A stretch of 64,000 nucleotides of DNA from assembly GCF_964355755.1 (NCBI RefSeq), contig NC_092671.1, forward strand, positions 3,483,001 to 3,547,000, in the 5' to 3' direction. The notes beneath the pieces are model-generated. The model ran no database searches. It saw only the letters and a program-made list of their open reading frames with translations, and was not told the DNA's origin. This document shows positions 1 to 64,000 of the stretch, in pieces. The DNA is from Antedon mediterranea. Its lineage: Eukaryota > Echinodermata > Crinoidea > Comatulida > Antedonidae. Both the position numbers and the translations under genes were made by a program. Numbering within the stretch: position 1 is the first letter of the stretch; every line of letters starts with the position of its first letter.

Positions 1-261
1 TAAGGCCTACCTAAGCTTTAATATCAGGGCTTATGTTGTTACACCGTACATGGAGGTATAACAAGGCCATGTACCTGGCTGCAGTCGCGTGCTCAATTTA
101 GTGTTTACCGACCGACCAATACCCGACCGACATAGTGAGCTTTAGAGTCGCGTTGCACGCGACTAAATGTAAATTTTTTTACCTCCATGCACCGTATAGA
201 ATAGGCCTATAGCTAAGTCAGACATGGCCTATGCCTAATAATAAATACATTTCTTTTTCAG
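1..261. other. Intron upstream of the first visible exon
   Basis: This stretch ends in a strong 3' splice site (a pyrimidine run, then CAG at 259-261), so it is read as the 3' part of an intron of the TSR membrane-protein gene. The ATG at 231 lies before the acceptor and is not followed by a signal peptide. A short TIR-type repeat occupies most of the stretch. Confidence 0.6.
44..199. repeat. MITE-like repeat, related to 19381-20173
   Basis: The edges are inverted copies: CCGTACATGGAGGTA on the left and TACCTCCATGCACCG on the right. The interior holds GTCGCGTGC, a GACCGACC run and GCACGCGAC. The same motifs in the opposite orientation (GTCGCGTGG, ACTATGTCGGTCGG, GCACGCGAC) bound the larger repeat at 19381-20173. 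Confidence 0.55.
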
Positions 262-3200
262 TAAAAAATAATGAAGACGTAGATACCGAAGCATACATTT
301 CTAAAACTAATAAAGTTCTTAACAACATCGGGAAAAATAAACAAAAATACAATTTAAAGGAACGTAAACGTAATTTTGGTGACGGGATCACAAAACGCTC
401 TGGTATTGGTTATAAACTTGATTCTAGCGAAAAGTTTAAGGAACGCGTTAGAACTAAACCTGTTGACAAAATTACAAAACCAGATATTAAGAAGCCCATG
501 AAAAATAGAAACGAAAACTCATTTGGAAAACAAACCAAAAATACTGGTTATGTTGATGAAACTTTATCAGAATATACGAAGAAGCTTGACAAAATTCTTC
601 AAAACACTGAAATGAAAAATGAAGTTAAACAGAAAAACGCATTTGGAAAGAAATTAGTAGATAAACTACCGGATCCTAAAGATGATGTCAAAGACGCATT
701 AGCAGACAGGGAAGAATTGGAATATCAGAGTCAGATAGATTCTATTGTTAAAAAGAAAGAAAACCCTGCAGGCAAAATATACAAAACACCTACAAGAGAC
801 AAAGATCAAATAAAAAAAATCATATCAAATTTGAAAGATGGCCAAGTTAATGTTGGTAATAACCTAGAAGAAAATAAAGCCACTGCTGAGACAATGAAAA
901 GTAAGTTAGCTAAGATTCAGAAAAAACAGAGAAAGGATGAAGAGGAGATGGGATCAGTGATTATCTCAAACGACAACACCCAGAAAGCACTGATAGATTT
1001 ATCAATAGACAACGAACTCTTGAAGAACAAGATTGCCGAACTTGCAGACGATAAAATCACTTTGGAGACAGTAAATAAAGCTGTTAAACATGGAGTCGAA
1101 AGAGCTGTGGGAGAGGTGACAAAAAGTGCAAATAAGGTTATAGGAGGACTTGTAAAAGGCTTGAAAGAAGAAGAAACTAAAAACAATGAAATAAATAAGC
1201 AGATACAACGAGCTAGAGAAAAACCACACCAATCAGCTACGTTAAATTCTAACAGTAACTCTGCGTCTGGTTATCATCCCAGGCAATATGAATCTGACAA
1301 AAACCATGCAATGAGAAAAGTTAATAACAAACAGACAAAACATATTCCTAATTTAGGTCCACATCGTGTAAACAAAGAAAGCAAACATTTCGATAAGTCG
1401 TCAGCGTTCCAGCATCAAAATGTTCCTATGCTTACAAAAGAACGTCCACTACAAGACCGCGGGATCCCTCCTAAGCAAATGACTAACCCAGACGACATTG
1501 TGATGGACAATAATGTCTATGATTATGACGGTATCGTTGATCGGAGAGCTTATAATAAATGGATTCAACAAGAAATTATGTCAGAACTCGAAGAAGAGGG
1601 ATATAATAAGCAAAACGATTTTGAAAACAAAAACAGTGTATCGAAATTGCACAATGTTGATAACGTGCAACCAATACACCAACAGTATAAGAAGGGTAAT
1701 GGTATTGACCATTCGAATGAAGTTGGTCCAATGTCTAACAGAGAAGTTGACGCATACAAAGGCCAGCATTCTAATAAGCAGACAGATTTTGAAAACAAAA
1801 ATAGTGTGTCGAAATTGCACAATGTTGATAACGTGCAACCATTACACCAACAGTATAAGACGGGTAATGGCATTGACCATTCGAATAAAGTTGGTCCAAT
1901 GTCTTACAGAGAAGCTGAAGCATACAAAGGCCAGCATTCTAATAAGCAGACAGATGTTGGAAACAAAAATAGTGTATCAAAATTGCACAATGTTGATAAC
2001 GTGCAACCATTACACCAACAGTATAAGAAGGGTAGTGGCATTGACCATTCGAATAAAGTTGGTCCAATGTCTTACAGAGAAGCTGAAGCATACCCATACA
2101 AAGGCCAGCATTCTAATAAGCAGACAGATTTTGGAAACAAAAATAGTGTGTCGAAATGGCACAATGTTGACAACGTGCAACCATTACACCAACAGTATAA
2201 GAAGGGTAATGGCATTGACCATTCGAATAAAGTTGGTCCAATGTCTTACAGAGAAGCCGACGCATACAAAGGTCAGCATTCTCGAAGTAATAAGGAGGTA
2301 AAAAATGAACATCGCTTGCCTTCCCGAAGTGACCAAATGACCAATAAACGTCAATGGTCACAGGTGAGAGTAACAAACAACGATGCCGATAAACCTAAAC
2401 AAATCTATAACCATCGAGGTAGAAGTAAATATACGCATCAAAAGTTAAAGGGTAATGGGTCTGAAAATGACTTTGAAAATAGTGAATTTATAGATGATTT
2501 TGCAGATGTTGTTCCGCCGAAGGCAAGGCTATGGCCAGCTCATCAGAATGATCGTAACCAACAAAAAGGAATTAACCGGCATTGGTTAGATAAAGCCATT
2601 GTTCCATTGAAAGGTGTACTTAATGCCAGTAGTGACGATGAAAATAAGTTGTTAGGTCACATTGAAGATATTATTTTACCAAATATTGAAGAAAACACTC
2701 CGTTGTTAGAAACTACAATTCAAAATGCTCAAGGTGTTGACGATACCACGACGCCTGTTGCGTTTCAAACACCAATGGCAATGGAACCAATGATTGGTAA
2801 GCATGATGAAAAGGATATGAATGGTGTAAATGAACGGGCAACACTTTTGCCAAAGATAGAGATTACTAACCAGTGGCTTGATGATGCGATCACAGTTCTT
2901 TCGAACAAAGATAAGTCATCGTATCGAGACCACATTTCAGAACAATTACATCAGATGTTCTCCTCAGCAGCAGCAGGTACTGATAATGTTCAAGAGAAAG
3001 AACTGCTGAATCGGGTGATAGACGTTATAGCACCACGTACCACTGAATGGTACCCAAATACCTCCATTAGCAAAAGAGTCAATAATGAACGAGCAACACC
3101 TCTACTAAATATAGAGATTACTAACCATTGGCTTGATGATGCGATTACAGTTCTTTCGAACAAAGACAAGTCGTCGTATCGAGACCACATTTTAGAACAA

Positions 3201-6200
3201 TTACATCAGATGTTCTCAGCAGCAGCAGCAGCAGGTACTGATAATGTTCAAGAGAAAGAACTGCTGAATCGGGTGATAGACGTTATAGCACCACGTACCA
3301 CTGAATGGTACACAAATACCTCCATTAGCAAAAGAGTCCATAATGAACGAGCAACACCTTTACTAAATATGGAGATTACTAACCAGTGGCTTGATGATGC
3401 GATTACAGTTCTTTCGAACAAAGACAATTCATCGTATCGAGACCACATTTTAGAAAAATTACATCAGATGTTCTCAGCAGTAGCAGCAGGTACTGATAAT
3501 GTTCAAGAGAAAGAACTGCTGAATCGGGTGATAGACGTTATAGGACCACGTACCACTGAATGGTACACAAATACCTCCATTAGCAAAAGAGTCCATAATG
3601 AACGAGCAACACCTTTACTAAATATGGAGATTACTAACCAGTGGCTTGATGATGCGATTACAGTTCTTTCGAACAAAGACAATTCATCTTATCGAGACCA
3701 CATTTTAGAAAAATTACATCAGATGTTTTCAGCAGTAGCAGCAGGTACTGATAATGTTCAAGAGAAAGAACTGCTGAATCGGGTGATAGACGTTATAGGA
3801 CCACGTACCACTGAATGGTACCCAAATACCTCCATTAGCAAAAGAGTCCATAATGAACGAGCAACACCTTTACCAAATATGGAGATTACTAACCAGTGGC
3901 TTGATGATGCGATTACAGTTCTTTCGAACAAAGACAAGTCATCGTATCGAGACCACATTTTAGAACAATTACATCAGATGTTCTCAGAAGCAGCAGGAAG
4001 TACTGATAATGTTCAAGAGAAAGAACTGCTGAATCGAGTGATAGACGTTATTTTACCACGTTTCACCGAATGGTACCCAAATACCTCCATTAGCAAAAGA
4101 GTCAATAATGAACGAGCAACACCTTTACCAAATATGGAGATTACTAACCAGTGGCTTGATGATGCGATTACAGTTCTTTCGAACAAAGACAATTCATCGT
4201 ATCGAGACCACATTTTAGAAAAATTACATCAGATGTTTTCAGCAGTAGCAGCAGGTACTGATAATGTTCAAGAGAAAGAACTGCTTAATCGAGTGATAGA
4301 CGTTATTTTACCACGTTCCACCGAATGGTACCCAAATAGCTCTATTAGCATCGAACCTTATACTCAAGAGACACTTAAACAATTAGTTTCAAACAATAAG
4401 GTTGCAGTAACAAGGGCTAAAGAGAAAAAATCTCCAGGGCAACAATTACTGAACTATATTGAAGAAGCTCTTTTATCAACGGACAACAACAAATCTGAGA
4501 CATTTGACGTGCTTCTTAGACATATGAAGAATATGATTGAAAGAGCCATCAAAGTAAACCATACAGGTGGTATGGTTATGGATGTACAAAATCTTCTACT
4601 AGACACTTTATATGATGTTGATGGTTTACCCGAATACAGTACAGCTCAGATGCTAACACAACCAAACGTTGGTAAGCCTGATGAAAAGGATATGAATGGT
4701 GACAATGAACTAGTAACACCATTACTAAAGATGGCAATTACTAACCATTGGCTCGATGATGCGATTACCGTCCTTTCTAACAACGACATCTCAGCGTATA
4801 GAGACCACATTTTGGACCAATTACGTCAGATGTTCTCAGAAGAAACAGGTACTGATAATCTTCAAGAAAAAGAATTGCTGAATCGGGTGATAAACGTTAT
4901 TGCACCACGTACTACGGAACAATATCCATTTAGTACCAATAGCAAGGACCCTGATCTTGAACAGACACAACCACCATTGACAAGCAATATAATTGGAAAA
5001 ACACAAGACATACAAAAATGGGTGGATACCTTCATGGACCCTTTATCGAATAAAAATGTCCAGAATTCTAAAGTTGATGGTGAGACTTTGTCAAAGTTAA
5101 ACAATTTACTTCAAGAAACTCCTACAGATCAGTATGCATTATACCCTTTACAAAGAGTTACGGCATCATCAGGTGAATCATCGTCATCAGGTAAACAAGA
5201 AAATATTCATACTGTTGAACCAAATCGTATTGATGTAGAAGTCATCAAGCCAACAGAACTACTACTAGAGAGTTCAGGAACACTTAAGCAATCAAACGAA
5301 TTATGGGTTAACAATTTTGTAAATTCTATCCCAGAGAAAGGAAGAAATAAAGACACTGCACTTACTGGCGAAATTTTAGAAAAACTATCAAAATTGAATT
5401 ATTTACTGGAAAGTACAATTAATCCTGATATTAAACCGAACCCTCTTCACCATCGTGATATATCCTCCAAGGAAGTCACGAGTAAAAGTAGTATATCGGA
5501 ATTCACTAAATCTATGGTAACACACGGTTATAACAAGCCAACAGAATCACCAATGGAGAGTACATTAAGGTACGAAGAAAAATCATATGAGGAATGGGTT
5601 GATACCTTTGTCAGTGCTATTCCTGAGACTCAAGGAGACGCTATGCTTATAAATGAAACTATTTCAAAGTTAAACGATTTACTTGAAAGCACACACAATC
5701 CTGACAATATTCTTCGTCACGATACATCTATTGAAGAAGTCACAGAAGGCGTCAAAGGCAAAACTATCGTATCAACAAATGATCAGAACATGGTAACACA
5801 GCACATTGAAGGTTATATCAAGCCAGCAGATGTACCAATGGAAACCACAGAAAGAAGTGTAGAAGACTCAAGTGGTGAATGGGTTGATAAACTTTTCAAT
5901 GCTTTTCCCGAGACAGAAACTAATGTGAACTCTAATAATACTTTAGAAACTTTATCACAACTAAATGACTTATTTCAAAGCACAAGTAATCCTGCTAATC
6001 CACATACTTACAGTACATCCTTTACAAAAGTCAACATAAAAGCTACTAAACACTTGGTAACTCAACGCATAGATAATTATACCAAGCCAACAAAGTCACC
6101 AATAGAGACTACAGGAAGGCACGTAAACGAATCAAATCAGGAATTATGGGTTGATACTTTTGTCAATGCTATTCCTGAGAAAGGAAGTCAAGAAGTCGAT

Positions 6201-9200
6201 GTGCATAATAAAACATTAGCAAATCTGTCAAAATTAAATGGTTTTCTTCAAAGTAAATCTGTTAATACATTGAATCTCCCTTCTCTTCACCATGACACAA
6301 CCACTAAAAATGTCACCGAAAGTGTTGTCGACATACCACCAACTACAGAGTACATGCTGATTGAAGCGATAGAGCCACCAATTAAGAGTACAGGAATACC
6401 TGTAGAAGAATCAAATAATGACTGGGTTGAAAATCTTGTCAACTCCATTCCTGAGAAAGGATTTCAAGGAGGCGATATGCGTAATAATAAAACATTAGCA
6501 ACTCTGTCAAAATTAAATGGTCTTCTTCAAAGTGAACCTGTTAATACATTAAATCTCCCTCCTCTTCACCATGACACAGCCAATAAAAATGTCACAAATG
6601 GTGTTGTCGACAAAATGAATACACCACCAACCACAGAGTACATGCTGATTCAACCGATACAGCCACCGATGAAGAGTACAGAAATAGCTGTAGAAGAAAC
6701 AAATAATGACTGGGTTGAAAATATTGTCAACGCTATTCCTGAGAAAGGAAGTGAAGGAGGCGATGTGCGTAATAATAAAACATTAGCAACTCTTTCCAAA
6801 TTAAATGATCTTCTTCAAAGTGAATCTGTTAATACATTGAAACTCCCTCCTCTTGACCATGACACAGCCACTAAATATGTAACCGAAGGTGTTGTCGACA
6901 AAATGAATACACCATCAACTACAGAGAAAATGCTGATTGAACCAAAGGAGCCACCAATGAAGAGTTCAGGGATTCCTGCGGAAGAATCAAATAATGACTG
7001 GGTTGAAAATATTGTCAACGCTATTCCTGAGAAAGGAAGTACAGGAGACGATGTACTTACAAATAAAACGTTGACAACTCTATCACAATTAAACGAGTTC
7101 TTTCGGAACACACCTAATCCAGTTCCTCCCCTTCGGCATGATGCATCCGTTACAGAAGTCCCGAAGGTTGAGATTGCTGATAAAAGTACCATAGTGACAA
7201 TTACTGAGCCCATGGATGCAGTTGGGATGAAAGTGTATAAACCAGTTGAAGCAACGAATATCATTTTAAGTACAACCAACCAAATGACAAAAAAAATTCC
7301 TCACGATACAGACGTTCAAGTAGTTAAGGCTCCTGAAAGTAGTATTATAGGTCAACTGACAACTGCTGAGACCATGAAAGTAGTTGAATTGAAAAAAGTA
7401 TATAAGCCAACTGAAAGTACAACCAACCAAATAACAACAGTAAAGTATACTGATAATACGTTTCAACCTTTTACGCATCATGTTCCAGAAATCCAAGCAG
7501 CTGAAGTTACTGACAACTTTATTGTGCTGAAAGCTACTCAGCCTTCTACCGAGGTAGGGTTGAATAAAATGTACAAACCAAGTGAAGCGACTGCTCCCAT
7601 CTTAAGTAGGCCTACAGCCGTCAATATACCAATAGAATCTGATTTATTTCGTAACACTCATGCCAATAAACCTCCTTCAGAAACAGTTAGATTGGAAAAA
7701 GAACATCAACCAACTGAAGCAACCGATGCAATCGACCATATTGCGACAGGATATGTAGGGAAAACAAACCCAGTAGAATGGGTTGAGCCTCTCATTAAAC
7801 AAATGGAAAGTAATTTGAGATCTGAGAATACTAATGAATACTTTGAAACTCTCTCGAAGGTAAACGGTTTATTGCAAGTAACTGTACCGGATGGTAAAAT
7901 ATCTCAAGTTAAACCGGTTTTCAAAGAAACTTCGTCTTTCAAAAATGTGTCAATTGAGTACGTTGGCACAGTTTCAAATAAACTAAAAACGGTCGAGTCA
8001 ATCTCGAAAGAGAGTGTGGTGCCGTTGCCAAACAGTCAAGAAGAAGTTATACCAGAAGTATTAAGTAAACCAATAGCCAATCAACATACTAACACGCGCC
8101 TTTTGAAGAATGACACATTGATGAAAAATTTGGTACAGAATTTGACAAAAATTCGCCATAAAAAAGTACAAGTTTTTCATGAATCTGACAAATCTCGCAA
8201 AGTAGCTAACGATATCAATCCGCTGAGTGATCTACGTAATAATCTGCATTTGAGAGAAAAACAAGTTATAGATAACCTAAGAAATCTAGTTCAGCCTAAA
8301 AGCGAAGGCCTTTATGATCTATTAAAGCCGGGTAATACATTACCTACGACTGAAAGAATAAACAAGAATGTAGCTCGTACAGTACTTCCTAAGACGAATA
8401 GTGTCATTGAAACATTTGAAGATATATTTCAAACAAATTCAAAACAAGGCGAAGAAAAAAAAGGCAAAAATAATGATTTTATTGGAAGTGTTTTAAAACC
8501 GTTTGATGAGAAACCTGTACTAAATTCAAATGTAGACGATGTAGAAATAACAGAATACGAACATATATCCACCACGAAGGAGGCAAAGCCCGTTGATAAG
8601 GTTAACCCCGTTCGTGGTCCTCAGCTATCGTCAGAGACGCTCTACAGACAGCCATCTGGAGTTATTAATGCAGTACATATAGAAGATGTCAGAAGTCAAA
8701 CGAATCTTGAAGCAGTAAAGTCATTATATTCAGATGAAATGGTAACATCAAATTATGTAAAAATTACAGCAGTGGATGAGAAAGTTGTCACTGACGTTGT
8801 AGAAAACGTTGTGTTGGATGTCGTAAACGAAAAAGAAATACAACGAACCTCGGAATCAGATTCAGCAGAATTTGCTAAAACACTGCTGATGCCACCAGGA
8901 CTTGTACCATCTGTACAACAAACACTAGATAGAGTAGAACAAGGTTTAGATCTTAATTCTCAATTGAATCCACTTAGTAATGGAGGAAATTGGAGAAGCA
9001 GAATGTATTCAAGAAAAGGGAAAAAGAAGATACCATTGAGTTTATCACCTGTGGACATTTCTAAATTGGGTTCTGTTGAAGAGAAACGCATTTCGGAAAA
9101 TGGCGGACGTGTGGAGACGACTAGGCCTACTGTCACGACAACTAGGCCTACCACACCCAAGATAGTTTTATTGGAAGTGAATACTGACAGATCGTCTTAT

Positions 9201-9768
9201 GCAAGACAATCACCGCATAATGGAGAATACATTATCATTAATAACGAAGACAATGGCGTCAATTTGGAATCAGAAACCATTTCTGTGGCAAGAGACAATC
9301 CAGACTTAGTCCCGCAATCTGGTGTATCTGGAAAAGGTCCGGGAACTAGAATTAACGATTACAAATCTGGGTTTTACGATGGGTTCAGAATGGCTATCGA
9401 TTCAAACACTGAAATTAGACAATTGCAAGAACAACAGAGTATAAGGACACGCGAAGAAGAGCTAGTTTCGGCACTACAGGGACAACATTTCCAGAACAAA
9501 AAACCGTTTAACAACGTTGTCATAAAAAATACTATTGTTGGTGGTCTTCCTAAGCATAGAAATAATATTGAACAACAAATTGATGGCAATAATAAGGATA
9601 TAAGTTCCTCCATGACGTCACAGATATTAACGGAATGGGGGAGGTGGTCAGAATGTTCGGGATCTTGCGGAATTGGATACAGCAAGCGTCATCGATCGTG
9701 TCTTGTTTTGGATAGATGTTATGGGAAAACTATGGAAACCAAACGGTGCAGCCTACAGCCATGTCCAG
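262..9768 (+). CDS. TSR membrane protein, 9.5-kb exon
   Basis: The exon runs from the acceptor CAG at 259-261 to the donor CAG|GTACGT at 9769 and is open throughout. The donor is fixed by phase: ending at 9768 leaves one base of a codon, which joins the next exon and keeps the second TSR in frame. The alternative donor at 9773 would break the frame. The first TSR (about 9630-9768) ends in QPCP at the junction. Confidence 0.85.
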
Positions 9769-12700
9769 GTACGTAAGTTGGCAATGAATTCCGACACGTT
9801 TACGTTACACGCCTCTATACACGTTTACATGTCATCAACTAATCACTAATTGGAAGTATCACAGTATGTTGAGGTCTGCTCTAATATTTTATGTGTATTG
9901 TGTAGTTGTATGGGGCGACTGGGCATCATGGAGCGCATGCTCAGCAACGTGTGGTGTAGGTTTTGCAGACAGAAGGCGAACTTGTTTTCGCCGTAAAGGT
10001 GTAGCACAAGAGACATGCAATGGATACGATGTTGAAAATCGTGAATGTTATTTAACGGCATGCAAAAAACATAACAGTAAGTTCTCTTATGTTGTCAAAA
10101 CAGTTACAAAAATAGTACACATTTGTGCGCATGAGTAAATGTAATTGTATGCACGTCACCGATGAATATTCATCACAATAGAAACCAAAGCTCTGTCTAC
10201 ACTGTCTATATGTGCCAAAAAATGTGATGTACCCATGCGCGATGACATCGTATCACTATCATGTTTGGGCACATCACACTTTTGATAGTGTGGGCGGAGC
10301 TTAAAATACAAAATTACACAGATTTATAAAAATTTTCTTTTAGATTCATTGTCAACCCTAGAAGGATTTCTAATTGCAGCTCCGTTCATCGGAATGTCGA
10401 TGTTGGCTTTTGTATTCATTATAGCAAAATATTGCATAAAGAGAAGGTAAGTGTTTTGTCATCAGTTTCCTCAACAATATGGTTATTGTAACGGCTTAAC
10501 TGTAACTGAAAACACACCCGATTCTGCAGCTTGATTGATAGATCGTAACTGACTATTGAGAGTTATCTAGATACGAATATTGTGCCAAACATTGGCAAGT
10601 TGGTACTACATTCAAATGCATATTTTGTAGGCTCTAGGCTTACAATCGTTATGCCATCTTTAATTTCTTGTTTTCTTAAATATTGTTTTTTTATTTGAAT
10701 AACTTTTACAGAAACTCATTGAAAAATCGTCAGGTGGATTCGTCACCGAAAGAATATGACTATCGGAGTTCTCCTGTAAATTCTATAAATTCTTTCTCGA
10801 ATGACAGTCACGTAAAAGTCAAACGCAGCCAATCTGTTACGAAGGCAAAACGAAGTAATTCAGCTGTAACACGAGGCGAACGTTCGTTTGTAAACGTAAG
10901 CGCGCCTACGGGTTACTATAAGAAGAACGTCCGTAACAATGAAAAAATTCAACGTGAAACAATGCGTTATACGCATTACGATGGAGATAGACGTGATAAT
11001 AAAGAAAAGAGGAAGGTAAGCTCGGAATTCCAGAGGATTAAAACAACGAGGCCACGCCCTACGAGTAATATATACGAAAACTATTGTGGAGATTACCAAG
11101 ATAGTCATTTGCCAGAACGCGAAAACTTTAAAATCCCTGGCAGTATTCCGCTCTCTGATACCCGTCTCAGACAACCAGTACACACGTCACATATGAAACA
11201 GACATCAGTAAATGGAGGTCGTGAATCAGCAGGAAATCGTGTGAATACAGATCATCAACTGTCTCGTCATTCATCGAAAAAATCAGTAAAGATGAGACAT
11301 CATCCATCGCAGACTTCTTCTGAATGTTTTCAATTTGATAAACAAATGCATTTACCAAAATCTGTCAAAATTAAGGAAGAGCATACACTCTCTAGTTTAC
11401 AGGACATGCGGACAGTCAAAGGCAGTATGTCCAAGGAATCTCTTAGAAATTCAGATTACTACTTTTTGCCAATAAAAAACGAAACAAATCAAGCACAACA
11501 TAAACTGACACGTAATACTAGCTCTTCGTTAAAAACTTCAAATGTTAGCCATTTGAAATCTGAATCAACACTTAACTCTGGAAAACACAGACAACAACCT
11601 GTCCGCCAAAACCTTCCTCGACCAAAATTGTCATTGTACCGAGATGAACCTCGTCTATTCAACGATAGAACGGAGTTACCAATGGCTGACACACTAACAA
11701 GGGCGTTATCGGTAGCTTTAGCTACACAGGAGATACGCACCGATGTAACACCACAACTTTCCGAACAAGAAACAAGAATGTTGAAAGCAAAGACGAATGG
11801 ATCAATACAGAGTAGAAATGGAAATAGAAAAGGACGCATTCGATCGCACACATCTACCAACAAATATGACAATAGTGCGAGGTCGCATAATACTTTTCGG
11901 AAATCGTACTCAGTTTTATCAGTGAACACACGAGATATAAAACCGACACGTTTTGATGACGTAACCAATTTGCAATCAGTATCCAATAATGAGAGATCTA
12001 ATGAATTAACTTTGGAAGTTGACAAGCATGATCAACAAAATGGAATAAAACATGATACATCAAACTCGCGAGTACCTACAATAAACTCTCGAGTACCTTC
12101 TTCAAACTCGCGAGTACCTACAACAAACTCGCAAGTATCTACACCTAACTCGGGAGTAGCAACATCAAACTTACGTGTGCCGACATCAAAGTCGCAAGTA
12201 CCTACACCAAACCTGCGAGTACCTACATCAAACTCGCGGGTACCTACATCAAACTCGTCAGTAGGAGGAGAACAACAGACGGCATATAGACAAGAACCCA
12301 ACAGGTTGTCAGATGAAAGGTATAAGCCATTCCAACGAGAAGATGCCGATAATGACACCAGTCCGTCGAACGCCCACAATAAAAGCTTACAAGGTTCCCC
12401 CTCAAATGAACACGATTTGACGGGGATTATTTCATCAAGTCATATACCAAAGACATCGACACCAATTTCTGCAAGGAGAACATTTAATTCCGAGAAGAGA
12501 CATTTAAGTTCTAAACAAGATCCAAGAAATGTTAAAGAGGATTCGAAGAAAAGAGTTCAATTAGATGGTGAAATAAAAACAAACGATACATATCCTCCAG
12601 ATGTAAACCATACAGATTTCGTAAACTTCTGTCAATGGAAACATTCTTTGTCAAATAATGGGACTCAAAATGGCGGTTCTTTGTCAAATAATGGGACTCA

Positions 12701-12896
12701 AAATGGCGGTTGTAACAAAATTAAAAACCCAGACAGTATACAATCCGAATTGTTGTTATCGACCACAGAAGAACAACAGAATCGTGTACATAAATACTTC
12801 GGATTGGCTTCGGATTTATCAAGTGAACTTAGTAGTGATGGTGAATGCTTTTTCTCAGTTCCAAGTTCTTGTCAGGATTTGACAGAATTACCTTAA
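262..12896 (+). CDS. Giant single-pass TSR membrane protein, 5' partial
   Basis: Four visible exons (262-9768, 9906-10076, 10344-10446, 10712-12896) join in frame with phase 1, 1 and 2 introns, giving about 3,988 residues plus an unseen N-terminus. Order of parts: a Lys-rich start, a coiled coil (about 850-1230), four 56-residue repeats, six tandem 85-residue repeats plus one diverged copy, nine WV-D-type repeats, a Thr/Pro stalk (about 9110-9150), two thrombospondin type-1 repeats, one membrane helix and a 728-codon basic Ser/Asn/Arg-rich tail. Each TSR has WxxW and CSxxCG motifs, which in this family are C-mannosylation and O-fucosylation sites. This predicts a type I surface protein with a very large ectodomain and a long cytoplasmic tail. 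The signal peptide would lie upstream and is not seen. Apart from the TSRs I recognise no family; an adhesion or matrix-receptor role is inference. Confidence 0.8.
1605..2282 (+). repeat. Four 56-residue coding repeats (168 bp)
   Basis: Units start at 1605, 1773, 1941 and 2115. The core reads NSVSKLHNVDNVQPLHQQYK, followed by GNGIDHSNKVGPMS. Unit 3 carries a two-residue insertion (PY), so its period is 174 bp. Spacing stays a multiple of three, so the array is maintained in frame. No domain is recognised. Confidence 0.95.
2832..4351 (+). repeat. Six 85-residue coding repeats (255 bp)
   Basis: Units start at 2832, 3087, 3345, 3600, 3855 and 4110. Each reads roughly ERATPL, EITNQWLDDAITVLSNKD, SSYRDHILEQLHQMFS, an Ala-rich spacer of variable length, DNVQEKELLNRVIDVI and TEWYPNTSISKRV. 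Units 3 and 4 are almost identical at the base level, pointing to recent duplication. Predicted to be mostly helical. A diverged seventh copy lies at about 4705-4925, and a remnant (HWLDKAIVPL) at about 2580. Confidence 0.95.
4705..4925 (+). repeat. Diverged seventh copy of the 85-residue repeat
   Basis: It encodes ITNHWLDDAITVLSNNDIS, then HILDQLRQMFS and KELLNRVINVIAPRTTE. About 350 bases of unrelated Lys-rich sequence separate it from the main array, so it escaped homogenisation. Confidence 0.85.
5019..7128 (+). repeat. Eight tandem W-V-D/E coding repeats
   Basis: Each unit begins WVDTFVNAIPE or similar and continues to LSKLNDLLQS, then a variable Ser/Thr/Pro linker with TTE-rich segments. 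Starts are near 5019, 5304, 5596, 5880, 6147, 6423, 6711 and 6999. A ninth degenerate copy (EWVEPLIKQM, then LSKVNGLLQ) lies near 7778. Several later units share the sequon NKT, so the linkers may be N-glycosylated. The Trp-Leu/Val-Asp opening resembles the 85-residue repeats. Confidence 0.85.
9906..10076 (+). CDS. TSR membrane protein, second TSR exon
   Basis: Acceptor TGTGTAG before 9906, donor ACA|GTAAGT at 10077. The exon encodes WGDWASWSACSATCG through RECYLTACK, one complete thrombospondin type-1 repeat. Both flanking introns are phase 1, as is usual for shuffled TSR exons. Confidence 0.9.
10188..10303. mobile_element. MITE-like element, AGCTCTGTCTACAC family, diverged copy
   Basis: Left edge AAGCTCTGTCTACACTGTC, right edge GATAGTGTGGGCGGAGCTTA, inverted. 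It lies in the intron before the transmembrane exon. Other copies are listed separately (14840, 33022, 47227, 55851, 57701, 58389, 63335). Confidence 0.75.
10344..10446 (+). CDS. TSR membrane protein, transmembrane exon
   Basis: Acceptor TTTTAG before 10344, donor AG|GTAAGT at 10447. Joined phase 1 to phase 2, it encodes NSLSTLEGFLIAAPF, then IGMSMLAFVFIIA, then KYCIKRR. That is a single hydrophobic helix followed by a basic stop-transfer cluster, giving the protein a lumen-to-cytosol orientation. Confidence 0.88.
10712..12896 (+). CDS. TSR membrane protein, cytoplasmic tail exon
   Basis: The acceptor TTTTACAG before 10712 is phase 2 and completes an Arg codon, giving RNSLKNRQVD directly after the membrane helix. 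The exon is open to the TAA at 12894. The tail is Ser, Asn, Arg and Lys rich, probably disordered, with no recognised domain. It contains a heptad array (12058-12262) and a 33-bp in-frame duplication (12646-12711). Confidence 0.88.
12058..12262 (+). repeat. Tandem 21-bp coding repeat (NSRVPTS heptads)
   Basis: About ten heptads of the type NSRVPTS, with variants SQVSTPN, LRVPTSN and SGVATSN. The period is 21 bp and stays in frame. The Ser/Thr-Pro content suggests phosphorylation sites in the tail, but that is not shown. Confidence 0.9.
12646..12711 (+). repeat. 33-bp in-frame duplication
   Basis: Two near-identical adjacent 33-bp copies encode SLSNNGTQNGG twice. Confidence 0.9.
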
Positions 12897-13002
12897 TAAT
12901 AAATCCGACAATTTTAATCATAGGCTTATTGTTCTTTTGTGTTTTATGTCTGAATCAGCTTATTTTTTGGGCTTACGCGCGCATACCCGATGACAATCAA
13001 TT

Positions 13003-13008
13003 AATAAA
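13003..13008 (+). terminator. Candidate poly(A) signal of the TSR gene
   Basis: AATAAA about 110 bases after the stop codon. An earlier AATAAA at 12898 touches the stop and is less likely. Confidence 0.45.
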
Positions 13009-13872
13009 AAACTTGGTTCCAATATCATTTAACCTTTGTTCCAACTAAAACTAAAACGCAAATTCCGTCAAATATAGGCCTACAGTACACTAAAGATAAA
13101 ATTTTGCGTAAACAAACCGACGCGTAGCAGAGACAAGATCAACACGGACATGATGAGCGCATCAACACGTCTACCACCGGCGCGCTTAAACATCGTGCGC
13201 AGCAGTATCGCGTCTTCGACAACAGTAACCTTCATCCCGTCGTAGGATACGTTGTATAGTGAGAGAAAATTTAGAGGGTGGGTAAGTAATATTTAGGAGT
13301 AATAAGATATGGTAGACTTTTGAGCTTGTTACCGTTGAGCAGACGCGATCCTGTAGAATTAGTCATGGTTCCAGACTGAGTTTTTACTTAATAGTAGTAA
13401 AAAGATAAATATTGGCACATATGGCGTTTCATACGTATACTACATGATCTTGAAAATTAAAACAGACAAACATCGAAAAGCCTCGAAATAACTACATGCT
13501 TGGGGCTACTGTGGGATGTTTAATATCGCTACGTGCTATGCCATGGAGAATTATTTCTTCATGGTGATACCGTACGAGAATCGGCGAACACTAACGGAAT
13601 TCATAAATCATTTTCGGATCAAAAATAAGGCTTTATTCACTGATAATAATTCTTATGCTACTTAAATAAGTTACTTATTCTGTCTTAAAAACACCTAACT
13701 AATTTCGCCTCAAGTAATACAATTATAGACATAATAAAGTTATACATATTTACAGAATCAAAAATCTATTCACATAATTAAAGAAATTGAATTACAAGAA
13801 TTTTTTTGTTGGTATGATTTGTAGGGTTAACGTCTCAAGAGTGGCTTAATATATCTAATTTGGTGTCAACAA

Positions 13873-13878
13873 TTTATT
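13873..13878 (-). terminator. Candidate poly(A) signal of the minus-strand ligand gene
   Basis: TTTATT on the plus strand, AATAAA on the minus strand, about 410 bases past the stop codon. A second one lies at 13632. Confidence 0.35.
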
Positions 13879-14291
13879 TAACTACAATTATTTCCAAGAC
13901 TGGTTCATTTTAGGAAATGTGTGACCAATTATAAACAAAAATGAAAGATAAAGAAGTATAATAATTTAACTAAATTGTATATTTGTATTTTGTATATACG
14001 TCATAAAAGATTGTTGCAAGAAGGATGAAATAGATTGCGTTTGTAACGAGCACAGTGCGTTAGCAAACGCGTCTAATGTTATCCTGAATAAAAAAATTAC
14101 GCATCCTGAATAATGAGGACTAGTACACACTTTTCTTTCACATGTCACTTGCGTCACCGTATTATTGGCGCACTATTGCATAAGAATTAGATTTCGTGTG
14201 AACTAGGCCTTAGCCGGTACATAGAGTATGATATGGATGATCCAGCGCGTTTGACGTAACACAACACGTCATATAGCGCTAATTTGGCATC

Positions 14292-14481
14292 CTAATATCG
14301 TGGGAATGGTGGGGCATCGATGACGGAGCAGACACAGCAGGTTTGGATAGCGACAAACTGTACTTGTAGATCTGGCGCTTGGTTGCCTTTGTCATCATGT
14401 GTGCATCCGGCTACCACAAGGGCTCGTTTCCAGGTGAATTTTCCAATACAAACACCACGTGCACCATCGCATTCTTCAGTA
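14292..14481 (-). CDS. Protein A, exon 5 (C-terminal cystine-knot half)
   Basis: Minus-strand acceptor TACTTACAG before 14481. The single base completes Asp after VEC, then TEECDGARGVC, KRALVVAGC and AIQTCCVC to the TAG at 14294-14292. The exon starts with no Met and was found by phase and by matching the paralogue. Confidence 0.88.
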
Positions 14482-17400
14482 CTGTAAGTATAGAGCGCTT
14501 AATTTAGTAAATCGTTGTCTATATAAGTTGCCGGTGAATATATTAAATCAAAATGATTACCACTTGGACGCAAATGCAAGGACGTACGTAAGCGCGTCCG
14601 CCGCAAGTAATTTGGCCAATCACAATGGATTTGATCATCCAAACTGATGATTGTGATCACGTCATCATTGCGTTGCGTGGGAACCAAACTTAAATGTGCA
14701 ACCTCTATAGATATCATGTCATGCCTTAACACTGTGATCAAGTCAAAAAGTAACATTTATTATTTCTATTGTAAATTCATTCATCTGGTCACAACTTCAT
14801 ACCAATCTTCACTATATACAGCACTCAAAATCGTCACTGAAGCTCTGTCTACACTATCAAACAAACATGTGATGTGCCCATATATGGACATGATGATGTC
14901 ATATCACTACCATATTTGTGCATATCACTTCCATAATTGGGCAAATCACATTTTTTTGGCACATGAAGTTTGATAATGTGGACAGGGCTTAAAACTTGGT
15001 TCTCACTTGTACGCAACACAAGAGTCGTTCGCGCAACGTAATTGGTTAGTGATTGGTTAATACTTTTGCGCTTACGTCATTACGTTGCGTCCTAATAGGA
15101 GAACTGAGGTTTTTAATGAAAACGAATACTTACTCGCATTCTACTGAGAAGAATTCCTGTTTGATAACCGGTGCGTAGCGACGTTTGTCGTCACCAACTT
15201 GTAGAATCTTTACGTAATATCCTTCAGTGTTGAGAGCCCATTCTTGACGACCCAGTGTTAGAGTTGAAGGGCAAATCGGGGAAAATTTGACCTTGATAGG
15301 TAGACCTCTGTTGTAGTGATAATCGTATGGAGCTGGGTAACCAGCATTTCCTCCGGCACCTCCAGCATTTCCACCATCCCCGCCATTTCCACCGTTTCCG
15401 TAACCTGCGGCGTCACCACCGTTGCCACCATTTCCTCCTCCGCCAGCACCATCTCCACCAGTTCCACCATCACCACCGTCACCTTCTACATACCCACCGC
15501 CACCACCATTACCGCCGTTTCCGCCGACACCAGCTACCGCGCCTCCGGTACCACCATCACCACCGTTACCACCTTCTCCATAGCCACCTGCATCTCCACC
15601 AGTTCCACCATTTCCACCACCGCCGAATCCACCACCATTACCACCAGTTCCTCCGTTACCACCGTCGCCCACGACTACACCGGCATCTCCTCCATTACCT
15701 CCATTTCCACCTTGACCACCTAAATCATCGACAACATAGTACCCGTACTTACGACTATATAAAAAAAAATTGGTAAGTTAAAAAAAAAAAACACATACTA
15801 CAATATTTGACCAGTAGGCCTATCATTTTGGTAATACAGCATCTCATGTGTGTCATATGTGGTGAATGTATCTTGTAAAGTTAGATTAAGGGTTATAGTA
15901 TATTATATTAGGAGACAAAGTTGTAGACAACTTTACTTAAGCGCTGCTTAATTATCTTGACTTAAGCAAAGAAAAAAAGAGATAAATGCAAGCCCTGATC
16001 ACTTTTTCAATCTCCCCATTCCCTCCCACCAACAGAAAATGTAGGATGAAAATTCCCTTTATCCAAATCGACATTTATCGTATTTATAGTCTTCGCAGAC
16101 AGCGTCGTACGGCGTGGTAAATTAAACATGTTCAAAGTTCTCGCGACGACCACCTGAAAACTACGCGCGACCGACGCTAACTGAGAAAGCAGTTGTACGA
16201 CGCTGTCTGAGTGGGCCTTTAGTTATCGTTCTTATAGGCCTATGGCCATCTAGTCTAGGTTGAAGACGGTGCTTTTCCACTTAATTGTATTGGTATGAAA
16301 TGATAAATATTTTTGCGTTTAATACGTATAATACTTGATCTTGACCATTAAAAGACAATACTAGTATATAATATATATTCTTTTTGTTATAAGCTTTTGA
16401 AATATGAAATAAAAATGTTCGTGCCAAAATGATGATTCGCCGGTTCGTGTGACGAGTGACGGTATGTACATGATAATAATATGCAAATTTAAAAACTTAC
16501 CCACTAAAATGAGGATTGAATGTTAACTGAGGAAGTGCTGGATTTAATAACTGCTGATATTCATGAAGTACTCTACCTATCTGACCAGGATTCCAACTGT
16601 CTGCTCTGAAAAATAGATAACATATATATGCGTTTTGAGGAGAAGTAACACTAGACTGCCCGCCGCGTCATTGTAGTAACGCCGGCGGATTGCCAGTCGG
16701 CATCGTTTATGGTTAGAACTAGGGCGGTATCTGATCGCCTTCGAACCTCTAACTTTCGTTCTTGATTAATGAAAACTGAAGCTTATAACTATTAAATACA
16801 GTGGTGGTAGAATGACAGTGATGCTTGTGGACTTTTCTCTGTTCTTTATAAAATGATTCATGTATAAGCTAGCAGCTTGAATTTCGAATTTTTGTTTTCT
16901 CTCTTTTGTGACTTGAACCGCCACTTTTATTCATTCATTCAACATGATAAACTGATGATTAATAAAATTAATCAGTAATATTTGTTTTTAGTTTTCACAC
17001 CATTGTTATTCAATAATTATAATCCTCCTTTTTCGTAATTTGTTAAGTTTGTCCGCGCAAGCTCAGAAATATAGGCCTATAAACATATTATGCGCAGAAT
17101 GACCGTTAGACCCAATAGATTCACAGTCGCATTTATATACACAGTGTATACAGTATACAACAGGGAAGAGTGAAATAAATGTCACTCTTCCCTGGTATAT
17201 ATCATAATAGAGTTGCACTGATGAAGGGCTAGTGTTGTCCGAAATCTCTGCTAATTTTTCTGGCTGTTTTACTTACTACATTTTTTCCATTATTTTGATT
17301 ACGCTTTTTGCCTATTTTATTTGGCATCTCCATTGAAATCCACCCACAGCATTTTTTCAGTAATTTGCCTTTGCATTAATGATATAGTAATAGTAATTTA

Positions 17401-17723
17401 TTGATGTTATAAAATAGAAAATTGTACTAAAATAATTTAACTTACCCACACTGTGGATCGTACGAGCTACGTGTCAGGCGCACTGATCTGGCGCCTACGT
17501 ACGCTATGACGCACATAAAAATAATTCGTCCCAACTGTTTTGAAAAAATTGTAAGACAATTGAAAAACAAAAACACTTAGTGGTATACAATAATACTGTT
17601 GCTTTTGCCATCACACTCTCTTTAGCTTGTACCGTATATTATTCTTTCATTCATTTCTTTATTTCGGATAGTACATCCATATACAAATCATACAAAAAAA
17701 CAATCTATATATTTACTTACCAT
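14292..17723 (-). CDS. Secreted Gly-rich Spaetzle/neurotrophin-type cystine-knot protein A
   Basis: Five minus-strand exons (17723-17721, 17534-17446, 16605-16501, 15754-15134, 14481-14292) total 1,008 bases, 335 residues, with intron phases 0,2,2,2. Order: signal peptide with core IIFMCVIAYVGA; a conserved SSYDPQCG segment (about 26-31); a prodomain with HEYQQLLNPALPQL; a Gly-Gly-X region (about 78-204); and a C-terminal knot. Knot cysteines fall at 227, 272, 277, 284, 299, 321, 322 and 324. Motifs WALNTEGYYVKIL, FTWKRALVVAGC and VQFVAIQTCCVC match the strands and CCxC end of Spaetzle and, more loosely, the VxAL and CVC of neurotrophins. It is predicted to be a secreted, possibly proteolytically activated ligand. 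It is paralogous to the plus-strand gene at 21310. The fold assignment is firm; whether it binds Toll-type or other receptors is unknown. Confidence 0.85.
14840..14991. mobile_element. MITE-like element, AGCTCTGTCTACAC family
   Basis: Left AAGCTCTGTCTACACTATCA, right TGATAATGTGGACAGGGCTT, inverted, with the family core ATGATGTCATATCACTACCA. It lies in intron 4 of the minus-strand ligand gene. Confidence 0.85.
15134..15754 (-). CDS. Protein A, exon 4 (Gly-rich region and first knot half)
   Basis: Acceptor TATATAG before 15754, donor GCGA|GTAAGT after 15134. The apparent stop just after the donor is intronic. It encodes RKYGYYVVDDL, then the Gly-Gly-X region, then a Tyr/Pro linker and SPICPS through FFSVEC. 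Confidence 0.9.
16098..16207. repeat. Short palindromic element in intron 3
   Basis: Perfect 13-bp inverted ends, GACAGCGTCGTAC and GTACGACGCTGTC, enclose a GC-richer interior with several CGCG steps. Confidence 0.6.
16501..16605 (-). CDS. Protein A, exon 3 (prodomain)
   Basis: Acceptor TTTTTCAG before 16605, donor GG|GTAAGT after 16501, phase 2 on both sides. It encodes ADSWNPGQIGRVL, then HEYQQLLNPALPQL. The LLNPxLP core is shared with the paralogue's exon at 22458. Confidence 0.85.
17161..17194. repeat. Hairpin repeat, CAGGGAAGAGT family, copy 1
   Basis: CAGGGAAGAGTGA and its inverted partner TCACTCTTCCCTG enclose a short AT loop. A second copy, with different loop-proximal bases, is at 25885-25920. 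Confidence 0.7.
17446..17534 (-). CDS. Protein A, exon 2 (signal peptide)
   Basis: Acceptor AAAACAG before 17534 and donor GG|GTAAGT after 17446. Phase 0 at the start joins directly to the lone ATG of exon 1. The hydrophobic stretch IIFMCVIAYVGA is followed by a basic segment and YDPQCG. Confidence 0.8.
17721..17723 (-). CDS. Protein A, exon 1 (start codon at exon end)
   Basis: On the minus strand the sequence is ACG ATG|GTAAGTAAA, so the initiator ATG is the last codon of the first exon. The paralogue has exactly the same arrangement (ATG|GTAAGT at 21310), which supports both starts. Confidence 0.8.
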
Positions 17724-17801
17724 CGTTCTGTTTAGTACTATACTAGTCTATAATATTTGGTTGGCTGTAGCTAAGTTACCACTTATGGTTTACAAGATCT
17801 T

Positions 17802-17809
17802 CTTAAATA
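17802..17809 (-). promoter_or_regulatory. TATA-like element of gene A
   Basis: Minus strand TATTTAAG, about 80 bases before the ATG, the same spacing as the TATAAA of the paralogue. Slightly upstream, the minus strand has GTGACGTAAC (CRE-like) and GGGCGTGGC. Confidence 0.5.
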
Positions 17810-18387
17810 CCAACTAACATACTGTAGCCACGCCCATTTGTTACGTCACTAAAATTGAAGGTTTCCGACTTCTTGGATACCATATGGCTGGGACAATTCA
17901 CAAAAATACTTAAATGGTTTTTAAGTAGTGAATTGTTGTTTGGTTATCGTATTATCATTAGCAAAATTGAATAAGAATGCGGTGGATTTTAATATAGTTC
18001 AAGATTTTAGCACTACAAATTACACGAACAATGTTGAGATGTGTACACTTATGATTAAGCCTCATCCGGGGTATTAGTGTTTACAATGTGTCATCGAAAG
18101 AGGGGAATATTGGAGAAAAAAATGTATCCGCATGTTATTTCATTGATTCTATAAATCTTCGAATTATCAATGATGATAATTTATTGTCATACATATTTGA
18201 AAATAATGATAGTCTACTAAAATAATGTCTATAATTTAGATATAATATCGATATTATTAACTTCATTCTCTCTATATTTTGGGTTATTTTTTAGTTTTTA
18301 TTTTATTATTTTAATTATTCAATAAAAATGCATTTGTAATTCGTATAGATACATTATAAACAACATTATATATAGACACTTTCGTGA

Positions 18388-18535
18388 CCACCGCCAAATT
18401 CTGCAGCTGCCACTAGATAGAGTCTAACTGACTATTGGAAGTCATCTAGAAAAGAGTCTGCATTAAATACTTTTAAGACATGTTATCTCTGACAATAGTT
18501 AGGCTTCATTGACAGCTGCAGACTCGGGTGTCGTG
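18388..18535. repeat. Inverted-repeat element with CTGCAGCT ends
   Basis: Left AAATTCTGCAGCTGCCA and right GACAGCTGCAGACTCGGGTG are imperfect inverted copies. The interior TCTAACTGACTATTGGAAG pairs with CAATAGTTAG. A half copy sits in a TSR-gene intron at about 10510-10580. Confidence 0.5.
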
Positions 18536-19380
18536 CATGACCCTATAAACGAGTGTTCCCTGAATAGTGGTGTTCCCAGAATTAGGATTGACCCCGTATA
18601 TAATGTTCGTTTCACTGGAAATGGCAAATATGGAATATAAGGAATAGGAAAGGTTATTTTATTTATCTTTTCAAAACGTTATCTTAGATCTAAATCGTTT
18701 TGTTGTAGACTATGAATTACCTCCTGATGGACCCGGTAGATTAATTAAGGGGACACTTTTCTGTAAAACGAATGAGGGGGGAAATATGTTTTTATACACA
18801 TGGCCAACCTTTATTCACACAATAGTTTGTTTTGTGGTTTTCCCTGTTTCATTTCTTCTCAGTTTTACACTGTTACAAATTTACTTAGATATTACTTGTC
18901 CTTTAAAAACATGAAAAATTATCATAATTTGAATAGGTTATTTTGTAGTTTTAATAAATTTAAGCCCTTCCGTAAAAAAAACTTTAAAAAATAATAATGT
19001 TTTCTCATATAAAATGACAAAATAGTCAAAATCAACCAAAAAACGGGCCAAAAACCTTTTGGTTGGCAGCCAATTTGACTATTTTTTGCTTTAAATTACA
19101 TTTTTTCAGGTAAATACATTTTTCCGATTCAATTTGTGTGGTTAACCATTATGTGACATTAAAATGGCATATTCAACAAAAATAAAATGTAAACAAATAT
19201 TTTTTCAGGCGACAATACATCTTTAAATAAATATGAATTCACTTGGCCAAAATTGGATAAACATTTTTTAAGCAACAATAGTCTAATTGTCAGACAATGT
19301 GGTTTTTTTGGTTAAGTTTAACCGTTTATTTTGTATGTCTATAGTGAAATCATATGGTGAAATCATTGTTTTTGTTCGTT

Positions 19381-20173
19381 TTTAGTCGCGTGGAAGCGAC
19401 TCTGTAGTTCACTATGTCGGTCGGTTGGTCGGTCTGTCTGTCTGTCGGTCTGTCTGTCGGTCTGTCGGTCTGTCGGTCCGGTATCACTATGCGTTTTATC
19501 GCTTTCTGACCTTATCTTGATATCAGTTTAATCTAGCTAGGTCAATTTGCCAGGAATCAATGTGGTTATGTTTTCACGGTGCGCAATAAAAAATTACGCG
19601 GTCTACGCACGATTTAACGAAATCACGTTTGTAATCATATCTTCACAACCATGAATCACAATTAAATAAAATTTGGTACTCATAAATTTCAGGGCATAAA
19701 TCATCATATGATATGGCAATACAATTACGTGCGTAGCGCATGTAACGCATGCGTACGCGCGCTTAAAATTTTCAAAATTTATTTTCGATGAAATAAGAGT
19801 ACGTTTCAGGCAATTTTAAGCATTTACAAAATTGCCATGAGTGCGCATATTTTTGCGCGCGCACTGCGCGTTAAATGTTGTTGCGCACTCTTTTTGCCCG
19901 ATTTCTGTTTTCTTGACTTACTTTTCAACTCGAAATTACGTTATAGGAGCACGTCAAAAGTGACAGGCTACGCACGTGTAAATTAAAAAAATATAAATGT
20001 TTTTAAACATTTCAACATTTTTAAACATGTTCAGTAATTTCGGTCAGTATAGTTCACTATGTCGGTCGGTCGGTCGGTCGGTCTGTCTGTCGGTCTGTCT
20101 GTCGGTCTGTCTGTCGGTCTGTCGGTCTGTCTGTCTGTCGGTCCGGTATCACTATGCATTGTAGCACGCGACT
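19381..20173. mobile_element. Non-autonomous element with GTCGGTCT minisatellites
   Basis: It begins TTTAGTCGCGTGGAAGCGAC and ends GCACGCGACTTA. Two inner blocks, at 19413-19490 and 20052-20155, each start TTCACTATGTCGGTCGG, continue as (GGTCTGTC)n and end GGTCCGGTATCACTATGC. A short related copy is at 44-199. Confidence 0.65.
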
Positions 20174-20483
20174 TAATGGCTGTTGGCCTTGTTTTATATA
20201 AGAAGTGATCGTGAATAAACTTAGATAACTTTAGATAATTAGATGTTCTAATGTACAGCACTTTGGTATTTTTTTTTAGGAAAGCGCTTTATAAATCTAT
20301 CTAGTATAGTATAGTATAAAAACGGCCCATTTAAAGTGTTTAATAATAGTCGTTAAATTAAATTAATTTTCACTTTTTTCCATATTTTCGGGGACAATAC
20401 AGATATAATGATTTCTTTTCGTTGAATAGTATAAAATCTAGTCATTTAAATGGACAATTCTATTTTATGGAAATCGTTCTTTT

Positions 20484-20645
20484 CCTTCGGCATCCGTTTC
20501 TCTGGAATGCGTTGCCTATTGAAATCCGTCAGGCAACTTCCACCAGTGTCTTCAAATCTCTCCTCAAAACCCACCTTTTGAATTTTTAATTTTCTAAATG
20601 TTTCTGTCTATATGTAAAGCGCATTGAGGCTTTCAGCATAATATT
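20484..20645 (+). mobile_element. LINE 3' remnant (CR1/L2-like reverse transcriptase C-terminus)
   Basis: In one frame it reads PFLWNALPIEIRQATSTS, then FKSLLKTHLL, the typical C-terminal end of CR1/L2-type reverse transcriptase proteins. It is followed by a GTAAAGCGCATTGAGGC-type tail and an ATT run, as expected for a truncated LINE 3' end. Confidence 0.75.
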
Positions 20646-20700
20646 ATTATTATTATTATTATATTATTATTATTATATAATTATTATTATTATTAGTGTT

Positions 20701-20751
<51 letters not shown>

Positions 20752-20752
20752 T
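20640..20752. repeat. ATT trinucleotide microsatellite
   Basis: Runs of (ATT)n interrupted by short AT variants. It directly follows the LINE remnant. A smaller ATT run lies at 21365-21401. Confidence 0.95.
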
Positions 20753-21228
20753 TGTATAAACGTAAATTTAAAAACTAATAATTAGGCCTATTACCTTCCA
20801 TATTTCTTCTAATTTTACATTAATTACATACATATTATTTAATTTTACGCTTTTGCGGTTTCCTGTTGATCTTCCGTCGTAAAAATCCACGCCATATGGT
20901 ATTTAGAAACACAATCAAATAACAAGTTTAAAAGGCGTTTGAATGTGGTAATGAACTTAAACGTACGAGTATCATAATTAATAATGAAGTACGCGTGAAT
21001 GAGATGCATTATATTAAATGACGTATTATGATTCCTCTCATTAACTGTCTCGTCCCTACTTCAGATGTGTTCCCCTTGTAACTTAAAGTACACTTGCTTA
21101 TCTAGGCCTACTACCAGCTGTAGCTAAGTACTTTTAACTACCTTCGTATTTGTAACTTTTCCGGGTGGTTTTTATCGTGGATGCCCCGCCTAGCATTTTT
21201 TTAGCTCCGCCCCTCGAGACGGTTTGTG

Positions 21229-21234
21229 TATAAA
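21229..21234 (+). promoter_or_regulatory. TATA box of gene B
   Basis: TATAAA about 80 bases before the ATG at 21310, which would put transcription start near 21260. GC-rich motifs CCCCGCC and CTCCGCCCC lie just upstream (21184-21215). Confidence 0.6.
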
Positions 21235-21309
21235 GAGAAGTAGTCGAGATTTCTGAATCGAAAAAACAGTTTTGACTTCATCGGCCGAAATACATGACCT
21301 GCAGTTAAA

Positions 21310-21312
21310 ATG
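21310..21312 (+). CDS. Protein B, exon 1 (start codon at exon end)
   Basis: ATG|GTAAGT: the initiator codon is the last triplet of exon 1, mirroring protein A. The 5' untranslated part would be about 50 bases. Confidence 0.82.
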
Positions 21313-21369
21313 GTAAGTTTAATTTTAAACGAGGTCTTCTAAATCTGTAATAATTTGAAATAAATATTA

Positions 21370-21402
<33 letters not shown>

Positions 21403-24291
21403 GAGAAACGTTGTTTATTCGCTCTAAATTTGTACTTTTTACGGGCTAGTGATTTGAAGGTCGTGTTTTCGAGTTGTAGTACCCGAACTTATATGCTTTT
21501 TTTGTTAATATATTATACTGTTTATAGATTAAAATTGTTGGTATTCTCTGTTTAATTGCGATCGTTTCGGCATCATATGATCCGGTTGACGAAAGGCTTT
21601 GTGGGTAAGTGTTTACAAAGTAACATAACATGTAAAGGTGACATCTTCGGGACCCAAAGGTGTCCTCATAGGGATAACGTCTTATATAAGTCAATGATGC
21701 TCTCCAGGTGGTATACCATCCTAAGATGGGTAGTAGTAATTAGTACAATTTTCTTTAAAAAAAAATTAATTTATATGTAAATGTTACTTTCTATGGACCA
21801 GAGATTCCGATATAAAAGATTGAATTGAAAATGTAATTGAATTTCGTCTGATTAGGGCTTCTTCACATTCGTTTTAAATAAATCTATAAAAATAAACAAC
21901 ATTGTTGACTTCTCTTACCATGGAGGTATATGTATATATATATATATATTAATTTTATATTTCCCCGTTCTTACCAAATAAAGAATTAATTATACCCCGA
22001 TAACCCGATATAAATGTCGTTACCGACCTACCGACCTACCTTTTATTGTGTTGAAAAATACCTTGACTTGTGTGAAAATACAAGTTTACAAGCTCAAGTA
22101 TTAAACGCTATATGTGCCAAAATATTTATCTTAATACTAATATTGAATCAAAACTCCGTCTGGAACCCAGACTAGCTCCGGCCCTTCAATTACAGTTTAA
22201 ATCCTTCCCAGTACAATGCCTCTTGCAATTTGTATAATGAGCAATACTGGGTATGGTCTACTAGCGTTCCTGCTCCCAACTCGTCATCCATTCATAGAAG
22301 CCTTGATGAAGAAAGCCTACCTGGTGGTAACCATAGAACGGTCCCGAGATAAAAACTATACTTCGGCTTTAGTCGATAGAAGATTGAAAAAATTGTTAGA
22401 GATAGAGTATACGATGTTTGATTATTTATATAATTAGTTGATTTCATTGTTTTATAGACTTACCAAAGATGCAAAGAGATTGTCAGAATTGCTGCAAACA
22501 TACGATTATCTTCTAAATCCTCAGTTGCCAAGAGTTGACCCAGATGTCGTATTGTAAGTTTAAGTAATCTAAACTTTAATTTCTAATTAAAATATTAAAT
22601 ATATTGATTTTCATATGGATTTTAAAAAAAATATTTAATTAAATATTATATTCAGTATCAATATAACGTATAATACGTAATTGAAGGAAGTCATAGAATA
22701 TCTTCCATTCTTGCTTGATGACATTTTGTCACATACATACATAGAGGTCCCCGCTTTTATCAGTGGCACGGCGGATTAAGGATATTTAAATAGAGAGGGA
22801 GTGAGTGGAGGAGGTGCCTTGTAAATAGTAATTAAAATGTTGAAAATAGCCTATTACCTCACCCTATTTAGTACCGTAAATCATATAATGTTCTCTTTTT
22901 CTCGACCTGCTTAGTTATGGCGTGCCATTTATAAACTATGGCCTCCCAAACTTCGATGGTGGCAACGGTGGAAATGGTGGTACCGGCGGTGTAGATGGAG
23001 ACGGTGGTAATGGAGGTAATGGTGGTAATGCTATTAACAATGGTCAAGGTGGTAGTGGAGGAAACGGTGGCAACGGAGGTGGAGCTTATGGTGACGGCAT
23101 TGGTGATGGTGGTGAGGGCGGTAATGGTGGCGAAGGTGGTGTTCTTGGGGGCCAGGGTGGTTCTGGTGGATCTGGTGGTGACGGAGGTGAAAATGGCGGT
23201 GAAGGGGGTCAAGGTGGAACCGGTGGTAACGGTGGTCATCTTGGTGGTAATGGAGGTTCTGGAGGTAGCGGTGGACAAGGAGGATTCTTTGGTGGTAATG
23301 GTGGCGATGGCGGTGCTGGTGGTAACGGTGGTACCGGTTATCCGCTGGTACCTCCTTTTATAGCAGCCAATCCTTCTAGCTATATACCTGGTTTACTGCC
23401 CAGAAATGTTGATCTTTGCCCGGTAATCAGACGTAATATCCAGCGTAAGACAGCCTACAACACAGGTGGTCAATTGGTCTATCTTGTACAAGCTAAACTT
23501 GGAAAAATCAAAATACAACAATATTTCGATGAGTCTCGTTGTTCGTAAGTAGGCCTACGGTTTTATTTTTACTTTTGTGTATAAATGATATCGAAATACA
23601 GTAGTACCCCTAGTAAATGGACACATTTGTGACCTAAATGTCTCTTAAAATATAGTCCTTAGTCTAAATAGGGGTTAGCCTATTTTTACGTTTCCTTTTA
23701 CTGGTTTCATGAGAAATTGTTCCCTTACTTGTACTGTATGTAAAAAACATAAAGCCTCGTTATATTTAGTTTAATATTTATATAAAATAAAATAAGTACA
23801 GTATATAGTCCGATCCCCAGGGACACCATAAGCACCCACCAAAGTGTCCCTAATAAAAGTTGGTAGTACGGTAGTGTAAAACAATATATTGTACTCAGTG
23901 TGTGTGTCCCCTGGATAGGGATGTGCCCTGAACACGGCTGGGATGTCCCGAACGCGGAGTAGCACTGTAACAATATATTGTACTCATTCGTTTCATGGGA
24001 ATGTGTCCCCTGGATAGGGATGTGCCCTGAACAGGGCTGGGATGTCCCGAATGCGGAGTTTAGCACTGTAACAATATATTTATATATATGTAGCTTAAAT
24101 AATTTAAGCTTGTTTTTTTTTTCTTCAGTAAACAGAGGTGTGCACTTCTTGGCGCGCGAGCTGGAAACTGTATTCAAAAGTTCGAATGGAGAAAAGCTTT
24201 AGTTGTTGCGGGATGTAATCACGGTGAACCTGACGTCAAAGTACAATACGTTGCTATCCCATCCTGTTGCGCCTGTGAATTTCTTCATTAA
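21310..24291 (+). CDS. Secreted Gly-rich Spaetzle/neurotrophin-type cystine-knot protein B
   Basis: Exons 21310-21312, 21528-21604, 22458-22553, 22915-23544 and 24129-24291 total 969 bases, 322 residues, phases 0,2,2,2. Order: clear signal peptide MIKIVGILCLIAIVSA, then SYDP and LCG, a prodomain with YDYLLNPQLPRV, a Gly-Gly-X region (about 74-200), a linker and the knot. Knot cysteines fall at 227, 268, 273, 283, 298, 315, 316 and 318. The end AIPSCCACEFLH parallels the IPSCCKC of Drosophila Spaetzle. KIQQYFDESRC and WRKALVV also recall the KQYFFETKC and VKAL strands of NGF. A possible activation site is the single Arg in GLLPRNVDLC just before the first knot cysteine. It is the paralogue of protein A and lies divergent to it. 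The receptor and biological role are not known. Confidence 0.88.
21528..21604 (+). CDS. Protein B, exon 2 (signal peptide)
   Basis: Acceptor TTTATAG before 21528, donor GG|GTAAGT at 21605. It encodes IKIVGILCLIAIVSASYDP, then VDERLC and two bases of a Gly codon. Confidence 0.88.
22458..22553 (+). CDS. Protein B, exon 3 (prodomain)
   Basis: Acceptor TTTATAG before 22458, donor ATT|GTAAGT at 22554. It encodes LTKDAKRLSELLQ, then TYDYLLNPQLPRVDPDVV. Confidence 0.88.
22915..23544 (+). CDS. Protein B, exon 4 (Gly-rich region and first knot half)
   Basis: Acceptor CTGCTTAG before 22915, donor TC|GTAAGT at 23545. It encodes YGVPFINYGLPNFD, the Gly-Gly-X region, then YPLVPPFIAAN, DLCPVIRRN and FDESRC. 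The in-frame TAA just past the donor is intronic. Confidence 0.9.
23800..24066. repeat. Tandem duplication in intron 4 of gene B
   Basis: Two copies of a block containing CCCCTGGATAGGGATGTGCC, TGGGATGTCCCGAA and GCACTGTAACAATATATTG. It looks derived from the dispersed GGGACAC element family of this locus. Confidence 0.75.
24129..24291 (+). CDS. Protein B, exon 5 (C-terminal cystine-knot half)
   Basis: Acceptor TTCTTCAG before 24129. The first base completes a Ser codon after SRC, then KQRCALLGARAGNC, WRKALVVAGC and AIPSCCACEFLH to the TAA at 24289. Confidence 0.9.
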
Positions 24292-25500
24292 AATGTCCAA
24301 ACATAATATAACTTTTCTCACAAACTTTATTCCAAAAGAATTTTTATTCAGTTTTAAACTAACTTCATTTATTTCATTAAAGACAAGACAATTTTAGGCC
24401 AATAAATATTAAACTAGTATAAAAGCTTAAAGCACAAAAGCATTATATATAACGCCACTGTGCGTCACAAACGGGGATTTCCCCCTTTTTGAACAATGGG
24501 TGAGGGCGACAAACTGGTTTGGCCATAACTCACAATTATTTAGTTCTCTCAGCTGTTATTTAAGGTAAATTATACTGTATTTAAATAAATGTATATAATT
24601 ATTTTCGCCTCAAGTAATTAGATAAATAAGGTTGTACATATTTAATTAAGTTATTTCAAAATCTTTCATTAAATTTGTAATTAAGTTAATTAAGGAAATC
24701 TTTAATTATAAACACTAAAGTATATGCAACATGTGTAACAAAACGTTCGTGAATAAATTAATGATTTGGTCAAGGGTTACAATAAATATAATAATTTGCA
24801 AAACTTGCTTTATATATTATTATATCATGGAGCTATAACATTAGATTAGATCTAATTTTATAGAGTTATGATTATATAGTCTTCTCTTTGTAGTATGCCT
24901 TAATTTATCTAGCGAAAAATATGACATAAATAATAAGAACATGTTAATATAGCGATCTTTGAGATATGAATTATCTTGATAATAATGATTTAGCAACATA
25001 TCAGCTTCAATCGTCATTATCGTTATTAACATCAAAAATATCGATTTATCATCAGTCACAAAATTAATTTTAACATTAACTAGGCCTATATAACATCAAT
25101 AGCGGTCATGTTTTAATTATTGGGAAAAAATCAAACATCGCCCTCTTTAGCTCTGTAAATAATTTAATTAATATTGCTAGCTGGCTGGAAACCGAAAACA
25201 AAAGTCATTCATGCATGAATGATTTCAAACGATGAATGCACACACGACGACGAAACAAATGAAAGAATAATATTATAGGACCTACTACTTCTGAAATACA
25301 GCAATTGTGATGGTATTAATGGGAGCCAGTTTCCTGGACTTAATTATTCAGTTAGCGGCAAATATAAATGAAAGTGGTAAAATGTTTGGATATATTGTTT
25401 AATAGTTAGCCCGCTTTCAACCGGTCAATCTAATGAGACGATCCGAGTAGGCTAGGCCTCTACTCTAGCTAGTATATTTTTTGATCGATTGATAATGATC
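24292..25500. other. Intergenic, 3' flank of gene B
   Basis: AATAAA at 24401 is a plausible poly(A) signal. A repeat (TTTCGCCTCAAGTAAT near 24603) recurs at 13702. No gene is seen. Confidence 0.55.
24401..24406 (+). terminator. Candidate poly(A) signal of gene B
   Basis: AATAAA 110 bases after the stop codon. Confidence 0.5.
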
Positions 25501-25739
25501 TGAGGGTTGCGACAAATCGGAGAACACTGATGATCTGCTGCTGCTGCTCTCTCATGCTTTGTTGTGTCTGTGTGTGTACGTTCCTGTCAGCTTGCCGTCG
25601 TACTAACCGACCGGTAGAGTAACCTAGATATACATACTGTGTTAGGCTGTGTCACGTCTGTAGGCCTAATTAAGGCCTAGATTTTGTTTTTGGATTAACG
25701 GAATAACAAAAACATTCGAAATAGAAACATTGGAAAATT
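25500..25739 (+). other. Possible 5' untranslated exon of the MGAT5-like gene
   Basis: Ends in a good donor, ATT|GTAAGTGG, at 25740, about 400 bases before the next acceptor. The start is not defined and no promoter motif is clear, so only the donor supports it. Confidence 0.35.
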
Positions 25740-25884
25740 GTAAGTGGTATTTAACGTATTTTAAATTTATTAAAAATTGTCTTCACCTTATTACCTTTCA
25801 ATCATTCCTAATACTAATATAGGCCTACTATAGGGCCTAGCTAGGCCAAAATCCTTAATACAATAAAAATAGACATCGTTTTAA

Positions 25885-25920
25885 CAGGGAAGAGTTAAAT
25901 TGTAATTTAACTCTTCCCTG
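25885..25920. repeat. Hairpin repeat, CAGGGAAGAGT family, copy 2
   Basis: CAGGGAAGAGTTAAATT is followed by a perfect inverted copy, AATTTAACTCTTCCCTG, with a two-base loop. The stem is longer than in copy 1 at 17161. Confidence 0.8.
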
Positions 25921-26149
25921 GTTTTAACCTGGTCAAAACAAAATACAGCAACATGATCAAGATTTACTTTATAATAATGTGTTTTAATTATTTTAGCAAT
26001 AAATAGGCGCGCCTACAAACAGAACTAACTATTAATATCATTTACACAGACTCTTATTTTTGTTCATTTCAAAAGAGATTATTATAGCTTCATACTACTG
26101 TACTAGGCTAGACTTGGCAGGTTGGTTAATTTTATCACTTTTTTTCCAG

Positions 26150-26309
26150 ACAGAATTTGCAAGCATCATTAAATATAGAGTATCGGAAAGAATGAAGGTG
26201 TTAAAAATGTTTCAGGCAATATACAGTAGAGATATAAAACAAAGGTAATTCCCACGAGAAAAACTTCCAACACATTTTCATCGAGAATCAGCACGATCTA
26301 TTTATAACC
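26150..26309 (+). other. 5' untranslated part of the first MGAT5-like coding exon
   Basis: A pyrimidine run and CCAG end at 26149, so the exon likely runs 26150-26559. It contains an 18-codon upstream ORF (26192-26248), starting ATGAAGGTG and ending TAA, 61 bases before the main ATG. Confidence 0.5.
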
Positions 26310-26559
26310 ATGTCTAGAAACGGTGTTTGCAGTCGAAACTTGACCTCGAAAAATATTCGAATTTTTTTAATGACACTAATGATGATGTGGCTTACCTGTA
26401 TGCTAATGATATTCCAAACAATGAAAGCCGAACCTGAACCACGCCACGAAAGTGAGAGATTGAGGGATGAAATTTTAGAAATTAGCCAAAAGTATATACA
26501 AGCTCTGGCAGTAGAGCATTCCAAAGGAGATAAAATGTCCAATAGTTTAATAGCAAGAG
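26310..26559 (+). CDS. MGAT5: MGAT5-like exon 1 (cytosolic end, membrane anchor, stem)
   Basis: MSRNGVCSRNLTSKNIR, then a hydrophobic helix and ESERLRDEILEISQKY. Donor GAG|GTATGT, phase 1. Confidence 0.85.
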
Positions 26560-29500
26560 GTATGTGTAATTAAATTTGTTTTTTTTTAAAAATATAAATT
26601 AGAATACAGTAGACAGAAAAATATTTAATTTTTGGGGCATAAAATGTCAAAATGAATTTTTATGAAATAACAAAAAAAGCAAAAGTCCTATTTACTTCAA
26701 TTGAATACAAATCAATTATTATTAGTGCTATCTTTGTAAGTATTTCCACCCAATGATTTTCACCAAATTTCATACCACCATGGTCCATACTCATTTATTA
26801 TTATTTTTCTTTATTTTTTAATTTACTTTTATTTTTTTCAGATTTAAAACAAACAATTGCAACAGTTCTAGACAGTTTAATAGAACGAATCGATAAAATT
26901 GAGCAAAGACTCGATGAAGTTTTATCAAACAATACATTCCTCTTATCACGAAATTTAAGTCATATATTAGAAACACCTGGTATCGTAAGTTTACGAGAAT
27001 ACCAAGTACGAAAAGAAAACAAATTACATATGAATAAAAAAACTAAAGCTAATTTAAGGAAGCATACCGCTGTCGAGGATAACAATATGTTCGTTGGTGT
27101 GAACCAAAAATTACCAGGCGGTTCACAACCTAATGGTATGTTAATGTATAATTTTTTTTCTTTATCTATAATATTTAGGCAAATTTCCAAGGATAACCAT
27201 AATCAAATTCATTCATTATCCTTTTTAAAGGTTGCGATCCTGTTCACAAGACATACAAAGATGCTCTACATAAACAAAGTCTTATTACAAGTCTTTGAGA
27301 GTGGAGTTATAATTTGTCTTTAGAAAACTTCATGACACTGACAGGATTTGAACCCAGGACCCTTAGATTGGTAGCCAAGCATAATAACCACAAAGCCAAA
27401 ACTCCATTAATTTATCTTAAAATTGTGTTAATTATTTCCCCTCTTTTTGGATACATACAGTAGTATTTCATTAAATTCATCTTTTACAGTACCATATTTA
27501 AAATGTTTGTTTTTCCAACAGATGATCTTTTTACCAAAAGTGGATGTGATATAAATTTATTGGACTTGTCATCTTATCCAAATTGCAAAGGAAAGTTAGG
27601 TGTAAGTAAATTATTTTAATTCTAATCTATGGATCAGTTTCTTTGTTGTCGATTCTGTCTGTACGTCATAACTATTTGTAAACGTATAATTTATCATAAA
27701 AATTTTTTTTTATATGGTCTTTTTTAGTTGTATTCTTTAATCTTAAACAATTTATTAGGTCATCATTATTCATTAAGGCATTCTGTTTATTCCCAAGATT
27801 ATTATAATAATTTTATTAGAAATATTTTATTTTGTATGCGAAGTGGCAACATCCGATAGTACATTACTCAATCAATTCTACAATAATCCCCTGTTGTTAT
27901 TGAGGTGATAATCACATGTGTATGTAATTATTAAAAGTATTATTTATAATATTAGTGATATTAAATAATTAATAATTATTTAACCAACTTTCAGTTGACG
28001 TATTGTAAAAACGAATACTTTTTTCTAAAAATCAAATTGGCCACATAAGTAATGATACAAAGTAGACAATGAAGGAATATTTAATTCTCTAAAAAAATTA
28101 TGAAATTTCCATTTCACTAACATAACTGACACATTTTTAATATATTTATTCAAAAAATGATATGACAACACAATTATACAGTTATTACTCTCTATGAAAC
28201 CATACACTACAGAATTGAAAAAAATGATAAAAAGGCAGCAATCAAGCTTGTACAAAAGTACAGTTAGAAAGATGTTATTGTACTCATTAATAAAGTATTT
28301 ATACAATATTAATTATTCATTTTTTTCACTGTACATTAGACTGAAATCTTCATTCATTTTATGCTCTTATTACTTTGAATTGTGCATTGCCATTTCACAA
28401 AATTAATAATCTTTTCAATTGAAATTTAATAATGTCCCAAATTGCTATACTGTACTGTAGTCTAAACAACACTACTGCATAAAGTATACAAGTATGTGTT
28501 GATTTGAACTTTTTAAATTTTAAACATTTTAAATAAGGGGTTTTCCCCAAACATATTTCCACTTTCAACTTTCAAATTTGATTGTCAGTATTCTTGAAGG
28601 AAAATGGCAGTAGTTTTTGTTCGTCTCGCATCAAACAATGAAGGAATTTTTTACTGTTAAAGGAGGAAATTCACATAAATGTTTTTAAAATAAAGTGAGG
28701 AACTAACTATTATTACATCCGTCAACAATAATAATATTGCTTGCTTATAACGCATATACTGTAAGCAAGCTCTCAATTTTCTCAAAACATCAGAATTTTC
28801 ATACATATTGGAAATTAATTTAAGTGGTACAGGTAGATTATGGTATCAGACTAACGGCATTAATCAAAACATGTTATTGTTACGTCGGATTATAGTAATT
28901 GTTTAAATCACAAGTCCTAATGGAATTCGTAATCACCTTTAATATCAATTTGAATCTACAGTAAATATGTGAATTGGTTGAAATATCCGCCATGTAATTA
29001 ATTTTTGTTCACATTCTTTTTTGTTTTGTATTTGATCGGTTGAGTTCTGCTGTATACACAGGGGGGAGGGGAATAGTTCTACTATATACAATAGAACAGT
29101 AGACTAACCTTTCCCCCCCCCCCTATTCCCCTCCACCCTCTGTACCCCTATTCAGAGGCTACCCCAAAGGTGACATTAACCTTTATTCAGGAGATACCCC
29201 AATTGAATAGACACTCGGTTGGTTCAGTACTATAATCAATACACATTATTTTAAAATGAATTCCATATCATTATAATACTCTTAAAAAATATAATATTTG
29301 GAAGGAAATAAAATAAAAAATTAAAAGTACGGTAATAGTCAATTATGTCTCTCTCTGTGATTTGAGGGTACATCTTTGATTTGACTATAAATCTTGGTTT
29401 CCACTACAGGAGGCACAAATCTACTATATAAGTTGACCAATCACAAGCTTCAGCTTGGATGATCTATCATGTCGTGATTGGTCAAATTATTTGTAGTGTA

Positions 29501-32500
29501 CTTAATTAATTGAAGACATACAGTACTGTACATTTCATAAACAATTCACTATTGTTATGGTTAATACCACTCTGCCTGCCAGGACTATGACCTATGCTTT
29601 TAACCTTTTGATTCAGACATAAATTGATGTTTTGCGGTTTTATATAGTTAAATAGGCCTACTGTAGATCTTTAAAAAACTGATGAGCTGATCCCCATCAT
29701 TTTCTTGGTATCCATCTTTCATGTAAACTCATTGAAAATTTATAAAACTGAAACCATAAAGAATAAATTATTGAACAATTTAATGTAAGAGAAAACAAAA
29801 GGGAGCTACAGTAATTTATGCAAGCCAAAAATGATTAATTTATCGGTAACGAACACACCATTTTCATTTTAAAAAGAGGTATACAGGGGACAATTTCAGG
29901 ACAACAAAGTGTCCCTTTAATATAAAGGTGTTTCTTGAATAGAGGTTTGATGTGGACCAATACAATTTCTTGAATCTTGCTAGTGTGTTATTAAACATAT
30001 TGCCCCTTGTTCTTTTAATGAGAAAGTGTTCCCTTAAAGCTCAGGTACAAGCATGAATTTTAAATTTAATATTTGGTTAATTGTACATACTGTAAATCAA
30101 ATATTTGTAACAGAAATCGAGACGAAAAAACATGAATTTCTCTTAATATGGTCAAATACAAAATTTGGCAAAATTCTTCCATAAAAACCAGGAAGACTTT
30201 TTTTCAGTAGTTAGGTAGTTAACCTAATGTAATAACATGTCTGGTGACTCCCTAGACGGTGAAAAAAGATGGTGGATATACGGTGGATAATTTTTGCTAT
30301 AGCATGAAAATAAAAATCTGAAGTTGAATAAAAATATCAGAAATGTAATATTCAAGTTATATTACCTATATTTAGTCATCTGATAACATTTTTTACCACA
30401 ATGTTTATTTTTCATAGCTTTTTAAAATGCCTCTCTATTTACAAAATGTGTGTACTGTACAAACGAATAGAGATTTTACTGTGTAATTTGAACTACTGTA
30501 TCCCACCACTGATAAGAAAGTGCTTATTTTCAACAAACTCGTGTAACACAAATAAAATCCCAAAAATTATGAAAAATAGGGGAAACTATAGATCGATAAT
30601 TATTGGAATGTATGATCAATAGAAATTTTTTGCCCACACCTGGCCTTTAATATAATATAGAAGTGTCCATGAATTACTATACTGTAATAATTTGCATAAT
30701 CTTTACTTTAGGGCTATCTATTTGCAAAAGAACCATTTTCAGTGTGTTCATTTAAATTTAAGGAAGTTTAGGCCTACATAAGAAAAAAATTAAACATTGT
30801 ACAGTGTATCAATCAATCAAAATAACAGTTATTTCCTTCATTCATTCAAAACAAACATACACTGGGGCGGATCCAGAGGGGGGGTCCACGGGGTCCGGAC
30901 CCCCCCTAAATTTTAAGGGTGCCCTTTTTTTAGAGGTCCAATATTTTATTCGTGTGAAATATTTGTGTGTATATTAGTATGCACAGAGTAAGCTACACTA
31001 ACCCCAAAAATAAAAACAGAAATTTATCACGATGTTAAGTTACGGCGGCCGATCAAAGAGCATTGTGAGAGGTGGTGATGCGTGATGATCTCTACTTAAA
31101 CTTCTAAAAATAGATCGTTTCGCATACTACAGAGGGCGCATGTAAACTTTTTACGATTCAACTCTGCGTACGTTACCATGCGCGCTCTGTCATTGACGCG
31201 ATTATTTGTCCATTGGTAAACACATTTTTATGTATTATTATTCTGAAAATAATTGAACTGTAAACATAATTCTTTTGAGTATTTGTTTATTTACATATCA
31301 TTCCATCAGATCAACTATTTTTTATTTCCATTACATCCAACCAAACATGTAAAAAATGTAGTTAAAATATCGTACTATCTACCGCGTACGACCATACGCG
31401 GTAGATTGTTTACTCAAAAATCATCGAAACACTATACTATTCAACCTTGTTTTTGTAGTTGAGCCTCTCATAACCTGGGATTTGTTTGTCTTCCTACGCC
31501 AAGATAATATAGTTCTACAAGCCATGTGCTTTTTTTCTCTGAGAAATATTTATTATAAGTGCCAAAAAAATGTTTTTTTCTCGATATGAAGCCTTTATTA
31601 TTCAAATCTTTTAAAGAAAAATCACACATACCATAAAGAAGGTTCATTTATTTCATTTTTGAAACAATATTTGTGAAAATTACGTGAGGCTCAACTACAA
31701 AACCACCATTTTGTGATATGATGTCATCGTAAGCCAATCAAAGCTGAGCTTTCCCGCGATCGGCAGAGCTCACGGTTGAATGATTTTGGATTCTGGCTAT
31801 TTTGGATTGGTGGACGCGAATCACCCACAGCGGAATGTTTTCTCTCGCGTGTACCAAGAAGTCACGTGATCTCTCTGTACTGAACGGTACTCTACACAAA
31901 TTTCGAAAACTACAAGTCAGATTTTCGTAATTCTTTCTTTATTGGAATATTGAAACAAAATACCAACAGATAATGTTTTAAATTGGTTGAAAAATAACAA
32001 CTTTTAATTTTGCATCTTTATCCCTGCTAATAAAGTGTCATTTCCGGCGAACTAGAAAGGTGCCATTTATCATGGATTTTGCGTGCGAGAGTGCCATTTC
32101 CGGCCATCTAAGTGTGTCCTGTAACAAAATTCGCTTCGCCACAACCCCCACCATGGGGGGGCTGTGGCTCAAATACTCAATATCTGATGTGCCCTTTTTA
32201 TCGGCGGACCCCCCCTCTCAAAAATGTCTGGATCCGCCCCAGCATACAGTATCATTTCTTACAATATCCAACATGAAGGAGGGACTTATTTAAAAAAGCA
32301 GAGCTTATGCTGAAAGTATTTCATTCTAAAACCACTTGTACTGGATGGACACATCGTAAGAGCTATATGAAGCACTTAGTCAAACCATTGCTAGCAATGC
32401 CTTTCACAGCATGTTGTTAGGAAACTAATGCGAGGAAAGCTTTAATATGTTATTATACCACAGTTAACCTCCTGCAAGGTTACTCACAGATGAGAATTCT

Positions 32501-35500
32501 TAATAAATAATATCGTTCTATCACATCAGAGAGTACAGTACAACTAGCTGGGTTCTATGCAGTGTCTACAGACAGCCATCACTACGGTAGGTTTAGGTTT
32601 CAACCGTACCACATAGTGAAAAGATACTACAGTATACGCTCATTCAATTCCAATTCTTAAACATCCATTTTTGATAATAATGACATAAAACAAAATATTT
32701 AATACAAATGAAAAAATAAGCATTTTTTATCATGGAATACAGTACAGTAACTCTTCATGTCACATTAATGAGTTATTTAAGATTCACCAGCAAATGTATT
32801 AATGTTTGTTTTTATTTGCCATTGGGCGTGTAAACCAAAACTATGTGCTCTTGATGTCTCCTGAAATCCCACACACCTCTTCCAATCCAGCTTCCCATTA
32901 TCGTAACCGCATCACATCACATTCCTTCGACCTAGTTCTCTATCTGTAAATCTTTTCAATATCTACATACAGTAGTAGAATAGTACTAAATTTACAGGTT
33001 ATTTTAGATCATTTCCCAAAGAGCCTTGTCTACATTTATCAAACTTTATGTGTCAAAAAAATGTGATGCCCATACAGTATATAGACACGATGATGTCATA
33101 TCACTACCATATTTGGGCATATCACTACCATATTTGGCCATATCACCACCATATATGGGCACATCACATTTTTTTGACACATAAAGTTTGATAGTGTAGA
33201 CAAGGCTTAAGAGAGGACGTGCGATTTGAAAGCACAAAATGTCAACAACAATTGAATTGAATACACTACAGTACAGTATTAATGCACATGCATAATGGAC
33301 ACTTGGATCCTATTCACAGTAGATCAAAACGTTTGTCAATGCTTTCTGAAAGTCTATTTCATTTGGCAGAATGGTATAGAATTCAGCTTTAAGAACTAGA
33401 TCTTAGTCTCAGAATTCACTACAGCAATTATAAGAACCCAAAAGTAGTGGCAGACCAGAAGAATAGGACTCAAGGGCATAAAAATATAAAAGCGATTATT
33501 GTCCTGAAATCTATGTGCTACAATGCCCTATAACAATGCCTTTTGCTCTTTTAACCCTTTTTATTTCCCCCTGAATGCAAAATGGTACGACTAAATTTAA
33601 AACCTTATTGAATATCAATGCAAGGGATATAAGAAACCGTTTGTTTCAATATTGTATAAACTACATGAATGGACTCTGTACTCTAATGCAAATGAAAGTC
33701 AATATCAATTTGTGGTTGGATTTAATACTGTACACACACACTGACGATGATTTTAAGAAAAGAAATTTTCCATTACTGGAGGCATGATATTGGTCACAGA
33801 CTAGTGGTAAACTAATACTAAATATATGGTCATAAGAATAACATAATATTCTATTTTATTACTGTTACCACTCTTCTGTGTAAATTGGCTTTTATGCTTT
33901 CACATTTTTTGTTAGTAAATTACTCCAAGCCAAATTTGTTTGAAATTTATAGTAAAATATTATCTATGAATTCCATCTTCATCATTTCTTATGGTTGTTC
34001 AAGTTTTAATTAGCCACGAAGAAAAAAAAAGAAAAAAATTCAATAACAAAATACTATATATTATTATATCATAATTATATAAAATGTTTCAATTTGAAAA
34101 AAAAAAGGACAATGAATTTAGTTTCTTGTTTTGTTGTTCTAAAGAGTAGGGAGTTGGATTGGAGCAGTACAGGACTGTAGGTTAATACTGACTTTGTTGC
34201 AACAATGATGCTGTACAGTAATTCTGGTTGTTTTCCAAATAGGCCTTCATAAGGTAAACAACAGACATTTTTTGTCTCCTGGTAACAGCACATTTCAAAT
34301 TGATGACTTATCCATTATTGTATCGTTTTTGGAAAGGCTCCATCACCTTCCTATGATACAAACAAGATTGCAAACTTCGCAGTGAAATTGTCAAGAAATC
34401 CCTAGATTTTCTAAATGATAAGGTATATAACTGGGAGACATGCTGCCTGAGTGATATAGGGAAATCCAGCAGTGAGTCATTAGTGCAAAGGATATAATAC
34501 TGTATTGTTTATACTTATACGTACTATACAAATGATTAAAGATGTATTGTCCCTTTGTCAAATTCCAAAAAAAGATTTTGAAAAAAGTGGGTAATTTTGA
34601 AGTATCATAATAGTTATTAATTTTCACCAAAAATGAGTCGAAAAAAAAATCATTTACCGGTAACTGAAATACAGACATTTTATGGTTCAAAAAATAACTT
34701 TGACTTCCAGTCAAATTTTCTATCAAAACATATCTCATAATGCAACACGCTTATTTGGCTACTCTGTATGCATAATCATAGGGGCTTACCCCGGTGAACT
34801 GGTTCACACAATAGCCCCTGTATCAGGGGGATTACCACCTATCTGATAGGACAGTGATTAATTCACTAAATTGGTAATCCTTGGCCAGACATAAAATAAA
34901 ATGAATAAATAAATAAAACTTCCTCGCGATCTATGTGAAAACACCTTCTCATCCGTGATGAGTTGTAAACAATCCTAATTAGTATCATGCATAATGTGTA
35001 CTTGTAGTTTGAAATCTTTGTTTACTTTCGCTCGGGACGATTATCCAGACGAAATGTACAGTAATCAAATTAATTTAGCTGTTAATTACGTAAAATTTTT
35101 GTTTTTGGCTAAAATTTTCCACTTAAGTTGAATAACTTTAATATTACTTTGATATGGCCAATTTAAATTTAGAATATTTTGACCTTTATTATTTGTTTTA
35201 TATCCCACCTATTTTAGCAAGAGGCTAGTGCAGGGTGTGCTATAGAAATAAATAACTTGCGATATTAAACAAAATATAATCTTTTAAAATAATGAAAATA
35301 TTCCATTATTTAGAGCTCCAAAATTTGAATGAATTACAATTGCTCAGCCGTTACGCCACTGATATTATGATTTAATAAGGGCCTGTTTCGGATCGATTAC
35401 AAAACAAAACATCAATTTAATATAAAAATTCAATATTTTAGTGTTTTCCTGGTACAGAATTACCATATGGTAATTATTGTTAAGATGGCAGCGAATTTTT

Positions 35501-38500
35501 TTAGATGGCCCATTCAAGTTGTTAAGCACTGGGGACTTAAACAACATTTTGAAACTATTCTGAAAAATCCAGCTTATATTTTATAGCATTAATACCTTTA
35601 GCACTTTTTTTGTCTAATACTCCTGGAATATATAATAATAAATTTAATTGAAATATTGAATAAAAGAAATGAGGAAACAATAAAACTGCCTTCAAATAGA
35701 TATGATATATCCATAGATTGCAATTTCAATTTGCATAATAATATAATACAGTTATTGTTAGCTTGTTTATTAATTGAACTATACTGTAGGTTCATCAATA
35801 GCCACTACTTTCAGTTAATTAATTATTCATCTGCTACAGTATTGATCTTATTGTTAAAAGCATGTTTAGCTTCCACTGTAGATTCTTGTAATGCTTTAAA
35901 AATGATTAAGTTTTGGTTATTGGAAATCCATTAAAGACATTGTCCCCTGAAAAAAAAATTATAGTAAACATTGTTGTTGTTGAATATTATGTAATAATAA
36001 AAAAATAGTACATTCACATTTATAAGAATAAAATTAGTCCAATTGTACTGTATGTCATTGGCAGACAATCAGGTTTTTTTTGTGTGTTAAATTTAGCAGC
36101 TTATTTTGTGGTTTTTTTTTTCTATGGACTGATTGATAACTTTATTAAAATTGTAAAATGGCCTATTCAAAGTCTACAGTAATTATAATATTAATCATTA
36201 AAAGTTAAATTGCAAACTGCACAAAATAAGACAGTCAGATGTATTCTTGGTCTGGAACCAAGGGATCACATTGGGGCTAATGAATTAAACAAACTGAGTT
36301 GGCTCCCAGTAGATTTTTAAACAGATAAAACTTTGTCACATGTATCATATTATTAATGGATTAAGCCCTACGCTTATGAATGATGGTATTAGTAGAGCAA
36401 ATGCAATTCACCAGTACAATACTAGATTTGCAACTCAATCAATTTATAGACCATATATAGGTAACCACTCCCAAACAACCTTTGTTAACACGGCAATAAC
36501 GTCATGGAATCACCTGCCAAAATTGATACAGTGTTCAGAAACCATCAATCAATTCAAAAGAAATATCAGGAAACATCTCAAAGGCCCCGTTTCTGCTGCC
36601 AAAAATATACCGTATATATACGGTATATTTTATATACGGTATATTTTTTGGCAGCAGAAATGGGTCTCATAAAAAATATACCGTAAATATTTGCGGTATA
36701 TATACCGCATAAATATCCCCATCGTTTGTGGATATTATACGGTATATTCCAAAATATACCGTATATTTCGTTCCCCATTTCTGCTGCACTAAAAATATAC
36801 CGTAAATGTGACCCGACTCGTGACACGAGGTCAAAAACTAACAGAGCGCGACGCGTTTGTTTTGGTTTTTCTGCTGCATTGAAAGTTGAAACACACGTGT
36901 AAAAGCAAGCAACAGATCAAAATGTCACTGTGGACCGAACAAATCACTATTTTTGCAATTCAATTGTGGGGGGAAGCGAAGGTTGGGGGGAGACTGCATG
37001 GCAACAGAAGAGATACCGAGATTTTAATTACAATAAATCGAATGTTCTTACACAACAACGTGATGTAAAATCATGGTAAAATACTGTATAATAGAAAATG
37101 GAAATTAAAACGGCAATATAGGATAATATAGCATAATATAAACTCAATTTGAATAACAGAGTTAACATTTCTAGATTGTGCTTGTATGTGCGGTGTAAAT
37201 TCGTTGCCACTTCTGCTCATTAGATTTAAAATAGAAAGCAATGCTACGACGTTTTGAGAAACCATCATTGTTTTGTTTTTGTCAGCATGTACCGGTAGGT
37301 AAAAACCTCACTACACGAGGTCAATCCATACTTCCGTCTCACGAAATGCATTTTGGGTAATGAAAGCCAACTTTTTTACAACCCACCCACGAAGTATGTG
37401 CAGCGGAAACGGTGCACGAATTTCATATACGGTATATATACGGTATATTTATACGGTATATTTATACGGTATATTTTGGGTTGGCAGCAGAAACGGGCCC
37501 AAAGAGGTTATGCTTGAAAGATTATAATTTATATTTATATTGTTACTACATGTGTTTTTGTTTATTGTAAATGTTTATTCTTGTGTTTTTATCCTTAAGG
37601 GCCACAATGGAAATAAGTTAGACCTTTGGTTACTTTTTTGTGTTACCCTGAATTCATTCTTTGTTTTTATATGTTGTGTTTTTGTGAATTCAAATAAAGA
37701 AATAGAAATAAAATAAATAAATGAAATAAAATCTTCATTTTTACATCTTTAATTTAAACAAAATTGTTGTTTTTCTTTAATAGTGGATGAAACATATGTG
37801 GAAATCTGACAAGTGCTATGCTTTGAATGGAGTGGACGGATCTCAGTGTTCATTTATGAGATATCTAAGTGAGGTATGGTAATAGCCATTTTGTGGTTGC
37901 GGTAGCCATAGTAAATAATGCACTCCCATTTCACAATACAATCAATTCCTCTTATAATACCTAAAAATCAATATGGCAATTAGTGGAAAAAGTATGAATT
38001 GTACTAAACACATTGAATAGATAGAAATGACAAACAAACGTTCGTTTTTATGATTGTATTTGGTATAAAAGTAAGAATACCTGGTGGTAGATAAAAAAGA
38101 CAATAACATTTCAGTTACATACTTGAAATTTATGTGAAATGAAAATGTGTTCGGATTTACCTACAAATACAATCTATTATGCTTGGCGTAACGCTGAGGC
38201 CCCTGGTTTATGGACGCTTGTGACCATGCTGGAGGCCTTAAGCATTTTTAGCCTTTTTTGACATATTTTATTCATCCACGCCCTGCTTTGGGACCCCATA
38301 AGCTTTGGCCCTTGAGTTTAGCCAGTGAGTGATCATAGCCGTTTACACCATTGATATTAATTATTATGATTTAATAAGGACCTGTTTCTACTGAGCTAGA
38401 GAATATGGATTTAAATTCTGCTGTATTTTCATGCCTACAGAAACAGGTCCATGTAAAGATAACTGATTTTAAATATTTCAAAAACCCCAATTTATTCTGC

Positions 38501-41500
38501 TGATGTCAAATACTGGATTTAAAACATTTACCATGACAGCTTCAACATGATCTTATTATAAACCGGTTTCGAAGAAAACCATTCTTTTTTTTAATAGAAA
38601 CTGAGAAACGCATGGGAAAATGTTTTTTTTACTGCATAAACATAGGGAGATCACTTTGTCTTGAATATTATACCAAAAACTACCAAACCAAAGTGATGTC
38701 ATGTTTCACCGTTTATTTCAATGGTATTCAATTGCAGTATACAGAATATATTTAAAATTTTAATAAGAGAATTTCCGACATACATTAACTATAATTTCTG
38801 ACACTAGACAATCACTCGCGTTCGATTACCTCAGTACTAGCGTGTTAAAGTCTAAATTAACCGTAACCCCCAAGGGCTTCTCTAGCTAATTCAATACATA
38901 ATGAACTTGGTCATTAATAATTGTTATTCCAGTCTTAATATCACACTAGGTTATTAAGTATGATTGTATTGCAGGCCAATACTTATTACTATATTAATGG
39001 AAAATTGAATGCTAACAGTATGACCTTTGAACTAATGGTCATCTGTCTGTTATTATACAAAACTACTTTTTTGTGATCATTAAATGGAATAGAATTCAGT
39101 TTTTTCTAAATTGAAAATAATCTTTCAGTTTCATATCGAATACAAAACATTGATGTTATTTTTTTTATAAAAATAAGCATGTAGTTTGTGGTATCATGTG
39201 ATAGTTAGTTCTTAAAAGAACTGTTGAGTTTCTCAACGTTTCGATCAATATTATTTTATCATTCTGACTACTTAGAACGACGAAAGTATATTGATCGAAA
39301 TGTCAAGAAACTCAACAGTTTTTTTTCCAGAACTATATACAGTACGTGACGTACCGCAAACTTTACATCAACATTTGATTTTCGCCATGCAAACCTTCAA
39401 ACAATATAATAAACATGTACCTAACCTGGTTTTAATGTAGTAGGTTATTTATAATAAATTCACATTATTATTGATGAATCTGTTTTAGATCGAGGTACTG
39501 TATATCATTTTATACCTCCATGGTTTTACCTACAGTAAAACCAGATATTCCTTTTCATATACTTTGAGTTGTACTGTATGTACCACTGTATACATTTTAT
39601 GTAAACAGGAAGAAATCATGCACTTTTAGTAGCTTATTTATCAAAGAAAACAGCCTACTTTTAAAATAGAGCAGCTATTTATAGTATACAGGGTACATAA
39701 ATCTAATAAAATGTTGTTTTTCAGGTGGAATCTTGGTGCCCCTTACTTTCAGGAAGAGTGAAGGAACAGATAACAGAAGACAGACCAATCAATGAAAAGG
39801 TTTGCATATTATATTTACATTATTTCTTCCGCGAAAACATATTATTTTAATCAAATAAAATTATATTGATTAAATAAAAATCTTCTCCAGATCCATAAGA
39901 AGCTCATCTCATCAATGGTTAGATGTACTTTTTAAAATTATCTTTTGTTGATATCATATCATATAATTTTTTTTATTGTACAGTACAATACAAGAATAGT
40001 CTTAATTATATTTCACCTATTTTGCATTGCCATAGTAATGTCTTCGGAATAAATACTATAAACGCATTTGTATCGTACTAAACAATTTCATCATGTATAG
40101 TCGTTTGATATGTGGATATTGATTTTTTGCAATTGAAAATGCATAAAATATATCCCAGTTTAGTTCCTTTAAATTAAATGCATGCAAGAATTAAAATCAT
40201 GTGATATATGTCGTCATATTGACTGCTGATCACATTCTTCAATCAGTAATGTCTATGTATGATAAATAGTTTGCTTTTCAATATCACTATTTGCGATGCA
40301 AACCTTTATTAAAGAATAAAACAATTTTATAATAATTTTTTGATCTTTAATACATTTTTCAAATGTAAACATCTAATTAAGTATCTACTGTATGTATTGA
40401 GTTTAACAATAAAAGTGGCATAGTTGATTGGTGGTTAAATGCTTGCTTACCCATTCCAAGATGATAGTAGTAGATACCTAATTACCCCTTCCTTCCACCA
40501 AAAAAAAAAAAAAAAGGAAAAAAAAGCTATGAGCACTATACAATCTAAATCCTTTTGTTTTGGGTTAAGAAAAAAATTTGTTATACAGGTATATGAAATT
40601 AATGAAACTAAGACGCTACAACAGGAATGGAATTGGCATTTTAAAACTTGAGGCCTGTGTCTAGTCTCTCAAATTGTTCGTGTCATTACACCAGATGCTT
40701 CACTCTCATTGCCTACTGTATGTACACATCAGTGAGGTGTAATTGATAGCAACCTTTGCTCAACAGAAATGTTTTTATTTATTCGGTTACAAAAAAACAT
40801 ATATATACAAATCTGTATAATTTGAGACTTAGTTAGAGAGTGGAGTCAAAATATTCATGAGTTACAACCCTGGCACTAGGTTAGGATTGAACCCTAAACC
40901 TTGGAATTGAAAGGCAAGCATGTTTACCACCAGGCTACAACTTTATTTGAATAGTAACATTCAATTGACACAAGCCTTGTTTATTGCAATCATATTGCAT
41001 TTGAAATATATGGTTATCTAAACGTATTCAATGGGAAAGTCCCCAATTTAATATATGCAAACTGTTAAGAGTAATGTACAATCCTTAATATTAAGTTGTT
41101 TGATTGATTGATATGCTCTTCACCGACTGTTCATTACCCATAGAGGACCTCTCCAAATGTTCTTAGTTTGAGAACTAATACAAAGTTTCTTTGAAAATTT
41201 ACATAAAATAAAAAACCAATGATACATTTTTGTTTATGATGATTATTAACAGGCGGAGGTTCGTACGAATATTAACCCATTGATGTCATTGTTGTCCAAC
41301 TCCGAAAAATTTGAATGGATTCGTCAGCGTATCAGCAATATGTGGAAATCAAAATGGCTGCCAGCTGCCGAGGCCTTCAAAACGAAATTTGATAATCAGA
41401 CACGAATGCAAAAGAAGGTAATGTTATTTTGAAATGTGTATTTCCAAGGTTTGAATCCAGCGGTAGACAAAACACAAGTTTTGTAAGAAATTACCTTGCG

Positions 41501-44500
41501 TAAATCACGCCATGTTTGAAAATTGTTTAAAATATCTACTACTAATTACAAAAGGATAATTAATACTTGAATTTCAAATTTTGCCATAAAATATTTTTTT
41601 TTTAGCAGGCATTGTTGCTTTTTTCTTATTATTGATATTTATTATTAATATTATTCATAGTTTTCTGATATTGATTTTACAATAATACAGCCTTGGTTAT
41701 TAATAATGTAAAATGGTGTCTAATGCTGTTATTGATAAAATGATCACACTCACATTATTAAAGTGCTTTAGTGGAATAAGTGCTGTACAGTAGTTGAATA
41801 TGTGCTATAGTTAAATAAGTGCTATATAGTTAAATAAGTGCTGCAGTCAAATCATTTAGTATAGTTGAATAAGTACTACCGTATATTTCGGTGTATAAGT
41901 TGCACCCCCTAACTGAGAGGAAAATATCGGTATTTTTTATATTGTCGATGTATAAGACGCACCTTATATTTCATCAAAACAATGTTTTTTTTAAATTGTA
42001 ATCAATATTATTGTAATAATATATTTTGTTATATCTACAACGGCATCCTTTATTTAGGTTTTTTCTTACCTAGGCTCGGCCGCGCCCAGCCTCAACAAGT
42101 TGTTTTTAACTTGTTATTCATGAGTTTCGCACCCGCAACATCGAGTGCATGACCGTGTGTGTAACACGCACGTGTGTGGGCTAGCCTCGCTCGATCATTT
42201 CGAGAGGGCGCACGTTTTCACGGACAATCGTATTCGATTAGTATCTATGTATCCGAGAAGTGTGTACGCTAGGTCCATGCTATAATCACCCGGAGAATAT
42301 ACTAGTCGAATACCGTACAACATGTGGCCGCCAAGAAGGGCTTGCGCTGGGGGTACGGCGGTCGGCGATCGTGCGTATAACTATAAATAAATACTAGGCC
42401 TATTCCAATCGTAAACGTTTACAAATGAAATTTTATCGGAGCGCCTAAAAAACAGCTCCATAATAAACAAATCTTTTCATCATATTTAGTATAACATCAC
42501 GCTAAAATGCCTTGAAAACTAGGCAGAAGCAGGTTGCTTTTACGTTAGTACACTGTAGCTAGGCCTAGCTTACTCAGGCCTAGCCAACGAGGTGACGATA
42601 TGTACACTCTGTGTGGTGAGGCATTTATGTTCGGTGTATAAGACGCACCCTTAATTTAGAGGTCAAATTTGCGTGTCAAAAGTGCGACTTATACACCGAA
42701 ATATACGGTATAGGTAAATAAATGCTATAGTTCGAATTGTGCTGCAATTGAATAATAAAGTGCTGTTCTCAGAATAAGTGCTGTAGTTGAATAAATACTG
42801 TAATTGAATATTGCTGAAGTTGAATAATGCTGTTAGTTGAATAAGTGCTGATGTTGAATAAGTGCTACAGTTGAATAAGTGCTAAAGTTGAATAAGTAAT
42901 GTAGTTGAATAAGTGCTACAGTTGAATAAGTGCTCAAGTTGAATAAGTGTTGAAATTGAATAAGTGCTGAAGTTTAATAAGTGTTGTAGTTGAATATTAA
43001 TAGTTTACCTATGAAGTTCAATAAGTACAAATCATGTTGAATATAAGTATTGAGGGCTATGAAGATAAACAATGTTTGTATCAACTTCAGTATTTTATTG
43101 ATCCATAAAGTTTAAACTGCAGTAAAATATATATACAAACTGTATCTTTAATACAAATAAAAACATAAAATTCACTTTATTTATGAAATAATGTGAATTC
43201 TAAAATTTTATTTTCTTCAATAACTGACCTGGTAAAGTACGGCGAAGTTTATAGTACAAAAGTTTCTTTATAATAGAAAATTCCTTTCACAAAACTTTCA
43301 TGGATAATTGATTTTTTAGTTTAACTGAAATGCTTTATTTTGAATGAGTTTATTAATGTTAATAGGTCATGGTTATTTTAAACTTGTAACATGAGTACTT
43401 CACTTGACTTGTTAACAATATGCTATTCTATTTTAGGGAAAATTATTTTGTTTATTTAACTTTTTTAAATTATAGTTCAAAACCTCTCCTTTGGAACATC
43501 CCTTTTGAGGGACACTTTGTGAAAGACGAATAAGCGCTGTTTGGTGAAGAACTTGACACGAAGAGACCCTTTTAGGGAAGATGAAAGTTGTAAAAATCTT
43601 GTACACAGATCTTTGAGACAATTGGTACTAAAGCGCAATATAAATACAATATGCATTATCCGTTAAAACCCCTATAATTGGGACACTTTGTTGCGCTCGG
43701 AAGGTGTCCCCTTAATAGAGGTCTAACCATATTTCTTTACTTGTCAATTCACACTCAACAGCAAGGAGCCCACCACTTACAGAATGGAATAATAAAGCAA
43801 CACAGGACAACAAGCAAAACATCAACAAAAACAAAACATTATTAAAATCAAAAGGCAAATTTATGAAAAAACAGACAATGTTGTGGGTATCAGTGTATGA
43901 ATCTCAATGGAACAAAATTTAATAAGCAAAAACTAGATTAAAACGATAAAGTAAAACAGCTGGAAAGAAATTTCAGAGCTTTCAGGTAACACATACCCCT
44001 TGTGCAAGCAAGTGAGAGTATAGTACATTGCTGGCTGAGTGGACTGGAATAATGTATTTTTGACAAAGGAGGCATACAGTATTTAAGCTGGTGAATAGAG
44101 GGTGGAGAGAGTTTAAGGAGTAGAAAACAATGACGATAGCTTGGTAGATATAAACAATTTTGGAATGGACAATGAACAAGAACTAAACAACTCAAATGGT
44201 GGTTAATATGAATGCTGTTATATACAGAATCTTATTAGGATGCCGTATAGAATAATTTTACAGATCTGGCGGAAGATGTGTTCCTAAAAAAGTTGTTATG
44301 GTTTTAAGAAGTATAATAATAAAACGGTAACGTTTAAAAAAAGATATGTTAAACTTTGAAAGTAATGTTTTCTTTTTCTACCTCACCCTTAACTTTTTGA
44401 AACCAACTCCTGACATTTCTTTTAAAGAGTTTTACATTCTTTTACTTCTTGCTGGATTAAGTTTGTTATTAAAAGTTGACGTCTATATACAGAACTCATA

Positions 44501-47500
44501 GTTGAGCTGTGTTTTTTATGCTTTAATTAATATTTTAAAAGAACACATTTTTTATGTTGATTGTGAGTAGAATCAATTTCTCGAAAGCATCATATTAAAT
44601 TTTGTTAATGGCTGTTACAGGATTTCCTCTGTATCATGTTGGATTCCGTCAATGTATTTTAACCTAAGAATATGGTTCAATACACTTCCTTTTAGCACCG
44701 TGAACAAGTACACAACAAAAGCTGTTTGTAAACGACGCTGTTTTTAACATTTTCTGAACTTTAAATAAAAAATATCTAACAAATTGGTTATTTTATTGAT
44801 GCATTTAACAGTTTGCTATTATTGTGGTATGGGCAGCTGCCTATTCACTTACTTACTCTTGCTCAATCAAGACTACAATATACAGTTAGCTACTGATTTA
44901 TAAACCAACCCTATCTGCAAAAATCATCCATCCTATAGTTTTTACGGCAAAAAAATATAAATTTAAATTATGGTATAACAGTATTGCAAATTGTTATTTG
45001 GTTAAGGATGTATTGTTCCTGAAAAACAGGAAAATAAAAGAATAATAAATTCAGACTTTGAATAGGCGATATTATAGTTTTAATAAAGTTATTCACTTTA
45101 ATAGAAAAAAGTGCCCCCGATAATTTTACTTATAAATATTTATTTATATTTACAAATATTTTTTTTCAGGGGACAATATATCTAAATTTTAATTTATGAT
45201 GTTGGTATTTTTGCAGGTTCTTCTCCATTTAGGTTTGCTCACGAAGGAATCAGGCTTCAAAATAGCTGAAAATGCATTTCACGGTGGCCCCCTGGGTGAA
45301 TTGGTACAATGGGGAGATATCATTGCTTCCATGTACATACTAGGCCATGACATGACGATCTCTATCTCAACGCCTTCACTTAAAAGGTAAGTTCCATTAA
45401 TATTCATAAGCCCCTTTCACACAGAACCATAAAAAGGTAATTATTTAATAATTTATGAATACTGGCTTCTGTGTGAAAGGGCGCAAACCTCAGTTAAACA
45501 CTAGCTTCCATTACACCCCATCTGAACATATAGTAAAGTGTACCCAATCTAATTTTGCACCTTTCACCATGAGTGACCCCTCACGGGAAACAATGACATG
45601 ACCTCATTTTCATTACCTGTGTCTATGGGGGGTCTAGACTGGCAGTATTGCAGTACATACAATTATGTTCAGACAGGAATTGTTTTTAAGTCGTTGGCCA
45701 ACTATTAAAATTTGTTTCAATTTTCTGTTGATTTTGTGTTTTGCTTTTTATACCGTTTTTGAAATTAAATCTGAAATGGCCATAATCCAACAATTTTAGC
45801 ATGCTTTAATTTGGAACATTCTTGAGTAATTACAACAAGTACTATATCAAACCGCTTCTCTGAAATACGAATGCTAGTTTATTAAAGCATGAGGTTTAAC
45901 AAAATGTGAACTTATGTAGAATACTATATGGTTGACATTTTAAACGCGAGATAAAATTCTCTACAATTTTCTTCAATAACATACAATTTAATAAATCAGA
46001 AGTCTGTTTTAAAATGTATTATGACAGATATTTATTAGAAAATCTTCTATTACGGTTCTTCAAACTGTACCAGTTTAATAAGTCTGCATTTTTACTGTAT
46101 GATTTATATACAGCACTATTGCGACCGTCAAATTAGTATATGCTACTGTATTGTTCAAGTCGGGTGTTACTACAGTGTCAATACATTTATAAAGAGTCCA
46201 AAACAAGAGCTGCAAAAGCACTTGCACACACTGTGACACAGAAAATGGAACTTATAGTCCGACTGTCAACCTAAAACAAGAACATATAAGTAATTTATGT
46301 GCATTCATATGTTTCATTACCAGTTTATGAGACAATCGCATGAATCAGATAATAAACTCATTATTATAGATTATACCTTAACCTTTTCAAATACTATCTG
46401 TATTTAATACTGTATTTCTTCTGAAAAAACACACTTTATATTAAAATAATTTCTGTGATGTGATACAGAGAATAATAATTTAAATGTTATACTTACTATA
46501 AGGCATAAATTATGAGATACTCGATACTATATCTTCCCATATGTCCATGTTATTTTTGTTTAGTGTCATAGGCAAATTCAAATTCTACAATACGGTATCA
46601 CATGTGTATAACATGATGTCTGTATCATGAAAAAGTTTTTTTAAACATTAGGAATTAGGCCTGATACATGTGTCATGTGATACACACATGTGATGCTGTA
46701 TTGAAGAGAATTCCTAAGACAGACAAATTAAATACAACACTGAGGCTGCTTAAAATCGGGTCAGGTTTAGGAGTCAGACTATATAGCAAATTGATTACAG
46801 TCTGTAGGGTTTTTAAGTCTGCGAATGGTACAGTAATGTTATCCAAATGTTTTTAGATTTTTTATTATAGCACATTATTTTTGTTTGTTAGGGAAAAAAT
46901 GTAATCTTTAAAAAATGTATCCGTTAAGTAAAACGCAATTCTTATTGCAAGATTTAATAGTATGTTTTGCAATGCATGTCCTTGGTAATTATAAGAGAGA
47001 TTTTCTTCTTTCCCCTTGATAAATCCAACAATGTTCTATGTCCTTGTGAAGTTTTAATGTCTAATTAGGCAACATAATAGTGAGAAAAAGCTATAAATAG
47101 AAACTAAAAAAATCTATTTTTCATAGGAAAGATACATTATTGAGAATGATACGATCTATTTGATCTTAATTAAAATAATTAGTAAGAAAAAGCTATTAAA
47201 AAGTACATTATTCCACAGTGCTTATAAAGCTCTGTCTAGACACTATCAAACTTTATGTGACAAAACAATGTGATATGCCCATAATATGGACACGATAATG
47301 TCTTATTGTTTCCATAATTGGACATATCAGTACCATTTTTGGGTACATCACACTTTTTTTGTCAAAGTAGTTTGATAGTATAGACAGAGCTTATAGACTG
47401 TACTATACTTCAATGTCTACACTAGCAAACTTTATGTTGCCCGTATAACACTACCATATTTGGGCACATCACAATTTTTTGTTGAACTAGTTTGATACTT

Positions 47501-50500
47501 ACTGTACTGGGCATGATGATGGTATAACAAATATGATGTGACCATATATGGGCATGATGATGGTATAACAAATATGATGTGACCATATATGGGCATGATG
47601 ATGGTATAACAAATATGATGTGACCATATATGGGCATGATGATGGTATAACAATCTTAAGTAAAAAAAATTTATAGTTTATGTTATAGCCTATTCGAGCA
47701 TGGAATTATATTAATATACAGTATTATTTTAAATTTTTTGTCATAGATTCAAACTGTAATTTTCCAGCTTTATATCAAAAAATACTGTTAACATAAAAAC
47801 TAAACGAGAAAACTCTGTTAGAATGTATCAATTTATTTTCGAGAATTCATTCCAGGATGTAGTAAATTATGTAGGAAGACATATTAATAGAAATATTTTG
47901 TCAAACCTATAGGAAATGTCAAAGGTCGCATATAGAACCGTCACTTTACCACCATGATCAGTACACCAGTTCTGCCAAGATTGTTAAGCACATTTACTGT
48001 AGTAACAAAGGGTCCCCATAAATAGGGGTTTCCTCAATATTGGTTGGCTGTAGTGTTAAAACATATACTGGCCATGTTCGTGTCATGATAAAGTGTGCCC
48101 ATTAGGGATGCCCCTCAATATTGGTTGGCTGTAGTGTTAAAACATATACTGGCCATGTTCGTGTCATGATAAAGTGTGCCCATTAGGGATGCCCCTCAAT
48201 ATTGGTTGGCTGTAGTGTTAAAACATATACTGGCCATGTTCGTGTCATGATAAAGTGTGCCCATTAGGGATGCCCCTCAATATTGGTTGGCTGTAGTGTT
48301 AAAACATATACTGGCCATGTTCGTGTCATGATAAAGTGTGCCCATTAGGGATGCCCCTCAATATTGGTTGGCTGTAGTGTTAAAACATATACTGGCCATG
48401 TTTGTGTCATGATAAAGTGTGCCCATTAGGGATGCCCCTCAATATTGGTTGGCTGTAGTGTTAAAACATATACTGGCCATGTTCGTGTCATGATAAAGTG
48501 TGCCCATTAGGGATGCCCCTCAATATTGGTTGGCTGTAGTGTTAAAACATATACTGGCCATGTTCGTGTCATGATAAAGTGTGCCCATTAGGGATGCCCC
48601 TCAATATTGGTTGGCTGTAGTGTTAAAACATATACTGGCCATGTTCGTGTCATGATAAAGTGTGCCCATTAGGGATGCCCCTCAATATTGGTTGGCTGTA
48701 GTGTTAAAACATATACTGGCCATGTTCCTGTCATGATAAAGTGTGCCCATTAGGGATGCCCCTCAATATTGGTTGGCTGTAGTGTTAAAACATATACTGG
48801 CCATGTTCCTGTCATGATAAAGTGTGCCCATTAGGGATGCCCCTCAATATTGGTTGGCTGTAGTGTTAAAACATATACTGGCCATGTTCCTGTCATGATA
48901 AAGTGTGCCCATTAGGGATGCCCCTCAATAAGGGTTGTAGATTTAAAACATATATTGGCCTTGTTTGTTTCATGAGAAAGTTTTCCTTTAATAGGGGTGT
49001 CCCCTGAATAGGGGTGTCCTAAAGGAGGGATTATACTGATGTATACATGACCAAAGACTTCATGTCTCATCCAAGGGATGAGTAAAGATGAGGAAAACAA
49101 GATGATATGTTTATTTATAGTTTACTATTTATTTATTTTACTACTTTGTTAAACTTTTTCCTTCCCATACACCAGTCTGATTCTTTGCCGTTGTTCCTTC
49201 ATTTTCTATGTATCTATATTTTCAAATTTCAAACCAAACTATTTTCATAAATTAATTCACTCCGCATCAAACAGTATTTCTATCTCCAGAGAGATTGTCG
49301 ATGAATTTTGACCGAAACATCGAGATATTCTCAGCTTTTTATTGCTCTAACATGTGATGTGTATACCGCATGGATTTCTTTAATATCCACTATATAATTT
49401 ATCACAGTTGTGCCTATAAATATTTAAATGTTTATATATCTCTAAAGACAAACTACTTTTCAAGCAATATTCTTTTATGATTTTATGACATAGTAATTAA
49501 AACTCGGATATGATTTATTTTAAATAGCCATTTTGTGGCAACAAAATGATTTCCCTTGTCCTTTACTCAATTTGATCGTCATGATTTTTCTTGGAAAAAA
49601 CAGTTTGGTAGATTATGCGAAGAAAGAAACCAAGCTCACGTGTCATGAATCATTACAGTGTTTAAATCACTGATCTTCCCATAAGCATCGATCCTTTATT
49701 ATACAGAATTTGGTTTAATACTGAATAAATGCTTTGAGAATCACTTACACTGTATCTATACAGTATAAACACATTTTAAATGTTTTTAAAAAGCATTATG
49801 AATACAATTATCACCGTAAAGGACAAATATAACTTGAATTTATCACCTTAAACAAACAATAATATTATAATACAGCAGAACCTCTATTAAAGGGACACTT
49901 TTGAGACCCAACAAAATGTCTCCTGAAGAGAGGTTGGCCTTGTGTTATTAGTAGTGGAGCTGTACAGTAGCTTGGTGGTTAGAATGTTTGCCTTCCATTC
50001 CCAAGGTTTGGGGTTCCATGTTCAATCCTGAACTATCGCTATAGTGTTGTAACTAATAATTTTTTCAACTCCCCTTCCTAAGCCTTAAATGAGACTTGGT
50101 GTATAAGCATGATATATCCATCCTGTAATTGGCGAGTTGCTCGTTGTTGGATGCGTATGAAATGAATAAATATAATTCCTTCATTCATTTTATGTGCATA
50201 TGTCCCCTTAATAGGACTCAGCTGAATATAGGAGTCCAAACGGAGATGTTCTACTGTATATAACTGCTGCAAGACAGAATGTGCCAACCTGTTTCGGCTT
50301 ATTTTTACTGCCATTTAAAAACCAGTTATTAAATATTGTTCCAATTTTTGCTCCCATGAAATTGGAGTTAATTTATTCACACGGTTCTTAACTAGTTAGT
50401 TTTTCGCAGCAGAAACAGAACTATTGTCTTGATAAAGTGGTAAAGTATACTGTTCTGCAAACATCTGGCCAGTGAAGTCATTTAATCTGTTTAGCATTGT

Positions 50501-53500
50501 ATTGTCGTTATACAATATCTATAATCCTAGACAAAATATACAAGCTGAAAATTAATTTAAATTATTTATACAGAATTTGTATTAAATTATTAATAAATAA
50601 ATTATGCATGACGTTGTTTTCTATTGAGCTGCTGATAATACATTCTAATAATTGAATGGCAAATCAACATGTACAGGTAGGATAAGTTGATCAATTGAGC
50701 AGGTATATACCTGCATCAATAAGGTAATTCAAAATTGTTTGTTTTAACATAATAATAGGTTTGTATTATTAAGAAATTATTGCACCAAATCCAGAAAGTA
50801 TTTTTTCAGGAATTATAATAAAATATATTAACATATTAATATATCACTGTAGAAAAGTGAATGAAGTTTGACGATTTTGATCAATTAGATTTATGCAGCA
50901 ATACAGGTACATGCATTAATAATAAGAACAAATGTACTTGTTTAATTTATTTATTTATTTATAATAAATTATTTGACTGTATACAGTAGTAGGTTATTAA
51001 ACCACAAAGTATTTTAACTCATTCCAAGAATTATTAATATGTTATAATAAATTACTTTTTAAAATAGAGAAAATTGAAAAAAATAGTACTCAGCCAACAT
51101 TAAACAACAAATAGTCATTTATTTTATCATGGAGGATCAGATAAGAAAGTCATAAAATATAAATGATGGTTGTAAAAACATTAACTTAATTATCATAGAT
51201 TGCGAGAGAGTATTACTTTAATTGGACTTAGTGTGAATTGATTGAGTCTTTGCAAAGATTTTGACGTGACGAATGTCTTGTATACCCAATTACAATGTAT
51301 TGATCAGCATAATGTGTGTTTCTTTATACAGAATTCGTGTTGTGAATATTAGATTATTGTCTTGAAAGCCTTTTAATATGAATTTAATCGTGAAAATAAA
51401 ACTACTAAAGAAATTTAGGAAGTGTGAGAATAAATTAAACTACATTTTTCAACAATTATCAGGGTTTAAATTCCGTTTTGGGGATTTAGAGGCAATCACT
51501 TTTATTTTTGTTTCTATCTGTATTTGTTAACTTGGAATAGTATCGAAATAAATCAAATCAAATTATAATAATATTTATTTGATGCATTTGAATGAATCAT
51601 CACCAGAAGTATGTGGGAATACAGAAGTCTAAAACAACTAGATGCCCAATCATAACGCAACAATTTGTCCTTCAGGTGAAAGATTAAAATTATTGTATTT
51701 ATACAATAATTATCTGATTTGAATGTTGATAAGTAAATTTTTCTCGAGTTGAATCGGTTAAAGCCTCTTTTTACAGGCACAGTTTATAGGTTAAAGATGT
51801 ATTGTACCCCTGAAAAATAATTGTTAACATTTTTGTTGTTGAATATGCCATTTTAATGTGGTCACATAATGAATTAATAGAAAAATTGTATTTATTGACC
51901 TAAAATAACTTTAATGATATGCCATTCAATGGATTTGTGGTTGAATTTAACCATTTATCACTGTATTTTTGTGTGTTTTTTTTCTACGGAAGTGATTAGC
52001 TTTATTACTAAAACTACAAAATTCAAAGTCTGATTTAATTAATCTTCATTTTTCATATTTTTGAAGGACAATACATCTTTAATTATCGGTTAATTTTTAG
52101 CTACAGACACGTCACGGCCTATGAACGATCATAAGCAACAATAATTAATTGGGTCATTATTGGTCAACTTGATTTGTTTTCTTGTTGTAACCATGGACGT
52201 ATTTACCTCCATGTTGACACTAAAGCCCAAATAGGTTCTGCACTAACTCCATTACACTATACTGAGATTACTGTTTTTAGAGATACTGTACAACAAAAGC
52301 CTATACAATTATTTGATCTCTTTAAAATTTGGAATATCTTGGGAAGCCTCTGTACGAATTAGGTTAATAAATGTTATTATAAAATAAGTCGCATGAAGCT
52401 CTTTTTTTTTTTCAAGATATACTTCAGGGCCACTGTACTATTTATGATACCACTTCACTGAAACCCTTTCTTTTGTCTGCAATAAATTCATAATGAATGG
52501 ATGGATTTGGAGACTTAAAATGTGATTTTAAACTGGCATTATTTAAACTATAAATACTTTGACTGAATTGTGCACAGGTGTAGACAGGCATACCTAATAT
52601 TTTGACAATGATAAAAAGCGTCTTAATCTTGCTCATAACGTTCATTTGACAACTACCCTTTGTATTTTGTGAATAGCAATATATTCATCCTCAAACACAG
52701 TAAAATACATGGCTTGTTAAAAAAATTCTCATATAAATACAAAAATGAGGTTAAATTTAATCAAGGAATTGAAATTTGTTAAAATACATCGTTCAAAATA
52801 CAAGCAAAATTGGTGCGTTACTCAAATGAATATTTGTTTTATTTGCTATTAGACCGATTGTGAGAATATCTAAGTAGCTCATTACTCCCTCAAGAACATG
52901 CTTCCAAAAATATCCTCATAAACACTTCATTTGCTATAAACTATGTGTCATGATATTATTGCGATGCGGACGACTATTGTTAGTTAATGGCCTGACACAT
53001 CGCTGATCACGTTTTGACGCTTTGACAATAAAACTACATTGATAATAAACAAGCCTGTAAAGAATAAAGTACACTACACTAGTTCCTAATACCTTGGATG
53101 TTGCTCATGCATGTTGGGTAAAAATTATACAATAAAACCTCTATTAAAGGGACACCTTTGGGACCCATCATTATACCTTTATCTTACCTTTGAAGTGCTA
53201 CCTCTACCTAAACAGGAGTTGGCCATAGTGTTAAATTGTACACAGTAGAACCTCTAACCTCTATTAAAGGGACACATTTGAGACCCATTATTGTACAATA
53301 CCTTTATCTTACCATTGAAGTGCTCCCTGGACAGGAGTTGGCCATATAAGTGTTAAAATATATACAGCAGAACCTCTATTAAAGGGACACATCAATGTAC
53401 CTTATCTTTAACTTTGAAGCATGTTTTAAAAAATATACAGTACAACCCATACTTTTTATCTCCTAATAAATGGACACTGCTTTCTCACAAAATAAACAAT

Positions 53501-56500
53501 ATATATTTAACACTATGGTCAACCCCTTTTCATTGGACATTTCGGTTGTTTTTTTACGGAATAGTGTCTCCTTAATAGGTGTCTCCTGTTTATATAGCTT
53601 ACCTATAGTGTTAACACATATATTTTCCTTTGTTTTTTTACTAGTATTCCCTTAATACTGTAAAAGTGTCCCCTTAATAGAGGTTTCCACGAAAAGTGTA
53701 AAGTACAGTACTACAGTATTTTGAAAATGTAATTGAGGACAAGGATATCGGTTAAAGTTTTATTTACTTATTATTAAGTAAATATACTATGTGTTTACAA
53801 TTCAAAGTCGTATATTTTTATTGGCCATAAAAAGGACATAAATTTTGAAAATGCATTGTCTGTGATACATAAAAATTTTATTTCACAAAACATTTGAATA
53901 TGAAAAGAGCACTCGAATATATGAATAAAATGCAATGCTTTGGATAAAAAAGTATTTATTTCAGATTTTAAAGGATAATGAAGATAATTTTAATGAAAAT
54001 ATGTTTATTCCATGCTTCTTATAAACTTGATACAAATTATGGTATTATATAGCTTATGACGATTAAAGTAATACATTCAATATCAATCAATTAAGCAATC
54101 AAAATTAATTTATTCCATATAACTAAGGATATGTACACAAATGTCATATTATAATCATCATCAAATATCTTAAAATCTGAATATCTTATCTGAAGGATAG
54201 CATGTTAGCTAGACTGAATTAACAGTAAATCACAATTCTAGAATGTACCACAGTAGAACCTCTAATAAGGGGACACCTGCAGGACTCAACAATATGTCCA
54301 CTTATAGAGGTGCCACCTGAATAGGGGTTGGCTGTAGTGAGTATTGCCCATTGCGCCTTATTCATTTCCAAGGGAATTGTCCTATTAATATGGAGTGTCC
54401 TAAAGCTTGGTTCCCACTAGAATGAAGAGCAGGGCCGGAGCCACCAGTACGGTTGGTAGGGTTTCAACCTGACCACTTTTTCAAAGAGGCCTTTCACAAC
54501 ACTGTGGCTTACCAGAGATTCTTCTTTCTTGCAAAAACCGCACCGCTACATTTCGTGTGGCTACATTACTAAAGCGCAAGGATGTAAGCGCGACGCAAGT
54601 AATTGGACCAATTACAAGAGATACTTTATTCAAACTATTGCGTGCCATTGGTCAACTCGCTTGTGTTGCGCTTACAGTATATATCATTGCGTTGAGCCAT
54701 AGTGGCAACCAAGTTTAAAGGAGAAGTTTTATTTAGTTTTGTTTTAAAGAATATAAAATGACAATTTTTTTTCTTCTTACAGTTATCTAAAAGAGGTCGG
54801 TATGAAAGGCTCAAACTGCCCATCAAAAAGTTCAAGTGGATTTCAGATTATCTACATTGATATTGTTGGTTTGAAACAGTTTAAGAAGTCTGCAGCGGCT
54901 CTCTGGCAACGCTTCAGGTAAGAATAATAAGTAAGACATTCAGCCAACACATGTAATATTTTAACATACATGAATCGAGAATCATGTATAAATTGTTCCA
55001 GTTACTGCAGTAACTACAATTTTTTACTGCAATAATATATGATTTGTTGATATGTAGATGAGGTATTAAACCGTGTGTAGGATTACCACCCTTCCAACCT
55101 CCGTTCCCCCCCCCCCCTTACCCAAAAAAACAAACTTGCAAAATACAGTATTGATACAAAATGTCTTTACTGCTGTAAAGGGATGGATCTAGGATTTTCA
55201 AATGGGAGAGCTGTGCTATAATTATATTAATATTTATTCAATAATAGCAAAGAACTTATAACACAAGAATCTCCTGTTCTTCAATTTGCATTCAAAACAC
55301 AGTATTGGAAGTACAGGGTTAAAAGGTCAAACTGGGCGACGCCATTTCACAGCATGGAGCAGCGCCCCCTCCAAACTAGGAAGTCAATTACTCTACCCCC
55401 CTAGAGTATTAGCAGATCCCCTCTATGATTTTGACTTTCTAATTTGATGCGGGCGCCCTACTCCTCAGTCAATTACTCTATCCCCCCTAGAGTATTAGCA
55501 GATCCACTCTATGATTTTGACTTTCTAATTTGATGCGGGCGCCCTACTCCTCAGTCAATTACTCTATCCCCCCTAGAGCATTAGCAGATCCCCTCTATGA
55601 TTTTGACTTTCTAATTTGATGCGGGCGCCCTACTCCATGGCTCACAATGGCGCCACCCATAGCTCTATTCTATCCCACAATGCCTTTCGAAATTGTTACG
55701 AGCTTCGGACGAACAGGAGATTCTTGTGTTATAAGTTCTTTGATAATAGCTATCATAGTTTATAATTTCACATTATAGCTGTCAAAAGGGGCAGTGAAAC
55801 CCCCTGTGGATCTGACCCTGCAGTAACTGAATAATTTTGTCAGATCTCTAAAGCTCTGTCTACACTATAAAACATTTATTGTACATCCAACAGTGTAAAC
55901 ACCAATTACAGGATGAAAGTTTATGTGACAAAAAAAATGTGATGTGCCCATATATTGACACGATGTCATATCACTACCATATTTTGGCACATCACTACCA
56001 TATTTTGCCTCAGCATGCTTTTTTTCTCAAACTAGTTTGATAGTATAGACAGAGCTTTTAGGGAAATCTTTAAAATATTGGAATCCTAAAAAATCACTTT
56101 TCCACCTTAACTTTTTTATCTTGGAAATCTCAAATTTATTTGACTAATCTACAATATATTCTGACAAAAGGTGATACATATTCTAATTCTCATCTTGTTT
56201 TTGGGTTAAAATGCTGTTAAAATACGATATATTCACAAAATATGAACATTAATACCTAAGCCAATTTAGCTAAAGTTTATGCATTTAGGATAATGAATGC
56301 CTTGAGAATAATAAAAATAATATTTCAACATTATTTTGAAAGATCATTTCCTTTCTTCATTAGTCGTGGAATTCAGCCAGAATGAGCATTGATTTAATGC
56401 CCATTTTCATGAACCGCATTAACGCTAGGCCGTCAAGCGTAATATTAATTTTTATACTTTAGGCTTTTGATTAATTATCGTGGAGCAATCTTAACACTGA

Positions 56501-59500
56501 TTGAATGCATAGATCAATGTATGTATTCAAAGAAAAGTAAATGCTTAAACAAAATTCATTGAGGCAATTCTTCCGCTCCATAATGGAGTCACAACGCTGT
56601 TCCTTTTAATCACTATTTTAAAATAATTATTGCAAACATACTATCATTTAAAGTTTACAATTTGTTTTACAAAACGACATTTATTTTGATCTTTAAAATC
56701 CAAAAAAAGTCTTTGGCAGCTAGTCTATCATTATATGTGTTGCAAAAATCTTGTCTTTTCCAATTTCCTTTTCGCATCCAAATCTATGGTGTATGGCCTT
56801 TTTTCGTAGAAGTTTGCCCATCAATTGTGTGTTATGGTACAATAGCCTGAGTGAGTGATGGTTATTAAAATAAACTCGCATGAAAATAACAAGTAAATTA
56901 ATATGAGTAGATGTTAAAGTCATTGATGAGGTAGATGAACGTGATGTGCTCAGACAAATTAAGAAATATGAAAAAGATTTGTTGCCCATTAAATGATGAA
57001 TATACAGATCATTCTGGTAGACGCTATCCTTTTAAATGTAAAACAACTCAATGTAAAAAATCATATGTTTAAAACTCAATACATCTATCAAATTCTTCAT
57101 TTCAAATATAATTAAATTTTTATTTTGTTTATGGATATGGTAAACCGTGATTTTTATGGTTTCTGTTGTTGTGAATGTACCATACATATGACATTAATTG
57201 TGTTTTTAAAGATATTTAAGATATTAAATTTTATGTTTGCCTACTGTCTGTGGTCATGACAATATTCAAGAATTATCGTACTTAAAATTTAAAAGAACAA
57301 ACAAACAAACAAATAAAATATTATTATAGTAGGTACTCAAATTTTGTTAACAAAAATATAGCTAACTATTTATGTGTCTAAATTTATGTGTTTTCTATAT
57401 TTTTTATTGGTTTTAGTTGTATGTTCCGGGTGATTGACTCGTTTGGCACAGAGCCAGCATTCAACCTTGCCACTTATATGAAGAAGAAAAGTATCAAGTC
57501 TGTGTGGGGCAAGTGGGGTCTTAAACCAAAGCAGTTCTTTACTATGTTTCGTAAGTATTAAATAGAAAAGGCTCTATTAAGCTCCAATCTCTCAGACTCC
57601 CAGTTTGTAGGTAAATTTATGCGCCCTTGGTTTAACACAAGTAGGTAAATTTATGGGCCCTTGGAGAATAAAAATAAATACTTTGACAATATTGTAAATA
57701 CTGTGATGTGCCCAAATATGGTACATGACATCATCATGTCCATATTTAGGCACATCACATTTTGTTGTCACATAAAGTTTGATAGTGTAGACAGAGCTTA
57801 AGAAAATAATTTTTTTTTTGTCTTACGTGGGTTCATCCCACTTTTATTTCCATAAATACATAATATAATAATTTTTATAATTTATTTTTTAATTATCTTT
57901 TAACACTTAACTTGTGTTTGTTTGTTTACAGTTAACCATATTGTGTTTAGAGTATTTACCAACTAAATACATAATTTATTTTTCAACTAAATACATACTT
58001 TATGTTCCACATACATTTCTACTAATGTTATTCCATTTACATATTTTATAGCATAAACATAATTTGACTTATATTAAACATTTTTTTAAAATAATATTTA
58101 AAAAAAGAAGAAAATAATTGACTAAACTACAATTCGCTAATGCAAATGCTTTCCGTCGAGCCATCTGTGTAGTCGAATAGATTAGATTATGGACTTTGCA
58201 TGTGGATGTATGGGATTCGAATCCTATGAACATCTTCTTTTACTTTATAGTAAGATTGAGATTATTTAGAGGGTTAGGTTTAGTTATGCTTTGGAAGTAA
58301 TTCGAAGTCCCCAACTTATGTAGGAAAAAAAAAAGCACCCAGGATAATCATGAAGACATGAGTACATACATTTACTGTACCTTCCTAAATATCTGCCTAC
58401 ACTATCAAACTTTATGTGACAAAAAATGTGATGTGCCCATATATGTCATATCACTACCATATTTGGGGATATGACTACCATATTTGGGCACATCACACTT
58501 TTTTTCTCAAACTAGTTTGATAGTGTAGACAGAGCTTAATAGTGATTACAATTTTATATGAATTATCTTCATGATAAAGTATACGGTTGAGATTTATTTT
58601 GTATCTATGAAGTAGAATTACTTTAATAATGTTATTATTGTTAATAGCATGACCGTGCAGACATTAATTATTAAACATAATAAAGGCAGACATAGTTAAT
58701 TGTGTGGAATTGTCAAACTGAAATTTCTTTAGGGAATTTGAACTTTATTCATTACTTGTCTCCTTATATTCATCTTGATAATTTCTAACTTATTAATACT
58801 ATATTCTTTATATTACACTGTAAAGCCCATTGTGACTTTCGCTATTGAATAATGATCACAAAAATTAGGGGCGCATAAATATCGCATTAAAAGGTTCCAA
58901 AATCCGTAAAAGTTTTCTTATGAATAGTATATAAAGTACATACTATAAATCTATATATAAATTTACGTAAGGGTAAAATTCGGTAAATCGCGCGTTATTT
59001 CTAGAATGTTTACTTGATGGTATATAAAGTTGGTTAGAATCTCGGTACTGATTTTAACCACCTGATGTAACCCTGTTTACTAATTAAATTTAGTTAGATA
59101 ATTAGTTATTGACAATTAAAACAAAATTAGGTTCAACGATTTGCCCCAAATAGGGTTGTTTTCCGATCGTGGTATACACTGTCTAATGGATGTCCTCATG
59201 AAAAATACCTGCACACAATAATATGAGGATACTTCGCATTTTCCTATCTCCTCCTACGATAATTGTTTTTAATAACTGAAAACCGGTTGAACAGCTCGAG
59301 TACAGTATCATAATGTTGAAGACAGGCCGATTTTCTTTTAAAAATACTATTTTGATAGATTTAATATATGTTTATACAAATGTATTGATTTGCGATGAAT
59401 GGAACATTCCAATCTCTCAGACTCACAGTTTGTAGGTAAATTTATGCGCCCTTGGTTAAACACAAGTAGGTAAATTTATGGGCCCTTGGAGAATAAAAAT

Positions 59501-62500
59501 AAATACTTTGAAAATATTGTAAATACTGTACATATTAACTATTTTTGATCGCCATTTGAATCAAAATTGTCTTACTGTGAATATATAAACAAAAAATACA
59601 AAGAACATTTATTATTGTGACTGTGACAGTTGCTTCTCAACATTTGTATTAATTAATAATTACAAATAATATAAACGTCATAGTGGTGTATCGTTACATG
59701 TACTTTACTATTTCAATCGACTATAACATTAACAGGGACAGTTTTAAAAAAGTATTCTAAAACATAAATGTTTTGCCTAAAAAACATTGAAAACAATATT
59801 TCGTTACTGAGTGGATAAAGAATATAATTATTTAAAAACTTTTCCCATCCTCTTCCCCATCCCTCAACTGTAATGTTATATACAAAACAGATACAAAATT
59901 TGGACTCATTTTTAAGACAAGGCCTAATTCTCAGGGTGCTAATTTTACATAAATCATCGTGTCTAATTATTTGTTTCTGTAAACGACAATGTACTATAGT
60001 CCTGCGATACGTACATTTTTTACCCTGAAATTACTGTGTATTCGAGAAACAGCTGTGGACACGACCTAGATGGTACAAATTTGTCAATTATAACTTTATG
60101 GTTTATACCTGCTTTTTGTTTTACAATTCCTGGTTCAAATCCAGATTACAGAATTCAATGTTTATTAATATAAATTATCCTAATTTTTAATGGGTTTTTT
60201 TTCAGCCCACACACCTGATAATTCATTCATGGGATTTGTTGTTGACCAGGCTCCGAGTCAGTCATCCAAATCACCAGTTCGTAAAACCAACGATGCTCTC
60301 GTGTACGGAAAGAAGGCAAACATGTGGGCCGTAAGTATCAATCAATTGATTTACACATGATTGGCGTTCTCATTAAAATGTCTGATGCATATTATTACGC
60401 ACGATTGACGTTTGTAATGTCAATTTTTTTTTGATTTTTCTGAAAATAATTTCAAATTTTTATAATATAAGATTTGTAAAACCAATTGTTAATTTTGTAG
60501 AATAAAAAAGCGTGTTGGCCTTTAACAGTTGATTTAAATACAAGACAGACATCTCAATATAATAAAATCGCTGTCTGGGAATGTATGTACAGTAGTGTCT
60601 AATAATCTTCTATCATCTCATCTTGAGTTATTATGATATAGCTTGATGCATTCAGTTTTAAATGGATATGGATATAATAAAGCACAAGATTACAGTGATA
60701 GGTGTAATAGATTATATAACATGTTGTGATGACTGCTATGGTGATGACGGAAAACATTAGCATTTTAAAGGATACCATACAAAATGTTTATGCATTATAA
60801 TAATCACTACTTCCCTTTGATACATTCATGTCAGATTGAAATAAGATGATACATCTGGGTTGATGTGTTATTGAATATATTTAACTCCCCTGTATGGAAA
60901 AATATTAAAGAAAATAAGAATTGTTGTATTCACGAAAATTTTATGTTTTTCATTGTTTAGCTAATTTTAGGCATGTCTGTCACAAGCTTTTTGCTTTTTT
61001 TGAACATGCCTTCTTCAGTTTAATTTCCTTTCTTTACACCATTTTGTATACTGTTTTAATTTGAAGAAAATAAATGTTACTTTGATTGATTGATTGATAT
61101 CTATAATGTTTCCAGTATCAATCATAGGAAAATGCTTTAATACAGTCTCACATATGTATCATATGTGATGCCTGTATCATAGGCCAACCTAACATAAACA
61201 TATTAAAAACAGGTGTCACATGTGATATATACAAATTAATTTGGACAGATAGTGCCATTTAGGGATTCAGAGAATTGAGTATATTGTTTATATATTATGT
61301 ATGAAGATTCTGTAGTATGTGATGATAGTCAGTATTTTTTATTATTTTAGGATGCTCACGAATACATAGATACAATACATTCCAAGTTTAATATTCACGG
61401 GACAGTGTTTCGAAATTTGTCTGAGCAGAAGCAGTACTTGCCTAGTTACGTTATTAATCATGGAATTGTTTCTGGTCAGTCTATTCAGCAGCTCCTAAGA
61501 GAGACTAAGGTATGATTTTATTGTTGAAAAGTTTCAAAATGATGTCATAAACTTTGCTCCGTCTATCGGACCGAATGTTAAATAGACCAAATACATTCTT
61601 AATAATGTACGGAACTGGGTGCTTATACGCATGTGCAGATTAATATTTTGCATAAATTACTGTATCCTTTCATCACTGCCCGCTTTCATCTACTGTTCTC
61701 TTTCATCTACCACCCCCTTTCATCTACCGTCCTGATGCGTAAAATTCCTAGTGTCCCATGGATTGCTGTCAGAAGACGTGGCGCCACTGCAGGATTTTTG
61801 ACCATCATTAAATGCGATATCGCTTGAAGTGTATTGGGAAGATTTTTTTATCGGCATCATATTAGTGTAGCTTTCAAATAACTAATTATAATTATATTAC
61901 TGTAATGTGTTTCCTTGTTGACAATACTAAATGATATCTGAAGTAGATATGGTATATAATAATAATATCTGATGTAATACAAATAAAAATTAATCAATTA
62001 GATAAAAATTAAGAGGCCAATCAAAAATCAAGTTTAGTTTCTCTAAAGGCCAAAACTCGATAAGCGAAAGCTATTTTTTTTTTGTCTTTGTCTTAAGTTT
62101 TGATTTTATGTATGTGGGAAAGAACAAAAAAAAAGAAAAGACAATGAAGATTATTATTATTACTCGTTTTACAGAAATCATTGTTAAGTGTTTTTATACA
62201 TTATGTCATTGACAAGTACAAATTCAAAGTACAAACACCTCAGGCTATGTAAGATTTATCTATGATCATATAACTGAGATTTTATAGACAAATTCATATA
62301 GATTAGTTTACACGAACGCGTTAACAAACGATTATATAACACCTTGTGTCATAGTTCACACATGGGTGAGTCAAGGCACTTACCGAAGTTCGCACGGCAT
62401 GTGTAGTTATAGATTACAAACCTACCTAATAGATAAATTAATATTGAATATAATTTAACCAATTTGACACCTTAGATCTATGCAAATTTTTTGTCAACCT

Positions 62501-63740
62501 CACATTAACACCATTTTTAATGAAACAGCTCCTTAAGGATGACTTTTTAGATTCATTTTTTGAACTAATGAACTAATAATTTTGATAAAATCACACTTTT
62601 TTTTTTTGTAATTTTCTTTTGTGATTTCAGTTCTTTAAAATTAATGTATGAATTTGGAAGATAAATTTCCATAAACCCTTTCAAAACCTGAACATTCATT
62701 AATATGTAATGAATTCTAAATACCAAACTTATTTTTTCGATTTTAGGAAAGTTGATTGTAGTTTGTAATAATGTAGAGGGGAGAGCGTTTGTACATTTGT
62801 ACAGATGTTTTCTATATTGTATGCATGCATACACATAGGGTATAATAATGTCCATAATCTTACTGGAAAAATATGTTAAACTACTTATGTGTCACTTTCC
62901 TAGTAACTTATAAAGGTTTTCAAAAAATGATATCAAAGACTTCTATTATGTAAGGCATCTTAACATAAAGAAACCCACAAATATCTCATCTAATTTGTTT
63001 TGATTTCCAGCTATTTGTAGGGCTTGGATTTCCATACGATGGACCAGCTCCATTGGAGGCTATTGCAAATGGTTGCGTGTTCCTAAATCCAATGTTTAAA
63101 CCACCCAAGAATTCGAAGAATACAAAGTTCTTCAAAGATAAACCAACCACAAGAGAGGTACAGTATCACTTATTTTTTTTAATTAATTTTATAATGCGCT
63201 TTTTTTTATAGTAACTTCATCTAAAAATGTAGTGGACTGAAATATCATATATTTATCTACCTTATAATTATAGAGAGATGTTTTTTCCCAGTTCATTAAT
63301 TGGTCCAACCAAGCATCAATTTATTTATCTATAAATCTCTGTCTACATTATCAAATTAGTTTGACAAAAAAGTTGTGTCAGTTGCCCAAATATGGTAGTT
63401 ATATGCCCAAATATGGTAGTGATATTCCCAAGTATGGTAGTGATATGGGCACATCACATTTTTTTGTCTCATAAAGTTTGATAGTGTAGACAGAGCTTAA
63501 ACCATTTATTCCATGTTGTTTATTTTACATTTGTTTCTTCTCCAGTTGACATCACAGCATCCATATGCTGAGGTATACATTGGAAAACCATACGTGTACA
63601 CTGTGGACATAACCAACACAACTGCTCTTGAGCTAGCCTTAACTGAAATACAAAAACAAGACGAGTTAGCACCTTATCTACCGTATGAGTTTTCTTGTGA
63701 GGGTATGCTACAGAGGGTTAGCGTCTATATTCAAAATCAG
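26310..63740 (+). CDS. MGAT5: MGAT5-like beta-1,6-N-acetylglucosaminyltransferase, 3' partial
   Basis: Thirteen exons join in frame to 673 codons and run off the window; vertebrate MGAT5 has about 741 residues, so the C-terminal Cys-rich end is missing. The enzyme adds the beta-1,6 GlcNAc branch to complex N-glycans in the Golgi. It is a type II membrane protein: short basic cytosolic end, membrane helix at about 18-37 (IFLMTLMMMWLTCMLMI), then a helical stem (LRDEILEISQKYIQALA) like that of human MGAT5. Conserved blocks are SYPNCKGKL, GVDGSQCSF, LLTKESGFKIAENAF, GGPLGELVQW, VIDSFGTEPAF, TPDNSFMGFVV, GLGFPYDGPAPLEAIANG, LTSQHPYAEVYIG and LPYEFSCEGMLQR. The stem between the membrane and the first conserved Cys has a Lys-rich extension. 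MGAT5 rather than MGAT5B is favoured by overall similarity but not proven. Confidence 0.92.
26842..27135 (+). CDS. MGAT5: MGAT5-like exon 2 (stem)
   Basis: Acceptor TTTTTTCAG. It encodes DLKQTIATVLDSLIERIDKI, parallel to DLKKTLAVLLDNILQRI in the human stem, then a Lys/Asn-rich segment to GGSQPN. Donor ATG|GTATGT. An internal donor, ATC|GTAAGT at 26985, could give a shorter form in a different phase. Confidence 0.8.
27333..27402 (-). mobile_element. tRNA-derived SINE-like fragment
   Basis: The minus strand reads GGCTTTGTGGTTATTATGCT (A-box region) and GGGTTCAAATCC (B box) at tRNA-like spacing, without a complete tRNA fold. Confidence 0.55.
27522..27601 (+). CDS. MGAT5: MGAT5-like exon 3
   Basis: Acceptor TCCAACAG, donor GGT|GTAAGT. 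It encodes KSGCDINLLDLSSYPNCKGK, matching the first conserved Cys pair of the lumenal domain. Confidence 0.88.
30862..32242. mobile_element. 1.38-kb TIR element with 6-bp target duplication
   Basis: Left end CTGGGGCGGATCCAGAGG, right end CTGGATCCGCCCCAG, inverted, with GGACCCCCCCT-type inner repeats. CATACA flanks both sides. No transposase frame is seen, so it is non-autonomous or decayed. Confidence 0.8.
33022..33209. mobile_element. MITE-like element, AGCTCTGTCTACAC family
   Basis: Ends GAGCCTTGTCTACATTTATC and GATAGTGTAGACAAGGCTTA. The arms AAACTTTATGTGTCAAAAAA and TTTTTTTGACACATAAAGTT are long inverted copies. Confidence 0.88.
36220..36583 (+). mobile_element. LINE reverse-transcriptase C-terminal remnant, 5' piece
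   Basis: One frame reads NKTVRCILGLEPRDHIGA, then LSWLPVDF. After a frame break it reads MYHIINGLSPTLMND, HQYNTRFA and TAITSWNHLPKLIQ, then FKRNIRKHLK. These are the usual C-terminal motifs of jockey/CR1-type LINE proteins. The piece is cut by the TIR element at 36584 and resumes at 37500. Confidence 0.82.
36584..37499. mobile_element. 916-bp TIR element nested in the LINE remnant
   Basis: Ends GCCCCGTTTCTGCTGCCAA and, inverted, GGCAGCAGAAACGGGCC. The target duplication CAAAG lies at 36579-36583 and 37500-37504; removing the element restores the LINE frame. The sub-terminal regions are stacks of ATACCGTATA/TATACGGTAT. No transposase is seen. Confidence 0.85.
37500..37735 (+). mobile_element. 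LINE remnant, 3' piece and tail
   Basis: Continues the LINE reading frame (AAAGAGGTTATGCTTGAAAG), then a non-coding 3' end finishing in an AAATAAATAAATGAAATAAA tail. Confidence 0.65.
37784..37873 (+). CDS. MGAT5: MGAT5-like exon 4
   Basis: Acceptor TTTAATAG, donor GAG|GTATGG. WMKHMWKSDKCYALNGVDG, then QCSFMRYLSE, closely matching the human segment. Confidence 0.92.
39219..39320. repeat. 102-bp inverted repeat
   Basis: AACTGTTGAGTTTCTCAACG and, at the far end, GTCAAGAAACTCAACAGTT. The inner arms TTTCGATCAATAT and ATATTGATCGAAA are also inverted. Confidence 0.75.
39725..39799 (+). CDS. MGAT5: MGAT5-like exon 5
   Basis: Acceptor TTTTTCAG, donor AAG|GTTTGC. It encodes VESWCPLLSGRVKEQI to NEK. 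Confidence 0.88.
40861..40942 (-). mobile_element. tRNA-derived SINE-like fragment
   Basis: The minus strand has GCCTGGTGGTAAACATGC (A-box region) and AGGGTTCAATCCTA (B box). Confidence 0.5.
41253..41417 (+). CDS. MGAT5: MGAT5-like exon 6
   Basis: Acceptor TTAACAG, donor AAG|GTAATG. AEVRTNINPLMSLL, KFEWIRQRISNMW and KTKFDNQTRMQKK match the helical segment before the first Rossmann half of vertebrate MGAT5. Confidence 0.88.
41760..43000. repeat. TTGAATAAGTGCTGTAG minisatellite, split by an insertion
   Basis: Irregular 15-17-bp units (GTTGAATAAGTGCT) occur at about 41760-41876 and again at 42711-43000. The gap is filled by the TIR element at 41877-42710. Confidence 0.85.
41877..42710. mobile_element. 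834-bp TIR element inserted in the minisatellite
   Basis: Ends TACCGTATATTTCGGTGTAT and ATACACCGAAATATACGGTA are a perfect inversion, with a second inverted piece, AAGTTGCACCC and AAAGTGCGACTT. The interior is GC-richer. The target appears to be TA. Confidence 0.85.
45001..45186. mobile_element. TIR element, GATGTATTGTCCCCTGAAAA family
   Basis: Left GTTAAGGATGTATTGTTCCTG, right TTTCAGGGGACAATATATCT, inverted. It ends about 30 bases before the acceptor of MGAT5-like exon 7. Related ends occur at 19208, 34539, 35935, 51791 and 52065. Confidence 0.65.
45217..45386 (+). CDS. MGAT5: MGAT5-like exon 7 (first nucleotide-sugar transferase core)
   Basis: Acceptor TTTTTGCAG, donor AAAAG|GTAAGT. VLLHLGLLTKESGFKIAENA and GGPLGELVQWGDIIAS are nearly identical to vertebrate MGAT5 and hold the conserved Glu of GPLGE, which I recall as part of the active site. 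Confidence 0.93.
45411..45481. repeat. 71-bp inverted repeat
   Basis: CCCTTTCACACAGAA and TTCTGTGTGAAAGGG are a perfect inversion around an AT-rich centre. Confidence 0.75.
47227..47392. mobile_element. MITE-like element, AGCTCTGTCTACAC family
   Basis: AAGCTCTGTCTAGACACTAT and GATAGTATAGACAGAGCTTA at the ends. Confidence 0.85.
47509..47652. repeat. 41-bp tandem repeat, four starts
   Basis: GGGCATGATGATGGTATAAC recurs at a 41-bp period (about 47510, 47551, 47592, 47633). It appears to be an internal expansion of a truncated MITE copy beginning near 47412. Confidence 0.85.
48040..48930. repeat. 81-bp tandem array, 11 units
   Basis: TTGGTTGGCTGTAGTGTTAA recurs every 81 bases from 48040 to 48850, with only single-base differences (TTCGTG, TTTGTG or TTCCTG at one place). 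The unit matches a piece of the GGGACACTTT/AATAGGGGTTGGCTGTAG dispersed repeat, of which a decayed half follows at 48930-49020. Confidence 0.95.
49969..50045 (+). mobile_element. tRNA-derived SINE-like fragment
   Basis: GCTTGGTGGTTAGAATGTTTG (A-box region) and a displaced GTTCAATCC (B box). Confidence 0.5.
51791..52083. mobile_element. TIR element, GATGTATTGTCCCCTGAAAA family
   Basis: Left TTAAAGATGTATTGTACCCC, right GGACAATACATCTTTAA, inverted. The interior includes TGGTTGAATTTAACCA and TTTTTTCTACGGAAGTGATT. Confidence 0.7.
53125..53700. repeat. Cluster of AACCTCTATTAAAGGGACAC dispersed repeats
   Basis: ACCTCTATTAAAGGGACAC occurs at about 53134, 53256 and 53369, each followed by TTGGCCATA-type sequence and then AATAGAGGTTTCC at the end. 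Other copies lie near 23600, 29880, 43680, 49870 and 54250. Confidence 0.75.
54783..54917 (+). CDS. MGAT5: MGAT5-like exon 8
   Basis: Acceptor TCTTACAG, donor TTCAG|GTAAGA. SYLKEVGMKGSNCPS, then IIYIDIVGLKQFKKS, phase 2 on both sides. Confidence 0.9.
55248..55742. mobile_element. 495-bp TIR element with 7-bp target duplication
   Basis: Perfect 32-bp inverted ends begin CAAAGAACTTATAACACAAG. ATAATAG flanks both sides (55241-55247 and 55743-55749). Inside are three tandem copies of an 86-bp block (starts 55383, 55468, 55554) with GTCAATTACTCTA and GATGCGGGCGCCCTACTCC. No coding frame. Confidence 0.88.
55851..56057. mobile_element. MITE-like element, AGCTCTGTCTACAC family
   Basis: AAGCTCTGTCTACACTATAA and TTTGATAGTATAGACAGAGC at the ends, with a doubled inner left part. 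Confidence 0.85.
57417..57550 (+). CDS. MGAT5: MGAT5-like exon 9
   Basis: Acceptor GGTTTTAG, donor TTTC|GTAAGT. CMFRVIDSFGTEPAFN, then WGKWGLKPKQFFTMF, a hallmark segment of the family. Confidence 0.93.
57583..57704. repeat. Direct repeat, copy 1 (partner at 59409-59530)
   Basis: CCAATCTCTCAGACTCCCAG through TTATGGGCCCTTGGAGAATA, almost identical over about 120 bases to 59409-59530. Confidence 0.9.
57701..57800. mobile_element. MITE-like element, 5'-truncated copy
   Basis: Only the right half is kept, ending AAAGTTTGATAGTGTAGACA and GAGCTTA. Confidence 0.8.
58158..58234 (+). mobile_element. tRNA-like SINE fragment or tRNA pseudogene
   Basis: TCTGTGTAGTCGAATAGATT (A-box-like) and GGGATTCGAATCCTA (B box). 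The fold is not a complete cloverleaf. Confidence 0.45.
58389..58538. mobile_element. MITE-like element, AGCTCTGTCTACAC family
   Basis: Left TCTGCCTACACTATCAAACT, right AGTTTGATAGTGTAGACAGA then GCTTA. Confidence 0.85.
59409..59530. repeat. Direct repeat, copy 2 (partner at 57583-57704)
   Basis: Same block, CCAATCTCTCAGACTCACAG to AATATTGTAAATACTGTA. Confidence 0.9.
60206..60330 (+). CDS. MGAT5: MGAT5-like exon 10
   Basis: Acceptor TTTTTTCAG, donor GCC|GTAAGT. PHTPDNSFMGFVVDQ, then LVYGKKANMWA. Confidence 0.93.
61351..61509 (+). CDS. MGAT5: MGAT5-like exon 11
   Basis: Acceptor TATTTTAG, donor AAG|GTATGA. DAHEYIDTIHSKFNIHGTVF, then LPSYVINHGIVSG and LLRETK. Confidence 0.93.
63011..63157 (+). 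CDS. MGAT5: MGAT5-like exon 12
   Basis: Acceptor TTTCCAG, donor GAG|GTACAG. LFVGLGFPYDGPAPLEAIAN, then GCVFLNPMF: the donor-sugar binding half of the GT-B fold. Confidence 0.95.
63335..63500. mobile_element. MITE-like element, AGCTCTGTCTACAC family
   Basis: Ends AATCTCTGTCTACATTATCA and TGATAGTGTAGACAGAGCTT, with the CCCAAATATGGTAGT block tripled inside. It ends 45 bases before the acceptor of exon 13. Confidence 0.85.
63546..63740 (+). CDS. MGAT5: MGAT5-like exon 13 (last visible)
   Basis: Acceptor TTCTCCAG, donor CAG|GTAAGA. LTSQHPYAEVYIGKPYVYTV, then LPYEFSCEGMLQRV. The gene continues beyond the window. Confidence 0.95.
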
Positions 63741-64000
63741 GTAAGATGCGCAATAATTAGGCCAGCAGAAACACATAGATATGATGTTTGCATTTGTTAA
63801 AACTTCTGTATGCGATTTCGACTTTTAATCGCATTTGCAAATGATGTTACATCAACTCATAAGTGCATGGCAGCATACATTAAGTACTAGACGCTTTTAA
63901 TATATAGCGCTTACTGCTCAATACTTCTGAGCACTTTACATTATTACCACCCTGGTTATTTGAATACATTCGTATGGACAGCTCTCATAATGTTGCATCA

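What the first reader, a model, noticed from the sequence alone, without database searches (positions are those of the whole stretch)
14292..24291. Paired Spaetzle/neurotrophin-type cystine-knot ligands in a probable deuterostome
Both genes end in the same eight-cysteine module, with spacings close to C-x40-44-C-x4-C-x6-9-C-x14-C-x16-21-CCxC. The CCxC ending, the short loop between cysteines 2 and 3, and the ALNT-G-YV strand fit Spaetzle. KQ-F-E-C, the V/K-R/K-AL strand and CVC recall neurotrophins. Spaetzle ligands are established for arthropod Toll signalling; I do not know of a described echinoderm-type family with this form. It could be a ligand for expanded Toll-like receptors or a relic linking Spaetzle and neurotrophins.
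Basis: partly seen in the sequence, partly recalled or inferred. Interest (0 to 1): 0.92.

Follow-up and report, generated by a model that had tools for sequence, protein, structure and literature searches.

The report
Paired Spätzle/neurotrophin-type ligand genes
Two neighbouring animal genes encode secreted proteins that end in a growth-factor fold midway between insect Toll ligands and vertebrate nerve growth factors, and they belong to an expanded family in which that fold is joined to glycine-rich, collagen-like or, probably, sugar-binding front ends.

Summary
Two divergent five-exon genes (A, minus, 335 aa; B, plus, 322 aa) share exon phases, GT-AG sites, a GGX-repeat domain and a C-terminal eight-cysteine module spaced as stated. 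B passes Pfam Spaetzle (38.6 bits, cut-off 27); A does not (17.4) but is B's paralogue. A profile of seven family domains finds 22 PDB sequences, all neurotrophins or Spaetzle. The genome holds ten reconstructed members (A and B included) and five partial loci, besides one canonical single-exon neurotrophin. At published sites the family is mixed, not plain Spätzle: 133 is I/V in 10 of 10, Pro136 in 8 of 10, Trp130 in 4 of 10 (not A, B). It resembles the ambulacrarian NT2 group described in 2009 (PMC2772990), so the kind was not unknown. Striking are the exchanged front ends: GGX, collagen and, by consistent splice phases, C-type lectin plus collagen-like stretch. Two mcc (Toll-type) TLRs and a p75NTR transmembrane match are present. 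Receptor, dimerisation and function are inferred; the whole knot was not modelled.

The parts
17721..17723 (-). Gene A exon 1 candidate (initiator ATG only)
   Evidence: Only ATG|GT[AG]AG in 17530-21309 on the minus strand; same ATG-only exon 1 as gene B. Candidate, no transcript.
17446..17534 (-). Gene A exon 2: signal-peptide region
   Evidence: AG/GT sites; signal peptide judged by eye
16501..16605 (-). Gene A exon 3: short linker (..LLNPALP..)
   Evidence: AG/GT sites, open frame
15134..15754 (-). Gene A exon 4: GGX-repeat domain and first half of cystine knot
   Evidence: GGX runs
15349..15723 (-). Gene A GGX-repeat domain: 8 runs of 3-4 GGX triplets and one of 2
   Evidence: AlphaFold2 pLDDT under 50
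15134..15273 (-). Gene A knot, part 1 (Cys I and II)
   Evidence: pLDDT under 50
14292..14481 (-). Gene A exon 5: knot part 2 (Cys III to CCxC), stop codon
   Evidence: exon-wise genome match
21310..21312 (+). Gene B exon 1 (initiator ATG only)
   Evidence: ATG|gtaagt
21528..21604 (+). Gene B exon 2: signal-peptide region
   Evidence: signal peptide judged by eye
22458..22553 (+). Gene B exon 3: short linker (..LLNPQLP..)
22915..23544 (+). Gene B exon 4: GGX-repeat domain and first half of cystine knot
   Evidence: Pfam Spaetzle 34.8 bits for the whole protein
22955..23332 (+). Gene B GGX-repeat domain: 8 runs of 3-5 GGX triplets
   Evidence: AlphaFold2 pLDDT under 50 there
23417..23544 (+). 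Gene B knot, part 1 (Cys I and II)
   Evidence: helix and three strands, 34 residues at pLDDT 70-90
24129..24291 (+). Gene B exon 5: knot part 2 (Cys III to CCxC), stop codon

Best explanation
Genes A and B encode secreted precursors of cystine-knot ligands of the neurotrophin/Spätzle superfamily: signal peptide, short linker, a GGX-repeat pro-domain, and a C-terminal knot split by a phase-2 intron after Cys II. They belong to an expansion, in this genome, of NT2-like genes in which the knot is kept and the N-terminal part differs: GGX repeats (A, B, D), none seen (E, F, G), a short glycine stretch (H), collagen repeats (I, the least certain member), C-type lectin plus collagen-like stretch (C). 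Most likely working (inferred): the precursor is secreted; it dimerises covalently through the cysteine before Cys V and/or the extra conserved cysteine between IV and V; the repetitive N-terminal domain holds or clusters it in matrix or body fluid; a trypsin-like protease cuts upstream of the knot (B reads LPR|NVDLC; neither A nor B has a dibasic site there); the knot dimer then activates a receptor, most plausibly one of the two mcc Toll-type receptors, otherwise a Trk/p75-type receptor. Shown: gene structure in the DNA, homology, most knot cysteines in register, family, presence of candidate receptors. Inferred: dimerisation, cleavage, tethering, receptor.
For: Gene models with matching phases. 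Pfam Spaetzle over the cut-off of 27 bits in 6 of 10 reconstructed domains: B 38.6, E 40.9, F 43.0, G 46.6, C 27.5, H 27.6. Profile of seven domains against the PDB: 22 distinct sequences at E up to 10, 18 neurotrophins (7e-8 to 2e-6; one is labelled ovulation-inducing factor) and 4 Spaetzle (2e-5 to 6e-4). Family in own genome. Phase-2 intron just after Cys II in 9 of 10 (K lacks it). Extra Cys between IV and V in 9 of 10 (not K). C-type lectin exon (Lectin_C 75.6 bits) joined in frame to the knot exons through phase-1 introns. Collagen frame (87.7 bits) spliced to a knot-like domain in I. mcc-type TLRs L028 and L029. p75NTR transmembrane match 44.1 bits. Sites against PMC2772990.
Against: No transcripts, no tested receptor, no protein data. 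Below the Spaetzle cut-off are A (17.4), K (19.0) and, with no match at all, D and the corrected I. I rests on intron, cysteines and weak similarity (to H: 24.3 bits). A, B, C, D, H and I lack Trp130, which PMC2772990 gives for all neurotrophins but one; this speaks against a plain NT2 label. [quoted passage not shown] GGX and collagen front ends would also suit a structural protein. AlphaFold2 gave no confident GGX fold; for A with B as alignment the half-knot too stayed under pLDDT 50; Foldseek with the exon-4 model of B found nothing at E under 0.001, and none of the 50 matches shown is a neurotrophin or Spaetzle.
Confidence: 0.58

Rival explanations
1. True Spätzle orthologues kept in a deuterostome: Toll ligands that predate the protostome/deuterostome split.
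For: The Pfam Spaetzle score exceeds the NGF score in 7 of 10 domains (A, B, C, E, F, G, H); CCxC in 6 of 10 and Pro136 in 8 of 10; no Trp130 in 6 of 10; mcc Toll-type receptors present.
Against: K scores NGF higher, D and corrected I match neither. Site 133 is I/V in 10 of 10 and Pro13 is seen in 1 of 10, though Aedes Spz1C too has V at 133. A single-sequence search with G finds 18 neurotrophins and no Spätzle in the PDB, besides two antibody chains at E above 0.6. The two insect Spz stand apart on a very long branch.
Confidence: 0.2
2. Structural or gel-forming secreted proteins (matrix, mucus, adhesive or clot) in which the knot serves covalent dimerisation.
For: GGX repeats, collagen repeats and a lectin domain as front ends; no dibasic site before the knot of A or B.
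Against: The Gln before Cys II (by my mapping Gln44 of PMC2772990) is invariant in the seven members of A1; E, F, G show no repeats; the Coagulin model matches one member only, at 11.9 bits, cut-off 25. Even horseshoe crab coagulin is reported to act on a Toll (PMC6043800, passage), so the two roles need not exclude each other.
Confidence: 0.25
3. Derived neurotrophin paralogues that act through Trk/p75NTR and not through Toll. (This overlaps with the fallback receptor of the best explanation; the odds do not add up to one.)
For: The family profile scores neurotrophins above Spaetzle in the PDB; p75NTR transmembrane match; I/V at 133 in 10 of 10; G gives NT3/NGF at 7e-5.
Against: A canonical single-frame neurotrophin is already there (89.5 bits); A, B, C, D, H, I lack Trp130; Pro136 as in Spz. 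Trk was not searched for.
Confidence: 0.25

Closest known systems
Ambulacrarian NT2 group: sea urchin Sp-NT2, acorn worm NTa and NTb (PMC2772990, abstract, sections 15-16 and passages read)
   Same: Multi-exon precursor; extra Cys beside Cys V (6 of 10); Pro at 136 (8 of 10); Asn at 18 (8 of 10, read off the alignment); coexists with a single-exon canonical neurotrophin.
   Different: Ten reconstructed genes; front ends with GGX, collagen or C-type lectin; extra Cys between IV and V; Trp130 missing in 6 of 10, A and B among them. Sp-NT2 itself was not available to align.
Spätzle (arthropod Toll ligand; Pfam PF16077)
   Same: Six of ten domains pass the Pfam cut-off; CCxC in 6 of 10; pro-region plus C-terminal knot.
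   Different: Site 133 I/V in 10 of 10, no Pro13 in 9 of 10, Trp130 in 4 of 10; GGX pro-domain.
Neurotrophins (NGF, BDNF, NT3; PF00243)
   Same: Knot cysteines, conserved Gln, WxxIxV before the last cysteines in E, F, G; best PDB hits of the family profile.
   Different: Only F (27.9) and G (34.5) pass the NGF cut-off; extra cysteines; domain split by an intron; no dibasic site before the knot of A or B.
Spz7 of crustaceans (PMC2772990, passage)
   Same: Extra Cys between IV and V; gene expansion.
   Different: No GGX, collagen or lectin module is mentioned in the passages read; no sequences compared.
GGX polyglycine-II domains (PE_PGRS, snow flea antifreeze; PMC10216338, passages)
   Same: Runs of 3-5 GGX triplets separated by short turns, the helix length stated for PE_PGRS33.
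   Different: Here in an animal ligand precursor; no confident model.

Membership tests
Spaetzle (Pfam PF16077) | Gene B: score over curated cut-off (27 bits) | tested here: met
   38.6 bits domain, 34.8 whole protein; over the family 6 of 10: B, C, E, F, G, H
Spaetzle (Pfam PF16077) | Gene A: score over curated cut-off (27 bits) | tested here: not met
   17.4 bits domain, 13.6 whole protein
Spätzle sensu PMC2772990 | Pro at site 13 | tested here: not met
   1 of 10 (H) on the alignment, read by eye; not A or B
Spätzle sensu PMC2772990 | Aromatic residue at site 133 | tested here: not met
   I or V in 10 of 10; Aedes Spz1C also has V there in the same table
Spätzle | Binds and activates a Toll receptor after cleavage | not testable with these tools
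   Candidate receptors L028, L029 present
Neurotrophin (PF00243) | Score over curated cut-off (27 bits) | tested here: not met
   A 13.0, B 16.2; F and G of the family pass
Neurotrophin sensu PMC2772990 | Trp at site 130 | tested here: not met
   A and B have Val; E, F, G, K have Trp
Ambulacrarian NT2 group | Multi-exon gene, extra Cys beside Cys V, Pro136, Asn18 | tested here: inconclusive
   B meets these, A lacks Pro136 (Gln); both lack Trp130. Sp-NT2 sequence not available for alignment
Coagulogen (PF02035) | Score over cut-off (25 bits) | tested here: not met
   Only E matched, 11.9 bits
Neurotrophin/Spätzle cystine-knot superfamily | Knot cysteines in register with solved structures | tested here: met
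   Printed alignments: NT3, Cys I, II, IV, V, VI in register (III shifted by the gap); BDNF, Cys II to VI (I lies outside the match). No model of the whole knot
mcc (Toll-type) TLR, for L028 and L029 | LRR-TIR protein with two cysteine clusters in the ectodomain | tested here: met
   Two clusters each by cysteine positions; the internal one of L028 lacks CxC; at E up to 1 Pfam gave no LRRCT for L028 and one (LRRCT_2, E 0.095) for L029

The most novel reading that the evidence does not exclude
The genome carries ligands of the Toll/neurotrophin type whose own front end recognises or scaffolds the target: a C-type lectin and collagen-like stretch fused to a Spätzle/neurotrophin knot (gene C) and GGX bundles (A, B, D), so that sugar recognition, clustering and receptor activation could sit in one polypeptide instead of a separate recognition and protease cascade.
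Probability: 0.2. Interest if true: 0.88.

Novelty: new variant of a known kind. Interest (0 to 1): 0.62.

Why it matters
[quoted passage not shown] A family that is Spätzle-like by profile, neurotrophin-like at some key sites, and coexists with a canonical neurotrophin, a p75NTR match and two Toll-type receptors in one genome makes the question testable: do Toll receptors outside protostomes have protein ligands, and did neurotrophins and Toll ligands split before bilaterians diverged? The exchanged front ends would also be an unusual way of building such a ligand.

Tried and rejected
Polyglycine-II fold of the GGX region: run lengths fit, but AlphaFold2 on exon 4 of B alone and of A with B as alignment gave no confident structure; left as a hypothesis. 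Foldseek with the exon-4 model of B: nothing at E under 0.001. COX1 to fix the phylum: no match. Pfam Spaetzle searched straight against the genome: no match; I take this to be because the domain is split between exons. Coagulogen: rejected on score. Trees: the nine-member clade A-I is not rejected (p-AU 0.43) and not shown; with K added p-AU is 0.23. A link of Spz to IL-17 (PMC8226699, passages) was not pursued.

An error of mine: domain I carried two residues from the intron; corrected. The corrected I has no Pfam match (before, 14.6 bits to Spaetzle), its Cys II-III spacing is 3, not 5, and the tree was rebuilt. The C-terminal sites are not touched.

Left out before counting: five partial loci (C6:2186315, broken frames; C7:20705149, 19.2 bits, unconfirmed; C2:3401127; C2:17746502-17747390; C4:2831962). 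Of 38 TIR matches I fetched seven loci with long open frames; five were scanned and are LRR-TIR proteins, two of these mcc-type; L030 and L031 were not scanned and show no LRR by eye.

Papers opened: PMC2772990 (abstract, sections 15 and 16, passages); passages only of PMC8609888, PMC3788107, PMC8226699, PMC10216338, PMC6043800, PMC9427763, PMC8296651, PMC2586362, PMC11959729, PMC6018497 (the last two gave nothing used here).
Full report
WHAT IS THERE. The window is G000:C2:3483001-3547000 of a 354-Mb genome in 18 contigs. Two genes point away from each other, with 3.6 kb between their start codons. Both models have five exons, an ATG-only first exon (a candidate in A), GT-AG introns and the same phases. 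Each encodes a signal-like start, a short linker, a GGX-repeat domain (glycine 53-54% of the stretches taken) and a C-terminal eight-cysteine module. A and B are paralogues (39% over the knot, E 5e-17; exon match E 3e-9).

WHAT KIND OF DOMAIN. Pfam gives Spaetzle for B at 38.6 bits (domain) or 34.8 (whole protein), cut-off 27, and NGF at 16.2 or 12.9; for A, Spaetzle 17.4/13.6 and NGF 13.0/9.9. Single-sequence searches of the PDB gave only weak hits: for A one venom NGF at E 0.71; for B four neurotrophin sequences at 0.11-0.28 and a ribosomal protein at 1.2. The profile of seven family domains gave 22 distinct sequences at E up to 10, 18 neurotrophins and then 4 Spaetzle. In the printed alignments Cys I, II, IV, V and VI are in register with NT3 (Cys III is shifted by the gap) and Cys II to VI with BDNF (Cys I lies outside the match). 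The fold assignment is by sequence; the whole knot was not modelled. The half in exon 4 of B came out as a helix and three strands with 34 residues at pLDDT 70-90; the same half of A stayed under 50.

THE FAMILY. Protein searches of the own genome and reading of the loci give ten reconstructed domains: A and B; C (C2:602 kb) and D (C2:611 kb); E, F, G in tandem on C4 (32.44-32.46 Mb); H (C6:3.72 Mb); I (C4:2.83 Mb); K (C2:17.74 Mb). Nine of ten have a phase-2 intron just after Cys II; K has the domain in one open frame. Five further loci are partial. I is the weakest member: no Pfam match after correction. A canonical neurotrophin (NGF 89.5 bits in one open frame of 250 aa) is separate.

FRONT ENDS. 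A, B and D have GGX repeats; A has eight runs of three to four triplets and one of two, B eight runs of three to five, the helix length reported for polyglycine-II domains (PMC10216338, passages). AlphaFold2 gave no confident structure. I has a collagen frame of 841 aa (Collagen 87.7 bits) spliced to a knot-like domain. C has an exon with a C-type lectin domain (75.6 bits) flanked by phase-1 introns; exons 4 to 7 translate as one frame through lectin, a short collagen-like stretch and knot. E, F and G show no repeat domain in the exons seen. Whether C is one transcript is not shown.

SPÄTZLE OR NEUROTROPHIN? PMC2772990 (abstract, sections 15 and 16, and passages) names three separating sites and describes a second ambulacrarian neurotrophin group (Sp-NT2, acorn worm NTa, NTb). 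On the alignment and table ten own domains give: site 133 I/V 10 of 10 (neurotrophin-like; but Aedes Spz1C also has V); Trp130 4 of 10 (E, F, G, K; not A, B, C, D, H, I); Pro136 8 of 10 (not A, K); extra Cys before Cys V 6 of 10 (A, B, E, F, G, K); Asn18 8 of 10 (not G, K); Pro13 1 of 10 (H). The set resembles the description of NT2 more than that of Spz, but the loss of Trp130 in six members, A and B among them, does not fit a plain neurotrophin. PMC2586362 (passages) notes that DNT1 and Spz are closer to acorn worm NT than to other neurotrophins. So the kind is known. I do not claim that the exchanged front ends are unreported: of the ten literature searches (open-access papers only) none was aimed at them, and I saw no mention in the passages read. 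The trees set NT (99/98) and the two Spz (100/99) apart and leave the family unresolved between them; one clade of A-I is not rejected (p-AU 0.43).

RECEPTORS. 38 TIR matches. Of seven loci fetched, five were scanned and are LRR-TIR proteins; two (L028, L029; C9, 10 kb apart) have a second cysteine cluster inside the ectodomain, the mcc type of most Drosophila Tolls. PMC8609888 (passages) reports mcc TLRs also in sea urchin and Ciona, so their presence here is expected. A p75NTR transmembrane match scores 44.1 bits, cut-off 25.6. Trk was not searched.

HOW IT MAY WORK. PMC9427763 (passage) gives Cys-94 as the central intermolecular bond shared by mosquito and fly Spz; that this is the Cys just before Cys V, and that the same holds here, is my mapping. 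C, D, H and I lack a cysteine at that exact place but have the extra Cys between IV and V found in 9 of 10, which could serve instead. B has a single Arg before the knot, as a trypsin-like site would need; this is a reading of the sequence, not a test.

ORGANISM. A single-frame canonical neurotrophin with a basic site, a p75NTR match and both TLR types fit an invertebrate deuterostome, but I made no direct test; COX1 was not found.

VERDICT. A well-formed gene pair of the neurotrophin/Spätzle superfamily; a new variant of a known kind; receptor and function open.

Noticed in passing
L014 (G000:C2:598500-608400), oriented 3781-5808 on the minus strand: C-type lectin exon joined in frame through phase-1 introns to collagen-like and cystine-knot exons (gene C).
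   Followed up: partly
L023 (G000:C4:2823000-2828000), 991-4138: Collagen-repeat frame of 841 aa spliced to a small knot-like domain (gene I).
   Followed up: partly
L020, L032, L033 (C2:17.74 Mb, C2:3.40 Mb, C2:17.75 Mb): Further neurotrophin-like exons ending in WxxIxV...CxC; L032 lies about 82 kb from the window.
   Followed up: partly
L022 (G000:C6:2185000-2189500): H-like copy that matches in two frames with stops: probably broken.
   Followed up: no
L028, L029 (G000:C9:7134000-7146000): Two mcc Toll-type receptors 10 kb apart in opposite orientation; many of the TIR matches lie on C3:5.55-5.66 Mb.
   Followed up: partly
window 213-10135: Open frame of 3187 aa ending in a thrombospondin type 1 repeat, next to a further such exon.
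   Followed up: no
window 62969-63797: Two exons matching glycosyltransferase family 18 (MGAT5-type, name recalled).
   Followed up: no
L016 607-1635: DUF7869 open frame (transposon-like by eye) lying, by my model, in the intron of gene E.
   Followed up: no
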